From Nitrososphaerota archaeon (GTDB taxonomy: Archaea; Thermoproteota; Nitrososphaeria; Nitrososphaerales; UBA183): a stretch of DNA of 64,000 nt. This document shows, piece after piece, positions 1-64,000 of the stretch (within the stretch, counting starts at the first letter, position 1; each line of letters opens with the position of its first letter). Location: the NCBI GenBank assembly GCA_029785235.1, contig JAFMAA010000004.1:78433-142432 (forward strand). The letters run 5' to 3'. The position numbers and the translations under genes are program-made. The notes beneath the pieces are model-generated. The model made no database searches. It had not been told where the DNA came from and was given only the letters and a program-made list of their open reading frames with translations.

Positions 1-65
1 TTTCTTCTATGTGTCTGAAGACTAGTCTTCATTGAAGCTGAGGTTCAGACCGAGATATAACGCGG

Positions 66-1958
66 TCAGAACCCAAGAGAGAAGCTTGGAAGATATTGCG
101 TGAAGGCCAGCGCCAGTACCGCCAGGACGAACAGAATCGTCATGTTGAGAGTGTTCTTTGCAGTGAAATCGGTGGCCCTGGTCATCGTGAAAGCTATCGC
201 GCCTGCCGCCACGACCGTGACTATGTCCACAGTGCTGTTGACTATAGCCAGGGACGCTGTCCCTCCTCCAAAGAATCCGGCGGTTGACGCGCCGAAGCTC
301 CCTATGACGCCGCTGATGACCTTGACCACCATTGGGATGGCCACCGGGACGGCGTAGCCGAGCATCCTGTAGAGCCCTACCGATGAAGTGGCCTCCTTCT
401 TCAGCCGGTTGTATCCTGAGATGAAGTTGTAGAGGTCCTCGATGTTAGCAGGCGTACCGCCCCCGCTCTCGGTTATCTGGTCGAGGATGAACATCGTCAT
501 CCTCCCGAGCCAGCTCCTCATGGCCACCTTCACCTCCCCGAGCCTCACGCCGAGGCTCATCTGTGCCGCTATTCTCTCCAGGATCGAATCGAAGACCGGG
601 TTGAACTTCGTCTTGGTAGCGGTCTCCAGAATTGCCTTCCGCATGTTGTAGCCTATCTTCCTGTATTCCGCTATGCTCCTGAGAAAGTCCGGGAGAGCCG
701 CCTCGGTCAGCCTGACCTCCCTGATTTGGGCTCTCACCGGGAGGCCGTACAGCGTGGCTCCTGCCGCCCCCGACACAGCCACCATCAGCCAAATCTGCCC
801 GGTGAACGAGGAAACGAGGGCCCCCGCAGCGACCCCCACAAGGCCGAGCCTCACATCCCCTCCGAGGATGTCGTATACCCTCGGCTGCACAGACTTCACC
901 ATGAAGTACATCAGCAGAGCGATGATTGGAAGGGCCGCCACGCTCACGTAGGAGATCATGGCCACCAGGTCTGGCGGCATGGTGATCGCCCCGACGACCA
1001 GCAGAAGAGGGAGGAGGACGAAGACAATGATCAGCATCTCCCCGATGGTCCCTACCTTCTCCGCGTAGCTCTGCCACCTGAACCTCATGGAGGCGAGGTA
1101 CTCCCTCGTCCTGTCGGAGAGGTACAGGACTACGTCCCCGCCGGACTTCAGGACCCCCGTGTACCCGTAGAGGAAGTGCTTGAAGGAGTCGTCCGGGTGG
1201 GTCGACGCCAGGTCGTCGAGCGCACCAACCAAGTCCTTCCCAAACCCGATGCTCTTCTGAAGGAGCCTCGCTTCCACTTCCATCGCGGGAAGTATCTGCT
1301 TCCCCAGTGTCCCCCTGAATGCGTCAACGAGGGACCGCCCGGCCGACTGCATTACCGAAGAGAGCAGGGCGAAGAAGGGGAGCTCGTCCCTGACGTTCGT
1401 CTTCCTCTCGGAAACCCTGTTCTTCGCACTCAGAGAGGGCGTGTAGAGGATTATCGCTGGGACCATCATCAGAGCAAGCAGCGTGGGGCTGACGAGGACG
1501 GAAAGGACGAGCGACAGTGGGACGAAGACGGCCGCCAGGGCCACGGAGTAGAATGAGTACCTGGCAGCAAAGGCGTAGGGGTCCAGCTGCATCCCGCCCT
1601 TCACGACGTCACTCCTGATGCTCCGCTCCACTCTTTCGGCGAGCCTGTTCAGAAGGGGGATGCTCCTGGTGAGCCTGACGGCCCTGTCCTCTTTGACCTC
1701 ACGGACTCCGGGGCGGGCCCTGCGGAAGGCGTCCCAGACGCCGCTCACCCGGACCTTACTTTCCAGGCTGACGTGGAACAGGCCAAGCAGGAGCGGGAAG
1801 GCGACGAGGACCACCGCCTCAGAGAGGACGAAGCCAAGAACGAGCCCCTTGGAGAGCCCCGACAGGGAACCGACGCTCCGAAGGGCCATGTAGAGAACCA
1901 GCGTGGCTGCAACCCCGAGAACGGCGAAGTAGAGCCTGCCTGCTGAAACTCTGGCCAC
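66..1958 (-). CDS. TadC/GspF-type pilus assembly membrane protein
   Basis: This 630-residue protein is predicted to be the inner-membrane platform of an archaeal type IV pilus or archaellum-like machine, where it would couple a secretion ATPase to pilin assembly. It contains two GspF-like halves, each with a helical cytoplasmic segment (near residue 190 with DELPFFALL, and near residue 423 with LPDFLRSIAEYRK) followed by long hydrophobic stretches; further membrane segments occur at the N-terminus and C-terminus. The double-domain architecture is usual for archaeal FlaJ/TadC relatives. The start is GTG at 1958, which lies 24 bases from a TTTTAAG TATA box, suggesting leaderless transcription. 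It is divergent from the surface protein at 2007 and close to the matching ATPase at 3973, so they probably form one machine. No pilin gene is visible here. The family call is firm; the type of filament is inferred. Confidence 0.85.
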   Translation of the reverse strand: MARVSAGRLYFAVLGVAATLVLYMALRSVGSLSGLSKGLVLGFVLSEAVVLVAFPLLLGLFHVSLESKVRVSGVWDAFRRARPGVREVKEDRAVRLTRSIPLLNRLAERVERSIRSDVVKGGMQLDPYAFAARYSFYSVALAAVFVPLSLVLSVLVSPTLLALMMVPAIILYTPSLSAKNRVSERKTNVRDELPFFALLSSVMQSAGRSLVDAFRGTLGKQILPAMEVEARLLQKSIGFGKDLVGALDDLASTHPDDSFKHFLYGYTGVLKSGGDVVLYLSDRTREYLASMRFRWQSYAEKVGTIGEMLIIVFVLLPLLLVVGAITMPPDLVAMISYVSVAALPIIALLMYFMVKSVQPRVYDILGGDVRLGLVGVAAGALVSSFTGQIWLMVAVSGAAGATLYGLPVRAQIREVRLTEAALPDFLRSIAEYRKIGYNMRKAILETATKTKFNPVFDSILERIAAQMSLGVRLGEVKVAMRSWLGRMTMFILDQITESGGGTPANIEDLYNFISGYNRLKKEATSSVGLYRMLGYAVPVAIPMVVKVISGVIGSFGASTAGFFGGGTASLAIVNSTVDIVTVVAAGAIAFTMTRATDFTAKNTLNMTILFVLAVLALAFTQYLPSFSLGF

Positions 1959-1978
1959 GAAGCTGGAGCCTGGCCCGC

Positions 1979-1986
1979 CTTAAAAC
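1979..1986. promoter_or_regulatory. Shared TATA box of a bidirectional leaderless promoter
   Basis: CTTAAAAC sits almost midway between the divergent start codons at 1958 (minus) and 2007 (plus), about 24-25 bases from each. Read on either strand it looks like an archaeal TATA box (CTTAAAA or TTTTAAG). This spacing is what leaderless archaeal transcripts require, so one box may serve both genes. Confidence 0.5.
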
Positions 1987-2006
1987 CCACGAAGTACTCC
2001 TCCAGG

Positions 2007-3926
2007 GTGAAGCGAACCCCACTGGTCTTGGCCGCGATCTGCCTTCTCCTGGTGCCTTGTGCGCTTCCTGAAATTCAAACCGCACAGGCAACTCAGCCCG
2101 CGGCGTCCGGCGCCCTTCTGCCGCCGGTCTCAATCAACCTCACCGCGATACCGAGCCAACTGCCGCCCGGTGGGTCCGGGGTTGTCATAGTCCAGCTGGT
2201 AGACGTAAACGGAAACCCGTCCCCCGCGAGGCAGGACATCACGGTCAGCCTCTACTCGTCAGATTCGGCCGTCGCTGATGCCACACAACAGGTGGCTATT
2301 CCCTTCGGAAAGTCCCACGCGGAGGCGCAAGTGGAGGCAGGGATTCAAGGGTCGGCGAAGCTGACTGCCACAGCGGACGGATTCCTATCCGGTTCTGTCC
2401 AAGTCTCCACCCTGCTCTTCAATGACTTCGCCCTCCAACTTGATCCAATGAATAATCTCGTCTCCCTCGGCGACACGCTCCATCTGCGGGTCGGACTGAC
2501 TGCTTCAGGCGTGCCCTTCGAGACCCCTGCAGGAGTCCAGGTCTCCGTCGTGGCTTCCCTTCAGGGCGTACCCCAGCAGAGTGTCGAAGTGCAGCCAGGC
2601 GCCTCAGATACCTACTTCAGCATCCCCATGCCTTCGAACATTTCCCTCGCGACGCCATATCTGTCGATAACTGCGGCTGCCTCTGGCTTCACTTCGGCCA
2701 CAGCGGCTGTCGGCCTGTCGCCCCAGGCGGGTGACCCACAAGAAGTGATGGTCGGCCCTCCAAGAGCCAACCTCACTGCTCAGAGCCCCGGGTTCCTCTC
2801 GGTCTCGCTGTTCAATGGCACTTTCGCCCCCGCCAAGGGGACCGTCACCCTCAGTCTCTTCTCGAGCAATTCAAGTGTCGTGGAACCCTTGAACAGCGAA
2901 GTCGTCCTGAACGGCGGAGACAGCGCGACGTTTGCGGTCTACGCGAACGCCACCGGGACGGCGCAGGTCACAGCTGTAGCCCCTGGTCTGGTCGCTCTTC
3001 CCCTTACGGTCAGGGTGGTCGGGCCGTTCAGGCCCACCCTGAAGCTGTCGGTCCCTCAAGAGATGAGGGTCGGAGAGGCCTACAGCTTCTCCGTTGGGTT
3101 CTACCATGGAACCCAGCCGGTTGCCTACGGGCCAACTACTGTCTACATTTCGTCCTCGAATGCTGGCGTGACCGTCCCCTCGAGCGTTGATGCTTCCGCC
3201 CTCGGATACGCCATCGGGACACTTTCAGCCGGCAGCGCAAACGTGGCGAACATCACCGCCGTCCTTGATGGGGTGGGGGCAGCGACGGCAGCAGTTTCTT
3301 TCATATCCGCGCCCGTCATCGCCCCCGTGACGTACACTCTGAGAGTCGCTTCGGATTCAGGGCCTCTCGCAGGGGTGCCGGTCAACTTCACCTACGGCGA
3401 AAGGACCGCCATGGTGGATACAGACCAGTCAGGAGTCGCAGTCTTCGGGACCTTCAACGACACTGCGACCACTATTTCTGTCCCGGAGCAGATCCAGCCG
3501 TCTGGACAGATGAGGTACGTCTTCGTCAGCATGGAGAACTCGACGGGGCGTGCAATCAGTGTCACCGCTTCGGGCCCTTCCAACCTCACGGCTAGATACG
3601 CGACATATTACCAGTTTCGCGTGGTCAGTCCGATAGGAAACACCACGGGATCAGGCTGGTACAGGAGCGGGACGTCGGCCACCTATTCCATCGACGAGAC
3701 GTCCTCTGGCGGCCCGCTCGTCTATCAGAGGTTCTCGGGATGGGCAGGCAGTTTCTCCTCAGACCTGGCGAGCGGGTCGACGGTCATCACATCTGCCGAG
3801 ACCATCACCGCTCAATGGGGCACAGATAGCAGCCTCCTTTTCGCCGCCGTGGGGGCGGTCATAGCGGGGGCAGCGGTGATCGGTCTCTTCATCTTCAGGC
3901 TGAAGAAGAGACTTCCAACCAAGTGA
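2007..3926 (+). CDS. Secreted, membrane-anchored surface protein with Ig-like repeats
   Basis: The 639-residue product has a Sec-type signal peptide (residues 1 to about 28, basic start then a hydrophobic core), a long Thr/Ser/Gly/Val-rich beta-type extracellular region, and a C-terminal membrane anchor (about 610-630) followed by a basic tail (RLKKRLPTK). The extracellular part reads as repeated Ig-like or Big-type modules with recurrent SLFSSNSS and SLYSSDSA elements. Many N-x-S/T sites suggest N-glycosylation. It would be displayed outside the cell and anchored by its tail. GTG at 2007 is the start because a TATA box lies 25 bases upstream. It sits between pilus platform and pilus ATPase genes and may be an adhesin or pilus-associated protein, but that is inference. 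No specific family is recognised. Confidence 0.75.
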   Translation: MKRTPLVLAAICLLLVPCALPEIQTAQATQPAASGALLPPVSINLTAIPSQLPPGGSGVVIVQLVDVNGNPSPARQDITVSLYSSDSAVADATQQVAIPFGKSHAEAQVEAGIQGSAKLTATADGFLSGSVQVSTLLFNDFALQLDPMNNLVSLGDTLHLRVGLTASGVPFETPAGVQVSVVASLQGVPQQSVEVQPGASDTYFSIPMPSNISLATPYLSITAAASGFTSATAAVGLSPQAGDPQEVMVGPPRANLTAQSPGFLSVSLFNGTFAPAKGTVTLSLFSSNSSVVEPLNSEVVLNGGDSATFAVYANATGTAQVTAVAPGLVALPLTVRVVGPFRPTLKLSVPQEMRVGEAYSFSVGFYHGTQPVAYGPTTVYISSSNAGVTVPSSVDASALGYAIGTLSAGSANVANITAVLDGVGAATAAVSFISAPVIAPVTYTLRVASDSGPLAGVPVNFTYGERTAMVDTDQSGVAVFGTFNDTATTISVPEQIQPSGQMRYVFVSMENSTGRAISVTASGPSNLTARYATYYQFRVVSPIGNTTGSGWYRSGTSATYSIDETSSGGPLVYQRFSGWAGSFSSDLASGSTVITSAETITAQWGTDSSLLFAAVGAVIAGAAVIGLFIFRLKKRLPTK

Positions 3927-3972
3927 CGCCCCGGCTGGTCTTCGTCGTTTTATCCTGAAGCGGTTTTGGAGC

Positions 3973-5529
3973 TTGTTGTTCTCCAAGGATGATTCTATCC
4001 GCAGGGCGCTCTCTGGTTTCTCCCTCTACACACTTGGCGAGGAGCATAGGCAGGGCGACTCGATAGCCGTCCTGGGAAAGGAACTCGAGAGATACGATGT
4101 CGGCCCTGCAGCAATCGTCATCGCCAACGAGGGGGGCGTCGGAAAGTACACCATCATTGAGCCTTCCCTTACCGAGCGTGAAAGGGAGAGACTGAGCCGG
4201 CTCCTCGACCACCTCTTCATGAGCATCTCCTCTGAGGATGCTACCGACCCTTCGAAGAGGCTCATACCCAACATGGTCGAGGCCGCGAGAAGCCTGGGGT
4301 TCCTCGACGAGGTGACCCGCTCCCTGCAGAAGTACGAATACTACGTGAAGAGGGAACTGAAGGGGTACGGGAGGCTGGACGTTCTGATGAACGACTTCAA
4401 CATCGAGGACATCAAGTGCACCGGCCACGGAAAGCCCGTCGTAGTCCTCCACAAAAACCACAGCGAGCTGGGCTGGATCCGGACCAACGTCGTCTTCCCC
4501 ACCGAGGAGGACGCCGAGGAGTCCACCCAGAAGATGCTCCAGAGGTGCGGAACCATGGCCACCAACGCCATGCCGATAGTCGACGCCAGGACCCCCGCCA
4601 ACGACAGGGTGGCTGTGAGGTGGTCCACCGACGTCTCAATGACCGGGACCGCCTTCACCATCAGGAAGTTCCCCGCTGAGCCAATGCCGATAACGGCGCT
4701 GGTCAGGCTGAACACCGTCTCCCCTCTCATGGTTGCCTACCTTTGGCTGATGATCGAGGCCAGGGGGTTTGCCCTCATCGTGGGCCCGACCGGATCGGGG
4801 AAGACCACCTTCATGAACACCCTCGCCTCTCTAATCAATCCCAACGCTGCCGTCTGCACCATAGAAGACAACCCCGAGCTCAGGCTATCCCACGATGTCT
4901 GGGACCAACTCACGTCGAGACACAGCTACAGCATAGGGATGAACAACCTCGAGATCACCCTGCAGGACCTCGTGAAGCACTCCCTCAGGCTGACCCCAGA
5001 CTTCGTGATTGTGGGCGAGGTCAGGGGGGAGGAAATCGCCGCCCTGATCAACTCGGCAGCCTCCGGGCATGGGGCCCTGACAAGCCTGCATTCGGACAGC
5101 GTCCAGAACGTCATGATCAGGATGAGCGCCCCACCAATGCTCGTGCCGACCGGGAACATGATGCTCATCTGGGCATTCGCCGTCATGAACAGGGTCAGGA
5201 GGGAGCACGGCCGGGTGGTGAGGCGCGTCCTTTCGATAACCGAGCTGGACCCTAGGAAAGGAGGCTTCGACCTGAAGGAGATGTTCACCTACAACATGGT
5301 TGACGACACCTTCTCGCCGTCTGCCCCTGAAGAGCTGGTCCGGATGAAGACCGAGAGGCTTCAGCAGATTATGAGGCTTTTCGGGTGGGACGAAGCGCAA
5401 CTGGAGAGGGAACTTGCGGAGAGGGCAGAACACTTGGAGCGGATGGTGGAGAACAAGCTGTTCACCTTGGACGAGATCAGCGAGTCGGTCAGGAAGTTCT
5501 ACATCCGGAAGTATGGCCTAACCAGCTAG
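3973..5529 (+). CDS. TadA/GspE-family type II/IV secretion ATPase
   Basis: This 518-residue cytoplasmic ATPase belongs to the VirB11/GspE/TadA family, hexamers that power assembly of type IV pili and archaella. It has an N-terminal domain (about 1-240), a Walker A loop GPTGSGKTT near residue 271, acidic Asp-box residues (TIEDNPEL), a Walker B segment VIVGEVRGEE near residue 347, and a His-box-like GHGALTSLHSDS. Length is normal for archaeal members. TTG at 3973 is preferred because a TTTTAT box lies about 25 bases before it. The matching membrane platform is on the other strand at 66-1958. The stop codon shares CTAG with a convergent mini gene. The family assignment is secure. Confidence 0.9.
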   Translation: MLFSKDDSIRRALSGFSLYTLGEEHRQGDSIAVLGKELERYDVGPAAIVIANEGGVGKYTIIEPSLTERERERLSRLLDHLFMSISSEDATDPSKRLIPNMVEAARSLGFLDEVTRSLQKYEYYVKRELKGYGRLDVLMNDFNIEDIKCTGHGKPVVVLHKNHSELGWIRTNVVFPTEEDAEESTQKMLQRCGTMATNAMPIVDARTPANDRVAVRWSTDVSMTGTAFTIRKFPAEPMPITALVRLNTVSPLMVAYLWLMIEARGFALIVGPTGSGKTTFMNTLASLINPNAAVCTIEDNPELRLSHDVWDQLTSRHSYSIGMNNLEITLQDLVKHSLRLTPDFVIVGEVRGEEIAALINSAASGHGALTSLHSDSVQNVMIRMSAPPMLVPTGNMMLIWAFAVMNRVRREHGRVVRRVLSITELDPRKGGFDLKEMFTYNMVDDTFSPSAPEELVRMKTERLQQIMRLFGWDEAQLERELAERAEHLERMVENKLFTLDEISESVRKFYIRKYGLTS

Positions 5530-5654
5530 CCCGGGCCTGGTCCAATCACGTGCCCGCAGTCTTGACATGTTCCGTCAACCAACCTCTCGCAATCCCTGCC
5601 GCAACCGCACTTGCGGTGCTCCCGGCATCTGTAGCACACCTCGATGGATGGCAT
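5526..5654 (-). CDS. Mini zinc-ribbon-like protein, 42 aa
   Basis: A 42-residue reading frame from ATG at 5654 encodes eight cysteines: a CYRC pair, a CGC and nearby C, and a CQDC pair followed by GH. This is a plausible small treble-clef or zinc-ribbon fold. It converges on the ATPase gene and shares the four bases CTAG at the two stop codons. There is no close database match I can name. Cysteine pairing and the tidy gene junction support a real gene, but length alone does not. Role unknown; nucleic-acid or protein binding is the usual guess for such folds. Confidence 0.45.
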   Translation of the reverse strand: MPSIEVCYRCREHRKCGCGRDCERLVDGTCQDCGHVIGPGPG

Positions 5655-5756
5655 CCTATGACGCGTAATAAGACCGCGTAAGAGACGATTCTGTCAACTC
5701 TGTTTCACGCAGAAACGAAGCAAAGGTTGAAAAAAGAACATGGATTGGAATGGTCT

Positions 5757-5885
5757 ATGCCTCGTAAAAGGCGCACTCCGTTTGAGAAGGAGAGGAAGAG
5801 GGAACGCGATAACCAGCAAGAACAGGCAGGGAAGATGAAGGAAGGATACCGGATAGGAAGTAAGCGAAGGCGCAAGTCCAACTAG
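5757..5885 (+). CDS. Small highly basic protein, 42 aa
   Basis: ATG at 5757 opens a 42-residue frame rich in Arg, Lys, Glu and Gln (start MPRKRRTPFEKERKRERDN, end SKRRRKSN). It has no hydrophobic core and may be a disordered nucleic-acid-binding protein. It lies just before a small membrane protein gene on the same strand (19-base gap). The frame on the opposite strand across this region is longer but has an improbable composition and is probably a shadow. I recognise no family. Support is limited to composition, start codon and position. Confidence 0.4.
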   Translation: MPRKRRTPFEKERKRERDNQQEQAGKMKEGYRIGSKRRRKSN

Positions 5886-5904
5886 AGGACGACACAATCC
5901 CAAA

Positions 5905-6282
5905 ATGCCAAGTCCTCGCCCGATGACTCCGAATGACTTTCGGAGGGTTGGTTCAATAGCCTTCCTCATTGCAATCGCCGGGCGCGTGCTGGACTTGGTG
6001 ACCACCTTGATTGGATTCAAGCTCGGGCTTGTCGAGTCCAACCGGATTGCTGTTGGGATACTGAGTCAACTGGGTTGGGCTGGCCTGGCTCTGGAAGAGA
6101 TTGGAGCCATCGCCATCTTTCTCATCGCATGGCGATGGGTTGTGAATCCACGATGGTCGAAGCTGAGCTATTCTGACTCCCTCGTCTTTGGGATTAGTCT
6201 GATTGCATTTGCCTTCGTGTCCCTCTACTTCTTCATTCAGAACTCGCTCTGGATACTCTTGACCGTACTGGGCATCACATGA
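5905..6282 (+). CDS. Small membrane protein, DUF5658-like
   Basis: The 125-residue protein has about three hydrophobic helices (roughly 18-40, 55-77 and 95-122). The first contains a GRVLDLVTTLIGFKLGLVESN pattern split by polar residues, which resembles archaeal DUF5658-type small membrane proteins of unknown role. The match is from memory and not decisive. It follows the small basic protein gene in the same direction. The function is unknown; it would sit in the cytoplasmic membrane. Nothing suggests truncation. Confidence 0.55.
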   Translation: MPSPRPMTPNDFRRVGSIAFLIAIAGRVLDLVTTLIGFKLGLVESNRIAVGILSQLGWAGLALEEIGAIAIFLIAWRWVVNPRWSKLSYSDSLVFGISLIAFAFVSLYFFIQNSLWILLTVLGIT

Positions 6283-6337
6283 AACGAATAGTGCAACAGA
6301 GTTGCCAGAGTCTCAAGGGATTGCGAGTCCTTGGAAC

Positions 6338-6442
6338 TCACACGGGAAAGCACTCGCAGTTAACGGGCTCCCGCCTGCACTGCCTGCAGACCCAGACTCC
6401 CATCTCATTCTTCGTCAGCGGCCTACCACAATAACACTGCAT
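6338..6442 (-). CDS. Mini zinc-finger protein, 34 aa
   Basis: ATG at 6442 opens a 34-residue frame containing CYC, CRQC and CEC cysteine groups, spaced as in a small zinc knuckle. It lies six bases downstream of another mini cysteine protein on the same strand, so the two are probably co-transcribed. The plus strand reading here has no recognisable protein features. Gene status rests on the cysteine pattern and the tandem arrangement; the function is unknown. Confidence 0.45.
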   Translation of the reverse strand: MQCYCGRPLTKNEMGVWVCRQCRREPVNCECFPV

Positions 6443-6448
6443 TGGTCT

Positions 6449-6598
6449 TTACTTCGAGTAGACTGTTCCGTCGACCCTCACCTTCGGGGAGTCCGCTACC
6501 TCCTTGGACCTGATCCAGAATTTGTAGGCGCATTCAGCACAGAGGGTAGGATTCAGCCTCACGGCAGGTTGCTCGCACCACTCGCAGGTCGGCTGCAC
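6449..6598 (-). CDS. Mini zinc-ribbon protein, 49 aa
   Basis: GTG at 6598 is the first possible start after an in-frame stop, with a GAGGG sequence just upstream. The 49-residue product carries two pairs, CEWC and CAEC, separated by about 14 residues, which is a classic small zinc-ribbon layout, followed by a basic region KFWIRSKEV. It immediately precedes the 34-residue mini zinc protein. Such proteins are usually missed by gene finders. Role unknown; nucleic-acid binding is a guess. Confidence 0.5.
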   Translation of the reverse strand: MQPTCEWCEQPAVRLNPTLCAECAYKFWIRSKEVADSPKVRVDGTVYSK

Positions 6599-6727
6599 GA
6601 GCCCTCACTGTCACATACCAGAGTTCAATGGCTTATACGTCTGGCGCCCCATCGGTTTGTCGGTTAACGCGCCGCACGAACCGAAGGCTCCCACCTTCGT
6701 TATTAGCGATTAGCCCCTGCCAGAATA

Positions 6728-7048
6728 ATGCCGGACTTCGATGACTCCCTGAACGAAGTCTGTCATTCAGTCCTCTCGGAAGTCCTCGGCCCAAGCGGAA
6801 GGGACACTACCTCATGGTGGCTTGCGAAGTCTGATGTCAGCCTGTCGGACTGTGCCAGGAAACCCCAAGAGTTCGACGACGCCCTCTCCGAGCTGTTCCA
6901 GCCAATGGGGGCACTTGTAATCGAGGCGCGCATCCTGGCGAGGTTCTATCGGAATCTAGGTGCGCGGTACGACAGAGGGCCGACTCTGATCTTCGCCGAC
7001 GAAGTTCAGAGGGCCAAGGAACTGTTCGACAGCAAGAACCCGCGTTAA
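6728..7048 (+). CDS. Hypothetical protein, 106 aa
   Basis: A soluble, acidic, mainly helical 106-residue protein (start MPDFDDSLNEVCHSVLSEVL). The pattern of a short N-terminal D-x-L-N helix followed by LGPSGRDTTSWWL resembles small archaeal hypothetical proteins from Nitrososphaeria (possibly NitrOD5-like), but I cannot confirm the family. A TATA-like TTATTAG about 25-30 bases upstream of ATG 6728 fits leaderless transcription. It is followed after 26 bases by a winged-helix gene in the same direction, so both may form a regulatory pair. Confidence 0.6.
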   Translation: MPDFDDSLNEVCHSVLSEVLGPSGRDTTSWWLAKSDVSLSDCARKPQEFDDALSELFQPMGALVIEARILARFYRNLGARYDRGPTLIFADEVQRAKELFDSKNPR

Positions 7049-7074
7049 ATCCGGACCACTACAATTCTGACGAT

Positions 7075-7410
7075 TTGGTCTCTGGATCAGTTGATGAATC
7101 TGAAGAGCAGTTCTCAGGCATCTTTGCGAGAGTCAGGAAGCCGAAGCCGAACCTACAAGGGAGACGGTCCCACATTGAGATGATGGTGCACATCCTCGAC
7201 GCCATCAGGAACGGTGCCGACAAGCCTACCCGCGTCATGTACAAGTCGAACCTCTCTTGGTCGGCCTGCCAGAGCTTCCTGAGCCACCTCGCTGAGCGGG
7301 GGTTTGTGAGGGTCGTCCCTGACGGCCCGCGAAGGCGCTACGAGCTGACCCCTTCTGGCTCCGAGGTACTGTCCTCCTTCACCAGGGTGGCGGAAGCAAT
7401 CATCGCCTGA
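7075..7410 (+). CDS. Winged helix-turn-helix regulator (ArnR1/HTH_45-like)
   Basis: The 111-residue protein contains a winged helix from about residue 30: an IEMMVHILDAIRNG helix, a KSNLSWSACQSFLSHLAERG recognition unit and a wing ending in RRRYELTPSG. This is the layout of the small single-domain winged-helix proteins (ArnR1-like, HTH_45) that are abundant in Thaumarchaeota and often act as DNA-binding regulators. TTG at 7075 gives the longest frame; a later start would still keep the domain. It follows the 106-residue gene at 6728 and precedes the conjugation-type genes, which it may regulate; that is inference. Confidence 0.75.
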   Translation: MVSGSVDESEEQFSGIFARVRKPKPNLQGRRSHIEMMVHILDAIRNGADKPTRVMYKSNLSWSACQSFLSHLAERGFVRVVPDGPRRRYELTPSGSEVLSSFTRVAEAIIA

Positions 7411-7444
7411 AGCAGCTTCCCCTCGTTAATACCGTCCGGTCTCC

Positions 7445-7933
7445 ATGTCCTCGATGCCCGATACCGGCTGGCTCTTCCTCTACACCCCGATTCCGTACCT
7501 TGCCGCGATGTACATTGTGGCCTACCGCCACGACTTGGGCAGGCTGGCCAGGCCGTTCCGCGACCTCTCGAACGAGTCAGAGTGGTATGCCGTCTGCAGA
7601 CGCCTCGAAATTGTCGACAACAACACAGTACTGCTCAAACGGTTTCGGTTCGGGGGCGGGCGAAACCTCGTCCCGCTCGCCGCCTCCCTCGTGCTCTACA
7701 TCGGCTCGGCCTTCGCCTCCTTCTTTCTGCCGTGGTACTACCTGTGCGCGATTCAGGCGGCGGTGGCTGCTCCCCTCTTCGTGCTCGTAGTCCTAAACTG
7801 GACCGGACCGGTCCCACCCAAGCCCTACAGGGACACCCTGCCCTATCCCCGCCTCGGGACCAGGGTCAGGCATGTCAAGAAAGACGAAGCGAAAGCCATG
7901 CCAGCGGTCCCTGCCGCAGGAGGGGCTCCATGA
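7445..7933 (+). CDS. Membrane protein upstream of the translocation ATPase genes
   Basis: A 162-residue protein with an N-terminal hydrophobic segment (about 8-25) and a pair of membrane helices (about 78-118), followed by a Pro-rich cytoplasmic tail. I do not recognise a family. A GTTAATACC box about 20 bases upstream fits a leaderless ATG at 7445. Its stop overlaps the next start (ATGA at 7930), so it is translationally coupled to the 366-residue partner and then to the HerA/VirD4-like ATPase. That order suggests a membrane component of the same DNA-transfer machine, by context only. Confidence 0.65.
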   Translation: MSSMPDTGWLFLYTPIPYLAAMYIVAYRHDLGRLARPFRDLSNESEWYAVCRRLEIVDNNTVLLKRFRFGGGRNLVPLAASLVLYIGSAFASFFLPWYYLCAIQAAVAAPLFVLVVLNWTGPVPPKPYRDTLPYPRLGTRVRHVKKDEAKAMPAVPAAGGAP

Positions 7934-9030
7934 AGGGCAGCGACGACGCGGCGGAAAAGGTGCGCTTCTTCAACGTCAGCCTCATCAACGCGACCCCCAT
8001 GTCCATCCCGAAGTTCCCCCAGCCGCAGCGCCTCATGGGGGAGCTGACTCACTCCATCGAAGCCGCGAGCCCGAAGTTCGCCTGGGTCCAGTTCCTCTTC
8101 AGGCGGGTGAACCTTTCGCCCACTCTGGTTGCCCTGAAGAACTCCATGCACGTCGCAGCGGAGCAGATCAAGACTCCCAAGAGGAGCTGGATAGACGACA
8201 GCGAATCCGACAAGCCGGAGCTCTACCGCGACTGGTACAAGCGCTCCGGAGAGAGGGTCAAGAGGATCGACGCCATAGCCAACGCACCTCACGTCCTCCT
8301 CGCTATCCAAGGGATGTGGGTCGGGGACCCCCGACAGCTCTCGACCCTCCCATTCAAGGACTGCCACGACGAACTGGACAGGCTCGGGACCTTCGTCTAC
8401 AGAAACCCCTGGATGCTCGTCGAACTGGTTGAGCGGAGGATGGTCACCGACGTGTCGCCCTACTTCATGAGCTACGCCCGCTCCCGCCTGGAGCCCCCGT
8501 CGTTCCTCATCACCCAGGAGGAGATCCCCTACTTCCTCCACCTGCCCGTCTTCAAGGGCCTCGAGTTCCCGAAGTCCCTCCTCGGAAAGACCGCGTTCTC
8601 CCCCCTGGTTCCGTCCGGCGGAGTGGAGCAGGCCGGCACCAAAGGGGCTGCCGCCCCGTCCACGGGCTCCAACATCATGGCGCTGGCTAAGGTGCCGGAG
8701 ATCAAAGAGCCCCTGAAGGAACAGGCGGTCGAAAGGCTGGCGCTGCTTCCCTCGACGACCGTCAGGGGGTTCGAGGTGGTCTATTCGGAGGGCAGTACGG
8801 CCATCGTGCTTTCGTCGGGGACCAAGCCCGACGCACGGGAATATCTGGGAACCCTCGAGTCCGTCTACGGCAAACTGAGCGTCGTGGGAACTTACCCGAA
8901 GCCTGACTTCCTAGCGAAGATTCCGAGCCTCGTCGGGCTGAAACTTGCGCCCAGGACAGTATCACCGCCGTCGAGGATAAACCGGGTCTGGAATTGGATC
9001 AGAAGGCGGTCAGGGCCGGCCCCGCGTTAA
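7930..9030 (+). CDS. N-terminal partner of a VirD4/HerA-type DNA translocase
   Basis: A 366-residue protein starting at ATG 7930, overlapping the previous stop by ATGA. It contains FLITQEEIPYFLHLP near residue 200, a motif that in many conjugation-type HerA/DUF87 ATPases lies just N-terminal to the nucleotide-binding domain. The downstream gene begins directly with that nucleotide-binding domain. I therefore read the two as halves of one ancestral coupling or VirB4/VirD4-like protein. No Walker motif is present in this half. It may load or regulate the ATPase at the membrane. The function is inferred from motif and adjacency. Confidence 0.55.
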   Translation: MKGSDDAAEKVRFFNVSLINATPMSIPKFPQPQRLMGELTHSIEAASPKFAWVQFLFRRVNLSPTLVALKNSMHVAAEQIKTPKRSWIDDSESDKPELYRDWYKRSGERVKRIDAIANAPHVLLAIQGMWVGDPRQLSTLPFKDCHDELDRLGTFVYRNPWMLVELVERRMVTDVSPYFMSYARSRLEPPSFLITQEEIPYFLHLPVFKGLEFPKSLLGKTAFSPLVPSGGVEQAGTKGAAAPSTGSNIMALAKVPEIKEPLKEQAVERLALLPSTTVRGFEVVYSEGSTAIVLSSGTKPDAREYLGTLESVYGKLSVVGTYPKPDFLAKIPSLVGLKLAPRTVSPPSRINRVWNWIRRRSGPAPR

Positions 9031-9061
9031 ATTGCGAACCTTCCTCCTTGACCGATTGTGA

Positions 9062-11497
9062 ATGGGGCAGACACTAACGGCCGACGACATGCTGTTCCAC
9101 ATGCTCGTCACAGGCGGGACGGGGAGCGGGAAGACCAACGCCGTCCTCCACATGCTGAACCTGTTCTACAACAAGAAGGAAGAGAGTAAGCCGCAGCCCG
9201 CTCTCTTTCTCTTCGACCCCGGAGGAGACGCCTCCATCGACCTCCTCCGTTCCATCCCCGAATCCGAGTGGAAGGACCGCGTGGCAATCCTCGACCCGCA
9301 GTACGTCTCCTTCGGCTTCAACCTCCTCTCCCTCCCTGAGGGGCTGACCCTCGACGAGAAGGCGGAGGTCCTCCAGACCCAGGTGGAGGAGTTCTCCATC
9401 CTCTTGTCTGACGTGTTCAACACCGACTCCTCGACCGCTCCACGCCTGATGTGGATCTTCAAGGGCGCCCTCTACTACCTCTACACCTTCACCGACGACC
9501 CGACGTTCTGGGACCTGTACAACATCATGCTGATGTTCACCAAGAGGAGCACCAACGAGATCGAGGACCTGCTGAGAAGGAGGGACGTCCAGCCCGAGGT
9601 CATCCACGAGACCATAGAGGCGATCTCCAAGCTCCCCCAGGACGCCTTCATGCCGGTCATCAACAGGATATCCAACTTCGTCCTTCCCCCCTCGTCGATA
9701 ACGTTCAGAACCTTCTGCGCCCGCAGGTCCACCTTCGACTTGGAGAAGCGCATGGAGCCGGGGATGCTCACAATCTTCAGGATACCCAGCAGCCTCCCGA
9801 ACGAGTTCCGCAGGCTCTTCGCGTCCGCCGTCGTCATGAAGCTCTACTTCGCCAGCCTGAAGCGTGCCAGGAGGCTCGAGAGGGCCGGGGAGGCCCCGGT
9901 GGCCAGGACGCCAGTCATCTTGGCGGCCGACGAGTTCCGGGACATCGCCCAGCTGCGGATCCTCAGGACCATCCTCTCCCAGTCGCGGAAGTTCGGCCTC
10001 TACCTCTGGATGGTGGTGCAGACCCTCTCGGAGATCCCCGACGACCTGCTGGACTCGATTCAGAGCAACGTCGGTTCCATCCTCGCCTTCAGGGGGAGCC
10101 CCGACGACGCCAGGAAGCTGGCGAAGCTGCTGTACCCGCAGAACACCGAGGCCGTGGAGTCTCTCATCCCGGGCCTGGAAGACTACACCGCGGTCGTGAG
10201 GAAGCGGCCCGTCGGGGGCAAGCCCATGGAGACCCCGTTCAGGGTCACCTTCCCAAAACTCCCCCTCGCGGCCGGGTACGCAGAGGCCATGCGCTTCCTG
10301 AGGGAGGACATGGAGAAGCTCTATGGCGGGACGGTGGGGGACAGGAACCTCATCTACAAGGACGAGCTCGAGAAGGCGAGGAAAGAGCGGGGGGACTGCC
10401 CGCTGGGAGGGCCGCTCTACTGGATGCCCCTCGCTTACCTCCACCGCATCGGGAACGAAATCGCCTTCTCCCACATGGCAAGGATATTCGAAGACAGGTA
10501 CGGCTGGGACAAGAACGTCCTGCAGATCGGGCTGAACTTCTTGGCCGACAGGGGCCTCGTCGGCGAGAGGGTGGAAGGCGGGCAGCTCTACATGGGGATA
10601 GACCCGCAAACGAAGCAGGCGATGTTCAAGGAACCTGAGACCGAGGATGAGAAGATGCAGGCCAGGCAGGTCCTCTACTCGATAACCCCGTCGGCTCAGG
10701 ACGAGTTCTTCAGGTTCGACTACAGGAAGTGGAGGAAGAACGGGCGGGTCGGAGGGCCGCTGCATGTCAGGGCGATGCGCCGCATCCTCGAGAAGTTCTG
10801 GGAGAAGGGGTACTGGTGCGCCTTCGACCGCGGGGACAGGGAAGGTCCCTTCCCCGACATCCTCTACATCAAGCCCCTCGTGAGCTACAAGCCCGGCAAG
10901 GAGGGGAAGCTCGTCGCCAGGATCGACCCCGACCACTGGGACGAGGAGAGCAGGAAGGCCCTGGAGATCGAGATCACGCCCGGCCTGAACCCCCAGCAGC
11001 TCACGAACAACTGGCAGAAGAACGTGGCCAGGTACCGCAAGGTCACCTTCGTCGTGGTTCTGCGGGACCAGATCCCGGAGATCATCAACACCCTGCAGGG
11101 CAAGGAGAGGACCACCTTCGACGTCGTCTGGGAGGACATCGGGCTCCCAGGGGACGAGATCAAGAACCTGGTTGCAGAAGGCGACGAGCCCAACGACGGC
11201 GGCGAGGACGAGCCCCTCATCGACAACACGCCGCCCTCGCCCGACCTTCACAGGAACGAGACCCGGCTCCTGTCCCTCATACTGTCCCAGGGATACAGGA
11301 ACAAGACGGTGCTGGCGAAGGACCTCGGCGTGGACGAGAGGACGGTGACTCGCTACCTCGTCCATCTAGAGAAGCTCGGGCTCATATCGAGGGAAAAGAA
11401 GCGGTACATCCTGATGCAGGAGGGGCGGAAGGTGGCGGAGGGCTTCAAGGCGTCTGACCACTCGGACGACCCCGACAAACAGGCCAAGCTGGGCTGA
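9062..11497 (+). CDS. HerA/VirD4-like (DUF87) ATPase with C-terminal winged helix
   Basis: An 811-residue ATPase. It begins almost at the P-loop: Walker A GGTGSGKT at residues 18-25, followed by FLFDPGGD; Walker B is near residue 290 (LAADEFRD), with a sensor-like VVQTLSEIP after it. This is the TrwB/VirD4/HerA pattern that pumps DNA through a membrane channel during conjugation. The middle region is uncharacterised. The C-terminus (about 730-800) is a winged helix with LAKDLGVDERTVTRYL, an unusual fusion that could bind DNA, perhaps the iterons that start two bases after its stop. ATG 9062 has a GTTAAATTG box about 35 bases upstream. The family call is good; a conjugative role is inferred. 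Confidence 0.8.
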   Translation: MGQTLTADDMLFHMLVTGGTGSGKTNAVLHMLNLFYNKKEESKPQPALFLFDPGGDASIDLLRSIPESEWKDRVAILDPQYVSFGFNLLSLPEGLTLDEKAEVLQTQVEEFSILLSDVFNTDSSTAPRLMWIFKGALYYLYTFTDDPTFWDLYNIMLMFTKRSTNEIEDLLRRRDVQPEVIHETIEAISKLPQDAFMPVINRISNFVLPPSSITFRTFCARRSTFDLEKRMEPGMLTIFRIPSSLPNEFRRLFASAVVMKLYFASLKRARRLERAGEAPVARTPVILAADEFRDIAQLRILRTILSQSRKFGLYLWMVVQTLSEIPDDLLDSIQSNVGSILAFRGSPDDARKLAKLLYPQNTEAVESLIPGLEDYTAVVRKRPVGGKPMETPFRVTFPKLPLAAGYAEAMRFLREDMEKLYGGTVGDRNLIYKDELEKARKERGDCPLGGPLYWMPLAYLHRIGNEIAFSHMARIFEDRYGWDKNVLQIGLNFLADRGLVGERVEGGQLYMGIDPQTKQAMFKEPETEDEKMQARQVLYSITPSAQDEFFRFDYRKWRKNGRVGGPLHVRAMRRILEKFWEKGYWCAFDRGDREGPFPDILYIKPLVSYKPGKEGKLVARIDPDHWDEESRKALEIEITPGLNPQQLTNNWQKNVARYRKVTFVVVLRDQIPEIINTLQGKERTTFDVVWEDIGLPGDEIKNLVAEGDEPNDGGEDEPLIDNTPPSPDLHRNETRLLSLILSQGYRNKTVLAKDLGVDERTVTRYLVHLEKLGLISREKKRYILMQEGRKVAEGFKASDHSDDPDKQAKLG

Positions 11498-11498
11498 C

Positions 11499-11612
11499 TG
11501 TCACCATTCGCCCAGACTTGTCACCATTTCCCCCAAAAATGTCACCATCCACGCGGGAAATGTCACCATCTGCCCCTGGTTTTGTCACCCTTCGTGCGCA
11601 GAATGTCACCAT
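11499..11612. repeat. Array of six iteron-like direct repeats
   Basis: TGTCACCAT is repeated at 11499, 11519, 11540, 11561 and 11604, with a one-base variant (TGTCACCCT) at 11583. Spacing is 20, 21, 21, 22 and 21 bases, about two helical turns, so all copies face the same side of the DNA. This is the layout of plasmid replication iterons or of a multi-site operator. It begins directly after the ATPase gene that ends in a winged helix. Confidence 0.8.
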
Positions 11613-11720
11613 GTGCTGGCCTCTAGACATCTTTTCGTGACAGAAATTCCTCGCAAACCACGGCTCTTTTGGAAAGGCTTTCCCCGCGTTAAATACTCCA
11701 GACGACTTCGAGGGCGCTAT

Positions 11721-11999
11721 TCATAGCAAACCCCCCCTAAACGGAACAGAGACGCGTTCCAGTAAGGAACGAGTCGTTTGGCACCACCAGCGGTGCTTCT
11801 GAAAGAGCAAACTCGCACCCGCTTTCCCATTTTTGTCGCGCCATTCTTCCAACCGGGGTCTGCCGTCGTTTAGCCGTCTCTCAGGAATGCCCACCAAAGG
11901 GACGTAAAACTGCTCCCCGGCGCCGGCGAACGGCGGCTGGAAGCCCGGAGGTGGAGGTCGCTCCGCCCTGCTCTCTGAAATCCAAGTTGCAATAGACAT
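11721..11999 (-). CDS. Doubtful ORF, 92 aa
   Basis: ATG at 11999 opens a 92-residue frame with a Pro-rich start and a basic, Trp-containing end (KHRWWCQTT). It is the best coding candidate in the otherwise empty stretch 11613-12195 between the iterons and the TFB gene. No family is recognised and no clear TATA box or ribosome site was seen. The stretch also holds a plus-strand GTTAAATACTCC box near 11690 that could start a leader or an untranslated RNA for the downstream TFB gene. Confidence 0.25.
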   Translation of the reverse strand: MSIATWISESRAERPPPPGFQPPFAGAGEQFYVPLVGIPERRLNDGRPRLEEWRDKNGKAGASLLFQKHRWWCQTTRSLLERVSVPFRGGLL

Positions 12000-12195
12000 C
12001 TTGGGCCATATTCGGAGATAGAACAGAGGTCGTCCTGCTCGTGATTTTCGCCCCCAGCGGCGAGCATTGAACTTCTGGCAGAGGCTCAGAAGGACACCAC
12101 CATCCGCTTCCAGACCCCGTTCTCCTGCCGCCAGCCAGCGACGGCCTTCCCAGCTCTCGGGCCGGCCCAGGGCAAACCAACCAGGAGGCGAAACA

Positions 12196-13125
12196 ATGGA
12201 GAGTCTACAGAACGTCGAACGCTGCCGTGAATGCAGGGGCCATGTCGTGCAGGCAGGCGAAGAGTTCGTCTGCACCAGCTGCGGAGTCGTGGCCAGGAAG
12301 GTGGAGGAGGAAAAGTACCACCTCGAATTCCACATCGAAGCCCCCAGCCAACTATCGGACCGCCACCTCGGCTCCTACGTCGGGGACAGGTCCGACAAGG
12401 ACTCAAACGAGTCTTTCAACGGAATCAGTACCATCGGCTTCGCCAAGAAGCTCTCGGACAACATGGGGGTCGACGGCGGAGAAAGGAACTGCAAGGCCAT
12501 CATCAGGATGGTGGCCGACAGGCTCGCCCTTCCCCCCTTCGTCAGGGACAACGCCGCAGCCCTGTCCGAGAAGATGCTGGCCGGCAGCAGGACAAGCGGA
12601 AAGGGCCGTCGGACGTCGATCCCGGCCATATCCACATATGCCATCCTCTCCGCCTGCAGGGAGGCTGGGCTGGACCACGTCAGCTCGAAGAGCGTCCTCC
12701 GTGCCCACGCCGACATGGGGCACAAGGTGACAAGGTCCGCCCTGCTCCACATGGGCTTGGAGTCCAAGACCCCCTTCAGGCCTGCCGACCCCGCAATCCT
12801 CCTCAGGAACGTGATGGCGGGCCTTGAGTCCAACGAGGCCGTCCTCAAGAGGCTGAGGAAGGAGGGGTCCGAGCCGGGTCCCTACTTCAGGGGCCTGCTG
12901 CAGGCCTCCCAGGGCGTCCTCGCCTCCCTCAACGGCCTGAGGGACGGACGCAACCCCAGGACGGTGGCAGCGGCCTCCGTCTACATCGCCTCGCGCAAAA
13001 TGGCCCCCAGGGCTGTGATGCAGAGGGAGGTCGCCGAGGTCGTAGGGGTGGCCGAGTACACCGTCCGTGAGTTCGCCGCCCTTGCGGCCAAGGAGCTGGG
13101 CCCGTTAAATGCGGGCCCCTCCTAG
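12196..13125 (+). CDS. Divergent transcription initiation factor B (TFB)
   Basis: A 309-residue TFB/TFIIB relative. The N-terminal zinc ribbon has CREC and CTSC pairs (residues about 10-30), followed by a linker and two cyclin-like repeats (about 90-190 and 210-305). In standard TFB the protein recruits RNA polymerase and recognises the BRE and TBP-TATA complex. The linker (B-reader) region is divergent from the usual sequence. ATG 12196 is chosen because AGGAGGCGA lies about six bases upstream, whereas the longer frame has a shadow-like composition. It lies on the plasmid-like region downstream of the iterons, so it is probably an element-borne TFB that favours the element's own promoters; that part is inference. 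Confidence 0.85.
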   Translation: MESLQNVERCRECRGHVVQAGEEFVCTSCGVVARKVEEEKYHLEFHIEAPSQLSDRHLGSYVGDRSDKDSNESFNGISTIGFAKKLSDNMGVDGGERNCKAIIRMVADRLALPPFVRDNAAALSEKMLAGSRTSGKGRRTSIPAISTYAILSACREAGLDHVSSKSVLRAHADMGHKVTRSALLHMGLESKTPFRPADPAILLRNVMAGLESNEAVLKRLRKEGSEPGPYFRGLLQASQGVLASLNGLRDGRNPRTVAAASVYIASRKMAPRAVMQREVAEVVGVAEYTVREFAALAAKELGPLNAGPS

Positions 13126-13131
13126 GAGGGC

Positions 13132-13638
13132 ATGGGAACAGGGAAGCGGAGGCGAAGGAAGATGGACACTCCGTACGCCCGCATCACCGAGATCAGGGAG
13201 GCAGTGACCAGCGCAGAGGCGAACGAGTGCCTCGGCAGTGGCTTCGTCCTGATCAAGGCGGTGGAGAAGAGGGACACCGACGCGCTCGGCAGACAGGCGA
13301 GCAGCATCGTCTACATCCTCGGCAAGCTGAAGGACCACAACGGCAACGGAAACGGACACGCAGCATCGATGCCGTCTACCACCAGCGAACCAGTCAACAT
13401 CATGGACGACACGCCCCACATCAACCCTTCTATCCTCGAAGGCCGGCCCTGGAAGTCCTACGCCAGCGGCGAGGGCGAGTGGACCTTCGTCGTCAACCAG
13501 GACGGGTCGCCCGTCGCAGAACTGGAGCCAGCGAAGGAGTTCTTGGAGAGGCTGGGGAGCGGCGAAGACCTCGTCGTTGGGGGCTACAAGTACCGCCTGC
13601 GCGGCAAGTTCCTGAAGCGCTACCCCGTGAACGCATAG
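13132..13638 (+). CDS. Hypothetical element protein, 168 aa
   Basis: The N-terminal part (about 15-65) contains ITEIREAVTSAEANECLG and GFVLIKAVEKRD, a short beta-alpha unit seen in many small hypothetical proteins of mobile elements; then comes a linker rich in Gly/Asn and a C-terminal basic segment. Function unknown. Two starts are possible. ATG 13132 lies about 25 bases after a GTTAAATGC box (leaderless), while ATG 13162 has GGAGG nine bases upstream. It follows the TFB gene closely and precedes the ArdC-like gene, so the three probably form one element operon. Confidence 0.55.
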   Translation: MGTGKRRRRKMDTPYARITEIREAVTSAEANECLGSGFVLIKAVEKRDTDALGRQASSIVYILGKLKDHNGNGNGHAASMPSTTSEPVNIMDDTPHINPSILEGRPWKSYASGEGEWTFVVNQDGSPVAELEPAKEFLERLGSGEDLVVGGYKYRLRGKFLKRYPVNA

Positions 13639-13654
13639 GGGCTGGTGCATTCTC

Positions 13655-14494
13655 GTGCAGACAGCAGAAGACCCAGCGGAAGCTGTCGACCAAACACAAG
13701 CGTCCTGGAGGGAGCGCGCCAACGTCGAGCTGGAGAAGATCATCCAGCTGTTCTCGTCAGCCCAGCTCCCCGACCTCTGTGCGAAGGCCTTGATCAATGC
13801 CCCCGAGAAGCCCTCCTCCAGGTGGTCCTTCGGCAATCAAATCCTGATGCTCCTCGCGGGAACATCTGACGCCAGAGGATTCAGGCAGTGGAACGAGGTC
13901 GGGCGCTACGTTCGAAAGGGAGCCAAGGCCTTCCGGATCCTCGGCCCGGTCTTCGTCAAGAAGCGCCTCGAAAGCACCGACCCAAACGACGATGAGGAGA
14001 TCGAGGTCCTCGTCGGCTTTAGGGCCATCCCAGTCTTCAGGTTCGAGGAAACGGAGGGCGCAGAACTGCCAATCTACAAGCCAAGGGACCCTCCTCCTCT
14101 CCTCGAGGTCGCCGAGAGGTTCGGGATGAAGGTGAACTATCTGCGCCTCTCAGCCGGGGTGCTCGGAATGACCGATTACGAGCGGCAGGTCATCACCCTG
14201 GCCACCGAGGACTGGACGACCTTTTTCCACGAACTCGCACACGCCATTCACAGGTCCTACGAGCCGAAGACAAATCACGGCCAGGAACCCGAAGCAGAAA
14301 CCATCGCCCAACTCGTCGCAGCGACTCTCGCCAGGCTCTACGGCAGGCCCGACGACACCTTCTCATGGACGTACGTGGCCGGCCAAGCCCAGTCCAGCAG
14401 CCCACGCGAGGTCGGCGCCATGTGCATTCGGGTCCTAGACCGAGTCGAGAAGGTTCTCGACCTAATCTACCCGGTCAGCGGCATTGGTCGATAG
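13655..14494 (+). CDS. ArdC-like antirestriction protein with zinc-metallopeptidase motif
   Basis: A 279-residue protein. The N-terminal domain (about 15-120) with SRWSFGNQILMLL and an FRQWNEVGRYVRKGAKAF stretch matches the ssDNA-binding domain of ArdC proteins (DUF1738 type). The C-terminal domain (about 150-260) carries FFHELAHAIH, an HExxH zinc site, with an EPEAETIAQ helix that could supply the third ligand. ArdC proteins are carried by conjugative plasmids and protect incoming single-stranded DNA from restriction. Finding it next to VirD4/HerA-like genes supports a conjugative-element origin for this region. GTG at 13655 is the longest start and is uncertain. Confidence 0.8.
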   Translation: MQTAEDPAEAVDQTQASWRERANVELEKIIQLFSSAQLPDLCAKALINAPEKPSSRWSFGNQILMLLAGTSDARGFRQWNEVGRYVRKGAKAFRILGPVFVKKRLESTDPNDDEEIEVLVGFRAIPVFRFEETEGAELPIYKPRDPPPLLEVAERFGMKVNYLRLSAGVLGMTDYERQVITLATEDWTTFFHELAHAIHRSYEPKTNHGQEPEAETIAQLVAATLARLYGRPDDTFSWTYVAGQAQSSSPREVGAMCIRVLDRVEKVLDLIYPVSGIGR

Positions 14495-14537
14495 ACCGAC
14501 TTGCGGCCCGTTTTATCCAAGGCCGCACCCATGCTTC

Positions 14538-15095
14538 ATGTACAACCCACGCGGGTTGAAGAGCCGCCTCTGCCTCCGATGTGGCGCACTTGGACCCCAC
14601 AGGACCCTGTACGCCAGGAGCGAAGTGGGTGGGAGGACGCAATGGCTCCAACTCTTCTGGACCTGCGAAACCTGCAACTCGTTGAACCACGTCATCGTCC
14701 CCTGCTACACGGTCAGATTCCTGCCTTCCTCCCTGCCGTCGAGCCTGGCCAAAGCCGTCGTGGACACCCTGCAAGATCATCCACTCGATTTCGAGGAGCT
14801 CTTGGAACGCCTGAGGCGGAAAGGGGTGGAAGGCGTCCCCCATCTGTTCAACTCCGACCTCACGATGGTCTTGGAGTTCTTGAAGGGGAGTGGGATTGTC
14901 ACAGAGGAGGTCGTGGACCGGACACATAGAGCCCTGGAGACCCTCAGGGGGACGATGGGTCGCTCGGTGCACCTGGGGGCCTGCCCTGCCGACGGCAGCA
15001 CGAGGCTTGTTTCGCTGTACTTCAAGCGGGATCAGCAGTTAGTCCGGGCCGGCATCTTCTGCGTCTCCTGTGGCTACCACAAGATCGACCCCTGA
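14538..15095 (+). CDS. Cysteine-rich zinc-ribbon protein, 185 aa
   Basis: Starting at ATG 14538 the product has an N-terminal ribbon (CLRC then CETC, about residues 10-45), a helical middle and a C-terminal CVSC pair. The earlier in-frame start at 14484 would add a stretch with no features, so the shorter form is preferred. The family is unknown. It is the last gene of the plasmid-like operon and is followed by a hairpin and a T-run. A role in nucleic-acid binding is plausible from the ribbons only. Confidence 0.6.
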   Translation: MYNPRGLKSRLCLRCGALGPHRTLYARSEVGGRTQWLQLFWTCETCNSLNHVIVPCYTVRFLPSSLPSSLAKAVVDTLQDHPLDFEELLERLRRKGVEGVPHLFNSDLTMVLEFLKGSGIVTEEVVDRTHRALETLRGTMGRSVHLGACPADGSTRLVSLYFKRDQQLVRAGIFCVSCGYHKIDP

Positions 15096-15144
15096 GCCGT
15101 ATACTCCCACGGCTGGTATTATAGGCCCCCCTCCTCTCTTTTTT
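15095..15144 (+). terminator. Hairpin followed by T-rich tract
   Basis: GCCGT and ACGGC (about 15095-15112) can pair around an eight-base loop, and a run of six T occurs at 15139-15144 after a pyrimidine-rich stretch. It follows the last gene of the conjugation-like region. Archaeal termination mainly uses T-runs, so this is a reasonable terminator candidate. Confidence 0.35.
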
Positions 15145-15283
15145 GCCCCGCCTCCGCGGGTATACGGCTGCGCACTTAACCCCCACTCCCTCCCGGGGGC
15201 TGAGACACCGCCGGCCGTCGCAGGGCTTAACTCGGGTGCGGGGCCGGAACCGGCTGTACTTGGCGTACGAAGCAGCACTGGAG

Positions 15284-15868
15284 GTGCTCGTTGGAATGAT
15301 CATAGGGTCCTTTGCGGTGTACCTTGCTCTCCGTTCCCACTTTGCGGGCCGGGTGGTCTCCCAGGCCCAGGGGATGGCGTCGCAGATGTTCGAGTCGCAG
15401 AAGTCGCAGCTGGAGGTGTCGTTCCGGAATGAATACGAAGCGAAGCTGGGGGAGTGGAAGGCGACTACGCTGGCCCAGGCCATCGAGGAGAACAGGGCGG
15501 ACGCCGTGTATACTTCTAGGGCGGTATTGAAGGGGAAGATTGCAGAGCAGATTGCACCACTGTTACCGGGATTCCTAGCGAAGTACAACCCGGCGGATGC
15601 CCGATTCATTGGATCGCCCATCGACTACATCATCTTCAGGAACATGAGCAAGGGGGATGGCTCGGAGGACTCGATTGAGATTGTGTTCCTGGATGTCAAG
15701 ACGGGGAAGGCTGGGCTGAATCCTATTCAAAAGAAGATCGAGGCCGCGGCAACCGACAGGAGAATCAGCTTTGACGTCTTGAGAATCAGCGAACAGGTGG
15801 CTTCTGGCGATAACTCGTCAGAGACTGGAACGAAGTCGCTACAAGATACCCTAGAGCAGTCTTCGTGA
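15284..15868 (+). CDS. Membrane-anchored Holliday-junction-resolvase-like endonuclease (Endonuc_Holl type)
   Basis: The protein (about 194 residues) begins with a short hydrophobic anchor (LVGMIIGSFAVYLAL), then a coiled-coil-like helix, then a nuclease domain with KYNPADARFIGSPIDYIIF and IVFLDVKTGKAGL. Those elements match the family of archaeal Holliday-junction-resolvase-related endonucleases (PF10107-like): the Asp of GSPID and the D-x-K of FLDVKTG are the expected PD-(D/E)xK catalytic residues. Possible starts are TTG 15260, GTG 15284 or ATG 15296. Its 3' end overlaps the convergent gene by 18 bases. Role unknown; a phage- or element-DNA nuclease is plausible in this island. Confidence 0.7.
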   Translation: MLVGMIIGSFAVYLALRSHFAGRVVSQAQGMASQMFESQKSQLEVSFRNEYEAKLGEWKATTLAQAIEENRADAVYTSRAVLKGKIAEQIAPLLPGFLAKYNPADARFIGSPIDYIIFRNMSKGDGSEDSIEIVFLDVKTGKAGLNPIQKKIEAAATDRRISFDVLRISEQVASGDNSSETGTKSLQDTLEQSS

Positions 15869-17260
15869 AAGAACGCCTAGCCTCTCACTTGCATTGAGTA
15901 TCCTGTCGGACCACTCATCGGGCGCGCACTCAAGATACTTCGCTATGTACTTCATTTCGAGTCTATCCTGCCTCAGCCGCATCGCAGCAGCCGCGAGGTT
16001 CGCATACACATTCGCTTTGTCGTTGCGTTCCATTCCTTCCGCCAAGCTCTCCGCTCGGTCGAAGTAGTCCGTTGCGAGCTTGGTGTAGCTGAGCATCCAC
16101 TCGGCCTCTCCAAGGTTCTTCAGCGCGACCGCGAGCCTGTACTTGTTCAGCATAAGTTTGTAGGCAGCCACCGCCCGTTTCATCTCAGCTACCATCAGCT
16201 TGGGATTGTGGTTCCGCCGGTGGACCACCGCTAGGTCCTCGTGAAGGATACCTTTGGACTCCGGGGCAAGGTTCGAAAGCTGGAGGCAGCCTTTGAACAG
16301 CAAGGCCTGTATATCCTGTCTACCGTACTTCTTCAGCGCATCGTCGAGTTCAGGGTTGAGGACGACTCCCGCAGCGGCATCATCAGACCCGATCAGTTCG
16401 CTGAGCAATCTGCAGGCTTTCGTTGCATCATCGAGGTTGTACTCGAAAGGGAAGCCATCATGTATCAGGTTCTTCCGTGTCTCCCACTGCCGACCGTCGA
16501 ACCATGCTATGGAAGCAATTGACAGCATGTGGTTCGCGAAGACTTGGAAGATTTCTGTTGGCTCTGATAGCTCCTCACCAAGAACCTTCCCCGTCTGCGA
16601 GTAGTCTCCGATTTCGAGGAGCAACTCCTTACAAAGCCGCTTGAACTTGAGCCAGAACTCGATTCTCTCGGGGATAATGTCCTCTATCTTCGCGTTGAGC
16701 CATATCCATTCAATCACACGCGAATTCCCCCTCTGCCGGATTCTGTCCTTCAGCAGGGCAGTCTTCACTTGGAGCTCGTTCGTCAGAGGCGGTTCCTCAT
16801 GTGGGGAGAAGACGGATGAATACGGTTCTACGTGACCCTCGTCCTTCATTCGGCTTTGGCTTTTGAAGAAAGTGTTGGCATATCTTTCGCGGAGGAGGTT
16901 CTGCACGTTCCTCCTGGTGTATCTATTGTCTTCCTTGGATTTGGTTTCGAGTTCCCTGACGGAGACCCCTTCAGTTTTGAGCATAGAGATTAGACTCGCC
17001 CTCGTCACTGTCCTCAGTTGCCGTGCTCCATCAATGCTGTCCAGAACCTCTCTCGTCACATGACGGAAGAAGCCCAGGATGAACACCCTCTTAGACATGA
17101 ACAGGTCCTCCAGCTGATATCCCGCCAGGACTTCCGGGTTGCCGTCGTTCTTCCAGAGATTCACGATTTTGTCGAAGTTTTGGGCCCCCCACCTGTCGAA
17201 CGCGGCCATCACTGCTCGCCTCAGCTTTAGACGGATCTCGTCATCGGTTTCTTCTTTCAT
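15851..17260 (-). CDS. Large helical repeat (TPR-like) protein, 469 aa
   Basis: The N-terminal third has a basic helical region with RELETKSKEDNRYTRRNVQ, the rest is all-helical, and the C-terminal part (about 370-450) reads as TPR-like pairs (KYRLAVALKNLGEAEWMLSY, then NDKANVYANLAAAAMRL). No enzymatic motif is seen. ATG 17260 is favoured over the longer start because the extra N-terminus looks non-coding. It is divergent from the helicase-nuclease gene with only a tiny gene between them. TPR proteins of this size often serve as sensors or scaffolds in defence clusters; here that is only context. Confidence 0.65.
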   Translation of the reverse strand: MKEETDDEIRLKLRRAVMAAFDRWGAQNFDKIVNLWKNDGNPEVLAGYQLEDLFMSKRVFILGFFRHVTREVLDSIDGARQLRTVTRASLISMLKTEGVSVRELETKSKEDNRYTRRNVQNLLRERYANTFFKSQSRMKDEGHVEPYSSVFSPHEEPPLTNELQVKTALLKDRIRQRGNSRVIEWIWLNAKIEDIIPERIEFWLKFKRLCKELLLEIGDYSQTGKVLGEELSEPTEIFQVFANHMLSIASIAWFDGRQWETRKNLIHDGFPFEYNLDDATKACRLLSELIGSDDAAAGVVLNPELDDALKKYGRQDIQALLFKGCLQLSNLAPESKGILHEDLAVVHRRNHNPKLMVAEMKRAVAAYKLMLNKYRLAVALKNLGEAEWMLSYTKLATDYFDRAESLAEGMERNDKANVYANLAAAAMRLRQDRLEMKYIAKYLECAPDEWSDRILNASERLGVLSRRLL

Positions 17261-17331
17261 CTGGTTCCCACCGCAAAAAAGAAGGGGAGGGAAAAGGTTG
17301 CCCTTTTCCCGCTCTTCCACGATCCGGTTCC

Positions 17332-17475
17332 CTACTCCTCACCACGGGATGAGGCGTAGGTCTCCGTCTCGGGGTTCAGCTGCTCCGACCTGTTGTCCAT
17401 CGAGTCCTTGTACTCTTGACTCGTCGGATTCAGGGCGTCGCTGCGCTGGTCGTTCGGCGTTCTTTCGTGCCCCAA
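17332..17475 (-). CDS. Small hydrophilic repeat protein, 47 aa
   Basis: TTG at 17475 opens a 47-residue frame with an internal repeat: NDQRSDALNPTS near residue 8 and DNRSEQLNPET near residue 27. Small acidic proteins built from N-x-RS-x-x-LNP units occur in several bacteria and archaea and may be disordered stress proteins; I recall the pattern but cannot name a family. GAAGAAAG lies just upstream as a ribosome site. It occupies the gap between the TPR-like gene and the helicase gene and is too short for normal gene callers. Confidence 0.55.
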   Translation of the reverse strand: MGHERTPNDQRSDALNPTSQEYKDSMDNRSEQLNPETETYASSRGEE

Positions 17476-17644
17476 CTTTCTTCAATGGGCGAAAGAGGTC
17501 CGATACGACAAAAGGAAATCGGAAACAAAGACCTGAAATCAGGGGATTTGCCTAGCCTGGCCTCCCCGCGAGAGAGAGCAGCACGAAGAGAGACGTTATG
17601 GAACTTTGATTACGTTATAAGCACCAACGTTCCGCCGACTGACG

Positions 17645-20371
17645 TTGCCCGAACCGGACGAGTTCGAAAGGACAGTCAGTTCGGTGCTGTCGTCAAGCGC
17701 ACAAGCTCAACTCGTCATTGCCGCCGCGGGTTCTGGAAAAACGAAACTCCTTGTCGAGACTCTCAGCCGAAGAATCGAGGAGAACACCATCGACCCCTTG
17801 AGGAACAACGTCGTGGTGTTTACTTTTACGAACAACGCCGCCGATGAACTGATGGTCAGGTTATCAAGTGCCCTAGATTCGATTGGTAAGCGGGCTCTGC
17901 TCAGTCACATCTTCATTGGAACAATACATGGCTGGTGCTCTGAATTCCTACGAGAGAGTGGCCTTCTAGCTAACACGAAGGTCGTCGACGAGCTCGAGCA
18001 GGCACAGATGGTGCAACGCGTCTATTCCATTCTCAGGCTCGAACAGCTCTACAACGGACGAAATCGGTTTGATCGAATTGAACAGTTCCTTCGCGACCTG
18101 GAGTTTTTCAACAACGAGCTGCTGAATCTAAACGACAAAGTGGTTCCGGACAACGTTCGAGAAGCGATAGATGGTTACCAGCGTTTTATTCGGACGCAGA
18201 GGCTCTTGGATTTCGGGACGCTCATCAGAGAAGCAATTGAGAGGTTCTCACGTGGCGGCAACGAAGAGAAGCCGTTCGACGTCTATGTGGATGAATATCA
18301 GGACGTCAATCCGGCCCAAGTCGAGCTTCTAAAATCGATGATGAGAGTTGATGGATCCCGTTTGACCGCCGTGGGTGACCCTCGACAGGCGATTTACCAG
18401 TGGAGAGGCGGAGACGTAAGCCGAATCATCTCCTTCTCAAGGGACTTCAAAGGCGGGAAATCCCACGACCTTACGGTGAACCACAGGTCGCACTCCGGCG
18501 TAGTAAGCTTCGCGAACGCTGTGGCAAAGGACATGCAATTCCTCCATGGCTTCAGAGTCAAAGATATGAAAACGAGTCAGGCTAGGGCCGACCAGGCGAC
18601 TTCAGTAATCGGCGATACTGAATCATTTCCAAACGAAGACGCAGTTGTTCATCTGATTCATGAGCTTGTAAGAGAAGGGGTTCGACCCGCGGACATAGCA
18701 GTTCTGATGAGGTCGGTCCTGAGCTATGGCCAGGTCCTAATGGAGGGACTAGGCGCAAAGGGAATCCCCTACTTCTCACCCAACAAGAACGCAGGCACGC
18801 GTTTCGTTGAGGAGTTCATGTTGTCCATCATCAATCTTGTTGGACTCATAGCGGACAACCCCACGCCCGTAAACCGGGCAGACGCCGATGACTTGCAGCT
18901 GCAGGTGGATGACGCCCTGGCGAAGATCTCCAGATATACAAAAGTGAAGGACACTCATCAAATCCACATAGCGGTCAGGGCTTGGTTCGAGGAACTCACC
19001 AAGGACCCGGTCCACCCGCGGAACGAGAGGTACAACTTCCGTCAGCAGCTATTCAACTTCTGCCAGAATCTGGGACTGAAAATCAAAGAGGAAGACGTAG
19101 AGATACAAGAGGGATTCGCGGCAATAACCCAGATTATGAGAGCAATTGAAGAGGCATATCGCCGACGATATCTGGGCGGTTATCACGTCCGCTCCTCTCC
19201 CTTAGACGTCTTCACTCACAACATCCGCTGGCAACTGGAGAACCAGCTAGAGAGATGGTCTGAGACGGGAATGAACATCAGCAGGGCGAACGCTGTCACC
19301 GTTTCTACCATCCACGCCGCCAAAGGTCTGGAGTGGCCTGTCGTCATCGTCCCATATCTCTGGAACAGACGATTCCCCCTTGCCACCACCGGTCATGAAA
19401 CCTCTTTTCCCGATAGTGTCGCTGGGAGGTATGGAACCACGCTAGGAGATGAAAGGAGGCTTTGGTATGTAGCGGTAACTCGCGCCCGCGACAGGTTCTA
19501 TTACTTCTCAATGCCAGATGACAGGCATTCCGAGAGTCCTTTCACCTATGAGAGCGTGCTAGGCAAGGGCGGGCCGGAGATGGTCGTTGGCCGTTATGAT
19601 CGGTTCCGAAGGAACCTGTCTGTCATTCAACACCACGACAGGCCTAGCTACTACAACGTGGGCGTCACCGATTTCCTGCTGTTGCTCGAGTGCCCCTACC
19701 AGTTCTTCCTAAGGAAAGTTGTGGGAGTCGACGTGCCTGTTGGGGAGGAGTTAGGAGCAGGCAACATCGTTCACAGGGTTATTCAGAGAATAGCACAGGG
19801 AGAGAACCCCGCACACATTGACGACATTGTGAGAGAGGAGGTGTACCTACCCCTGGGCGAGATAGAACACGAACGTAGAATCAGGGGCTCGGTCAAGTCC
19901 AAGGTTCAGAGGTTGGTCCAGTCAGGCATCCTGGGCTCTATGGACGATGTGGAATACAAATTCAATTTCAAAGTGAGGGAAATGGTAGTCAATGGTATCG
20001 TGGACGCGGCAAGGATGAAAGGGAAAGCATTGGAGCTGATTGATTGGAAGTATTCCGTTCACAAGGAATTCGAACCCAGGTATCGAAACCAGCTTGGAGT
20101 ATATGCATACGGGCTCCGGTATTGCGGAACATCCGTAACAAGAGCGAGCCTGTATGACCTGAGCGTCAAAGGGACACCCGAAATCGCCGTCGACGTCTCC
20201 CAGAAGACCGTTGACAGCTTAATCAACAGGGCAGAACGAGCCTTTGGTCGTCTGGCCGGAAGTGACCCCTTTACAACTCCAAGCCCGTCCAGCTGTGCCG
20301 CCTGCGACGTCTCCCAGGTTTGTGCAGACGCTATCATCGCCAAGAAGGTCAAGAAGAGGGGCATGACTTAG
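17645..20371 (+). CDS. UvrD/Rep-type helicase fused to a PD-(D/E)xK Fe-S nuclease
   Basis: A 908-residue superfamily 1A helicase with all motifs in order: Walker A AAGSGKT (about 27-33), TFTNNAADEL, motif II VDEYQD (about 215), GDPRQAIYQWRGG, VNHRS, TIHAAKGLEWPVV and motif VI VAVTRARD (about 608). The C-terminal domain (about 675-895) is a RecB/AddB/Cas4-like nuclease: GNIVHRVIQ, GIVDAA, LELIDWKYS and NQLGVYAYGL, flanked by LLECPYQFF and CAACDVSQVC, whose four cysteines would bind an Fe-S cluster. It would unwind and cut DNA ends. A TTATAA box at 17615 supports a leaderless TTG start at 17645. It touches the next gene directly. Such fusions occur in repair and in defence systems. Confidence 0.85.
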   Translation: MPEPDEFERTVSSVLSSSAQAQLVIAAAGSGKTKLLVETLSRRIEENTIDPLRNNVVVFTFTNNAADELMVRLSSALDSIGKRALLSHIFIGTIHGWCSEFLRESGLLANTKVVDELEQAQMVQRVYSILRLEQLYNGRNRFDRIEQFLRDLEFFNNELLNLNDKVVPDNVREAIDGYQRFIRTQRLLDFGTLIREAIERFSRGGNEEKPFDVYVDEYQDVNPAQVELLKSMMRVDGSRLTAVGDPRQAIYQWRGGDVSRIISFSRDFKGGKSHDLTVNHRSHSGVVSFANAVAKDMQFLHGFRVKDMKTSQARADQATSVIGDTESFPNEDAVVHLIHELVREGVRPADIAVLMRSVLSYGQVLMEGLGAKGIPYFSPNKNAGTRFVEEFMLSIINLVGLIADNPTPVNRADADDLQLQVDDALAKISRYTKVKDTHQIHIAVRAWFEELTKDPVHPRNERYNFRQQLFNFCQNLGLKIKEEDVEIQEGFAAITQIMRAIEEAYRRRYLGGYHVRSSPLDVFTHNIRWQLENQLERWSETGMNISRANAVTVSTIHAAKGLEWPVVIVPYLWNRRFPLATTGHETSFPDSVAGRYGTTLGDERRLWYVAVTRARDRFYYFSMPDDRHSESPFTYESVLGKGGPEMVVGRYDRFRRNLSVIQHHDRPSYYNVGVTDFLLLLECPYQFFLRKVVGVDVPVGEELGAGNIVHRVIQRIAQGENPAHIDDIVREEVYLPLGEIEHERRIRGSVKSKVQRLVQSGILGSMDDVEYKFNFKVREMVVNGIVDAARMKGKALELIDWKYSVHKEFEPRYRNQLGVYAYGLRYCGTSVTRASLYDLSVKGTPEIAVDVSQKTVDSLINRAERAFGRLAGSDPFTTPSPSSCAACDVSQVCADAIIAKKVKKRGMT

Positions 20372-21712
20372 ATGAACCTCTCGTCTCCCGATCAGATTTG
20401 GGAGACCTCAATAGGCCCTGGAGATCTCCAGGAAGCGTTCAACTACGCCACAATAAGCCTGCCATGGACCTTCGACAGGCTCCACTATCAGAACAAATCT
20501 CCGAAGACAGCTAACATCAGGCTGTTGCATGTTCTTGAGGGGGTCCTTAACCAAGAGATTCTACAGAGGGCGTTGAAAAAGCAGGGCTACAAGTGTGACC
20601 TTGATTGGAGCAACTACAGAGAGAGTGACATCTTCGACTTCGAAATAGATGGAAAGCGCTGCGATGTGAAGACTGGAATAATCTACTCCATCTATGACGA
20701 TAAGGTAAGAAGAAAGCCCTTCTCGCCAGACCTGCTGATCAGGTACAAATCGTATTCTGGGCCTCGCTGGAGGACCTTCTTCCCAATTATGGTCCCTCTG
20801 ACGCAGTTAACACCTGACAAGATGAAAGACACCTACATCTTCGGACTTGCCAAGACCGAGCCAGACTTGACGAAGAGGGTCCCCGCAGTTGGAGATCGGG
20901 GGCTTTGGTGCTCTGCCCCGTACGGAGAAGCGTTCGTGTTCTTCCAGAATACCAATCTCATCAAGGCAAGAGAAGCAGCAGGGAAGGGGTTCTACCCGAT
21001 TCTGGAATACAGGCGAACCCAAGCCAAGATAGACGAAGACTCGACTGGCATTGAGGTAACGATCTTCGGCGAATGGAACAAGAAGCAGAAGAAGAGCGCC
21101 AAGGTCTATCTCGAACCAGGTCAACGGAAGACTCTCGATGAAGAGTACTCGTCGCTAAGCTGCGTCATGGTCGACCACCCCGCGACCATGGTCGGTTCAG
21201 ACGTTCTGGCGATAAAGGCGAAGAATAATTTCTCGGGTTTCGTCTCGACAACGGTAGACCCCAAGAACATTAACGACTCCAGATTCGCGTGGTACGTATA
21301 CCCTGACGGGTTCGTGAATCTGAGGGTCCCTGACGACTACAAGGTCTACTGGCTCGGGCACATTTCGTTCAACGAGTTCGCATCGACCTTCGCCAATTAC
21401 CCCTCGCAGTTCATCCCGAACGGCGCGAACATGGACGAGAACACTCCCGGGAGACTTACTCCGAAGCTGAAGGAGAAATTTATCTCCCTTGACAGGAGGA
21501 GAAAGAAGGCCATAGATGCCGGGATTAAGGTCCCATGGCCCGAGTTCTCATCACTCGTGAAGAGGAGTGTGGTTAACGCGGGGATAATGGTCTGCGCAAA
21601 CAAGTTCCCCAGGCCTATTGGCGGGGCCTGCTACCAGTACCCGCCATATGCTCTGCTTGAAGGGGCACTATACGTTCTACCGAGGGACCTTCACACGATG
21701 TCTTCATTGTGA
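20372..21712 (+). CDS. Putative restriction-endonuclease-like protein, 446 aa
   Basis: The gene starts at the base after the helicase stop, so the two are co-expressed. The only enzymatic hint is ESDIFDFEIDGKRCDVKTG at about residues 85-103, a D-x(n)-D-x-K arrangement typical of PD-(D/E)xK nucleases (compare I-D-x-K-T-G in restriction enzymes). The rest is a mixed alpha/beta region without named motifs. It converges on the DNA methyltransferase gene with a 22-base overlap, so a nuclease-methylase pairing is attractive. The restriction function is inferred; the protein could also be a helicase cofactor. Confidence 0.5.
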   Translation: MNLSSPDQIWETSIGPGDLQEAFNYATISLPWTFDRLHYQNKSPKTANIRLLHVLEGVLNQEILQRALKKQGYKCDLDWSNYRESDIFDFEIDGKRCDVKTGIIYSIYDDKVRRKPFSPDLLIRYKSYSGPRWRTFFPIMVPLTQLTPDKMKDTYIFGLAKTEPDLTKRVPAVGDRGLWCSAPYGEAFVFFQNTNLIKAREAAGKGFYPILEYRRTQAKIDEDSTGIEVTIFGEWNKKQKKSAKVYLEPGQRKTLDEEYSSLSCVMVDHPATMVGSDVLAIKAKNNFSGFVSTTVDPKNINDSRFAWYVYPDGFVNLRVPDDYKVYWLGHISFNEFASTFANYPSQFIPNGANMDENTPGRLTPKLKEKFISLDRRRKKAIDAGIKVPWPEFSSLVKRSVVNAGIMVCANKFPRPIGGACYQYPPYALLEGALYVLPRDLHTMSSL

Positions 21713-22716
21713 CCCGACCTTTTGGTCAGGTCCTTCTTGAAAACTAAGCAGTAGTGATGGTGGACGTTCGACACATATTCGAATGGGTACCCCCATGACC
21801 CGAGCATCTTGTTGTCCTGCATCCAGAGCTTTTCCTGCTTAAGGACGTACAGATTGCTCAGCTTCCTTGCCAAGTCCCACGCCAGCGGTACCATCTCACC
21901 TTCTGGAGTGAGTATGTTCTGAGCAATCACAACGAGATATCGCTGGTCTCTGAGGACATCGAACACCTGAGCGAACAAGTCATACATGGCTGAAAGGTAC
22001 GCATCGTACTTGTCTATGTTCCCGTAGTCATGTGGACTCTCGCTGTAGTAGGTGTCCAATCCTATTTCCTCCCTCTTCTTCGACTCTGACTTGACGTGCC
22101 CGCGAGATTTCTTCAACATATTCCAATATGGTGGCGACGTTATGCAGAAGTCGACCGAGTTTATTTCGCGGTCCAACAGTAACTTCTTGATATGGCGAGC
22201 GTCTCCCTCGATTACAATCTGTTTAGGATTCTTCTCGTCCGTATCAATGTGGATGGATCTATCTCTCGCAATGTCGGCCCATTTCTTCGAGAGTTCAATG
22301 CCAATTCCACGTCGATTAGTCATCTTGCAGGCCACCAGTGTGGAACCCGTGCCCAGCATGGGATCGAGAACCGTCTCCCCTTTCTTCGTGAAGAAGGAAA
22401 TGAATTCGGCGATGAGCGTTTCAGGGAATTTTGCCGGGTGCAGGACCTCCTTGCTGGTCCGGGAGGGGGGGTTGTGGACGGTCCAACTTCTGGTAAATTG
22501 AACCCATTCTTTGCCTGTCAAATCGTTGAGGTCGTTCCGTGAATCGTACACTCCTCTATCTCCTTCGAAAGTGCCGAACTGACCCACCTTATCCCCGGGT
22601 TTGAGCCCCTTCTCCTTGGCTTTCACAACAGAATTCTTGGGTTTCTTGCGAGCGTCAATGGGGCTAGAAACATCGAAGGCCAAACTCGATTGGTGAGAGA
22701 ATTCCCTATCCGTCAT
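21691..22716 (-). CDS. DNA N4-cytosine/N6-adenine methyltransferase, beta-type order
   Basis: A 341-residue amino-methyltransferase. Motif I DPMLGTGSTL (SAM binding) precedes motif IV TSPPYW (catalytic), the beta-class arrangement. TSPPY with a following W is seen in N4-cytosine and N6-adenine enzymes. It would add a methyl group to the exocyclic amine of a target base using SAM. ATG 22716 is selected: a CTTAAAAG TATA box near 22760 places the transcription start close to it, and AAGGAAGAA precedes it. It overlaps the convergent endonuclease-like gene, suggesting a restriction-modification pair. Specificity cannot be read from the sequence. Confidence 0.85.
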   Translation of the reverse strand: MTDREFSHQSSLAFDVSSPIDARKKPKNSVVKAKEKGLKPGDKVGQFGTFEGDRGVYDSRNDLNDLTGKEWVQFTRSWTVHNPPSRTSKEVLHPAKFPETLIAEFISFFTKKGETVLDPMLGTGSTLVACKMTNRRGIGIELSKKWADIARDRSIHIDTDEKNPKQIVIEGDARHIKKLLLDREINSVDFCITSPPYWNMLKKSRGHVKSESKKREEIGLDTYYSESPHDYGNIDKYDAYLSAMYDLFAQVFDVLRDQRYLVVIAQNILTPEGEMVPLAWDLARKLSNLYVLKQEKLWMQDNKMLGSWGYPFEYVSNVHHHYCLVFKKDLTKRSGHNEDIV

Positions 22717-22811
22717 GGTTTCTTCCTTGTCCAACCATACAAGCATCGTAAGGAGTCTTTTAAGCTCCCACGTTTGCCCCAACAGCGGTTCCACGAGTTA
22801 GCTATGCTAGA

Positions 22812-23468
22812 GTGTTCGGAAGTGCCGTCCACCCGCTGCTCGATGAGGAAGAACCACTATTGAGTCTCAACAGGTTCATCCAGGTAGAAGTCCCAGCTGA
22901 ACAGGTAGCAATCTTCCGTGCCAAATCGAAGGAGAAGATCAAAGCTGAAGGCGGCTGGCCTGGGAGAAACGCTGAGCTGAAAGCGCACAATTTTGTGATG
23001 GCTTGGACCTCCGAATACTCTTGGAGGAGCCTGCTGGATGAAAGGGGCATCAGGCGAGAATGGGCAAGCACATACGTCGGTGCGGTAGAAGGTGCACCCC
23101 TCGACTTCAAACTATGGTTCCAAGGGCAAATGAAAACCATCGGACTGCGAAGCAGGACAATGGCAGACTTGAGCAAGTACCTTGAGGTGCCGTATCCTGA
23201 TGACAGGGTCAGGACTAAGCAATGGGAGCGGGTTGAGGATTATACGATTGCCGCAAGCCTAACTTTCAACGACCCTGGATCGGCGACATCGCGGCTGTAT
23301 GGGGCAATTGAAAAAGAGCGATTCATCCCTATCTTGGAGAAGAACTACGTCTGGCGGTCAAGGAATCAACAGGAGCTCTTTAGGCCCGTGTCTTTGAGTT
23401 ATTTCGATTTCGAGTTGATGAACAAATTGCTTACTACTGCAGACCGGAAAGAGACAGCTTCTCTCTAA
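22812..23468 (+). CDS. Putative nuclease-like hypothetical protein, 218 aa
   Basis: An alpha/beta protein with GRNAELKAHNFVMAWTSEYS, then GAPLDFKLWFQGQMKTIGLR and YLEVPYPDDRV. The spacing G-x-x-AE..., P-x-DF..., IGLRS resembles a restriction-endonuclease-like core (E, D and a basic residue) seen in island genes of Nitrososphaeria, but several catalytic positions are uncertain. It is divergent from the methyltransferase gene and could be a second nuclease of the system. Start GTG 22812 is tentative. Function unproven. Confidence 0.45.
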   Translation: MFGSAVHPLLDEEEPLLSLNRFIQVEVPAEQVAIFRAKSKEKIKAEGGWPGRNAELKAHNFVMAWTSEYSWRSLLDERGIRREWASTYVGAVEGAPLDFKLWFQGQMKTIGLRSRTMADLSKYLEVPYPDDRVRTKQWERVEDYTIAASLTFNDPGSATSRLYGAIEKERFIPILEKNYVWRSRNQQELFRPVSLSYFDFELMNKLLTTADRKETASL

Positions 23469-23598
23469 TTGAAGAGATGGTTCCGCCCCCAGACTAGAGT
23501 GTTGGACGCGATGGAGACAACTTGCTACGCGTTTTGTCTAATGACCCACACTTGTGGGCTTCGTAGCGTTTAATGACGTCTTTCTACTTGGCGCGAGC

Positions 23599-24546
23599 AT
23601 GGTCGCCAAGAAGGGAAGGCCGCCTATGGATGACAGGGCTTGGGTGATCAAGCATCTCAAACCTCTGATGGACGAAGGCAAGTCGATGCAATCCAAGTCT
23701 GCTTCATTGGGGGCGAAACTGCCCACATACGACAAAGGCTACTGGACCGGACTGAAGTTGATGCTTCTCAAGTACTATGTGAGGCCCTATCTAGAAATCC
23801 TGGTCCGACAAGGGAAACGAGTCGCGTACGTCGACCTGTTTGCGGGTCCAGGGCTAGACCTTATCGGCAATAGGAAAGTTCCCGTTCTAGGATCTCCGAT
23901 GATACCCCTAATTATCAAGGACACCCCGTTCAGATTTTCCCAATTCCTGTTCTCCGACACTGACTCCGGCACATTTGGTGCGCTTCAGCAGAGAGTGAAC
24001 ATGGTCGGAGAACTCGATGGAACATGCAGGGTTCTGAACGAGGACGCTAACGCCGTCGTAGGAAAGCTCCCTGGGCTTCTTTCAGAATCAGACCACGCGC
24101 TAGTCTTTCTGGACCCCGAAGGAATGGAATTCGCATGGGATTCTGTGCGGGATCTGGTGAACAACGTCGAGTGTGACCTTGTTATCAACTTCCCCTCTGC
24201 AGGCCTCAATCGGAACCTTCAGTATCGAGAGGCCGAGCCGACGGTGAGGAGATTCCTTGGATTAGGTCCACTGGAACAGATACCTGAGGGCGCGAATGAA
24301 GCCTGGGCGATTGACCGTTACAGGAAGAACTTGGCTTCTATTGGCAAAGACATCTCGATGGAGATTAGGGTAAACAGCGGCCTTTCCTACCATTATCACC
24401 TAATCCCGGCTGTAAGAAAGACCGGGGGCGGCTCTCCCTGGTTCAGACCTATCTTCCAGCCGGCGAAAGAGAGAATCGAAAGAATGTCTGGAAAGGTCTT
24501 GGGGCTCATTGCTGAGCAGATAGAAGGTGAACAGGGGACTCTCTAG
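23599..24546 (+). CDS. tcmP: Three-Cys-motif partner protein TcmP (copy 1)
   Basis: A 315-residue protein of the TcmP family, proteins found beside three-Cys radical SAM enzymes. The N-terminus has KHLKPLMDEGKSM and a KGYWTGLKLMLLKYYVRPYL helix. A Rossmann-type methyltransferase-like core follows, with VDLFAGPGLD (motif I-like) and VFLDPEGMEF (motif IV-like). Its biochemical job is not established. ATG 23599 is used: a TTTAA box near 23570 puts the transcript start at the ATG. It converges on radical SAM gene A, sharing CTAG at the stops. The second TcmP in this window is only distantly similar. Confidence 0.8.
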   Translation: MVAKKGRPPMDDRAWVIKHLKPLMDEGKSMQSKSASLGAKLPTYDKGYWTGLKLMLLKYYVRPYLEILVRQGKRVAYVDLFAGPGLDLIGNRKVPVLGSPMIPLIIKDTPFRFSQFLFSDTDSGTFGALQQRVNMVGELDGTCRVLNEDANAVVGKLPGLLSESDHALVFLDPEGMEFAWDSVRDLVNNVECDLVINFPSAGLNRNLQYREAEPTVRRFLGLGPLEQIPEGANEAWAIDRYRKNLASIGKDISMEIRVNSGLSYHYHLIPAVRKTGGGSPWFRPIFQPAKERIERMSGKVLGLIAEQIEGEQGTL

Positions 24547-25652
24547 GAATTGAAGGCGTTCTTTCCATAGCAGTTGCAGGTTGACGGAGTATACTTCAGG
24601 CCTAGTTTCTCCCACATGTCAACCGTCTCTTTGCACATCGAAATCTTTGACTTGTCGAAGCCCAACGCAGAGAGCTTGTCATAGAAGAAGCTGTAAATCT
24701 CGTACCTCTGGTCAAGCCCGAGTTTCTTCCCCCATCCCGAGTCTTCCTTGAAGAAGTCGGTCCAGTTCATATTGATTCCTGCTTCCTGCGCATATTTGAT
24801 GGTCTTCCACAACCCCCTTGGCGTCCCCAAGATGATACGCGAGGGGGTCACCCGTTCAATCAATCGATAGATGATGTCCTGGTAGTGCAATTTCCAGTCC
24901 TCGATAGGGAAGATGGGATCGAACCTAATTCTCACGTCATAACCAGCTTCTTGGACCATTCTTGCAGCCTCAATGCGTTTCTCCGGAGGCGCGGCAGCTC
25001 GTTCCCATTTCTTGGCGACTTCAATGGCATTGACACTCCATGCGCAGATGATATTCCGACGAGGCCTATCTACGAGGAACTTGACGTTCTTCGGGCCAAA
25101 TTTGCTCAGCGTGGAGAGCTTGTGCGTGCTTTGGTGGTCGAACTTATCCGCGATTTGACTCATAATTGCGGGGTTCATGAGTGAATCAGACAACTCACCG
25201 CTGTTGAAAATGCTTGGGACTCGAATCTTTGCGAAGGCCTGATTTAGAGCCGAGTTCAAATGCTCGAATTTCACAAATCTGGGCTTCATTTTCCCACGCA
25301 TTGTTCCCCTGAGGTAGCAGTAGTTGCAATCCAAGGGGCAACCAAAAGCCCATCGAAGTTCCCAGAACGGGCCACAAGCGATGTCCTCCGGTGTCTTGTG
25401 AAAGAGACTAACTAATCCACCACCATAGGAAGTGTCAGCTGGGCCGGGCCTGGTTTCAGAGGCTGTTTCTGGATGGACGACCGAAGTAACTGCTTCTGGC
25501 CTGACGAATTCACCTAGCTGTCTGCTTCCCAGGCTTCGCTTTGCGCGTCTCTCTGTTCTTATTGTCCGCCACGCCTTGAACGCAGCGTCCTTGAACTTCT
25601 TTCTTTCATTTCTGTCGTGCTCAGACAGTTCTTCGTCCAATGGTGGGTTCAA
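24543..25652 (-). CDS. SPL-like three-Cys radical SAM protein (copy A)
   Basis: A 369-residue radical SAM enzyme of the spore-photoproduct-lyase-like group. The Fe-S motif is C105-x3-C109-x2-C112 (FGCPLDCNYCYLRG), with an extra Cys at 93. A basic N-terminal extension (1-80) is absent from copy B. Both copies also keep MCKET-x-DMW (C340 here) and a TCxCYG tail (C359, C361), perhaps a hydrogen donor or a second cluster site. Radical SAM enzymes cleave SAM to a 5'-deoxyadenosyl radical; the substrate here is unknown, with DNA or RNA a fair guess from SPL kinship. The start is TTG 25652; it follows TcmP2 by 67 bases in the same operon. Confidence 0.8.
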   Translation of the reverse strand: MNPPLDEELSEHDRNERKKFKDAAFKAWRTIRTERRAKRSLGSRQLGEFVRPEAVTSVVHPETASETRPGPADTSYGGGLVSLFHKTPEDIACGPFWELRWAFGCPLDCNYCYLRGTMRGKMKPRFVKFEHLNSALNQAFAKIRVPSIFNSGELSDSLMNPAIMSQIADKFDHQSTHKLSTLSKFGPKNVKFLVDRPRRNIICAWSVNAIEVAKKWERAAAPPEKRIEAARMVQEAGYDVRIRFDPIFPIEDWKLHYQDIIYRLIERVTPSRIILGTPRGLWKTIKYAQEAGINMNWTDFFKEDSGWGKKLGLDQRYEIYSFFYDKLSALGFDKSKISMCKETVDMWEKLGLKYTPSTCNCYGKNAFNS

Positions 25653-25719
25653 AGTCGTCCGCTACCCCAAAAACATTGGGATTCGGGCTGGACGCGCGGA
25701 TGGCCTCTCCTTTCATTCA

Positions 25720-26655
25720 TCAAAACCATTCCTCCAACGAGGAGGAACTCCGCCGCCTTTTCGAATCCATGATATCTTTCATGATCTTGTTGGCCGTATC
25801 GTTTCTCGTAACGAAGACCAGATCGAAGTAAGGCCTAGGAGAACCAGGAGGCATTTCCAGGTGCATTACATGGGTATAGTGCTTCCCCAGCTCAGAGAGG
25901 TAGAAGTCAAGCATGGCCTTTCTCCTTCCTCCTTCGCGAGCTCTGCTCCAAACATCGTGCCATTCCGGGCCGCCGAGATACATGTCGAGCGTATTCACGG
26001 TGGTTCGGGCGGTCTGTCGGATTACAGGGTCGGGGTGGTCGATATTCTGAAGCTGAGCGGCAGAGAAGTCGACTCCTTGGTACGAGTAGTGAATCAACAG
26101 TTCTGTGTATGGTCTTTCCAGGACGCTCTGAATAGTCTCGTACCGGAGAACAGGGTCACCGATTCCGAAAGGGTCGACGTAGACCAAAGCGAATTCCCGG
26201 CCGACTTCTTCCAACACGCTTTCTAGCCTGACATTGGCATCTCCGTGGACGCAGGTAGAGAATCCGGCGAACGGCTCGACATTTGCCTTTAGCAGCGAAA
26301 AGGTACTATCATTGACTTCAATGAACCAACACTTGGCTTCGTTCTTCTTTGACTTGTCTCTGATTTTGCCGTCGACCACGGACCTTGTCATGGCCATCCT
26401 AACCGGAGATCCATCGATTAGTTTCCTTTCGACGTAGTCCTGAACTCGGCCACTTCCCGCGCAAGCGTCGATAAAATGATGGCCAATCCCGTTATTCCTC
26501 ATGATCAGACTGAGGGGATGACAGTAACCGGCTAGAACGCCGTACTTCTGTAGTGTTCCAACTCCGGCCTGTACGAGACCACACTTCGGGCAGGACCTTG
26601 GTCTATCCGAGGCACCATAGCCGCAGTTGACACACTCCCAAGGTGTCAAACTCAA
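25720..26655 (-). CDS. tcmP: TcmP-type partner protein with N-terminal zinc ribbon (copy 2)
   Basis: About 311 residues. The N-terminus is a zinc ribbon (CVNC and CPKC) that copy 1 lacks. The methyltransferase-like core has HHFIDACAGSGRV and ALVYVDPFGIGD, equivalents of copy 1's FAGPGLD and LDPEGMEF, followed by a helical region. It is assigned to the TcmP family, partners of three-Cys radical SAM enzymes. TTG 26655 is taken as the start because a start at 26751 would overlap the radical SAM B gene by 82 bases. It is placed between radical SAM B and radical SAM A in one operon, so it could serve either. Confidence 0.7.
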   Translation of the reverse strand: MSLTPWECVNCGYGASDRPRSCPKCGLVQAGVGTLQKYGVLAGYCHPLSLIMRNNGIGHHFIDACAGSGRVQDYVERKLIDGSPVRMAMTRSVVDGKIRDKSKKNEAKCWFIEVNDSTFSLLKANVEPFAGFSTCVHGDANVRLESVLEEVGREFALVYVDPFGIGDPVLRYETIQSVLERPYTELLIHYSYQGVDFSAAQLQNIDHPDPVIRQTARTTVNTLDMYLGGPEWHDVWSRAREGGRRKAMLDFYLSELGKHYTHVMHLEMPPGSPRPYFDLVFVTRNDTANKIMKDIMDSKRRRSSSSLEEWF

Positions 26656-26669
26656 GCCATTCCAATCCG

Positions 26670-27578
26670 CTAGCCGTAGCCATAGCAATGGCAGGTTTGA
26701 GGAGTGCTTGGCAGATTCATTTGCTTCCACATATCTGATGTCTCTTTGCACATCACGATTCGCTCTTTCTTTGCTCCTGCCGCCACTAGCTTGTCATACA
26801 TGAATTCGTACATTTCCTTCCTTAGCCGAAACGGCATTTTCAAACCCCAGCCCGTTCTCTCGGCATCTGGAGAGCTGAAGAATTGCGTCCAGCTTCTGTC
26901 GTTGCTGAACATGATCGTCTTCCTCAGTCCTCTTGGGGTTCCGAGAATAATCTTCTCTGGCGTAAACCGGGACGTAATCATGTCTGCTAGATTGCCGTAG
27001 TGTTCCTTCCAATCGGGGATTGGAAACATGGGATCTATCCTCACCCTCACCCGGTAGCCCACGTCGAAACACCTGCCGGCAGCTTCAATCCGCTCTTCTG
27101 GAGGCGCAGTTCGATTCTCCCATCTTCGAGCGGCTTCAGGCGCATTGATGCTCCAAGATGCGATGGTGTAGTCCCGATGCTTCTCGTAAAGAAAGCTCGC
27201 AGCTTTCAAGCCAGCTTTGGACAGTGTGACAAGTCTGTGCTTCCCCAGTTCCTCAATTTTGTCCGCAATGGCTTCCATGAACTTAGGAATCATGAGAGAA
27301 TCAGACAACTCACCACTGTTGAGCGTCACAGGTTCTCGAATTTGGTCGTGAGCCTTTTCGATTGCCCTCAGGACAGCATCTAGTGGTCTATGGGTGATGT
27401 TGTTCAGATTCCCCCTCATCGTTCCCCTCAGATAGCAGTATGAGCAGTCAAATGGACAGCCGTAGGCCCATCTTAATTCGTAGAATGGCCCACACGATAC
27501 TTCGAAAGGGGTCTTGTTGAACCGCATGACTATGCCGTCTATCTCAGGCCAAGGACTACTGATTGTTATTTCGGCCAT
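26670..27578 (-). CDS. SPL-like three-Cys radical SAM protein (copy B)
   Basis: A 302-residue paralogue of the protein at 24543. It has C41-x3-C45-x2-C48 (YGCPFDCSYCYLRG), an extra Cys at 29, and the same conserved tail elements: MCKET (C277) and TCHCYG (C296, C298). It lacks the N-terminal extension of copy A. The GELSDSL and IILGTPRGL segments are shared word-for-word or nearly so with copy A, which marks a duplication. ATG 27578 lies three bases from the ParB stop, so the genes are translationally coupled. The target is unknown; the linked TcmP and ParB suggest nucleic acid. Confidence 0.8.
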   Translation of the reverse strand: MAEITISSPWPEIDGIVMRFNKTPFEVSCGPFYELRWAYGCPFDCSYCYLRGTMRGNLNNITHRPLDAVLRAIEKAHDQIREPVTLNSGELSDSLMIPKFMEAIADKIEELGKHRLVTLSKAGLKAASFLYEKHRDYTIASWSINAPEAARRWENRTAPPEERIEAAGRCFDVGYRVRVRIDPMFPIPDWKEHYGNLADMITSRFTPEKIILGTPRGLRKTIMFSNDRSWTQFFSSPDAERTGWGLKMPFRLRKEMYEFMYDKLVAAGAKKERIVMCKETSDMWKQMNLPSTPQTCHCYGYG

Positions 27579-27581
27579 CGG

Positions 27582-28547
27582 TTATTCCCCCCAGTGTTTG
27601 CCTGACGGCTTCTTCCCGTCGCATTTTAGGGTAAACTCTTTCTTGTGCACAGGGCATACGAATTTCCCAATGTCGTAGACGGTACCTTCCTTTACCGTCA
27701 TTTCTTTGTTTGCGATTTTCCTTCCGGACAACATGGTTCGGTGGAGTTCTTGGCGTGCCAGTTGTTGATTCGTCGATTGCTTCGCTTCCTTCTTCAGCTG
27801 TCTGACGTGCCGTTTCACTCTGCTCTCCTTGATGGGTCCCCCTTGCTTTTGCACATCTTCATAGAGGTCCAGTGCCTCCGTTGCTGCCTCAAGAGGTATC
27901 TCTTCAGAAAGGACAGCCTGCTTCAGAGGTTCGGGAGCTCCCTTCAACACCTTTACGACTTGACGAATCTCTGTCTGAGGCGCAGGGCGCTTTATCTCGC
28001 CACGCTCAACCATCTTCAGGACCTTGACTCGAGTCTTATCATCTAGGCCCTGAGTTTCGGAAATCATGCTTGTAGGAATCGACTCAGGGAGCCCACTAGC
28101 TCTCGACCTAAACTCGCGAGCTTCAATTATGTTGGACACGGTTTGAGGGTGATAACCCACCGCCTTCGCAAGCTCTCCATGTGTGGCGAATTCCTTACTC
28201 TTCCACAGTTCATAGGTGGCATTCTCTCTCTCAATTGAAGTCAAGTCTTCCCTGTGAAGGTTCTCAATGAAAGACTCGAGAAGCACCCTCTTCTCCGGGA
28301 TGTTCTTGACAAGCACTGGGACCTTCTTTATACCGGCTAACCGACTTGCCCGCCATCTTCGCTCGCCAGCGATAATCTCGTATTTTGAACCTTGGGTACG
28401 CACGATGATGGGCTGCAGCATATCCACCTGCTTGAGCGAATCTGCCAGCGCCTCCAGCTTTTCCTGGCTGAAGCCCTGCCTAGGTTGGTACGGGTTCGGC
28501 TTCAGACTGTCTACATCAACATACTTGACCTCCAGAACTTCACTCAT
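27582..28547 (-). CDS. parB: ParB-like nuclease/CTPase-fold DNA-binding protein
   Basis: A 321-residue ParB family member. It has the N-terminal ParB/Srx fold with VDSLKPNPYQPR and GERRWRASRLAGI (the CTP-binding box), ENLHREDLTSIERENATYEL, then a helix-turn-helix KAVGYHPQTVSNIIEAREF. A C-terminal basic stretch ends in a CPVHKKEF...C unit that might bind zinc. ParB proteins clamp onto DNA from a parS-like site. ATG 28547 overlaps the upstream small gene's stop (ATGA), so it was chosen over ATG 28586. There is no ParA partner here, so partitioning is unlikely; recruitment or DNA recognition for the radical SAM proteins is more plausible. Confidence 0.85.
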   Translation of the reverse strand: MSEVLEVKYVDVDSLKPNPYQPRQGFSQEKLEALADSLKQVDMLQPIIVRTQGSKYEIIAGERRWRASRLAGIKKVPVLVKNIPEKRVLLESFIENLHREDLTSIERENATYELWKSKEFATHGELAKAVGYHPQTVSNIIEAREFRSRASGLPESIPTSMISETQGLDDKTRVKVLKMVERGEIKRPAPQTEIRQVVKVLKGAPEPLKQAVLSEEIPLEAATEALDLYEDVQKQGGPIKESRVKRHVRQLKKEAKQSTNQQLARQELHRTMLSGRKIANKEMTVKEGTVYDIGKFVCPVHKKEFTLKCDGKKPSGKHWGE

Positions 28548-28756
28548 GCTCCCGACTCCGTTCCTTCGCTCCTCCTTGTCCTCCATGCTCGCTTCGCAGC
28601 CAGCTTTCGTTTCAATTGCCGCCCTTCAATCCATTGGCCAATGGCCTCCTCCAGAGCGAGTGTCAGGTTCCCCTTTCTCATACCTAGACTCCTGGAAACC
28701 TCCATTCTGAAGTTTGTGTCTAGATCGTCTCCGATAACTGCCTCAATCCTTCCCAT
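28544..28756 (-). CDS. Small DNA-binding-type protein (RHH/antitoxin-like), 70 aa
   Basis: A 70-residue basic protein. The beginning IEAVIGDDLDTNFRMEVSRSLGMRKGNLTLALEEAIGQWI has the strand-then-two-helices look of a ribbon-helix-helix protein (R-x-E-V-x-x-x-x-G-x-x-K-G-x-L-x-x-A-x-E-x-A). That fold is common in operon autorepressors. ATG 28756 lies about 25 bases from a CTTAAAAC box, suggesting leaderless transcription. The stop overlaps the ParB start. It is the first gene of the five-gene operon and the palindrome at 28787 sits right upstream, so it probably represses the operon. Confidence 0.7.
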   Translation of the reverse strand: MGRIEAVIGDDLDTNFRMEVSRSLGMRKGNLTLALEEAIGQWIEGRQLKRKLAAKRAWRTRRSEGTESGA

Positions 28757-28786
28757 TTCTTGCGCCCTTGAAATTCGAGCGTTTTA

Positions 28787-28812
28787 AGGTTTTGTGGATA
28801 TCCTCAAAACCT
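28787..28812. promoter_or_regulatory. Near-perfect 26-bp palindrome, likely operator or parS-like site
   Basis: AGGTTTTGTGGATATCCTCAAAACCT (given in two parts: AGGTTTTGTGGAT and ATCCTCAAAACCT) is palindromic except for one base pair position repeated on each arm. It adjoins the CTTAAAAC TATA box of the RHH-ParB-radical SAM operon. A short relative, AAGGT-AAA-ACCTT, lies at 28831-28843. Confidence 0.7.
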
Positions 28813-28841
28813 CAGACAGACGGGGGCATGAAGGTAAAACC

Positions 28842-29297
28842 TTAGTTGTTGACGCGAAATGGAACCGAGGTTGCTTCGCCTAGCTCTTTTAACATCGAAT
28901 CAAATCTCTTCTGCGCAGGCAACGGTGACCCATACTCCACCTTCATCAGCGCTTCGAATACCAGTGCTGAGCAATAGCCCATCTTTTTGGCCGACGCCCT
29001 GCCCTTCAATTTCAAGTGAATCATCTTCATCACGCCCAGGAGGATTACCGCATCAGGGTCGACGGTGTCATCCGTCATTGTGAAGTGTCGTTCCTCTGAG
29101 ACTCTCTGGTCGAGTTCATCTTTGAATGATTCGTTAAACGACCACGCCACTGAAGTTCCCGCGGTCTTCTCCACTTTGATGACACCTAGCCTTTCCATCT
29201 CTTCGTAAAATGACTTCATACAAGAATAATGGTTTGGTAAGCCGACGTCAGACTTTTCAACCACTTTGCCGCATAAAGCGCAAGCCAACCTGACCAC
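28842..29297 (-). CDS. Hypothetical protein with N-terminal cysteine pair, 151 aa
   Basis: An N-terminal CALC pair with a later Cys (SCMKSF) could form a zinc knuckle; the remainder is helical and charged, with no named motif. It lies upstream of the radical SAM operon on the same strand but separate, with the palindrome between them. GTG 29297 is the likely start. It may be a regulator or accessory of the island; function unknown. Confidence 0.55.
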   Translation of the reverse strand: MVRLACALCGKVVEKSDVGLPNHYSCMKSFYEEMERLGVIKVEKTAGTSVAWSFNESFKDELDQRVSEERHFTMTDDTVDPDAVILLGVMKMIHLKLKGRASAKKMGYCSALVFEALMKVEYGSPLPAQKRFDSMLKELGEATSVPFRVNN

Positions 29298-29368
29298 TCA
29301 TTGTACTGCACCCAAAGCGCACTTCTAAGCGTTTAACAACTGGGACAGTTTCGCTTACCGATCGTAGC

Positions 29369-29512
29369 TTGAAGAAGCAGCTGCTAGTGTGCAAAGATTG
29401 CGGGAATGCTCAGATTGACGAAGACAACGCGGTTCAGGATATCTTGGGTGATGGGCTACCCAAGTGTTCCAAATGCGAATCGAAATCCTGGATAATGTTG
29501 CCAGTCGAGTAA
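29369..29512 (+). CDS. Mini zinc-ribbon protein, 47 aa
   Basis: TTG at 29369 opens a 47-residue frame with CKDC and CSKC pairs about 20 residues apart, a typical zinc ribbon. A GTTTAAC box lies roughly 35 bases upstream. It sits between the hypothetical gene and the convergent recombinase gene. This is too short for most callers; the cysteine pattern is the main support. Confidence 0.5.
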   Translation: MKKQLLVCKDCGNAQIDEDNAVQDILGDGLPKCSKCESKSWIMLPVE

Positions 29513-29530
29513 CCGCACAGCAGGTACTGT

Positions 29531-30763
29531 CTAAGCCGCACTTCGGCCCCAAGTCGTTGCCTGAACTGGCCCTTCGGGCGCGAGGAGCCGCTCAACGAGC
29601 ACCGTCAGATTGTCGATTCTGCGGCCGAGGCCGGCAATCTCAGAACTCTGTCTTCGGAACTCCTTGAGGAGCTTGGAGAGAACCTCCCCGCCCTCTTCAA
29701 AAGGCCGCTCCCTCGCGGCTGGTCCTCCAGCACGTCTGCGAATCAGGAGGAGCGGTTGCAGCTTCAGGTAGACCGCCTCCAGCCTGGCAAGAGAGGGTCT
29801 GTGGTAAGAGGAGTGGTGGCCCAGGAGGAGCTCGACGTCCTCCGTGACGATTCTGTCGTCGACGCCCCTCCACGATCCGAGCCTGGTCCCAACCCCCCTC
29901 TTCGCCTCTGTTTCGAACCGTTTCCTGAAACCATGGCAGAGCTTGAATGCAGGATGGCCGTCTCGGGTCACCACTCCCGATGACCTCCACCCCTCCTCGA
30001 AAGCGGACTGGATGCCGTCGACCGTGAGGGGCTTCGCCATGCCGGAGGGCAGCCTGGCGTACCTCCGGCGGACGCGCCTGGGCGACCTCGGAAGGCGGTG
30101 TCCCCGGTGGACTGCGAGGACCGGGGAGTGAGGCCCCATCCATTCCCCCCTCCTCCTACGCCACCTCCAGTACCTCTTGAGCACGGCGACCGCCTCCCGG
30201 GAGATGAACGTAGTGTACTCCTCGGCTTCCCTCGCATAGACCTTGACTGCCGCCACCCCGCTGTCCCTGAAATCCACATCTCTCACCTTTAGGAACCCGT
30301 ACCCTCCTCCCGCCTTGGGGAACCAGAATGCCCCCACCCGCATCCCGGAGGACAGCATCATCAGGGCAGCGGCCCCAAGCCTGTAGTCCGTTTTCGCTAG
30401 GAACCTGCGAATCTCTCTCGGGGTCGGGGGCCTGTCCTCCCCCAGCCTCCTGACTGGAGGAATAGTCTGTTCGATTCTCTCCCATCTGAGACGGACACCG
30501 CTGAATGTTACGAAGCTTCTCACGCAGTACAGATAGCCCGAGAGGGTGGACGACGCAATGTCCTTTCTCTTCCTCACGAAGAACCGGATGAGAAACCGCT
30601 CTGCCTCCAGGGGGCGCTTCTGGGCCAGTCGGAGGAAGGCGTCAGGCCGTCCTGCAAGGACGATCCTGAGGGTTCTCCTGTATCCCTCCTTCGTGGCGTC
30701 CGAACGCCTAGTCCTAAGAAAAAGCCTGACGGCCGACTCCTGTCTGTTCACTTTATGGGGCAA
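29531..30763 (-). CDS. Tyrosine recombinase/integrase
   Basis: A 410-residue recombinase with an N-terminal core-binding helical domain (about 5-120) and a C-terminal catalytic domain. Catalytic residues visible are the first Arg in LSSGMRVGAF, CHGFRKRF supplying H-x-x-R, LLGHHSS with the second His, and a nucleophilic Tyr in LARLEAVYLKLQP. These enzymes cut and rejoin DNA at attachment sites. It is the best marker that the neighbouring genes form an integrated element, but no att repeat was recognised. TTG 30763 gives the longest form; GTG 30751 is an alternative. The high G+C of this gene matches the element at 5-15 kb more than the neighbouring island genes. Confidence 0.85.
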   Translation of the reverse strand: MPHKVNRQESAVRLFLRTRRSDATKEGYRRTLRIVLAGRPDAFLRLAQKRPLEAERFLIRFFVRKRKDIASSTLSGYLYCVRSFVTFSGVRLRWERIEQTIPPVRRLGEDRPPTPREIRRFLAKTDYRLGAAALMMLSSGMRVGAFWFPKAGGGYGFLKVRDVDFRDSGVAAVKVYAREAEEYTTFISREAVAVLKRYWRWRRRRGEWMGPHSPVLAVHRGHRLPRSPRRVRRRYARLPSGMAKPLTVDGIQSAFEEGWRSSGVVTRDGHPAFKLCHGFRKRFETEAKRGVGTRLGSWRGVDDRIVTEDVELLLGHHSSYHRPSLARLEAVYLKLQPLLLIRRRAGGPAARERPFEEGGEVLSKLLKEFRRQSSEIAGLGRRIDNLTVLVERLLAPEGPVQATTWGRSAA

Positions 30764-30830
30764 ACCGCGGAATGTTCAGCTTAAGAGCAAAACTCCCCTG
30801 AGGAGAGTACGGAGGGGTCGGAATTCATTC

Positions 30831-32090
30831 CTAGGGAAAGTGCCCGGTTGCCATAAATCGATTGAGCTCGTCTTGGGTTAGTTCTTCCAGTCGAGGGAAG
30901 TTGTCAGACGAGAAAGATTGTGCTCCAAGCATAACGAATGTATGCTCAAGGCCTCCGTAAGCCCGCTGCTGTTCTTTTGGTCCGAGCTTGCCGCTCGTCT
31001 TCTTCCACAATCCATATCGCCTCTTCCACAGCCTTGGATAATACGGGAGCGGCTCGAGACGTATGGGGCCTACCCATATTTTGCGCCTATTCGACCTCCG
31101 AATCTGTGATTCCTTCCTATTGAAAGGTATCAGCACCTTCATGGCCACTTCGTTCATCAGTTCAACAGCCTCGTTGTATTTGCGTTCGTAATGCGCGAGC
31201 ATCCGGGTCCGTTCCTCAATCTGTAACAACAGCAAACTTCGAAGTGACCCTATGTTGTAGAGAGCGGAAGCCAATTTTCCCTTATGTGATGGAACTCTGG
31301 CAATGTCTTCCCGAAACTTCTCAGTGGAAGTCGCCGGCTGCGCACCTTGATCCCGCAGAATCCCCATTATTAGCTCGTGTTGCTTTATCAGGTCTTCCAG
31401 CGAGAATTCGTTCGACACTCGAATCTTGGGTAGCGGCCTAACCGGAGCGACCATGGCCGGCAGTTTTGACGGCTCGGCGCTAGGCATCACCTTCTTTCGC
31501 TCTTCCAGAAAAGCCCTCAAACTCCTAATCACAGAGCGCGTCTTCTCGACATTCGAAGCAATGTCGATCTCGTCTATTCGCTCGCCCGGTCTCTTGATTT
31601 CCTTCAAACTCCTCCCCATTGCCTTCAGTATCCTTTTGTCTAGGTCGAGTTCTCTCGAGGGGGTCGCCCAATACCCATACTTGGGTCCCTGGCTGTAGTC
31701 AACGTACAGGCTTCTTTCCTTGAATTCTTGATCTTGCTCCGCGAAGAAATCGCTCATGGCTTGCCAAGCACCGTACTTCAGGAAGAAGCGACCAGCCGCG
31801 GCCAGTTTCCGTCTGTGTGCCCCACCAGACCTGAAGATAGCAATGTAGTCTGTAGGAGTGACCTCTCTTTTCACTGACCAATAATCTGCAAGGAGAAGTG
31901 CTTTGCCGATTTCTTCTTTGGCCACCAAAGCCAGGTACCGAGACGAAGGGTAACGCCTAGCCTTCAGCAGTCGCTCGGCATCCAAGTTCAGCCGTTCAGC
32001 ATTGTTCAGGGAGTGCTTGACGCCATCCTCCAGCTGCTCCCAAGTGATAGGTCTCTCTATCCCAATCTGACGCCTCCGGTCCTTGGTCAT
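30831..32090 (-). CDS. AbiV-like HEPN-domain protein
   Basis: A 419-residue protein. Its N-terminal region has AERLLKARRYPSSRYLALVAKEEIGKALLLADYW, here noted in shorter parts (LLKARRYPSSRYLALVA and KEEIGKALLLADYW), the hallmark of the AbiV/HEPN group linked to abortive infection in Lactococcus. The middle and C-terminus are helical and basic without named motifs; a clear R-x4-6-H RNase motif was not identified. ATG 32090 is preferred because a TTTTTATA box (32114-32121) lies about 25 bases upstream. It sits beside the integrase at the end of the island. A phage-defence role is inferred by family only. Confidence 0.6.
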   Translation of the reverse strand: MTKDRRRQIGIERPITWEQLEDGVKHSLNNAERLNLDAERLLKARRYPSSRYLALVAKEEIGKALLLADYWSVKREVTPTDYIAIFRSGGAHRRKLAAAGRFFLKYGAWQAMSDFFAEQDQEFKERSLYVDYSQGPKYGYWATPSRELDLDKRILKAMGRSLKEIKRPGERIDEIDIASNVEKTRSVIRSLRAFLEERKKVMPSAEPSKLPAMVAPVRPLPKIRVSNEFSLEDLIKQHELIMGILRDQGAQPATSTEKFREDIARVPSHKGKLASALYNIGSLRSLLLLQIEERTRMLAHYERKYNEAVELMNEVAMKVLIPFNRKESQIRRSNRRKIWVGPIRLEPLPYYPRLWKRRYGLWKKTSGKLGPKEQQRAYGGLEHTFVMLGAQSFSSDNFPRLEELTQDELNRFMATGHFP

Positions 32091-32978
32091 CACCAGGATA
32101 GGTCAAGGTGGAGTTTTTATACGAACCAGCCCATTATGAAATCGAGTGGTCAGACGTTGGGCAACGACGAGGCTCCAAAGGCCTCTCTGCCCCCGCCAGA
32201 GGTGGCCAGGTCAAATCCGGCCGACCCCATCCATTCTTGCCGAGCAAACTCCTCGTTCACCCACTCAACCAGGATGCCCTTTCGACGCTTCTCAAGTTGC
32301 AGGCTCCCGACGGTGGGTTCTACACCTGATACTATCCTGGCATGACCCATGGGAATGCGACAACGAACGCCGAAACTACACGTCTGGCAATTCTTGCTCT
32401 CTCAGAGTAACCAGAGTGCGCTTCCTTCAATCTGTTAGAGGAGCAAGGACAAAACGGTCGAGAACGCAAGGCCGCTTCGCCCTTGAGGTTTTGGGGGACC
32501 ACGAAGTCATGGACTATCCAGTGCTGGTAGAAGAATACGAACCGGACTGGGTCGAGGAGTTGTTGGGGGATTACCCACATTGGGACGGTTGTGCGCCGAA
32601 GCAGAAGTCGCTTCGCCCGAGCTTGTTGTCGAATTGGTGGTGGTAGCTGTCGATTGCGTGCGAACTGGCAGAACTGTGAGAACGTCTACGACCAGGAAAG
32701 GGGAAGTCGCTACAAGCACTCCCCTTCCTGCCTATCACGACGATAGTCTTCGTCTCCGATTCATCTCCTAGGAGATAGAGGGCGACGGGTGTATATGGCG
32801 AATTTGCGAAACCGCTCCCCGATCCTTCCACCATCACCAAACCTACTTGTTTTCGAGGGACTCGCCGGGTTCGATGGGATTTGACAAGAAACGAAGCCAC
32901 ATCCACCTGACCCGGCATTTCAACCCGCGCCGGGATAGACGGCATTTTACCAACCCCCGACCCTTTCAGATTCTCCCG
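32091..32978. other. Gene-poor stretch with only weak ORFs
   Basis: Besides the AbiV-type gene's TATA box at 32114-32121 I see no well-supported gene. A 45-residue plus-strand frame at 32509-32646 (acidic start, Trp-rich end) and a low-complexity minus frame at 32571-32945 remain possible but lack family, promoter or ribosome-site support. A TTATGAAATCG segment near 32131 offers another weak start. The stretch could hold the right end of the integrated element. Confidence 0.4.
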
Positions 32979-34730
32979 CTACTCCACTATCGTCTCGTCT
33001 TCTATCTTTCTCCTCATAGCACGGACTAGATCGCCCCGAGAAAGGTATCCTACGACCGCGCCGTCGTCATCCGTTGCCACTAGGAAAGGCACGTCGCGTA
33101 GCGACATCCTCCTCAGAGCGTCATAGGCATACTCTCTCTGCGGCATCGACTCGAACTCCTTCGAACACGCCTCGCCAGCAGTCAGCTCTCTGCTGGCGCT
33201 GGCCGCCGCCGCATACACTTGTTCGCGGCTTATCACCCCGACCACCTTCGCGCCGCTCACAACGATCAACCGCTTTCTCGCGCTAAACGGGTGTCCCGGG
33301 GTCGTCATCTGCTTATAGAGTTCGACCACGGGCTGCCCCGCGTCTACTGTCACAGGGGGAGCCGACATGACCGAGCCTATCCTGATTTGCCGGAGCGGGT
33401 TGTACTCGTAGATGTTCTTCACCCTGAACCCCCTCCCGGCCAGCCTCTCCGTCATGATCGAGTCCTCCATCAGGACTTCGCCCACGAGTTCCCCGATGAC
33501 GACGGTGATGATGATTGGGAGCACCCCCTGGTAGTCCTTGGTCACTTCAAGCGCGAATATTATTGATGTAAACGGGGCGCGCGACGCCGTGCCAAAGACC
33601 GCCGCCATCCCGGCGATAGCGAACACAGGAGGGCTCACGCCCAGCCCCGGAGCGACTGAAACGATCCACGAGCCGAACAGGTACCCCACCGACCCTCCAA
33701 TCAGGAAGAGCGGTGCCAGTGTTCCTCCTGAGGTCTGGGACCCCATAGCCAGAAGCCAGGCTGCCGCCTTGGCAACGAGGATCATCAGAACCACTTCAAC
33801 TGCGAACTGTCCTGTCAGCACCCCGGAGATGACGTTGTATCCTACCCCGAGTACCTGAGGAACGGCGAATCCTATCACCCCGACCGCTAGCCCACCTATG
33901 GCGGGCAGCCAAGGCTGACCGAGCTTCAGGCTCGAGAACAGGCGTTCGGTCCTGTATAGGCCGCGGGACAGAGCTGAGCCAAGGACACCACAGACTAGGC
34001 CGAGCCCCGCATAGAACGGGAGAGTGCCGATTCCTCCGAAGTTGTAAGACGGAGTCAGGAAGAGAGGTTGCGACGAAATAAGATAGATGTGCATCCACCC
34101 CCCGATGGCCGCCCCAACGGCGACGGGGACCAGCGACTTGACCCTGAACTCGAAGAGCAGAAGCTCGATGGCGAGGAGTATGGCCGCAATGGGGGTCCCG
34201 AAGACCGCCGCCATCCCGGCAGAAGCACCAGACGCAAGGAGGATTTTCCTCTCCGCCCCCGTCATACGGATTTTCTGTCCGACAAAAGAGCCGAACGCCC
34301 CCCCTGTCTGGATTATCGGCCCTTCCGCGCCGAAGGGCTGGCCTGACCCTATGGTGACAGCGGCGGACACGGCCTTGAGCACCCCAACCTTCGGCTCAAT
34401 CTTGCTGCGATTGAGCAGCACAGACTCCATCGTCTCCGGGATGCCGTGTCCGACAATCTTGGTGGAGCCGTACTTGATCATCAGGCCCGCGATGAGCCCA
34501 CCGACAACGGGAAGGACGACTACAAGCACCCCGAGGTGGTTGAATTCTGGGGAAGCGAACGAGAAACTGAACTGCCCGTAATAGAACAGGTTCGTGATCA
34601 GACCGATCAGGTGATAGAGCGCGAAGGCGATGAAGCCGGCAACGAATCCGATTCCTACAGCCAGGAGGGTCAGGAGGCCTATCCTTGATTCCTCCCGTTC
34701 CAAGTTCGTCTTGTTCTTGCTAGCGGGCAT
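32979..34730 (-). CDS. ClC-type chloride channel/transporter with CBS domains
   Basis: A 583-residue membrane protein. Family signatures are GHGIPE, GSGQPFGAEGPIIQ (containing the gating Glu) and GTASRAPFTS, spread over about 10-12 membrane helices up to residue 430. A C-terminal cytosolic tandem CBS pair follows (about 440-580), ending MRRKIEDETIVE. ClC proteins conduct Cl- or exchange Cl- for H+; the gating Glu suggests an exchanger is possible, but one residue does not decide it. CBS domains bind nucleotides and tune activity. It is divergent from an HTH_10 regulator, with a 19-bp palindrome between them. Confidence 0.9.
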   Translation of the reverse strand: MPASKNKTNLEREESRIGLLTLLAVGIGFVAGFIAFALYHLIGLITNLFYYGQFSFSFASPEFNHLGVLVVVLPVVGGLIAGLMIKYGSTKIVGHGIPETMESVLLNRSKIEPKVGVLKAVSAAVTIGSGQPFGAEGPIIQTGGAFGSFVGQKIRMTGAERKILLASGASAGMAAVFGTPIAAILLAIELLLFEFRVKSLVPVAVGAAIGGWMHIYLISSQPLFLTPSYNFGGIGTLPFYAGLGLVCGVLGSALSRGLYRTERLFSSLKLGQPWLPAIGGLAVGVIGFAVPQVLGVGYNVISGVLTGQFAVEVVLMILVAKAAAWLLAMGSQTSGGTLAPLFLIGGSVGYLFGSWIVSVAPGLGVSPPVFAIAGMAAVFGTASRAPFTSIIFALEVTKDYQGVLPIIITVVIGELVGEVLMEDSIMTERLAGRGFRVKNIYEYNPLRQIRIGSVMSAPPVTVDAGQPVVELYKQMTTPGHPFSARKRLIVVSGAKVVGVISREQVYAAAASASRELTAGEACSKEFESMPQREYAYDALRRMSLRDVPFLVATDDDGAVVGYLSRGDLVRAMRRKIEDETIVE

Positions 34731-34788
34731 TCTCCATTCTCAAACCGAGCGGCGGGCCGCAGAACCCCAAAAGCTGACATAACACTTG

Positions 34789-34807
34789 AACCTAACAGTG
34801 TTAGGTT
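34789..34807. promoter_or_regulatory. 19-bp perfect palindrome between divergent genes
   Basis: AACCTAACAGTGTTAGGTT is a perfect 9-bp inverted repeat around one central base. It lies between the ClC gene (start 34730) and the regulator gene (start 34862). A second overlapping inverted repeat (AACACT and AGTGTT, 34781-34802) shares it. It is a likely operator. Confidence 0.6.
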
Positions 34808-34861
34808 TGCAGGGAGCTACCACACTAGGTTTTTCTGACCCGTTTCGGCGTACGCCGGTGT

Positions 34862-35518
34862 ATGGACCTTATCGAAGTCAAGATACTGGCCAGGGGCCGC
34901 CAGAAGTGGATCTACGGCATCACATCGAAGTTCAAGGCGAGGTTCCTTATCCTGCACTCCAAGCCATCCAAGCGAAGAGACGAGGTTCTCCAACTTTTTG
35001 AGATAACCGTAGACCAGAGCGCAAAGAGCAAGATGCTCAAGCACCTCCTGAGCAGCCGAGAAGTGTCCGAGCTCGAGGTCAGCAGTTCGAGCCATGGGAG
35101 GGTCTTCGGCCTCGTGAGAGCGAAGGGGGAGATAATGCGTTGCATCGCCGAATCCGATTGCTTCCTTGTTTCTGCTTCCGGCGAGTACGGGTCTCCGATT
35201 GCGTGGAAGGTGCTCGGGACCAAGCGCTCGCTAAGGAGACTTATGAGCCGCCTGAAGGCCAAGAAGATCAGCTACCAAGTGGCCGACATCTCGGTGGTCA
35301 GGAGGAGGAAGGTCCTGACGACGAGGCAGGAGTGGCTCCTTCGCGAAGCCTTCGAACGAGGATACTTCGACTATCCCAAGAAGGTCCGCATCAGGCCACT
35401 TGCGAGCGCGCTAGGGGTGTCAGCACCGACCCTACATGAGTCCCTACGGAAAACCCAGCGCAGGCTCATCGAGGAGCACTTCGAGGGGGAGGGTCCGCCA
35501 CTTCTGGCGAAGAACTGA
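34862..35518 (+). CDS. HTH_10-type (bacterioopsin-activator-like) regulator
   Basis: A 218-residue transcription regulator. The C-terminal helix-turn-helix, LTTRQEWLLREAFERGYFDYP then ASALGVSAPTLHESLRKTQRRLI, is the HTH_10 pattern of haloarchaeal Bat-like regulators. The N-terminal domain (about 1-140) has no known ligand motif. It may regulate the divergent ClC gene through the palindrome at 34789; the closeness and orientation support this, but there is no direct proof. ATG 34862 is clear. Confidence 0.8.
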   Translation: MDLIEVKILARGRQKWIYGITSKFKARFLILHSKPSKRRDEVLQLFEITVDQSAKSKMLKHLLSSREVSELEVSSSSHGRVFGLVRAKGEIMRCIAESDCFLVSASGEYGSPIAWKVLGTKRSLRRLMSRLKAKKISYQVADISVVRRRKVLTTRQEWLLREAFERGYFDYPKKVRIRPLASALGVSAPTLHESLRKTQRRLIEEHFEGEGPPLLAKN

Positions 35519-36829
35519 TCAGATGACCCAGGCTTCGGGCTCGACATCCCTCCTTTCGAACCCTATCTTGGAGACCTTGTATTTCGCCCCGCCGTAAAGC
35601 GTGGCTTCCTTTTCTTCCCGGTAAACCGAAGCCACCACTCTTCCAAGAGAATCCCCTTTCATGATGCCGCTTCCACTGTCCCCTCCCGCGACGATCAGGT
35701 TCTGATTCCTGAACACGAAGGGGAGGTTGTCGATGGTGTTGTAGGCGTAGAGCCCTGCCCACATCGCCTTGACCCCAGCGTCTCGAAACATGGGGAAGTA
35801 AGCGGAGAGGATTGGGAGCACGTCCCGCTGGTAGTACTCTGCCTCTGCCTGATACTTCTCCAGGTCATGGTCAGGAATGTCGATGAACTGGCGATTGATT
35901 TCATCTTCGCACCCAACCCAAAAGCAACCTTCCTCGCTCACGGGCTTGAAGTGCACCCCTGCCTTCGGGAGGATGACCATGGGCGCCAGCCCAACGGAGT
36001 TGAACTCACGGGAGCGCAGGAGCCCCTCCATGTCCTGTCCCTTCGCATAGACGCTGAACAGCTGCCTCTTCTTTGCCTTCACGTGGCCATCGACCCCTGC
36101 AGGCTCTAACAGTTCGTTCAGCCAAGCCCCTCCGGCAAGCACGACCGTGTCGGCGAGCAGTGGCTCCCCGTCTGACAGCGCGACGCCTTCGATTCTGGTT
36201 TCCTGCCAGACGTGTGGCTCGCCTTCGATTCCCAGCCGTTTCGTCGGGCCTATCATGAGGGCGCTGACTTCTGAGTTGAATGCGAACTTCCCCCCCGCCT
36301 TCGCGAATCCGTCAGCGTAAAACCCCGCGAGCTTTTCGGGGTCGAGCCTCCCGCACTTCGGGCCGAAGACGGCCCCATCGACGTCAGGGAGGCCCATCAT
36401 CCTGGCGTCTTCACTGGCCCCGAATTCGGTGACCATCCCAGGCAGCATGCGTCTTAGGGCAGGCCGTTCGTACAAGACTGTTTCAACGCCGTTCGAGCGC
36501 ATCTTCTCCAGGTACGGCTCGCTCCTCCTCAGCTGCGCTTCATTCATCAGCCAGAGGTACCCGATCTTCTGGAGGCCGACGTCCACTTTGAGTTCCTCCT
36601 GAAGGTGGAGGTAGAAGTCGACGGAACTGTCCGCCAGTACCTGGTTGTCCGACGAAGAGAACGTGTTCCTGAACATGGAGTTGCTTCTTCCCGTGTTCCC
36701 CTGAGCCACCGCGCCGAACCTGTCCACCACCACCATTCGCTTGTCAGGGCTGTTCTTCTGGAGGTGGTAGGCCGAGGCGAGCCCCGTTATCCCTGCCCCC
36801 ACTATGATGACATCATAACGCCCTGGCAT
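35519..36829 (-). CDS. FAD-dependent oxidoreductase of the DAO family
   Basis: A 436-residue flavoprotein. The N-terminal dinucleotide fold VIIVGAGITGLASAYHL binds FAD ADP; a GCEDEI-containing middle and a C-terminal FVFRNQNLIVAGGDSGSGIMKG complete the DAO/glycine oxidase pattern. It would oxidise amino acids or related amines, substrate unknown. It ends immediately next to the regulator gene's stop (35518), a convergent arrangement. Length is typical for the family. Confidence 0.8.
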   Translation of the reverse strand: MPGRYDVIIVGAGITGLASAYHLQKNSPDKRMVVVDRFGAVAQGNTGRSNSMFRNTFSSSDNQVLADSSVDFYLHLQEELKVDVGLQKIGYLWLMNEAQLRRSEPYLEKMRSNGVETVLYERPALRRMLPGMVTEFGASEDARMMGLPDVDGAVFGPKCGRLDPEKLAGFYADGFAKAGGKFAFNSEVSALMIGPTKRLGIEGEPHVWQETRIEGVALSDGEPLLADTVVLAGGAWLNELLEPAGVDGHVKAKKRQLFSVYAKGQDMEGLLRSREFNSVGLAPMVILPKAGVHFKPVSEEGCFWVGCEDEINRQFIDIPDHDLEKYQAEAEYYQRDVLPILSAYFPMFRDAGVKAMWAGLYAYNTIDNLPFVFRNQNLIVAGGDSGSGIMKGDSLGRVVASVYREEKEATLYGGAKYKVSKIGFERRDVEPEAWVI

Positions 36830-36883
36830 CGCGGCTTCGTCCTGCGTTTGTTAAAAAAGCCCTTCGCAGCCGCAACATGGGTG

Positions 36884-37648
36884 ATGGACGAGAAGGGACC
36901 AACAGAGCGTTTCTTCGGGGCTCACGCCGAAGGCTACGCCAAGAGCCAAAGCCACGCCCACGGCAGGGACCTAGGGACGCTCGTGGACGCACTGAGACCC
37001 AAGCCAGTCGAACTCGCGCTAGACGTGGCTACCGGGACCGGGTTCACTGCGGTCGCCCTGGCACCCCACGTCAGCTACGTGACAGGGATTGACGTGACCG
37101 CCGAGATGTTGGACAGGGCCAGAAGACTAGCCCACAACGAGGGAGTCCTGAACGTCACCTTTGAACTTGGCAACGCCCAAGCGACGAAGTTCGCCGACCG
37201 GACGTACGACATCGTCACTACCCGTAGGGCCGCACATCATTTCCAAGACGTGCCCAAATTCCTCAGGGAAGCCTACAGGGTTCTCAGGCCGAAGGGAAGA
37301 CTCGGCCTCGTGGACATGTCTCCACCTGAAGGGACCGAGGTGTTCTGCAACCAGATTGAGAGGCTCCGGGACGGCAGCCACGCCGAAGCCTTCACGCCGA
37401 ACGCATGGAAATCGATGGTCGCGAAAGCAGGTTTTCGGACCCTATTCTCCGAAGTCATCGGAGAGCATGTGACCTTCGAACGATGGCTCTATCCAGTCGA
37501 ATTAGGCGGAGAGGTAGAGGCTGCCATACGCGCAGCTTGGAGGTCCGCTGGGCAGGAGACAAGACGTCAACTGAACGCCAATTACCGCAACGATGTCAAA
37601 AGCTGGAAGAAATCCCGGATTGTCCTTGTAGCGGTGAAGACGAGCTGA
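36884..37648 (+). CDS. Class I SAM-dependent methyltransferase (UbiE-like)
   Basis: A 254-residue methyltransferase. Motif I LDVATGTGFTAVAL, GIDVTAEMLDRAR and DIVTTRRAAHHFQD give the SAM-binding Rossmann fold of the UbiE/type 11 group. The acceptor is unknown; small molecules are usual for this group. ATG 36884 is chosen because TTAAAAAAG near 36850 lies about 25-30 bases upstream. The stop overlaps the start of the polymerase gene by one base, so they are co-transcribed. Confidence 0.8.
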   Translation: MDEKGPTERFFGAHAEGYAKSQSHAHGRDLGTLVDALRPKPVELALDVATGTGFTAVALAPHVSYVTGIDVTAEMLDRARRLAHNEGVLNVTFELGNAQATKFADRTYDIVTTRRAAHHFQDVPKFLREAYRVLRPKGRLGLVDMSPPEGTEVFCNQIERLRDGSHAEAFTPNAWKSMVAKAGFRTLFSEVIGEHVTFERWLYPVELGGEVEAAIRAAWRSAGQETRRQLNANYRNDVKSWKKSRIVLVAVKTS

Positions 37649-38775
37649 TGGGAACTGGGTCGCCGAAGCCGCCCGCAAACCGGGTCATCGGCCACATCGA
37701 CATCGACTATTTTTACGCTCAGGTCGAGGAGGTGGAAGATCCTTCGCTCAAGCAGAGACCAGTAATTGTCTGTGTCTTCTCAGGGAGAACCGAAGACAGT
37801 GGCGTAGTCGCGACGGCGAACTATAGGGCTAGGGCATTCGGTGTTCACTCTGCGATGCCGATTGCCCAAGCGAAGAGAAAGCTCGAAGGGAGGGATCCGG
37901 CCATAATCAGGATGGACCACGAGAAATACGAAGTCATTTCGGCTAGGATAATGGACGCACTGGAGAACATGGTGGACACCCTCGAACCCACAGGCATCGA
38001 CGAGGCCTTCTTCGACCTGACCGCTTCCACCACTGGCGACTACGCCAAGGCACGGGAGAGGGTCGCATCTATCAAGAAGGCAATTTTCGACGACGAGCAT
38101 CTTACCAGCTCTGTGGGGTTGGGTAGGAGCAAGGCCGTAGCCAAACTAGGATCGGACATGTCGAAGCCGAACGGACTGACCGTCGTCCTCCCCGAGGAGA
38201 CCGCGAAGTTCCTCGCACCGATTCCGGCGTCCAAGCTCTATGGCGTGGGGCCAAAGACCTCCGCGTCCCTCACGGAAATGGGGATTTCGACCGTGGCCGA
38301 ACTCGCTATGGCAGAGCCCGCGGAACTCGAGAGGCGGTTCGGTAGAAAATTCGGAGGTTATCTCCTCGCAGTCGCGACGGGGATGGACGACGGCAAAGTG
38401 ACGAAGGGGCTCGAGCCAACCCAGTTCAGTAGGATTGTCACGCTGAAGCAGGACACTAGGGACCCCAAGGAGATTCTCGACCAGTTATCCGGCGGCATCG
38501 ATTATGTCCACGAAAAACTCGCTGCCTCATCGAGATCGTTCAAGACCATCACCGCGATAGGCATCCTGATCGACCTGTCTACCAGGACGAAGAGCAGGTC
38601 ATTGGAGACCCCCCTCGATGACCCTACGACCCTCAGGGGTTCCATCCTTTCGCTCTTCGAGGAGCTCGGAAAATCGACAGGAAAGGACTTCCGGAGGGTC
38701 GGAATACGCGTTTCCGGCCTCTCAGCTACAGGGACTCAAGGTTCGCTCAATGAGTTCCTCCGCCTAGCCAGATGA
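37648..38775 (+). CDS. dbh: Y-family DNA polymerase (Dpo4/DinB-like)
   Basis: A 375-residue translesion polymerase. The palm has HIDIDYFYAQVEE with two catalytic Asp, the AIRMDHEKYE region, and TGIDEAFFDLT with the third acid set; the helix-hairpin-helix GVGPKTSASLTEMGI lies in the thumb, and a little-finger domain follows. It bypasses damaged bases with low fidelity. Its start overlaps the upstream methyltransferase gene's stop, and its own end overlaps a SWIM zinc-finger gene, giving a three-gene unit. Archaeal Y-family enzymes of this length are common. Confidence 0.95.
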   Translation: MGTGSPKPPANRVIGHIDIDYFYAQVEEVEDPSLKQRPVIVCVFSGRTEDSGVVATANYRARAFGVHSAMPIAQAKRKLEGRDPAIIRMDHEKYEVISARIMDALENMVDTLEPTGIDEAFFDLTASTTGDYAKARERVASIKKAIFDDEHLTSSVGLGRSKAVAKLGSDMSKPNGLTVVLPEETAKFLAPIPASKLYGVGPKTSASLTEMGISTVAELAMAEPAELERRFGRKFGGYLLAVATGMDDGKVTKGLEPTQFSRIVTLKQDTRDPKEILDQLSGGIDYVHEKLAASSRSFKTITAIGILIDLSTRTKSRSLETPLDDPTTLRGSILSLFEELGKSTGKDFRRVGIRVSGLSATGTQGSLNEFLRLAR

Positions 38776-39164
38776 TGCACATGTCTGATCAAAGAAACTC
38801 TCTAAGACGAGGACTCCCCGAACTCGAGGAGCACGGAGCGAAACTCGACAGGGCGATAGACGCGGTCCTTTCGGGGAGCGTCAAAGAGGCACGTTTCTTA
38901 CCTAGCGGAAGGAAGGTGATAACGGTAGTGGGGCGGCTCGGCGACGAGTTTCTCGACCCGGAGAAGCCATACTGCTCTTGCAGCAACTTCTTCTTCCGCG
39001 TACTGGGCGGGAGCGAAGCGACCTGCTACCACCTACTAGGCTACAAGATGGCCGCGAAAGCCGGGAAGATAGACGTGACCGAGTTCGCCGACGACCAGTA
39101 CGGGGATTATCTCTCGGCCGCAGTCCACGACGTCTTCGAAGTCCTGCGCAGAAGCGGCAGCTAA
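38772..39164 (+). CDS. SWIM zinc-finger protein
   Basis: A 130-residue protein with CSCSNFFFRVLGGSEATCYHL: C-x-C followed by C-x-H, the SWIM zinc finger. SWIM domains bind DNA or proteins; Shu2-like SWIM proteins act with recombination and damage tolerance. The gene overlaps the end of the polymerase gene (start at 38772), so a shared role in DNA-damage tolerance is likely by context. The rest is a short helical domain. ATG 38772 and ATG 38781 are both possible starts. Confidence 0.8.
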   Translation: MMHMSDQRNSLRRGLPELEEHGAKLDRAIDAVLSGSVKEARFLPSGRKVITVVGRLGDEFLDPEKPYCSCSNFFFRVLGGSEATCYHLLGYKMAAKAGKIDVTEFADDQYGDYLSAAVHDVFEVLRRSGS

Positions 39165-39177
39165 AAGGGCAGGGCAG

Positions 39178-39280
39178 AGCCAGCGGCGAGATTCGATCTC
39201 GCGACCCCCTGCTCTCTCTCATGAGATACAAGGCAGGTGCTGGAGTCGGTTTCCCTCTAACCAGGCTGAGCTACGCTGGC
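39178..39280 (-). tRNA. tRNA-Thr (anticodon UGU) with two putative introns
   Basis: The acceptor stem GCCAGCG/CGCTGGC, D arm GCTC with GG in the loop, anticodon stem CCTGC/GCAGG around CTTGTA and T arm GCGAG/CTCGC fold normally, with U73 as in archaeal tRNA-Thr. Two insertions break the linear order: 15 bases after position 24 in the D arm (GGAAACCGACTCCAG) and 13 bases at the canonical 37/38 site (TCTCATGAGAGAG). Junctions may shift by a base. Mature length would be 75. T54 is A here, which is unusual. Confidence 0.85.
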
Positions 39281-39361
39281 CCGACAGCGCTCGCCCCGAG
39301 CTATCTTTATCACCTTTGTTGCCTTCGATACATCTTAAACTACCCCGTCCTCAAATCCCGC

Positions 39362-40165
39362 GTGGAGTACCACAGGCTAGGAAGTACCGGGGAGAAAATA
39401 TCCACCATAGGGATGGGGACCTGGAGGATAGGCTCCTACGCTACCCCAGGCGAGAGGACAAGTCAGGTGAATGCCCTGAAGAGAGGGGTCGAGTTGGGCA
39501 TAAACCACATCGATACCGCCGAGATGTATCATTCGGGACGGTCCGAAGAGGTTGTCGGAGAAGCAGTCAAGGGCATACGCAAAGACGTCTTCATAGCCTC
39601 GAAGGTCGCGCCCGGGCACCTCCGCCACGACGACGTGATTGCCGCGTGCAAAGGGAGCCTGAAGAGACTCGACACCAGCTACGTGGACCTGTATATGGTC
39701 CATTGGCCCGACTCCAAGGTCCCCATCAAAGAGACGATGTCAGCGATGGAGAAGCTCGTAGAGGACGGACTGGTCAGGTTCATCGGCGTGAGTAACTTCA
39801 GCGTGGCCGAGACCGAGGCAGCAAGGACAGCCCTGCCGAAGAGCGAGCTCGTCTCCAACCAAGTCGAATATTCACTGGAGGCCCGCACCGTAGAGGCGGA
39901 CGTGCTCCCTTATTGTTCAAAGGAAAAGCTAACGCTCATAGCCTACAGCCCCCTCGCCAGAGGGAACATAACAAACTCGATTCCCGAAGCGTTACTCCAC
40001 AAATACAAAATGACAGCCGCACAGGCCATGCTCAACTGGGTCACCCGGAGCGAAAACGTCGTGGCGATACCCAAGGCAACCAAGATTGTCCACCTAGAAG
40101 AGAACGCGGCGGCGGTGTCGAGGAGGTTTACGCCCGACGAGTACGAGCAACTGTCGAAGATATAG
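39362..40165 (+). CDS. Aldo/keto reductase
   Basis: A 267-residue oxidoreductase of the AKR superfamily. DTAEMY contains the catalytic Asp and Tyr, followed by the Lys in FIASKVAP and the His in MVHWPDS; AIPKATKIVHLEENAA binds the NADPH phosphate. It reduces aldehydes or ketones; the substrate is unknown. GTG 39362 is chosen because a CTTAAAC box near 39333 suits leaderless transcription. A second, about 50% similar by eye, AKR lies at 44110. Confidence 0.85.
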   Translation: MEYHRLGSTGEKISTIGMGTWRIGSYATPGERTSQVNALKRGVELGINHIDTAEMYHSGRSEEVVGEAVKGIRKDVFIASKVAPGHLRHDDVIAACKGSLKRLDTSYVDLYMVHWPDSKVPIKETMSAMEKLVEDGLVRFIGVSNFSVAETEAARTALPKSELVSNQVEYSLEARTVEADVLPYCSKEKLTLIAYSPLARGNITNSIPEALLHKYKMTAAQAMLNWVTRSENVVAIPKATKIVHLEENAAAVSRRFTPDEYEQLSKI

Positions 40166-40169
40166 GATC

Positions 40170-40292
40170 TTATTCTGTTGGCAGCGGGAATAGGCATCTT
40201 GAGCAGCAGTTGTACGCCATCTCCAGGCTGCTTTCAGGATCGATGTAGCCGTCGCACCACACGCAATGGTTACGGACGAAGACTGCCTGCAT
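40170..40292 (-). CDS. Mini zinc-ribbon protein, 40 aa
   Basis: ATG at 40292 opens a 40-residue frame with NHCVWCDG and NCCSRCLF pairs, a compact zinc ribbon. A strong TTTATATATC box lies about 26 bases upstream (near 40318), a textbook leaderless promoter, which makes this the best-supported of the mini zinc genes. It converges on the aldo/keto reductase gene four bases away. Function unknown. Confidence 0.6.
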   Translation of the reverse strand: MQAVFVRNHCVWCDGYIDPESSLEMAYNCCSRCLFPLPTE

Positions 40293-40363
40293 GGTAGCTG
40301 AACGCCGCGGTTCCGATATATAAAATACCACAAACGTCGTGCGGCGATTCTACGTTAAGCGAA

Positions 40364-42703
40364 CTATTTTGTGATGTGGTGCATCCGCACCAGATCCTTT
40401 TCGAATTGCTTCAGGTTCGCGGGGATTTTGGTAGTAATGGAGTCCTTGAGGGCCATCCCTCTATCTTTCTTCAATTTCCAGACCTGAGCATTAAACTCGA
40501 TTATGCTCTGGCTCACCTTCTCACTCACGTCGAACCTCTGGGGTTTGGGGAACCTCTCTAGATGGATGCTCCGGGCTCCATAGAGCTTCCTCCAGACCGA
40601 GTCCGTGATGTACGGAGTAATCGGTGCGACTAGGAGCAGCATGCTTCTGACTACTGTGTGCAGGGTATACCACGCGGCCTCCTGCTCCCCTTTCGTCGCC
40701 CCGTCACCATAGGCCCTCCCCTTTGCCATCTCAAGGTAATGTGACGCGAAGACGTTCCAGAGGAACTCTCTTACCTTAGTCGAGACAGTGAACAGGTCGA
40801 AACGACCATAGGCCTCGACGCAGTCCTCGGTCAGCTTTCCGAGTTCGTTGAGCACCCACTTGTCCGTCCAGGTCAGATCTGCTTTTTCGGGGATGGGGAA
40901 GGAGCTGATGAACCGGCACGTGTTCCAGAGCTTGGTCAGAAACTTCCCCGCCCCCAGAATCCTCTCCTCGCTGAATCTGAAGTCGTATCCGAGGCCTGCT
41001 TCGGACGCGCCCCAGAACCTAAAGGCATCTGCTCCCGATCTCGCCAAGAGGGGTTCCACGTCCAAGAAGTTGCCGAGGCTCTTGCTCATCTTCCTTCCTT
41101 GGGAGTCCTGCCCCATGCCCCCTATCCAAGCGTGCTCGAACGGCGCTTTTCCTGTCAGTTGGTAGGACTTCAACAGACTGTAGTAGAGCCAGGTCCTCAC
41201 GATGTCCTTCCCCTGCATCCTGACGGTGGCGGGAAAGGTCAGGCTGTGGAACCTGCCACTCTTGAGGCGCTTTGAAATGTATAGCGGCGAGAGGCTCGAA
41301 TCCATCCAAGTGTCGAATGTCCTGGTCTCGCCCACGAACTTCAAGTTCCCACACTTCTTACACTTCTTGAATGGCGCTTCGTCCCTCCAAGGTCTGTAGT
41401 AGACCCCTGGCTTGGGTAGGTGCGGCGTGCCGCACTTGCTGCAGTACCAGACCGGTATTTCGGTCGCGTAGTACCTGCGCCTGGAAATCGGATAGTCCGT
41501 AGTCAGCACGTCTATCCAGTCATAGAGGATCTGGCGATGCATTGCCGGATGGAACTCTATCTTCTTGGCAAGCTTCTTCAGCGCAGGTTTGAACTCCAAC
41601 TGCTTGAGATAGTACTCCTCCATAGGGATTATCTCTATGGGCGTCTTGCTCCGATCGCAGAGCGGGGTTCTGTGCTGGATTTGCTCCACTTTTGTGGCCA
41701 CGCCCACGTCCTGCAGGTCCTGGATTATCTGAGACCTGGCGTCCTTTATCGAAGTCCCGGTATACTTGCCCGTCACGGCGGTCATCTTGCCGTCCATGTC
41801 GACGGCCACGATTTCTTTGAGCTTGAATTCCCTGACGAGCATGATGTCGTTGTAGTCGCCGTAGCTGCAGACCATCACCACCCCGCTTCCGAATTTGGGG
41901 TCCACACTCTTGTGTGCTCTGATGGGAACTTCCCTGTTGTAGATCGGAACGATGGCCGTCTTCCCGACGAATCTCTTGTACCGGCCGTCCGACGGGTTGA
42001 CCACCAGCATCTGGCAGGCGGCCAGCATCTCAGGTCTGGTGGTGGCCACTGACAACTCCGACTTACCGTCTTTCACCCTGAAGGTGTTAGTGACAAGGAA
42101 AGTCGGGAGTTCTTCATATTCGATTTCCGCATCCGCGATGGTGGTGGCACAGTCAGGGCAATAGTTGTTCGGCCTGTTCGCCACGTAGACCAACCCCTTC
42201 TTCCAGAGCTCAATGAAAGACCACTGAGTGAGCTTACGATATTCCTCCGAATCTGTCCTGTATTTGTTGTAGTAATCTCCGGAAATCCCCAATGTCTTGA
42301 GGAGGCCTATCATGTACGCCTCTAGGTCGTCCAACGCGTGCTTGCAAAGGTTGATGAACTCCTCTCGCGGAGTTTTCCTCATCTGGACTCTGTACTTCCT
42401 TTCGGCGAAGATTTCCACCGGGAGGCCGTTCCGGTCGATTCCGATGGGGTAGAGCACGTTCAACCCCCGCATCCGGGCCGACCGTGCAACCATGTCAATC
42501 TGGGCATATTGAGTCAAAGCTCCGGGATGCCATGGTTTCCCGGAAGGATACGGCGGCGGCGTATCCATAATGAAATTAAGAGTTTTGTTATTTGATGGCT
42601 TAAATTCAAATATTCTTTCATATTCCCAAGTTTGCCGCATTTCAGCCTCCAGCTTCGGGTCCCACGAAGTGGCCTCAAGCTTCGCCGAGAACTGTGGCTG
42701 CAA
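40364..42703 (-). CDS. valS: Valyl-tRNA synthetase, archaeal type
   Basis: A 779-residue class I synthetase that charges tRNA-Val. The N-terminal catalytic start PPPYPSGKPWHPGALTQYAQ carries the HIGH-type motif as HPGA, then PIGIDRNGLPVE, an editing domain, and the second signature GRKMSKSLGN. The CSKC and CKKC groups could bind zinc. Length fits archaeal ValRS. TTG 42703 is taken as start: a TTCATATAC box near 42733 is about 25-30 bases upstream, and no ATG is available before the family's conserved region. Confidence 0.9.
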   Translation of the reverse strand: MQPQFSAKLEATSWDPKLEAEMRQTWEYERIFEFKPSNNKTLNFIMDTPPPYPSGKPWHPGALTQYAQIDMVARSARMRGLNVLYPIGIDRNGLPVEIFAERKYRVQMRKTPREEFINLCKHALDDLEAYMIGLLKTLGISGDYYNKYRTDSEEYRKLTQWSFIELWKKGLVYVANRPNNYCPDCATTIADAEIEYEELPTFLVTNTFRVKDGKSELSVATTRPEMLAACQMLVVNPSDGRYKRFVGKTAIVPIYNREVPIRAHKSVDPKFGSGVVMVCSYGDYNDIMLVREFKLKEIVAVDMDGKMTAVTGKYTGTSIKDARSQIIQDLQDVGVATKVEQIQHRTPLCDRSKTPIEIIPMEEYYLKQLEFKPALKKLAKKIEFHPAMHRQILYDWIDVLTTDYPISRRRYYATEIPVWYCSKCGTPHLPKPGVYYRPWRDEAPFKKCKKCGNLKFVGETRTFDTWMDSSLSPLYISKRLKSGRFHSLTFPATVRMQGKDIVRTWLYYSLLKSYQLTGKAPFEHAWIGGMGQDSQGRKMSKSLGNFLDVEPLLARSGADAFRFWGASEAGLGYDFRFSEERILGAGKFLTKLWNTCRFISSFPIPEKADLTWTDKWVLNELGKLTEDCVEAYGRFDLFTVSTKVREFLWNVFASHYLEMAKGRAYGDGATKGEQEAAWYTLHTVVRSMLLLVAPITPYITDSVWRKLYGARSIHLERFPKPQRFDVSEKVSQSIIEFNAQVWKLKKDRGMALKDSITTKIPANLKQFEKDLVRMHHITK

Positions 42704-42779
42704 ACGAATGCAGGCTGTCCTATGAGAGAGTATATGAACTTAGGACGGGTTTCTTACGATTCTGACTTGGGACACCCTT

Positions 42780-43526
42780 CTACTGGGCATAGATCGAGGG
42801 GTCATCCGCCCCTGCATCCTTGAAAGCGAGCTTTCTCCTACGGCAGTTTGAACAACGCCCACAATGGACAGGGAGCTTTCGCCCCTTTACTTCCTTGAAA
42901 CCATGCCCCGCGTAACAGCTGTAGGTATACTCCCAAGGGACCCCGAGTTTCTCGCCCAATTCCACCACCTTGTCCTTGTCATAGGAGATCAGCGGTGCGA
43001 GCAGCCTGTATCCTCCATGGTGGGTCGCCCGCTCCGCGGCTTGGTTCATCTCCGCCAAGAACTCGGGGGTGTTGTCCTTCATCGCAACCGGAGTCTCCCT
43101 GCGGATTCCGATGTAGACGTCATATCGCTCCCCCTTTGAGATGTAGAACGACTCCGCATGGGAAAGGCCTACGAATAGCAGAATCGCGTTACGGCACGGA
43201 TCCCACCACTTCAGAATTCTCTGCCTCGCTTTCTCAGGATCCCACAGGTCGGCTTCAACAGTCTCTGCAATCTCCTTCTCAGGATGGGTGAGAACCGACG
43301 TACTGATGTCCCCAAGCCATTTGAGGTCTATGATCTTGAGTGGGACTCCCATATGCCTGGAAATCTGTTTGATGCAGAACTCCTCGTAGTCGTAAGTTCT
43401 CTGCTTGTAGTTACAGAAGATTAAAAGCTGATTCCTCGGCCTGAACTCCTCTCTGACGAAGTAGGCAGTGGTCACCGAGTCAACCCCGCCGGAAATCATG
43501 TTCACCGCGCTCCTTTGTTGGCTCAT
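42780..43526 (-). CDS. queC: 7-cyano-7-deazaguanine synthase-like protein
   Basis: A 248-residue PP-loop ATPase. The ATP-binding SGGVDS motif lies at residues 13-18, and CGRCSNCRRRK near the end supplies the zinc-binding cysteines (with an upstream Cys in TYSCYAGHG). QueC converts 7-carboxy-7-deazaguanine to preQ0 using ATP and ammonia; in archaea preQ0 leads to archaeosine in tRNA. Its start overlaps the stop of the QueT-type gene (ATGA-like, 43523-43526), so both belong to one operon. Confidence 0.85.
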   Translation of the reverse strand: MSQQRSAVNMISGGVDSVTTAYFVREEFRPRNQLLIFCNYKQRTYDYEEFCIKQISRHMGVPLKIIDLKWLGDISTSVLTHPEKEIAETVEADLWDPEKARQRILKWWDPCRNAILLFVGLSHAESFYISKGERYDVYIGIRRETPVAMKDNTPEFLAEMNQAAERATHHGGYRLLAPLISYDKDKVVELGEKLGVPWEYTYSCYAGHGFKEVKGRKLPVHCGRCSNCRRRKLAFKDAGADDPSIYAQ

Positions 43527-44014
43527 TGGTTCCCGAACCTCCTCTGCAGGATGCCGGGCCTCCCGACTGCCTTGTAAAGTATGTAACCCAGCACAGCCGT
43601 GGCCAGGAAAATGCCAACTGTAACCTGTGGTACCTCCACCAGAAATGGGAGGTTAAACGCATAGCTCAGTGAAAGGCTGACCGAGACACCGAGGGCGACA
43701 GAGTACAACGTCAACCCGAGGAACACGCTCCTCCGCCTGAGCTTCCAGAGCACCCAGGCGAACAGGAAGGAAGGAATCACGTTGATCAGGTCAATGGGCC
43801 CAAGGGGATCTCCGAGAGCCGGCTGGTTCGCGATGAACACTCCTAAAGCCTGCCCTATCACGGCCGGCCAACCCAAAAGAGGAATCAGGCCCGTCAGGAC
43901 ATTCGCGACTCTGAAGTTCACGACTCCGTAGCTTATCGGGACGAACGCCACGGCGAGCACCACGTACATAGCAGCATAGACCGCCGCCGTCGCTACGATC
44001 AGACTTCTCTTCAC
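43523..44014 (-). CDS. QueT-family transporter (queuosine/archaeosine precursor)
   Basis: A 163-residue integral membrane protein of about five helices, with the QueT-type N-terminus MKRSLIVATAAVYAAMYVVL and a central GYLGF-like PLLGWPAVIGQALGVF. QueT proteins are S-components that import queuosine-type precursors. Here the partner queC gene follows directly, so import of a 7-deazaguanine precursor for archaeosine is likely. GTG 44014 is the start; a TTAAAT box about 83 bases away leaves a short leader. No riboswitch was recognised in that leader. Confidence 0.75.
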   Translation of the reverse strand: MKRSLIVATAAVYAAMYVVLAVAFVPISYGVVNFRVANVLTGLIPLLGWPAVIGQALGVFIANQPALGDPLGPIDLINVIPSFLFAWVLWKLRRRSVFLGLTLYSVALGVSVSLSLSYAFNLPFLVEVPQVTVGIFLATAVLGYILYKAVGRPGILQRRFGNQ

Positions 44015-44109
44015 TTTCTAGCTCCCCCAACACCGGGATTTGCATGGCGGATCGGGTCGAGGTCACTCACCCGCCGTACTTGGCGCGCATCACGACCGAT
44101 TTAAGCGAT

Positions 44110-44934
44110 TTATCGGAACTTCTGGTCCAGTTCCACCCTCTCGCCATCGGTGAGTTCCCACTCTCCCGCGGCCGCGGTTTCCCTTACGTGTTCAGCCCTC
44201 GACGCCCGCGGGATGGGGAACACATTGGGTTTCTCAATGAGCCATTGAAGCGCGACTTGTGCCTTGGTCTTGTTGTGGTTCAGACCGACAGAATCCAGCC
44301 TTGAATCGGACAAGAGCTTCCCGTGCCCTAACGGGTAGTACGCCAGGAGAGCCATTTTCTGCGCGTCACAATACTGCAGTATTCCTGATTCAATATTCCT
44401 ATGAATCAGACTGTAGTCGAGCTGGACGGCGCTCAGCTCCGACTTCGGAAGGGCCGATTGGGCCTCCCTGATCTGGTCCAAGGTGAAATTGCTGACTCCC
44501 ACGTACAGAACTTTCCCATCCTCGATCAGCTTCTCCATCGCCCCCATGGTCTCGGCGAGGGGGATCTTGGAATTGGGCCAGTGGATTTGATACAGATCAA
44601 CATATGTCGTCTCCAGCCGTTTGAGACTCCTGTCTAACGCCCCGATCAGAGCGTCACGATGGAGGTGGTTCGGCAATACCTTTGTCGCCAAGAAGGTGTC
44701 TTCTCTCTTTCTGCCTGCAAGGGCCCTCGCGACCAGCCGTTCTGATTGGTATAATTCGGCGGTGTCTACAAGAGTGATGCCTGCGTCCAGCCCGGCCGCA
44801 ATCGCTTCGACCTTGGCCTGCGCGCCTCTCCTCCACCCAAGGAGCCCCGTCATAATCCAGAGCGGGTCGTAGTAGGTACCCATCCCCACGGCCGACACTT
44901 TCCTGCCTGTCCTCGCGAACTCCTTCAACTTCAC
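44110..44934 (-). CDS. Aldo/keto reductase
   Basis: A 274-residue AKR similar to the protein at 39362. Catalytic residues are in DTAELYQSE (Asp, Tyr), TKVLPNHL (Lys) and QIHWPNSK (His); the NADPH loop is IPRASRAEHVRE. Substrate unknown. It is a separate transcription unit upstream of the QueT operon, on the same strand. The close similarity of the two AKRs suggests an old duplication. Confidence 0.85.
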   Translation of the reverse strand: MKLKEFARTGRKVSAVGMGTYYDPLWIMTGLLGWRRGAQAKVEAIAAGLDAGITLVDTAELYQSERLVARALAGRKREDTFLATKVLPNHLHRDALIGALDRSLKRLETTYVDLYQIHWPNSKIPLAETMGAMEKLIEDGKVLYVGVSNFTLDQIREAQSALPKSELSAVQLDYSLIHRNIESGILQYCDAQKMALLAYYPLGHGKLLSDSRLDSVGLNHNKTKAQVALQWLIEKPNVFPIPRASRAEHVRETAAAGEWELTDGERVELDQKFR

Positions 44935-44983
44935 TGTCCGGGCTGTCGCCGCCTCCTGCAGATAAAGAAGAAATCGGGCCCGG

Positions 44984-45262
44984 CTACTTGCCGAGCCCTA
45001 ATGTGAGGCCGTGCTTCACGGCCATGCTGGCTCCGCCCGCGCCCACCGTCCCTGCGGTCCCGGTCCCGGCATAGAGGGAGAGGTGTGCCTTCAGCACCTC
45101 ATAGGCATGGGAGGCGCTTGGCACATGAGCCATGGCCACCTGCAAGCCTGGCGGGACCGTCTGGGCCGCATGGGCCAGTACGGAGGCGTCACCCGTAGCC
45201 GCGGCGGTGCTGGCTGTTGCGGCCAGTCCGCCGAGCAGTGCGACGACCAAAGTCGACACCAT
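44984..45262 (-). CDS. Small secreted protein, 92 aa
   Basis: The product begins with a signal peptide-like stretch (MVSTLVVALLGGLAATASTAAA) given here as VSTLVVALLGGLAATAS, and the mature part is Ala/Gly/Thr-rich without cysteines. No family is recognised. It would be exported and its role is unknown. A clear ATG, single-gene spacing and the export signal support it, but composition bias weakens confidence. Confidence 0.5.
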   Translation of the reverse strand: MVSTLVVALLGGLAATASTAAATGDASVLAHAAQTVPPGLQVAMAHVPSASHAYEVLKAHLSLYAGTGTAGTVGAGGASMAVKHGLTLGLGK

Positions 45263-45331
45263 GTTTCTTCGATGACCACTGTCCTGCGGCCAAGTTATTC
45301 CATCGGTTTTGAAAGGCTGTACAACTAATTG

Positions 45332-46309
45332 TTACGCCGACGATCTTGCATCCTCGGAAGCCAGCACCTCCTTTGGGAGGAGCGAATAGAGGTCAGGATG
45401 CTCCGCCTTCAGCTTTGAGAAGGTCGGAGGTAAGAGTCCGTTTCTACGGGCCCTTCTGACGTTGTACTCAACGAACCTCCGCATGGCGCTCGTCTCGCCC
45501 GCTACCGCCACGAAGGCCCGAATCTTTTCGATTGCGGCATCATCGTCAAGCTTCTTGACGTTCACCAAGAATGGGGCGAGGACCAGCCACGTAAGGCGGT
45601 GCCTCCCGTCGGCTACAGGGTGGGTGAGGAGGTCCTCAACATAGAGGTATCCCCTATTGGTCCTCGGCCTGGGGGACGGCACATACCGCAGGACCTCGTC
45701 CTTCACTTCACTGAGCTGTTTCGGCAGCGGTGCCTTCCTCAGGTTCCTCACTCCTTCGGCTATGGCCGCCAGGGCGCACGCCGCAAAGAGGTCATTGAGC
45801 AGGTTGTCTGTTATCACGATCATCCCCCCGCCGAGTTCTTGTCTGGCGAGCTTCCACTTGGGTTCCCTAGACAGCCCATACTTCGAGACAAGCGAGAGGT
45901 ATACCTCGAACGGGACCGAGTAGTTCCGCTGGCTGTTCCAGCTCCCTGCCTCAGGGACGGCCGCGCCGAAGCACTCTGACATGACCGTGACCTTGTTGCC
46001 GGGGCTCTCTTTGACGAAGAACTCCCTGGCGCGTTCCGATTCTTTCTTGGAAAAGCGCGATGTCAGGACGGGATCCTGGCTGGCGACAAAAGCGGAGGCG
46101 AAGAAACTGGAGAACTCAACCAACTCGGAGATGCTGGGTTCGTACTTGACCCTGCCAAGTGAGCTGAGGAGCCTGTGCTGGGCGTGATGGATTACATCCC
46201 GGCTTGCGAGACTGTCCTCCATCGGGATGAATCCGAAGAAATCTCTCGACCTCGGCGCGAAAGGGTACCTCAACTCCAAGTCAGAAAGAAGGGGAGTCCC
46301 GTAGGGCAA
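45332..46309 (-). CDS. DNA primase large-subunit-like protein (PriL/PriX type)
   Basis: A 325-residue protein. The N-terminal half has the PriL pattern: LRYPFAPRSRDFF, a helical region with VKYEPSISEL and WKLARQELGGGMIVI. The C-terminal half HRLTWLVLAPFLVNVKKLDD with PTFSKLKAEHPDLY resembles PriX, the iron-free accessory domain of Sulfolobus primase. Only two cysteines exist, so the four-Cys Fe-S domain of normal PriL is absent. It likely works with the small subunit PriS, not in this window, to start DNA synthesis. The assignment rests on pattern memory. Confidence 0.65.
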   Translation of the reverse strand: MPYGTPLLSDLELRYPFAPRSRDFFGFIPMEDSLASRDVIHHAQHRLLSSLGRVKYEPSISELVEFSSFFASAFVASQDPVLTSRFSKKESERAREFFVKESPGNKVTVMSECFGAAVPEAGSWNSQRNYSVPFEVYLSLVSKYGLSREPKWKLARQELGGGMIVITDNLLNDLFAACALAAIAEGVRNLRKAPLPKQLSEVKDEVLRYVPSPRPRTNRGYLYVEDLLTHPVADGRHRLTWLVLAPFLVNVKKLDDDAAIEKIRAFVAVAGETSAMRRFVEYNVRRARRNGLLPPTFSKLKAEHPDLYSLLPKEVLASEDARSSA

Positions 46310-46346
46310 CCTGCTATACCAGCCCTCTGGCGGCTTTAAGGCCTCG

Positions 46347-47558
46347 CTACTCTTGCTTCGCCGTCGATACTATTGAAAGCACATCCCTGTCCCTGAGGAC
46401 ATAATTCGTGGGGAGGTGCAACCCGGTCCTTACGTCTATGGCATAGAGGAGCCCCCTGACCAGGTCGGAGTGTATGTCCCTGGCCAGTTCCTCAACCGTG
46501 GATCCGCTGGGGAGGAGGTAGACGTCCGGGAGTATCCTCCCATTCTTGTCGGACAGCTTCTGTGGGTCATGGACGGGATAGACTGCGTTCTCCTTGAGCA
46601 GCTTGAATATGACAGAGTTTAGCGCGAACTGCACCCCCGTCCGCAGGTACTCGCCGAAGACCTTGCGCCTGATGTAGGCGAGAGCGCTCCTCTGAGCGTC
46701 GTTGAGATCCTGGGGTCTCAGTATCTCGAACCTCTCCTCCCCCGGGATGTATCTGATCAACCCCTTGGATTCCGCCCGCCGCAGGGTGAGCTCAGCCTCC
46801 CCACTGGTGGGGACGACGATGAGCCCCTTGTACTTCTCTCTGATCTTCTTGAAGTTCTCAGCGGCGTAGGGGAGGTCCATCTTGTTGGCTATCAACAGGG
46901 TGGGTTTGGAGTACTCCCTCAAGGCCCAACAAAAGTCCTTAGCCTCTTTCTCGTTCCACGAATCGAACGCCTTCTCCTCGACCATCGCCTCTTTCATGGC
47001 CGCGATTACATGATTCTTCCTCACTCCAATCCCGTGCATGACCTCTTCAACGGCCGCTGGCACCCCGTAGCCGGGTGTCTTCGATAGCTTCGATATCTTT
47101 GGCAGATTTTGGGTGAAGAGCCTGTTGTACCACAGCACCAATTCCAACTCGACATCGGCGAAGTCAGCCGTGGGGTCCCCTGTCCCAGGTTCGCTAATCT
47201 TCCCGTCCTTGTCCACGCTCCCAGAGGCATCAACGACGTGAAGGAGCGCGTCCGACTGGGCGGCCACGCTGAGGAACTGATTTCCGAGCCCTTTCCCCAT
47301 CCAGGCCCCTTTTATCAGGCCAGGAAGGTCCGTCACTTCCACCGGGATGAATCGCCAGCCGTCCTCGCACTTTGAATTGGTTGGGTTATCCATCACGCCA
47401 AACTCCTTGTGAACACAGAGGGTGACGACGCTCGCCACTCCGGTCTCAGGAACCTTCGTGGTGAACGGGTAGTTGGAGACCTCCCCTGCAAGCAGTGTCA
47501 TTGAGTTGAACAGGGTCGTCTTCCCCGCGTTGGTCTTCCCGATCAGCCCTATCCTGAT
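46347..47558 (-). CDS. ychF: YchF/OLA1-type GTPase, apparent non-AUG start
   Basis: A GTPase with TGS domain. G1 lies in IGLIGKTNAGKTTLFNS, G2/G3 as TDLPGLIKGA, NKMD as G4, and the C-terminal TGS-like region ends in YVLRDRDVLSIVS. The P-loop codes upstream of the first ATG (47501), which would cut it off. Between the in-frame TAG (47567-47565) and the P-loop there is no ATG, GTG or TTG; ATC at 47558 or ATA at 47552 must serve if the sequence is right. YchF acts on ribosomes or in stress. The coordinates take ATC 47558 as the start (403 residues); a base error is an alternative. Confidence 0.75.
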   Translation of the reverse strand: MRIGLIGKTNAGKTTLFNSMTLLAGEVSNYPFTTKVPETGVASVVTLCVHKEFGVMDNPTNSKCEDGWRFIPVEVTDLPGLIKGAWMGKGLGNQFLSVAAQSDALLHVVDASGSVDKDGKISEPGTGDPTADFADVELELVLWYNRLFTQNLPKISKLSKTPGYGVPAAVEEVMHGIGVRKNHVIAAMKEAMVEEKAFDSWNEKEAKDFCWALREYSKPTLLIANKMDLPYAAENFKKIREKYKGLIVVPTSGEAELTLRRAESKGLIRYIPGEERFEILRPQDLNDAQRSALAYIRRKVFGEYLRTGVQFALNSVIFKLLKENAVYPVHDPQKLSDKNGRILPDVYLLPSGSTVEELARDIHSDLVRGLLYAIDVRTGLHLPTNYVLRDRDVLSIVSTAKQE

Positions 47559-47623
47559 GGGCGTCTATCTCGCCTGCCCCAACAGGTGTACCTCCAGATA
47601 AAACCGTTTGTGCGGGAGCCGGG

Positions 47624-48106
47624 TCAGGGCGAAGGAACCGACCGCCAAGCCCTTACAGCCTCGTACCAGAACACTACAGCAGCCGCAGCAAGCACCACGG
47701 CGAACCATCCCAGCACGGGCATCAGCCCGAAATACGGGACACTGTCGAAGGCCAAGTATCCGGCGAAAACGGTGAAGACCGCCGCGTAAAAGATGAACCT
47801 GGGCACTATCAGCGTGCCGAGTCTCAAGAAATCTCGCATCACATCCACCTTTACCTCTCCGACGACCTCATACTCGCCGTTGCTCTCCGAGACCAGGCCG
47901 AGTTCTCTTAGCTTGTTGAGATGATACTGGGCAAGCGAGGGGTTCGACATCAGGAGAGCCCTCTGCACCTCCCTTACGCCCACTTTGCGGTTCTTGATGG
48001 CGTAGATGTACACTCGCAGAGTGTTGCCTTTGAGTTCGGCGTCCACCGCGCCAGGAGTGCGTTTCTCAGTGGGCGGGGGCTTCTCTTGACTCGCTGGCTT
48101 GCTCAA
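47624..48106 (-). CDS. Membrane-bound winged-helix regulator
   Basis: A 160-residue protein. An N-terminal winged helix (LKGNTLRVYIYAIKNRKVGV and MSNPSLAQYHLNKLRELGLV) is followed by two membrane helices (about 103-145). Proteins with this layout are frequent in Thaumarchaeota and may sense membrane state and bind DNA. The target is unknown. It is divergent from the secreted protein gene at 48210, and its control of that gene is an attractive guess. Confidence 0.75.
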   Translation of the reverse strand: MSKPASQEKPPPTEKRTPGAVDAELKGNTLRVYIYAIKNRKVGVREVQRALLMSNPSLAQYHLNKLRELGLVSESNGEYEVVGEVKVDVMRDFLRLGTLIVPRFIFYAAVFTVFAGYLAFDSVPYFGLMPVLGWFAVVLAAAAVVFWYEAVRAWRSVPSP

Positions 48107-48209
48107 GTTTCGACCTGTTCGGACCTAACTTCTGGCTCCACGTTCAAAAACATTGGTTGATAATCCCTTGGCGGGGCATCTCACACATGAGTAGCAAGGC
48201 GGATCAGGA

Positions 48210-49256
48210 TTGAAACTGAAGACGAAGGCGACGGCCTACGGCGTTGCTGGGCTGGCCCTGGCTGGCGCAATCATCTTCTCCGGCTCGTCACTGGGGCTCC
48301 TAGGCGTCGGCGCATCCGGGATCCTCTCGGTCCTCCTCACGGACCCCCCATCGGTCCCTCCCGGAGTCACGGCCGTCTATATCACCTACTCCAACATAGC
48401 GGTACACGCCGAAGGCTTCGCCAATTCGGGTTGGATTGCCCTGTCCGGCCATGGGACCATCGACACGATGGAATTGGGCACGTTGAACCTGAGCGAAACG
48501 ATATCGAGTGATGTAATCCCCTCCCTAGTCTATAATCAGATGGCTCTCACAATCGCCGGCGCGGCGGTCGAGTTCCACCATCAGAACTATTCTGTCACGG
48601 TGACCTCAGGAAGACTCGTGACTCCGTTTGTGGGAGTATTGATGATCAACTCTTCGAACCCTGCCGCCGCCCTCGTCGATATCCAGCCGACCGTCCTCAA
48701 CCTCGGGGGGAGGTCGAACCCCTCGTTCACTCTCATCGCAGGTGCCAAGGCGCTTCAGGTGCCGTCTAACGAAGCGAGTCCGTCGACGAGAGTCGTAGGG
48801 CATGAGTTTGCCCTGGAAGGCCATAGCTGGTTTGCCGCCTTCAAAGCGAGCCACTCTGACACCCTGAACAGCTCGAGCGCGGTGTTGACTCCCGCTTCGC
48901 TGTCGCTTCGGGTCATGAACCCGGGGCAAGACCCAGTAACCCTCCGCATGGTCATGGTGGCGTCCAACACAAACGGCTCCGAGGGCGACGATGGCTACCT
49001 GAGCTCAATCGTCAGCAACGTGCTCTTCGCCGTCCAGCCTGACGGCTCACTGCAGCTACTCGCCGGTCCTCCAGGGCAGGTCCAGTCGTCTTTCGAGGAG
49101 CCTGGCTTCACCCTCGCCCCAGGAGCGACGCAGGTGCTCTCTTATTCTGGAAACCTGGCGACCATCTTCGGGGGGCAGATCGTCTCAGGGGATACCTACT
49201 ACGTCGTGGTAGTGGGGGCCGGAGTGGTCAGCGTCCAGGCTGTAACCGCTTCCTAG
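48210..49256 (+). CDS. Secreted DUF4382-like protein
   Basis: A 348-residue exported protein. The first 40 residues contain a hydrophobic signal or anchor. The segment GILSVLLTDPPSVPPGVTAV with YITYSNIAVHAEG and SGWIAL is the DUF4382 start, a beta-sandwich extracellular domain of unknown role. A Thr/Ser-rich beta region follows. TTG 48210 is the likely start. It converges on aRF1 with a shared CTAG at the stops. Confidence 0.7.
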   Translation: MKLKTKATAYGVAGLALAGAIIFSGSSLGLLGVGASGILSVLLTDPPSVPPGVTAVYITYSNIAVHAEGFANSGWIALSGHGTIDTMELGTLNLSETISSDVIPSLVYNQMALTIAGAAVEFHHQNYSVTVTSGRLVTPFVGVLMINSSNPAAALVDIQPTVLNLGGRSNPSFTLIAGAKALQVPSNEASPSTRVVGHEFALEGHSWFAAFKASHSDTLNSSSAVLTPASLSLRVMNPGQDPVTLRMVMVASNTNGSEGDDGYLSSIVSNVLFAVQPDGSLQLLAGPPGQVQSSFEEPGFTLAPGATQVLSYSGNLATIFGGQIVSGDTYYVVVVGAGVVSVQAVTAS

Positions 49257-50497
49257 CTCCTGTAGCGGAGGATCGCGGCTATCCCGCCGAAGCTCTTGAA
49301 CATACTTCCCTCTTCCGTCCCCGAAGAAATCACTTCGACCTTCGAGCCTACCTGGAACGCCATCTCCTCGAGCACGTCGATTAGGTCCCGCTCCGTCACA
49401 TCATAGTCGGTCGCTCTGCAATTGGTGCAAGGAGCCGCTGCCATTTCCTGGCGTTCCAACACCTTCCTAGACGCCTGGACGGTTTGGCTGTTCACCCTCC
49501 CGCATCTCTTGCAGGCGGCGTCGAGCCTGACCATGTCAAGGTCGTCGGAGACCAAGACTACTTCGGCGCTGGCCTTCTGAAGCGCGTCGGTCACCCTTGG
49601 GAGCCCGTAGACGGCCAACCCCCCCTGCCGGTTGACCTCACCCAGGAATCTCTGGACGAGCTGTTTTTCCTCCACAAGTCTGACGTCCTTCAGGATGTCC
49701 GTCGACTTCTCGACCAGCTCTCTGATTCCTTCCCTTCCCGAATAGCCGAGGTCTAGGACCCCCAGAATCTTCTTCTGCAGCTCGTAGTGCAGATACCCTC
49801 CCTTCAGGAACTCGTCCTTCGTGGGCCCGGGGCCGCCAACTATGAGCCCAGTGACCTTGTTGTTGTTCAAGAACGCTTGCGTCGCGTGCTCACCAACCCT
49901 GTTGAAGAAATATGTCAGCTCCATCTCCCTCCCTCTCTCATAGCGCCTGGCCGATTGACCTCCCTTGCGGGTCTTGCCTGAAATCCCCGACGTCATAACG
50001 TCGATTATCTCGAGGCTTCCTCCGCTCAGTATTCCCATGCCTACATCGCTCGTATCTAGGGTGAGGAGTCCGTACACCTTGTCCTCTCTGAGCATTTCCT
50101 TGAGGTACTCCACCCTGAAATGGTCGTCACAGGCGTAGAGGTACTGGACTACAGGTTTGGGTGGGATGATTTCCCACACGTTAACCACTTCGCTCCCCGG
50201 GCCGTTGGTCGGAAGCGCCCCTGCGAAGATTACGAGTCCCGTTTCCGGGGCGGTCCTGTACAGCTTCAGCCTTTGCATCGTCTTGGTAAGGGCGTCTTGG
50301 ACGTGGTTCCTCGTTGTGTCAGACTTGATGTTGCCGGCGGTCCCCCACTCCTCTCTCAGGTTGGCTATCGCCTCATGGATGGCTTTCTTTGAAGGGATGT
50401 AGAGGGACACCAACTCCGTCCCCCTCCCTTCCTTGCTGCTCAGCTCCGAGATCAGCTTCCTTACCTTGTATAGCCTAACAGAATCCGTCTTGGACAA
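49253..50497 (-). CDS. prf1: Archaeal peptide chain release factor 1
   Basis: A 414-residue aRF1. The stop-codon-reading NIKS motif is at TAGNIKSDTTR and the peptide-release GGQ at KGGQSARRYERG, in the usual order; the C-terminal domain carries a CKRC and CTNC zinc-like ribbon. It recognises all three stop codons in the A site and triggers hydrolysis with ABCE1. TTG 50497 is the start. It converges on the DUF4382 gene and is divergent from pyrH, separated by a 131-base promoter region. Confidence 0.95.
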   Translation of the reverse strand: MSKTDSVRLYKVRKLISELSSKEGRGTELVSLYIPSKKAIHEAIANLREEWGTAGNIKSDTTRNHVQDALTKTMQRLKLYRTAPETGLVIFAGALPTNGPGSEVVNVWEIIPPKPVVQYLYACDDHFRVEYLKEMLREDKVYGLLTLDTSDVGMGILSGGSLEIIDVMTSGISGKTRKGGQSARRYERGREMELTYFFNRVGEHATQAFLNNNKVTGLIVGGPGPTKDEFLKGGYLHYELQKKILGVLDLGYSGREGIRELVEKSTDILKDVRLVEEKQLVQRFLGEVNRQGGLAVYGLPRVTDALQKASAEVVLVSDDLDMVRLDAACKRCGRVNSQTVQASRKVLERQEMAAAPCTNCRATDYDVTERDLIDVLEEMAFQVGSKVEVISSGTEEGSMFKSFGGIAAILRYRS

Positions 50498-50628
50498 CGC
50501 AGAGCTTCCTCTAGGTCAGGCCACAGCGGACGCGTAAACCGAGGGAGCTAGCATTGTAATGCCTAAAATCTCCCTCACCCATTTATAAAACCTACCAACC
50601 ACCAACCATCCGAAAGGAGGAACAGAAA

Positions 50629-51294
50629 GTGAAAATCGTGTTGCGGATTGGAGGGTCTGTCTTAGGGGACCCTCCGTCTGCCGGACTCGTGAACGGCTAC
50701 TCCGAAGTCGTGTCAGGCCTCAACTACGAAGGGAACTACGTGGCGGTAGTGGTCGGGGGTGGGGGGATCGCCCGGGAGTACATCAAATCGGCGGCCCAGA
50801 TGGGGCTTTCACCCTATCAGCAAGACACAGTGGCGATACACGCCTCGAGGCTCAACGCCAGGCTGGTGGCCATGAAGCTCGGGGGGGTGAGCAGCGTCCC
50901 CACCTCCATCGATGGTATGCTGCAGCGCCTGGCTCGCAACAGGGTGGCTGTGATGGGGGGGTTGAAACCGGGCATCACCACCGACACAGTAGCGGCCATA
51001 GTGGCAGAAAGGTGGAAGGCCGACCTCCTTGTCAAAGCGTCGGACCAGAGCGGAATCTACACCGAGGACCCGAGGGCCAACAAGAAGGCGAAGAAACTCG
51101 ACAGAATCAACTACGAGAAGGCGAAGCAGATACTCGGTGGCGCACATCGGCCGGGAATTCACAGCATAGTGGACCCAGTGGCGGTCGACCGCCTCCTCGA
51201 ATCGAGGATGAAGCTGATAGTGCTCAACGGCGCAGACCCCAAAGGGGTCATCAGGGCGGTCCACGGTGAGAAGGTAGGGACCCTGGTGACTTGA
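50629..51294 (+). CDS. pyrH: Archaeal UMP kinase
   Basis: A 221-residue amino-acid-kinase-fold enzyme making UDP from UMP. Motifs include GGSVL, VVVGGGGIAREYI, and DQSGIYTEDPR. A strong ATTTATAAAA box at 50581-50590 and the ribosome site AAAGGAGG at 50613-50620 precede GTG 50629. It is followed at 22 bases by the DUF21/CBS gene, so an operon is possible. Confidence 0.9.
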   Translation: MKIVLRIGGSVLGDPPSAGLVNGYSEVVSGLNYEGNYVAVVVGGGGIAREYIKSAAQMGLSPYQQDTVAIHASRLNARLVAMKLGGVSSVPTSIDGMLQRLARNRVAVMGGLKPGITTDTVAAIVAERWKADLLVKASDQSGIYTEDPRANKKAKKLDRINYEKAKQILGGAHRPGIHSIVDPVAVDRLLESRMKLIVLNGADPKGVIRAVHGEKVGTLVT

Positions 51295-51315
51295 AGGAGT
51301 GAACAGCCGCCGAAA

Positions 51316-52293
51316 TTGGTAGCGGGCATAGTTTACGTCACACTCGTAGCCGCGGTCTTCGTTTCGTTCTGGTCCTCTCTGGTCGAAGCGACATATCTCA
51401 CCTTAAGGCCCTTCTCGCTGAGCTCGGCCATAGGGGGCAGTTCATCAGGGCCGGCCAAGGCGCTCGCCATAGCGAACGAAAAGACCAAACTGGTGAGCGT
51501 AACCACCTTCACAGACACCATTTCAAGTGTGGTGCTCGCGACCACGATGGGCCTGATCCTCTCCGGCTATTTCGGTCCCGTCGGGTGGGTGTACAGTGCG
51601 ATTGGGGGTTCTTTCGTCATCATGGTGCTGTTATATCTGCTGCCGAAGGCGATAGGCATCGAAAACGCATTGAAGATGTCAGTCGTCCTAGCTCCCACCA
51701 CAAAGGTGGTGGTCGACGCTCTGTCTCCGTTTGCTGTCCCCATGACGAAGGTCGCCCGTAAGCTGTCAGAGAAGCTCGTCGGAATGCCCGGCTACAGAGA
51801 AGTTGATCTGGCTGACGAGTTCGAGGACGTCGTCACCATGCTGGAGAAGGCGGGGCACATAGAGCCCAACTCAGGAAGGCTCCTGCGGACCGCTCTGGCT
51901 TCATCGAGGAGAACCGACGCCATTGACGCGATGACGCCCGAGAAGGAGATCATCTCCATCCCGACGAGTGCCACAGTCTTCGACGCCCTCAAAGCCATGA
52001 GCGAGACGGAGCACCCGCGCATGCCCGTCTTCGATAACGACAGAAACGAGTACGTCGGCGCTGTGACCTTCAGGACCATCTCGAAGGCGATATCCAGGGA
52101 CCTGATTGATTCGAGCATCAGAGACTACATAATCCAGCCGGCCCGGGTTCTGAAGGACGACGCGCTAGCGACGGTGATTGAGAAGATGCAAGACGCCGGA
52201 ACGACCATTGCTTTCGTCTATGACGGAGACAAAGCGATAGGGATGATTACCCTGTCCGACATACTCGAACGTCTGCTCGGCGTTAAGGTCTAG
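51316..52293 (+). CDS. DUF21/CNNM-like membrane protein with CBS pair
   Basis: A 325-residue protein. The N-terminal third (about 1-110) is the DUF21 membrane domain (LVEATYLTLRPFS, several helices); it is followed by a linker and tandem CBS domains (about 195-325) with SEKEI-like EIISIPTSATVFDALKAM. Such proteins (CorC/CNNM relatives) act in Mg2+ or other divalent ion transport. It starts with TTG 51316 close behind pyrH and converges on the next gene, sharing CTAG. Confidence 0.8.
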   Translation: MVAGIVYVTLVAAVFVSFWSSLVEATYLTLRPFSLSSAIGGSSSGPAKALAIANEKTKLVSVTTFTDTISSVVLATTMGLILSGYFGPVGWVYSAIGGSFVIMVLLYLLPKAIGIENALKMSVVLAPTTKVVVDALSPFAVPMTKVARKLSEKLVGMPGYREVDLADEFEDVVTMLEKAGHIEPNSGRLLRTALASSRRTDAIDAMTPEKEIISIPTSATVFDALKAMSETEHPRMPVFDNDRNEYVGAVTFRTISKAISRDLIDSSIRDYIIQPARVLKDDALATVIEKMQDAGTTIAFVYDGDKAIGMITLSDILERLLGVKV

Positions 52294-53129
52294 GCGGGAC
52301 TCCTCGGGATTGCCAGCGAGTTGAGCTCGTCGAAGCTTATCGCGCCATCGGTCAGCCCGTCGTATGTCCCCTTTTCGAGCACTTCCCGGGAAGCGCGCTT
52401 CAAGAGTCCCATGGCGGCATAGGATGCCGCGGGGCCGAAGCTTACCCTGGCGACTCCGAGCTTTCTAAGCTCGGGCACAGGAGGGAGCCCTTTCCTCACC
52501 ATCACGTTGGTAGCGAAGTCGACTGATTTCACAAAATGGGATATGGATGGTGCATCGGTCAGCCCCATCGGGTAGACGCAGTCAGCCCCAATGTCTCTGT
52601 ATGCTACCGCCCTCCGCACCGCTTCATCAAGCCTCGCTTCTGCCCCGCCGGGGGCATGCCGGAGAGCGTCGGTACGGGCGTTGATGACGAAGCGAACCCC
52701 CATAGATTCCCTGAGATTTACGAGAGCCTTCAGCCGGGCGACCTGCATCTCTACCGGAAGGAGTTTTTTCATATCGTGGGCAAAATCTTCGATGTTTATC
52801 CCGACCGCACCAGCTTCAACCACGGCCCTTACACTCTTGGCCACTTCCTCAGGGTTGTCACCGAATCCCCCCACCAGGTCGGCGCTCAGGGGGACCGAGA
52901 GGACGTTCGAGATCCTTCTTATGGCGCCGACGAAGTCCCCCCACGGAATCCCTTCCCCATCTGGGTAACCCAAAGAGACAAGCATCCCAGCACTCGAAGT
53001 CGCAACTGCCGGAAACCCCTCGTCTTCGAAGACCCGCGAGCTGGGCACGTCCCACGCGTTGGGGATCACGAATACGTCCTTCCTGTCATGAAGCCCGCGG
53101 AACGCCTCCGCTTTCTCGGCCTGGTCCAT
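52290..53129 (-). CDS. Isocitrate lyase/PEP mutase superfamily enzyme
   Basis: A 279-residue enzyme of the ICL/PEPM superfamily. FVIPNAWDVPSSRVFED starts the barrel and SADLVGGFGDNPEE and VGINIEDFAHD hold the Asp/Glu metal-binding positions. These enzymes cleave or rearrange C-C or C-P bonds of 2-oxo or 2-hydroxy acids, and the substrate here is unknown. ATG 53129 is preferred: a TTTAGG-type box near 53155 suits leaderless start, and the longer N-terminus has no family match. It converges on the CBS gene. Confidence 0.8.
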   Translation of the reverse strand: MDQAEKAEAFRGLHDRKDVFVIPNAWDVPSSRVFEDEGFPAVATSSAGMLVSLGYPDGEGIPWGDFVGAIRRISNVLSVPLSADLVGGFGDNPEEVAKSVRAVVEAGAVGINIEDFAHDMKKLLPVEMQVARLKALVNLRESMGVRFVINARTDALRHAPGGAEARLDEAVRRAVAYRDIGADCVYPMGLTDAPSISHFVKSVDFATNVMVRKGLPPVPELRKLGVARVSFGPAASYAAMGLLKRASREVLEKGTYDGLTDGAISFDELNSLAIPRSPA

Positions 53130-53418
53130 CTCATGGGGGTTACAGGAGGGCGTCCTAAACCGTTCTGATGGACTCGGCGAGTAGCCGTCATCGCGGGATG
53201 CATGCGCCTTCCCATACTCGGCCACCTCTTCCAGAGTCGCGTCTGGCTCCAAAGGTCGCGCATCTACACCCCGTTCCCCGCAGTTTCACATCAACGAGAA
53301 GGCCCAGCCGGAAATTGTATCCTTGGAAGATCGCAGGGTTCTAATTGCCGTACAACCTTCCGCCCCTGAAAGGCACTTGCGCGGTCGTATGGCCCCCTGG
53401 CCCCAACCGATCTCCCAG

Positions 53419-53712
53419 TCAGCTATCGAAGGTCCCGGGGAGGACGAGCCTCAGCTCAGGCTTGCACGCTTTGCACCTCTTCGCCTCGAACTCGCGCGCC
53501 GCCGTGGCGACGCTGTCGACCCAGAAGTAGCTTCCCTGCTTGCGGCCCTTGATGACGACCTTGTCGTTGAACCTGTCGGTCGTGATGCACTTGGCATTGA
53601 TCTTGTGCACGAGGGGACTGCGCGCGGAGTCGGTTATGACGATGTACCCTTCGTCTGCAAGCCTGACTTTCCGGAGCTCGTCGATGTTCTCTATCTCTTT
53701 CGATTGGGCCAT
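53419..53712 (-). CDS. Small hypothetical protein with CxxC, 97 aa
   Basis: A 97-residue, slightly basic protein with one CKAC pair near the C-terminus (KRCKACKPELRL). It has no recognised domain. It is separate from its neighbours. The reading frame on the other strand is longer but more likely a shadow. Gene status is plausible because residue use is balanced and a clear ATG 53712 begins it. Confidence 0.5.
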   Translation of the reverse strand: MAQSKEIENIDELRKVRLADEGYIVITDSARSPLVHKINAKCITTDRFNDKVVIKGRKQGSYFWVDSVATAAREFEAKRCKACKPELRLVLPGTFDS

Positions 53713-53903
53713 ACCAAAATCCTAACGGCGCCCATTGAAATAGCTGTCTCGGCGAGCGGGCTAGACCTATGAAAGCATCTCCAACAAGATAGGGGTCCGC
53801 CACACACAAAATCCTTCGACCCAGTCGATTTCTGGATAATCAAACAGGTGATTTCTTGGCTCTTTTCGGTCAGGATACCCCTGACTCAGCCTTGGAATCG
53901 GAG

Positions 53904-54046
53904 TGCGGGGGGTCGGATTCGAACGTGCCTACCCCTACAGGTGGACAAAGTGGACGGAATGCTCTCCGGTTTCACGATTGAGTTCGTGAAAGCTATGTGA
54001 CCGGCTAGCCCGTCAGGTTCAGACCAACTAACCCTCCCCCAGGCGC
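53904..54046 (-). other. tRNA-like segment, not resolved
   Basis: The minus strand has a tRNA-like 3' end (T-loop GTTCGAATCCGACC plus CCCCCGCA) and, about 120 bases upstream, GGTT...AACC resembling a D arm. The 5' half of the T stem does not pair and a normal acceptor 5' strand is not seen. A perfect 8-bp hairpin (TTTCACGA/TCGTGAAA) lies between. It may be a heavily interrupted tRNA or a remnant. The rest of 53713-54156 shows no gene. Confidence 0.3.
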
Positions 54047-54156
54047 CCAGCGTTGTGTGTGAACGCGGTGCCGCCGGCCCTGCAGGAGATTGCAACAACT
54101 GAGCGCGGCGACTAGAACTATTGACTGCGCCTGCTTAACCGGCCAATCCCTATTGG

Positions 54157-54492
54157 ATGACGTTGAAGAGCCAGACAAAGCTAGCAAAGTCAAGAGCAGA
54201 TTCTCTCACGAGAACCTCCCAAGAAAGGGCGCGCGTAGCCAAGAGTCTATCCACCGCTGAGACAAGGGAAAGACTCGATGACATTATCAAGCCGAACTCG
54301 ATTTCAAAGACGCTGAAGAAGATGGGGATTATGATTCTGCTTTCACCTGACCCGTTGGGCCCGATTATCGACATCCCTGGCGTCGTCCTCTTGAGTGCCT
54401 CGTATTTTATCAAGGGAAGAGAACCCATGGGTGTCGAGTCAGTGTTTAGGGAGACGCAACAGGTACTCGACGACCTTCAGCAACTCTTCTGA
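54157..54492 (+). CDS. Small hypothetical protein, 111 aa
   Basis: A helical 111-residue protein with a hydrophobic patch MGIMILLSPDPLGPIIDIPGVVLL that may sit in or on the membrane. The pattern LSPDP followed by GxxLL occurs in small proteins of Nitrososphaeria that I recall but cannot name. It lies upstream of tRNA-Leu on the opposite strand. No partner is evident. Confidence 0.5.
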   Translation: MTLKSQTKLAKSRADSLTRTSQERARVAKSLSTAETRERLDDIIKPNSISKTLKKMGIMILLSPDPLGPIIDIPGVVLLSASYFIKGREPMGVESVFRETQQVLDDLQQLF

Positions 54493-54629
54493 GACGCATC
54501 ACCTGATGGCGGACGCTATGCCGTTCCACTCATACGCGTTCATGGAGATGGAAGTGATGATTTTTCGGGGGGCCATAGCCGCTGCGAGGAGAGATGCGCC
54601 GCACCACACTACGGCCCCCAGTACAAATG

Positions 54630-54751
54630 TGCGGGGGGTGGGATTCGAACCCACGAACCCCTGAGGGACGGGATGCCCCATCCGAAGCGAGGCCGGATCT
54701 TGAGTCGGGCTATCATGTCCCGCACATTTAGCCAAGCTTTGTTACCCCCGC
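54630..54751 (-). tRNA. tRNA-Leu (anticodon CAA) with two putative introns
   Basis: The acceptor stem GCGGGGG/CCCCCGC, a three-pair D arm, anticodon stem CGGGA/TCCCG, a short variable arm, T arm GTGGG/CCCAC and A73 fit a class II tRNA-Leu. Two introns are needed: 13 bases in the anticodon stem (CATGATAGCCCGA, near position 30/31) and 24 bases at 37/38. Removal gives an 85-base tRNA with CTCAAGA as the anticodon loop. Exact noncanonical junctions are uncertain. Confidence 0.85.
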
Positions 54752-54784
54752 GCCGGTGGCGTTCCGTAGGGTTCCGATAAAGAG

Positions 54785-55816
54785 TCACTGCTGGACGGCT
54801 GCGACTCTGCTCGTCTTCCTCAGCAGGCGGTGTGAAGAGATCTCGATTATGATGTTGCAGTATCGCGCCAACTGACCGAAATAGGACACCAAGACCCTGG
54901 TGTACCCCAGCCCTCCGGTGGTCAGCATCTCCTCGGTCACCTGCTTCTCTAGCTGCATCGCCTCCTCAACAAGGGCCGACGACTTTCCTATGAGCCTGAT
55001 GTCAGGGGTCAGAAGGCTCTCTACAGTGGTGTTGAAAGCTTCCCGGGTCTTTCTCGCCAGCCTCTGGAGGCTCGTGACCACCTTGGGGCTCATCTTTGTC
55101 CCCAACCCCCGGAGCCTCACCAGCTCCTCTGCGATGTCCTGTATTATCCCCCCAATCTCATCCAGGGTTTTTGCCGATACCCTGTCCCCGGACGCATGGA
55201 GAGGCGACTCGATGCCTATCTCCGAGGCCAATTCTCTCCTGTTGAGCGCTACCAGGAGCTGCCTCAATATCAGCCAGTAGAGTTCCTCTATCTCTTCCTG
55301 TGCCCTCCCCACTTCATTGAGCTTCCCGGTCTGCCTCAGGTCCAAGCTGTCCATAACATGGTCCAGGCTCTGGGACACCAATATCTGGAGCCGCTTGATC
55401 AGGTAGTCCACCGGGAACCTCGTAGGATCTATGAAACTCTGCGAGATGACGCGCCTGTCGTCTGATTCGACGACCTCTAGCCCTCTGAGGCGTCTGACTG
55501 TCTCGACGACCTTGTCTACCGTCTTCTGTCCTAGGGGCTCCTTCCCGACCACCTCGATGGTATCGAATCCCAAAGCGTACGCGCCAATGACCAGTTTTGC
55601 CAGCATTTCGTCGCCTCCCGCCTGCTCCACCCTGATGACGGCCCTGGCTGCCTCTTTGCCGCGGCCGGCCGGGATCAGCCGCAATGTTCCGTCGACTTCC
55701 TCCCGGAACAGAACGCTGTCGCCCAGCTTCAGGTTCATCCGTCGCGCATATTCCTTAGGAATGGAGACAGAGAACGAAAAGTCGCCAACTCTCTGGATCT
55801 TCCTGAGTTCGTCCAT
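54785..55816 (-). CDS. AbrB-PhoU family phosphate regulator
   Basis: A 343-residue protein. The N-terminus is an AbrB/SpoVT-type DNA-binding fold (QRVGDFSFSVSIPKEYARRM); residues about 120-330 form PhoU-like helical bundles. Archaeal members repress phosphate uptake genes. ATG 55816 is clear. It is divergent from the 2-oxoacid:ferredoxin oxidoreductase genes, and an inverted repeat at 55834-55854 between them could be its operator. An MFS-PhoU transporter gene lies 5 kb away. Confidence 0.8.
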   Translation of the reverse strand: MDELRKIQRVGDFSFSVSIPKEYARRMNLKLGDSVLFREEVDGTLRLIPAGRGKEAARAVIRVEQAGGDEMLAKLVIGAYALGFDTIEVVGKEPLGQKTVDKVVETVRRLRGLEVVESDDRRVISQSFIDPTRFPVDYLIKRLQILVSQSLDHVMDSLDLRQTGKLNEVGRAQEEIEELYWLILRQLLVALNRRELASEIGIESPLHASGDRVSAKTLDEIGGIIQDIAEELVRLRGLGTKMSPKVVTSLQRLARKTREAFNTTVESLLTPDIRLIGKSSALVEEAMQLEKQVTEEMLTTGGLGYTRVLVSYFGQLARYCNIIIEISSHRLLRKTSRVAAVQQ

Positions 55817-55833
55817 CTACGGATAGCCACTAC

Positions 55834-55854
55834 TAGTATGTATCTTAAATACTA
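55834..55854. promoter_or_regulatory. Inverted repeat between divergent promoters
   Basis: TAGTAT and ATACTA form 6-bp arms around nine bases (TAGTATGTATC then TTAAATACTA). They lie in the AT-rich gap between the AbrB-PhoU regulator gene (start 55816) and korA (start 55903), near a CTTAAAC TATA-like box at 55857. It may be the regulator's own operator. Confidence 0.45.
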
Positions 55855-55902
55855 TACTCTTAAACAGCCAACTCGCTCTCTTGCCGGTCAGGCAGAATCA
55901 GG

Positions 55903-58831
<2,929 letters not shown>

Positions 58832-58969
58832 GACGGCTTCCGAGGTTCAGGGGGATGGAAGGCTGGGCCTTCCACGCTTCTACTTGACGCTGGTCGAGCT
58901 GTCCTAGTCAGCCGCTCCCGGGACCTCTTGCGTCTCACGGTTAAATCGCCCAAGAACCGCTCCCCTTCC

Positions 58970-59497
58970 ATGATAGTGGCGGTAGGCACGAAGAACCCTG
59001 CCAAGGTCGAAGGAATCAGGAAAGGGTTCTCGAAGTACTATTCGGACACCGAACTCAGGCCCGTCGACGCTTCTGAGGTGGCCAAAGCCCAGCCCAGGGG
59101 GCTCGAGGAGATGGTGGCGGGAGCCACCGCCCGGGCGAAGTTCGCCCTTTCGAAGGCAGGTGGCGTCCTCGGTGTCGGGGTCGAGGCGGGCATATTCACG
59201 ATCGGTGATGTCTATTTCGATAATCAGTTCGCTGCGATTGTCGACCCTTCGGGGAGGGTGTCTCTCGGCCACTCGGCCGGCTACTCCCTTCCAAGTGAGG
59301 CGATGAACGCTCTCTTTGAAAAGGGGTCGGAGCTCGAGCGCTGGGCAGAGAAGGTCAGCGGCATCGACGAGATCGGGGATAAGGGCGGGCTGGTGAAGTT
59401 CCTGACCAAAGGGGAGATGTCGAGGGCGGACCTGACGGAGCAGTGCGTCCTCACCGCCCTGATTCCTAGGCTCAATCAGAGAGTTTACGGGCTCTGA
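58970..59497 (+). CDS. Non-canonical purine NTPase, YjjX/DUF84 type
   Basis: A 175-residue house-cleaning enzyme. GTKNPAKVEGIRKGF is the N-terminal nucleotide-binding loop and EAGIFTIGDVYFDNQFAAI the core beta sheet, as in inosine/xanthosine triphosphatases that hydrolyse ITP and XTP. ATG 58970 is preferred: a TTAAATC box near 58940 places a leaderless start there, and the longer frame has no family match. It precedes the adenosine deaminase gene by 11 bases, so the two purine-handling genes probably are one unit. Confidence 0.85.
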   Translation: MIVAVGTKNPAKVEGIRKGFSKYYSDTELRPVDASEVAKAQPRGLEEMVAGATARAKFALSKAGGVLGVGVEAGIFTIGDVYFDNQFAAIVDPSGRVSLGHSAGYSLPSEAMNALFEKGSELERWAEKVSGIDEIGDKGGLVKFLTKGEMSRADLTEQCVLTALIPRLNQRVYGL

Positions 59498-59508
59498 AGC
59501 GTCCCTCG

Positions 59509-60609
59509 ATGGGGGGCCGGATTAATAACCACCCATCAAGGCCTGGGCCCACGCGCATCTCTCCTGCAGCCGTCAGGGCCCTCCCAAAGGCCGATCTTCA
59601 CAGCCACATCGACGGGTCCATCTCTCCGAAAGAGCTCTTCCGCATAGCGAGAAAGCACCACAGGAAGGTGGTCACTCCCGAGGGCGCGGAGCTGGAGAGT
59701 GTCTCCGCTTTCATGGGACACATCAAGGGAGACGGGTACGTCTCAATGCTCGACGACATCATCCGTCGCTTTTACCCCATAACCAGGCTACTGCAGACAG
59801 AAGAGGCGATTCGCGAAGCTGGGGTCTCATACTTGAAGGGGCAGAACGACGACGGAGTCGTCTACGCCGAGGGGAGGTTCGCGCCCCAGTACCATACCGC
59901 CGAGGGGCTCTCCCTGGATGACGTCATCTCCTGCATGGCCGAGGGGCTCGCCGAAGGCACCGAGCGGTACGGTGTGGAGACTTCTCTGATAGTCGCCATA
60001 GGAAGGGAGTCGCCTCCCGGGTTGGGTGAAGAAGTGGCCCGGGCTGCAGTCAGGAGTGGCGTCGCCGTCGCCCTGGATCTCGGCGGGCCCGAAGCGGGAA
60101 ACCCGCCGGAAAAGTTCGAAAGGGCCTTCAGGCTCGCCACTTCGTCGGGACTGAAGGTAACGATACACGCAGGCGAGGATGCAGGGTCCCGGCGGCAGGA
60201 CGTCGCAAACATGAAGACCGCGCTGGCGATGGGAGCCGACAGGCTGGGCCACGCCATCCACCTGTCGCATGAAAGGAATCTGCTCTCAACAGTCTTGGAT
60301 AGGTCGGTCGGAATCGAGATGAACCCGGTCTCAAACCTGGTCCTCGGGAAGATCAAGACCACGAAGGACCTCGGCATAGACCGCCTCCTGAAGGAGGGGG
60401 TGTCGGTCTCTCTCAACTCAGACGACCCTTCCCTCTGGACAGGGGGGGACCTCTCTGAGGTGTACTCGAGGGTCTGCTCGGAGTACGGGTTCGGGATGGA
60501 CCAGGTCGACGCCCTCGCCGAGAACGCCTTCAGGTCATCCTTCGCAAGCCAGCGGGTCAAGGAGCGGCTCGTGCAGCGCTACCGCGAGGCGCAAAGACGT
60601 ATCTGTTGA
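59509..60609 (+). CDS. add: Adenosine deaminase family protein
   Basis: A 366-residue metal-dependent hydrolase. Zinc-binding DLHSHIDG, HAGEDAG, the catalytic GHAIHLSHERN region and SLNSDDPS with its Asp are all present in family order. It deaminates adenosine or a related adenine compound. ATG 59509 is the only start for the whole conserved region; a TTAATAACC TATA-like box at 59521-59530 lies inside the first codons and would give a transcript start near 59551, so a start further in could be real (no ATG/GTG/TTG is present there). Confidence 0.8.
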   Translation: MGGRINNHPSRPGPTRISPAAVRALPKADLHSHIDGSISPKELFRIARKHHRKVVTPEGAELESVSAFMGHIKGDGYVSMLDDIIRRFYPITRLLQTEEAIREAGVSYLKGQNDDGVVYAEGRFAPQYHTAEGLSLDDVISCMAEGLAEGTERYGVETSLIVAIGRESPPGLGEEVARAAVRSGVAVALDLGGPEAGNPPEKFERAFRLATSSGLKVTIHAGEDAGSRRQDVANMKTALAMGADRLGHAIHLSHERNLLSTVLDRSVGIEMNPVSNLVLGKIKTTKDLGIDRLLKEGVSVSLNSDDPSLWTGGDLSEVYSRVCSEYGFGMDQVDALAENAFRSSFASQRVKERLVQRYREAQRRIC

Positions 60610-60671
60610 GCCAGTGGGAGCCCATCTCACCCCTTAAGAACGGTCAGTCCGGTGCATCCCCAACCCTAAAA

Positions 60672-62663
60672 ATGCAGCCCAGCAGCGAGTTGCAGGAACC
60701 GGCTACAGGTTCGCTCATCGGCCAAATCGAGTCGGGCCGTATCACCTGGTCTCACATCAAAGTCCTCGTCCTGTCCGGAGCGGGAGTCTTCATGGACGGC
60801 TACGACCTGTTCATCATAGGGGTAGCCATACTGTTCATCCCATACATCAGTGGTGCGTTCGACACCGCGCTGATAACGTCGGCCGCCCTGCTCGGTGCCG
60901 TCTTCGGGGCAGTGCTCTTCGGGAACCTCGCCGATAGACTCGGCAGGAAGAAGCTCTATGTCGCCGACTTGGTGTTCTTCGTCGTCTTCGCGGCAGCTTC
61001 CGCGCTCTCTCAGAACCTGTGGGAGCTCTATCTATTCAGGTTCCTCCTCGGGATTGGGATAGGCGCTGACTATCCTATCAGCGCTTCATACGTCACCGAG
61101 TTCGTAAGCAACAGGCATCGTGGGAAGCTAATCGCCTCGGTCTTCTCGTTCCAGGGGCTCGGTCTGATCAGCGCGGTAGTCGTCAGCGTACTGCTGGTCC
61201 AGGCGCACCTCGGACCCGACGTCTGGCGGTGGATGCTCCTCTCCGGGATTGTCCCCGCCCTGGTCGCGCTCACGGCCAGGACCAAGATGCCAGAGACCCC
61301 ACGCTGGTATCTCTCTCACGGCAAGGCGGACGAGGCGCGGAAGGTGCTGTCTGGGTTTTTCGGGTACCAGGTCCCTGAAGAGACCCTCGAAGCCATAAAC
61401 GAAAGAGTCTCAGTCAGAGAGCTTCTCCTTTCTCCCTATTCGCGGCGGGTCTTCTTCACCTCGGCGAGCTGGTTCCTCGTGGACGTGGGGGTCTACGGGA
61501 TAGGGATACTCACGCCATTCCTGATCGCTGACATCTACGGGCCGACCCGTCCTCTGCTGGCTTCGGTGGTCACGTCAGGTGAGCTGTTCGTCTTCGCGGG
61601 GATCGGCTACCTCTGCGCCATCGCATTGGTGGACGTTGTCGGCCGCAAGCCGCTGCAGACGGTAGGATTCTTCGGGATGGCCATCCCTCTGCTCGCTGCA
61701 GCCATCCTCCATGCCTCTACTCTCCTCCTGCTGGCGATTCCCATCGCAGTGTTCTACATCTTCGAGAACGCCGGCCCTAACACGACCACATGGATCTATC
61801 CGGTGGAACTCTTCCCGACGAGACTCAGAGGAACAGGTCATGGCCTAGCAGCTACGGTGGGAAAGATAGGCGCCGTGGTGGCGACCTTCTTCCTTCCACT
61901 GATTTACGCAACCCTTGGCCGGGACGCAATGCTGGCATTCGTCGGCGCGGCCTGCCTCGCCGGTGGCGTGCTGACCTATTTCATGGGGATAGAGACCAAA
62001 CGGCTCTCCCTCGACGACGTCTCCGAAATCTTCAAGTCGTTCTATGACACCTTCGACAGGATTTCGGCCAACCTTCTGGCCGCCGCCGAGCTCCTCCACG
62101 ACAGGCTAGCCGCAATGCCTAGTCCTGACGCAGATGTCGACGTTGAGAACCTCGCGGCAGGGATCAAGGAACTGGAGCACACGGGGGACGAACTGATACA
62201 CGAAGCCTTCGTCAAACTCGACAAGAAGTTCGTGGCCCCCATAGACAGGGACGACATCACGAAGCTGCTCAAGACCCTAGATGACACGCTCGATTTCATC
62301 GATGCCTCCACATCAAGGATGGAAGTATACAAGCTCAGCCGTGTCACCCCCGAGACGCTGAAGTTTTCAGAGCTCATCCTCGGTCAGGTCCGCGAGATTA
62401 GGAAGGCCGTCGCCTCGTTAAAAGGGAGCGGCGCGACCGCCGTCATAGACGGGGCTGCCATCAGGATACACGAACTGGAGAATGAGGCCGACGACCTTCT
62501 CCACAAGTGCCTGAGGTCTCTGTTTGCCTCCCCGGAGGCCGGCGCATCCCCCTTCGATATCATTAAGCAGAAGGAGGTCTACGAGTATCTCGAGACCACG
62601 ACTGACAAATCCGAGGACGTCGCGGACGTCCTACGGAGTCTCCTGGTCAAGTATTCCTTGTAA
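60672..62663 (+). CDS. MFS transporter fused to a PhoU/DUF47-like domain
   Basis: A 663-residue fusion. The first 12 helices (about 25-465) have MFS signatures: GAGVFMDGYDLFIIGVA, DRLGRK, LGIGIGADYPISAS, and GRKPLQT; the sequence resembles phosphate:proton symporters (PHS family). The C-terminus (about 470-663) is a PhoU_div/DUF47-like helical bundle (ELLHDRLAAMP, ELENEADDLLHKCLRSLF). Such DUF47 domains normally occur as a separate partner of PitA. ATG 60672 is chosen because a CTTAAGAAC box lies about 25-30 bases upstream. Phosphate uptake with in-built regulation is the likely role. Confidence 0.8.
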   Translation: MQPSSELQEPATGSLIGQIESGRITWSHIKVLVLSGAGVFMDGYDLFIIGVAILFIPYISGAFDTALITSAALLGAVFGAVLFGNLADRLGRKKLYVADLVFFVVFAAASALSQNLWELYLFRFLLGIGIGADYPISASYVTEFVSNRHRGKLIASVFSFQGLGLISAVVVSVLLVQAHLGPDVWRWMLLSGIVPALVALTARTKMPETPRWYLSHGKADEARKVLSGFFGYQVPEETLEAINERVSVRELLLSPYSRRVFFTSASWFLVDVGVYGIGILTPFLIADIYGPTRPLLASVVTSGELFVFAGIGYLCAIALVDVVGRKPLQTVGFFGMAIPLLAAAILHASTLLLLAIPIAVFYIFENAGPNTTTWIYPVELFPTRLRGTGHGLAATVGKIGAVVATFFLPLIYATLGRDAMLAFVGAACLAGGVLTYFMGIETKRLSLDDVSEIFKSFYDTFDRISANLLAAAELLHDRLAAMPSPDADVDVENLAAGIKELEHTGDELIHEAFVKLDKKFVAPIDRDDITKLLKTLDDTLDFIDASTSRMEVYKLSRVTPETLKFSELILGQVREIRKAVASLKGSGATAVIDGAAIRIHELENEADDLLHKCLRSLFASPEAGASPFDIIKQKEVYEYLETTTDKSEDVADVLRSLLVKYSL

Positions 62664-62737
62664 CCTACCGGCCCGTAGGCCGGATCACGCTCCTCTGACC
62701 GGACTGGCGCGAAGGCCTATCAAGCGGCCTCCCGGAC

Positions 62738-62947
62738 ATGCCAGGCATGAGCAAACCCGAAGGTAAGATGGAGCTCGCGGGGATGGCGTCCTTTGTAGTC
62801 CTGGTCGGACTGGTGGCCTTCCTCTTCCCCGCATATGTCTTGGCCTTGGCCGCGCCGGTCGCCGGGTGGATAGTCTATCGTGACCACGAGAAAATCTCCC
62901 GGCTTGAGAAGGAGCTCGCAGCCAAAGGATACGGGATGAAGTCCTAG
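62738..62947 (+). CDS. Small membrane protein, 69 aa
   Basis: A 69-residue protein with a hydrophobic segment of about 38 residues (FVVLVGLVAFLFPAYVL then ALAAPVAGWIVY), probably two short helices, followed by a charged tail DHEKISRLEKELAAKGYGMK. There is no recognised family. ATG 62738 or ATG 62747 may be the start. It lies between the transporter gene and the rRNA promoter. A frame on the opposite strand is less protein-like. Confidence 0.5.
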   Translation: MPGMSKPEGKMELAGMASFVVLVGLVAFLFPAYVLALAAPVAGWIVYRDHEKISRLEKELAAKGYGMKS

Positions 62948-63049
62948 CCTCCCCCGCATGGTCGCTGGGGGAGTTGCTGAACCCCTGAGAATCTACCGCG
63001 GCTCCACGGGGGAAGGTTGGCTGGAATGGCACATTTTCACACGGGAATG

Positions 63050-63058
63050 CATATATAC
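63050..63058 (+). promoter_or_regulatory. TATA box of the rRNA operon
   Basis: CATATATAC lies about 195 bases before the 16S gene in an otherwise gene-free stretch (62948-63252). Transcription should start near 63078. The leader holds a 9-bp hairpin closed by UUCG at 63173-63194 (AGATCTGAC-TTCG-GTTAGATCT), probably part of processing. Confidence 0.6.
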
Positions 63059-63252
63059 GAACCCCCGACCGTGGACGTTTCTGCGCATTAATTGGCGGCG
63101 TCTGCCTCGAGCAAAAGGGCCGAGCCCTGACGCGGTGAAACGCACGACCTCCAGATGCGCGCACAAAAGTGGAGATCTGACTTCGGTTAGATCTGACGTG
63201 GGTTGTGCTTTACACCTCGCAGAAATGCGTGGTCGTACTCCTCGATAATCGA

Positions 63253-64000
<748 letters not shown>

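What the first reader, a model, noticed from the sequence alone, without database searches (positions are those of the whole stretch)
23599..28843. Two TcmP plus two SPL-like radical SAM proteins with ParB in one autoregulated island operon
Seen: radical SAM A (24543) and B (26670) share CX3CX2C, MCKET-x-DMW and TCxCYG; TcmP1 (23599) and TcmP2 (25720) share motif-I-like and DP-x-G motifs; a ParB-like gene and a small DNA-binding gene lead the operon; the palindrome at 28787 overlaps the promoter. Known: TcmP is named as the partner of three-Cys radical SAM proteins, and its function is not described. Inference: ParB supplies DNA binding and the enzymes modify or repair nucleic acid, perhaps as defence. 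The duplicated pair with a zinc-ribbon TcmP is not a layout I recognise.
Basis: partly seen in the sequence, partly recalled or inferred. Interest (0 to 1): 0.85.

Follow-up and report, generated by a model that had tools for sequence, protein, structure and literature searches.

The report
TcmP, radical SAM and ParB cassette
A mobile-looking island in what is probably an archaeal genome carries two pairs of enzymes that may alter nucleic acid, one of them next to a DNA-binding ParB protein; related sets occur in other genomes and in viral contigs, but what they do has not been shown.

Summary
The genes are real. Both TcmPs pass TIGR04474, both radical SAM proteins pass Pfam SPL, ParB passes PF02195. 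One detail is wrong: TcmP1 is on the + strand, convergent with radical SAM A, so it is outside the ParB operon.

TcmP lies directly beside the SPL-like radical SAM in 17 of 21 genomes holding it and in 3 of 3 viral contigs. ParB leads such a cassette in 2 of the 21: L005 and L028. TcmP loci without the SPL-like protein have a DUF5131-type gene instead (5 of 5), so the SPL-like protein appears to fill the DUF5131 slot of PADLOC's PDC-M30/M41. An AAxKAW peptide sits on the radical SAM N-terminus or on the small DNA-binding protein's tail.

Best reading: a mobile two-enzyme nucleobase-modification module, one copy coupled to ParB. Target, chemistry and benefit are untested.

The parts
28842..29297 (-). 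151-aa ORF of unknown family upstream of the cassette; membership in the operon uncertain
   Evidence: no Pfam or NCBIfam family over cut-off; no match in the loci held
28787..28812 (.). palindrome AGGTTTTGTGGATATCCTCAAAACCT in the 85-base gap upstream of the small DNA-binding gene; candidate operator
   Evidence: one in the window against 0.5 expected per 64 kb; position suggestive, function inferred
28544..28756 (-). small ribbon-helix-helix-like DNA-binding gene (70 aa) with C-terminal AAKRAWRTRR tail, a variant of the AAxKAW peptide
   Evidence: PF16762 E 0.0089, below cut-off; homologue first in the cassette of L005, 46% identity; tail comparison
27582..28586 (-). ParB (334 aa) with GERRWRA and ENLHREDL motifs and a C-terminal CPVH..C zinc-like motif; no ParA recognised among the window genes scanned
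   Evidence: PF02195 108.8 bits; TIGR00180 130.2
26670..27578 (-). SPL-like radical SAM protein B (302 aa), no N-terminal extension
25720..26655 (-). TcmP2 with N-terminal zinc ribbon; start TTG 26655 or 26649
24543..25652 (-). SPL-like radical SAM protein A (369 aa) with N-terminal AAFKAWRTIR extension
   Evidence: PF20903 54.6; AAxKAW
23599..24546 (+). TcmP1, convergent with radical SAM A (listed ORF begins 23554)
   Evidence: TIGR04474 102.1; PDC-M41A 68.2 bits

Best explanation
The island carries two copies of a mobile two-enzyme module that chemically alters nucleobases, most likely in DNA. In each copy an SPL-fold radical SAM enzyme works with a TcmP, a protein with a class I methyltransferase fold that binds and perhaps methylates or positions the base. 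The SPL-like enzyme takes the place that DUF5131 holds in other TcmP loci. Copy B is RHH - ParB - radical SAM B - TcmP2; ParB, a probable CTP-dependent DNA clamp with no ParA recognised nearby, would load or target the enzymes on DNA, and the small DNA-binding gene regulates or recruits. Copy A is radical SAM A convergent with TcmP1, and carries the AAxKAW peptide on the enzyme itself. The modification would protect the element or mark self DNA. Shown: gene content, conserved pairing, DUF5131/SPL-like alternation in the loci examined, predicted folds and residue changes. Inferred: mobility of the island, catalysis, DNA as target, ParB as loader, role in defence or anti-defence.
For: TcmP directly beside the SPL-like radical SAM in 17 of 21 genomes and 3 of 3 viral contigs. 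TcmP loci lacking it have a DUF5131-type gene instead, 5 of 5. The paired proteins diverge together (Mantel r 0.42, 5 of 5000 permutations as high, 18 pairs). ParB-radical SAM-TcmP order in window, L005 and L028. Relatives of ParB and of radical SAM lie on metagenome contigs of identical length 9 times against a mean of 1.3 (maximum 6) at shifted lengths, two of the nine being the window itself; TcmP2 and radical SAM 6 times against 0.68 (maximum 3). AAxKAW occurs 13 times in 4961 frames, always on the radical SAM N-terminus (8) or the small gene's C-terminus (5); permuted patterns 0-1 times. TcmP2 fold closest to RlmJ, then Trm1, both nucleobase methyltransferases; radical SAM B closest to SPL. 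DNA methylases, restriction-type genes, helicases and integrases in the window and among 83 neighbour ORFs of 14 loci. TcmP hits PADLOC candidates PDC-M41A/M30A. Precedent for a ParB-like partner of a base-modifying enzyme: DpdB with DpdA (PMC12839542, passages read).
Against: The closest folds to TcmP2 act on RNA, not DNA. The DPPY-like motif of amino-methyltransferases is not kept: after DP the residue varies and one of 18 has lost the Pro, so TcmP may not methylate. ParB is directly upstream in only 2 of 21 genomes, and a full-length relative of it occurs without the enzymes in G062. Shared contig lengths of ParB and TcmP2 relatives are no more than chance (3 against a mean of 1.1, maximum 4). 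Correlated distances could also come from co-inheritance, and swapping the two window partners does not lower the correlation (0.417 against 0.419), so it does not show which TcmP belongs to which radical SAM. The neighbour survey had no control set, and ordinary metabolic genes are among the neighbours too (fumarase, queuosine synthesis, transporters). No modification has been observed.
Confidence: 0.45

Rival explanations
1. The module modifies or repairs RNA (tRNA or rRNA), for example to protect or restore translation during virus infection; ParB and the small gene only regulate or serve the mobile element.
For: TcmP2 is closest to RlmJ (23S rRNA), then Trm1 (tRNA); radical SAM plus methyltransferase in succession on tRNA is known from wyosine synthesis (recalled).
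Against: SPL, the nearest relative of the radical SAM, acts on DNA; ParB and DNA methylases lie near the genes in some loci.
Confidence: 0.27
2. The radical SAM protein is a direct-reversal DNA repair enzyme like SPL, with invariant Cys29 serving as hydrogen donor in place of Cys141.
Against: Glu is invariant at the donor position in the 88 sequences of A4; constant pairing with TcmP and patchy presence are unlike a housekeeping repair enzyme.
Confidence: 0.1
3. ParB and the small DNA-binding gene are maintenance genes of the mobile element that merely lie upstream, not parts of the enzyme module. This is compatible with any of the other readings.
For: ParB is not directly beside the radical SAM in 19 of 21 genomes; a full-length relative occurs without the enzymes in G062.
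Against: Same order with tight spacing or overlap in window, L005 and L028 although the TcmP types differ; no ParA recognised among the window genes and the few L005 and L028 genes scanned, which is not a full search; the small gene's tail peptide recurs on the radical SAM.
Confidence: 0.3
4. The pair modifies a peptide or protein, as many radical SAM enzymes do.
Against: SPL is clearly closer; the partner has a methyltransferase fold nearest to nucleobase enzymes. No precursor peptide gene was noticed, but none was searched for.
Confidence: 0.06

Closest known systems
TcmP + DUF5131 pair (TIGR04474 with PF07505; PADLOC candidates PDC-M30 and PDC-M41)
   Same: TcmP over the TIGR04474 cut-off, directly beside a protein with a radical-SAM-like three-Cys motif.
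   Different: The partner here is SPL-like (PF20903, CX3CX2C), with no DUF5131 motif in the window's ORFs; ParB and a DNA-binding gene are added; two pairs side by side. The two partner profiles do not match significantly (hhalign E 0.91).
Spore photoproduct lyase (SPL; PF20903, TIGR04070)
   Same: Fold and radical SAM core; CX3CX2C.
   Different: Glu90 at the donor Cys position; four more invariant Cys (29, 277, 296, 298); TcmP partner; NCBIfam equivalog cut-offs not met.
RlmJ (23S rRNA m6A2030 methyltransferase) and Trm1
   Different: 14% and 11% identity in those rows; N-terminal zinc ribbon; DPFG or DPEG in place of DPPY (RlmJ motif recalled).
Dpd system (DpdA with ParB-like DpdB)
   Same: A ParB-superfamily protein coupled to a nucleobase-modifying enzyme on DNA (PMC12839542, passages).
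   Different: The cassette proteins scanned hit no Dpd model in PADLOC; ParB here scores best with Noc and Spo0J-type models.

Membership tests
TcmP (TIGR04474) | Score over the curated cut-off of 53 bits | tested here: met
   TcmP1 102.1, TcmP2 105.1
PDC-M30 / PDC-M41 candidate defence system (PADLOC) | A component (TcmP-type protein) | tested here: met
   TcmP1 68.2 bits, TcmP2 33.0 bits to PDC-M41A (PADLOC's own thresholds were not at hand)
PDC-M30 / PDC-M41 candidate defence system (PADLOC) | B component (DUF5131-type protein) beside it | tested here: not met
   No ORF of 60 aa or more in the window holds the DUF5131 motif; radical SAM A and B hit no PADLOC family. The PDC-M30B and M41B models each hit two neighbour ORFs, inferred to be the DUF5131 ORFs of L024 and L025
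SPL-like radical SAM (PF20903) | Score over the Pfam gathering cut-off of 27 bits | tested here: met
Spore photoproduct lyase proper (TIGR04070, TIGR03886) | Equivalog cut-offs of 400 and 437.55 bits | tested here: not met
   57.6 and 69.8; 32.8 and 29.7
Spore photoproduct lyase proper (TIGR04070, TIGR03886) | Hydrogen-donor Cys at the C141 (Bs) / C140 (Gt) position | tested here: not met
   Glu90 aligned there against the PDB chains and B. velezensis SplB; Glu in 18 of 18 and invariant in A4 (88 sequences). Caveat: some SPLs place the donor elsewhere
ParB (PF02195, TIGR00180) | N-terminal domain with GERRxRA and ENxxRxDL motifs, over cut-off | tested here: met
   108.8 against 26.3 and 130.2 against 58.45; motifs
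Chromosome or plasmid partition system | ParA partner and parS sites | tested here: inconclusive
   No ParA family among the window genes scanned between 17645 and 32093; parS sites were not searched
Class I SAM methyltransferase with DPPY-type motif IV | (D/N/S)PP(Y/F/W) (recalled) | tested here: not met
   DPEG in TcmP1, DPFG in TcmP2; DP kept in 17 of 18 but the next residue varies
Nucleobase-modifying activity | Altered nucleoside | not testable with these tools
   needs mass spectrometry

The most novel reading that the evidence does not exclude
An SPL-fold radical SAM enzyme with a second metal site made by its four extra invariant Cys works with TcmP to install an undescribed base modification in DNA, and a CTP-switch ParB clamp, recruited through the shared AAxKAW peptide, slides the enzymes along DNA; the whole replaces the DUF5131-TcmP pair in archaeal mobile islands and viruses as a self-marking or anti-restriction system.
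Probability: 0.17. Interest if true: 0.88.

Novelty: new variant of a known kind. Interest (0 to 1): 0.62.

Why it matters
TcmP is a named protein family for which I found no described function: 3 papers in the held library contain 'three-Cys-motif partner', and in the two whose passages I read it is only a table entry. Finding that an SPL-like radical SAM protein takes the place of DUF5131 beside it suggests what the unknown pair needs, a radical SAM enzyme plus a methyltransferase-fold partner, and ties it to an enzyme whose DNA chemistry is understood. The ParB-led version offers a compact four-gene set for expression and nucleoside mass spectrometry, and a possible new use of the ParB clamp.

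Tried and rejected
Single operon for all genes: rejected, TcmP1 is on the other strand. Overlapping TcmP2 start at 26751: rejected by homology. True spore photoproduct lyase: rejected on cut-offs and donor Cys. Homology of SPL-like and DUF5131 by profile comparison: not significant (E 0.91). Conserved upstream palindrome: not found in L005 or L028 with the settings used. Empty insertion site in G001: 12000-31900 has no counterpart there beyond one 46-base match and 34606-51899 is 99% identical, but the G001 contig ends exactly at that point, so no site could be read; G001 is in 110 contigs, so absence is likely but not proved. Phage collection: no match for radical SAM B; two Gordonia phages for TcmP2 at 26%. 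Plasmid collection: six distant SPL-type matches for radical SAM B. TcmP2-type proteins are rare in genomes: one marginal match in 398, two loci in the genome contigs, none confirmed in viral contigs. Partner assignment in the window by co-divergence: not decisive. Shared contig lengths of ParB with TcmP2 relatives: not above chance. Viral fold library for TcmP2: mostly generic methyltransferases, best E 5e-4. Literature: no paper for 'PDC-M41', 'DUF5131', 'TcmP' with 'radical SAM'; the two hits are unrelated T-cell papers (listing only); none for SPL with archaea and ParB.

Rows dropped or chosen: the co-divergence test used 18 pairs (window twice, 15 genomes, one of three viral contigs); G625 (TcmP split into two frames) and G551 (partial radical SAM) were left out. 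A4 was picked by hand: the window protein, 9 loci and 78 of the 120 listed of 463 matches. The contig-length lists hold 77 TcmP2, 120 of 463 radical SAM and 118 of 135 ParB matches. The neighbour survey was given 83 of the 91 ORFs; the six of L007 and the ParBs of L024 and L053 were left out, only the first 25 of 72 Pfam and 162 PADLOC families are shown, and no control set was run. Loci brought in twice under short and long stretches were counted once.
Full report
What is there. Reading the window with family models confirms the genes. On the - strand, in transcription order, lie a 70-aa ribbon-helix-helix-like gene (28544-28756), ParB (27582-28586), radical SAM B (26670-27578), TcmP2 (25720 to 26655 or 26649) and radical SAM A (24543-25652). 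TcmP1 (23599-24546) lies on the + strand and meets radical SAM A tail to tail. TIGR04474 recognises both TcmPs well over its cut-off (102.1 and 105.1 against 53 bits); Pfam SPL recognises both radical SAM proteins (54.6 and 57.2 against 27); PF02195 recognises ParB (108.8 against 26.3). The listed start of TcmP2 overlaps radical SAM B by 82 bases, but relatives begin with MWKCxNCG, so a TTG just past the stop of radical SAM B is the likely start. The palindrome at 28787-28812 is there, but one such repeat is found in the window against 0.5 expected, so only its place upstream of the small gene is notable.

Setting. Of the 17 kb from 16001 to 33000, 16 have a GC content of 50-55% (the other is 60%), whereas 42 of the other 47 kb of the window have 56% or more. 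The stretch holds a UvrD helicase with a PD-(D/E)XK domain, an N4/N6 DNA methylase, a HEPN-AbiV protein over cut-off and a tyrosine-recombinase-like gene matched only weakly. The window's own assembly is not held. The nearest held genome, G001, has 12000-31900 only as one 46-base match and is 99% identical from 34606 on, where its contig ends. Neither SPL-like radical SAM nor TcmP was found in G001. The stretch looks like an integrated element, but no empty site could be read.

The pair is conserved. A profile of the SPL-like radical SAM found it in 2 of 201 relatives, 9 of 398 genomes of the phylum and 10 of 292 of the phylum of G537, together 21 genomes. G537 is the genome of L005, which came in through a TcmP2-type search, so it was not drawn blindly. 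TcmP lies directly beside the radical SAM in 17 of 21; it is missing in L031, L033, L034 and L050. Ten of the 17 are co-directional and seven convergent, so the convergent layout of TcmP1 is itself recurrent. The three viral contigs found carry two radical SAM genes in tandem with a convergent TcmP; in L007 genes matching major head and, weakly, portal protein families follow. Over 18 pairs the distances of the two proteins correlate (r 0.42; 5 of 5000 permutations as high), though exchanging the two window TcmPs changes nothing (0.417), so that test does not assign partners.

Partner swap. TcmP is named as the partner of a three-Cys protein. In my set the five TcmP loci without an SPL-like radical SAM (L006, L035, L036, L037, L038; found through TIGR04474 or TcmP2 searches) all have a DUF5131-motif ORF directly beside TcmP. 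Among the loci with the SPL-like protein, only L024 and L025 also have one; the window has none. PF07505 hit 2 of 83 neighbour ORFs, and the PADLOC models PDC-M41B and PDC-M30B hit two each, while PDC-M41A and M30A hit TcmPs. I infer that these two are the ORFs of L024 and L025, since the pattern picked out just those two among the neighbours. So the SPL-like protein appears to fill the DUF5131 slot of a candidate defence pair. The two sets were gathered by different queries, and profile comparison of the two partner families is not significant (E 0.91).

ParB. The same order, small DNA-binding gene - ParB - radical SAM - TcmP, occurs in L005 (Thermoplasmatales archaeon CSMAG_1140; ParB 37.5%, small gene 46%, radical SAM B 45%, TcmP2 49% identity by tblastn) and in L028 (G213, same phylum as G001; ParB E 9e-69, TcmP matched better by TcmP1 than by the TcmP2 profile, small gene weakly AbrB-like and below cut-off), each with an integrase within about 5 kb. 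That is 2 of 21 genomes; two more have a divergent ParB about 3 and 5 kb away (L053, L024). Contig lengths shared by ParB and radical SAM relatives number 9 against a mean of 1.3 at shifted lengths (maximum 6); two of the nine are the window's own contig. TcmP2 and radical SAM share 6 (mean 0.68, maximum 3), ParB and TcmP2 only 3 (mean 1.1, maximum 4). The contig length 9661 is shared by relatives of ParB, radical SAM B, radical SAM A and TcmP2, so the double layout probably exists elsewhere. Against specificity: in 398 genomes of the phylum only G213 and G062 gave a match over the whole profile, and in the 17 kb around it in G062 no enzyme was found. ParB keeps the GERRWRA and ENLHREDL motifs and ends in a CPxC/H...C motif.

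A shared peptide. The strict pattern AA-x-KAW occurs 13 times in 4961 reading frames (40 residues or more) of the 29 stretches scanned; patterns with the last three letters permuted occur 0 or 1 times. All 13 lie either in the N-terminal extension of the radical SAM (window A, L007, L008, L009, L024-L027) or 12-14 residues from the end of the small DNA-binding gene (L005, L028, L052, L054, L056); the window's small gene has AAKRAW. L007-L009 and L026 look closely related, so about ten are independent. Twelve of the 21 genome loci have neither form. A looser pattern also hit one unrelated ORF in L074. Outside the window no locus has both forms. I read this as a docking or nucleic-acid-binding peptide supplied in cis or in trans; that is inference.

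Mechanism and verdict. I consider most likely a two-enzyme nucleobase-modification module on DNA, of which one copy is coupled to ParB. Pairing, alternation with DUF5131 and predicted folds are shown; chemistry, target, loader role, mobility and benefit are inferred. RNA as target is the chief rival. The DpdB precedent (passages of PMC12839542) shows a ParB-superfamily protein serving a base-modifying enzyme. In the held library I found TcmP only as a table entry in the two papers whose passages I read (the third was seen in the listing only), and nothing relevant by 'DUF5131', 'PDC-M41', TIGR04474 or PF07505. It is a new variant of a known kind.

Noticed in passing
window 17645-20371 +: UvrD helicase with C-terminal PD-(D/E)XK domain (PF12705 65.2 against 22 bits), resembling GajB-type models in PADLOC.
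   Followed up: partly
window 20372-21712 +: 446-aa ORF directly after the helicase; by eye it holds a DFEIDGKRCDVKTG stretch like a PD-(D/E)XK nuclease core; no Pfam family over cut-off.
   Followed up: no
window 21691-22794 -: N4/N6 DNA methylase whose relatives also lie near the radical SAM-TcmP genes in L007 (E 1e-32) and L054 (E 9e-27).
   Followed up: partly
window 30831-32093 -: 420-aa HEPN_AbiV protein over cut-off (64.7 against 27.1), upstream of the integrase-like gene.
   Followed up: no
L007 (6743-10021), L008, L009; L026: Viral contigs with tandem radical SAM genes and convergent TcmP; L026 from genome G394 has the same layout and neighbour ORFs of the same lengths (403 and 317 aa), perhaps a provirus or co-binned virus, which hints at an archaeal host.
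   Followed up: partly
P0204, P0205: Relatives of this ParB that also carry a DUF488 domain (PF04343).
   Followed up: no
L049:6989-7989: TcmP split into two overlapping frames beside an intact radical SAM gene: a decayed gene or an assembly error.
   Followed up: no
window 24606-27341: Short DNA repeats 2115 bases apart with 79% identity fall in the two radical SAM genes, traces of their common origin.
   Followed up: no
S. meliloti SMa2243 / SMa2245 (PMC12445080, passage): A TcmP is listed next to the Hna phage-defence gene in an expression table.
   Followed up: no
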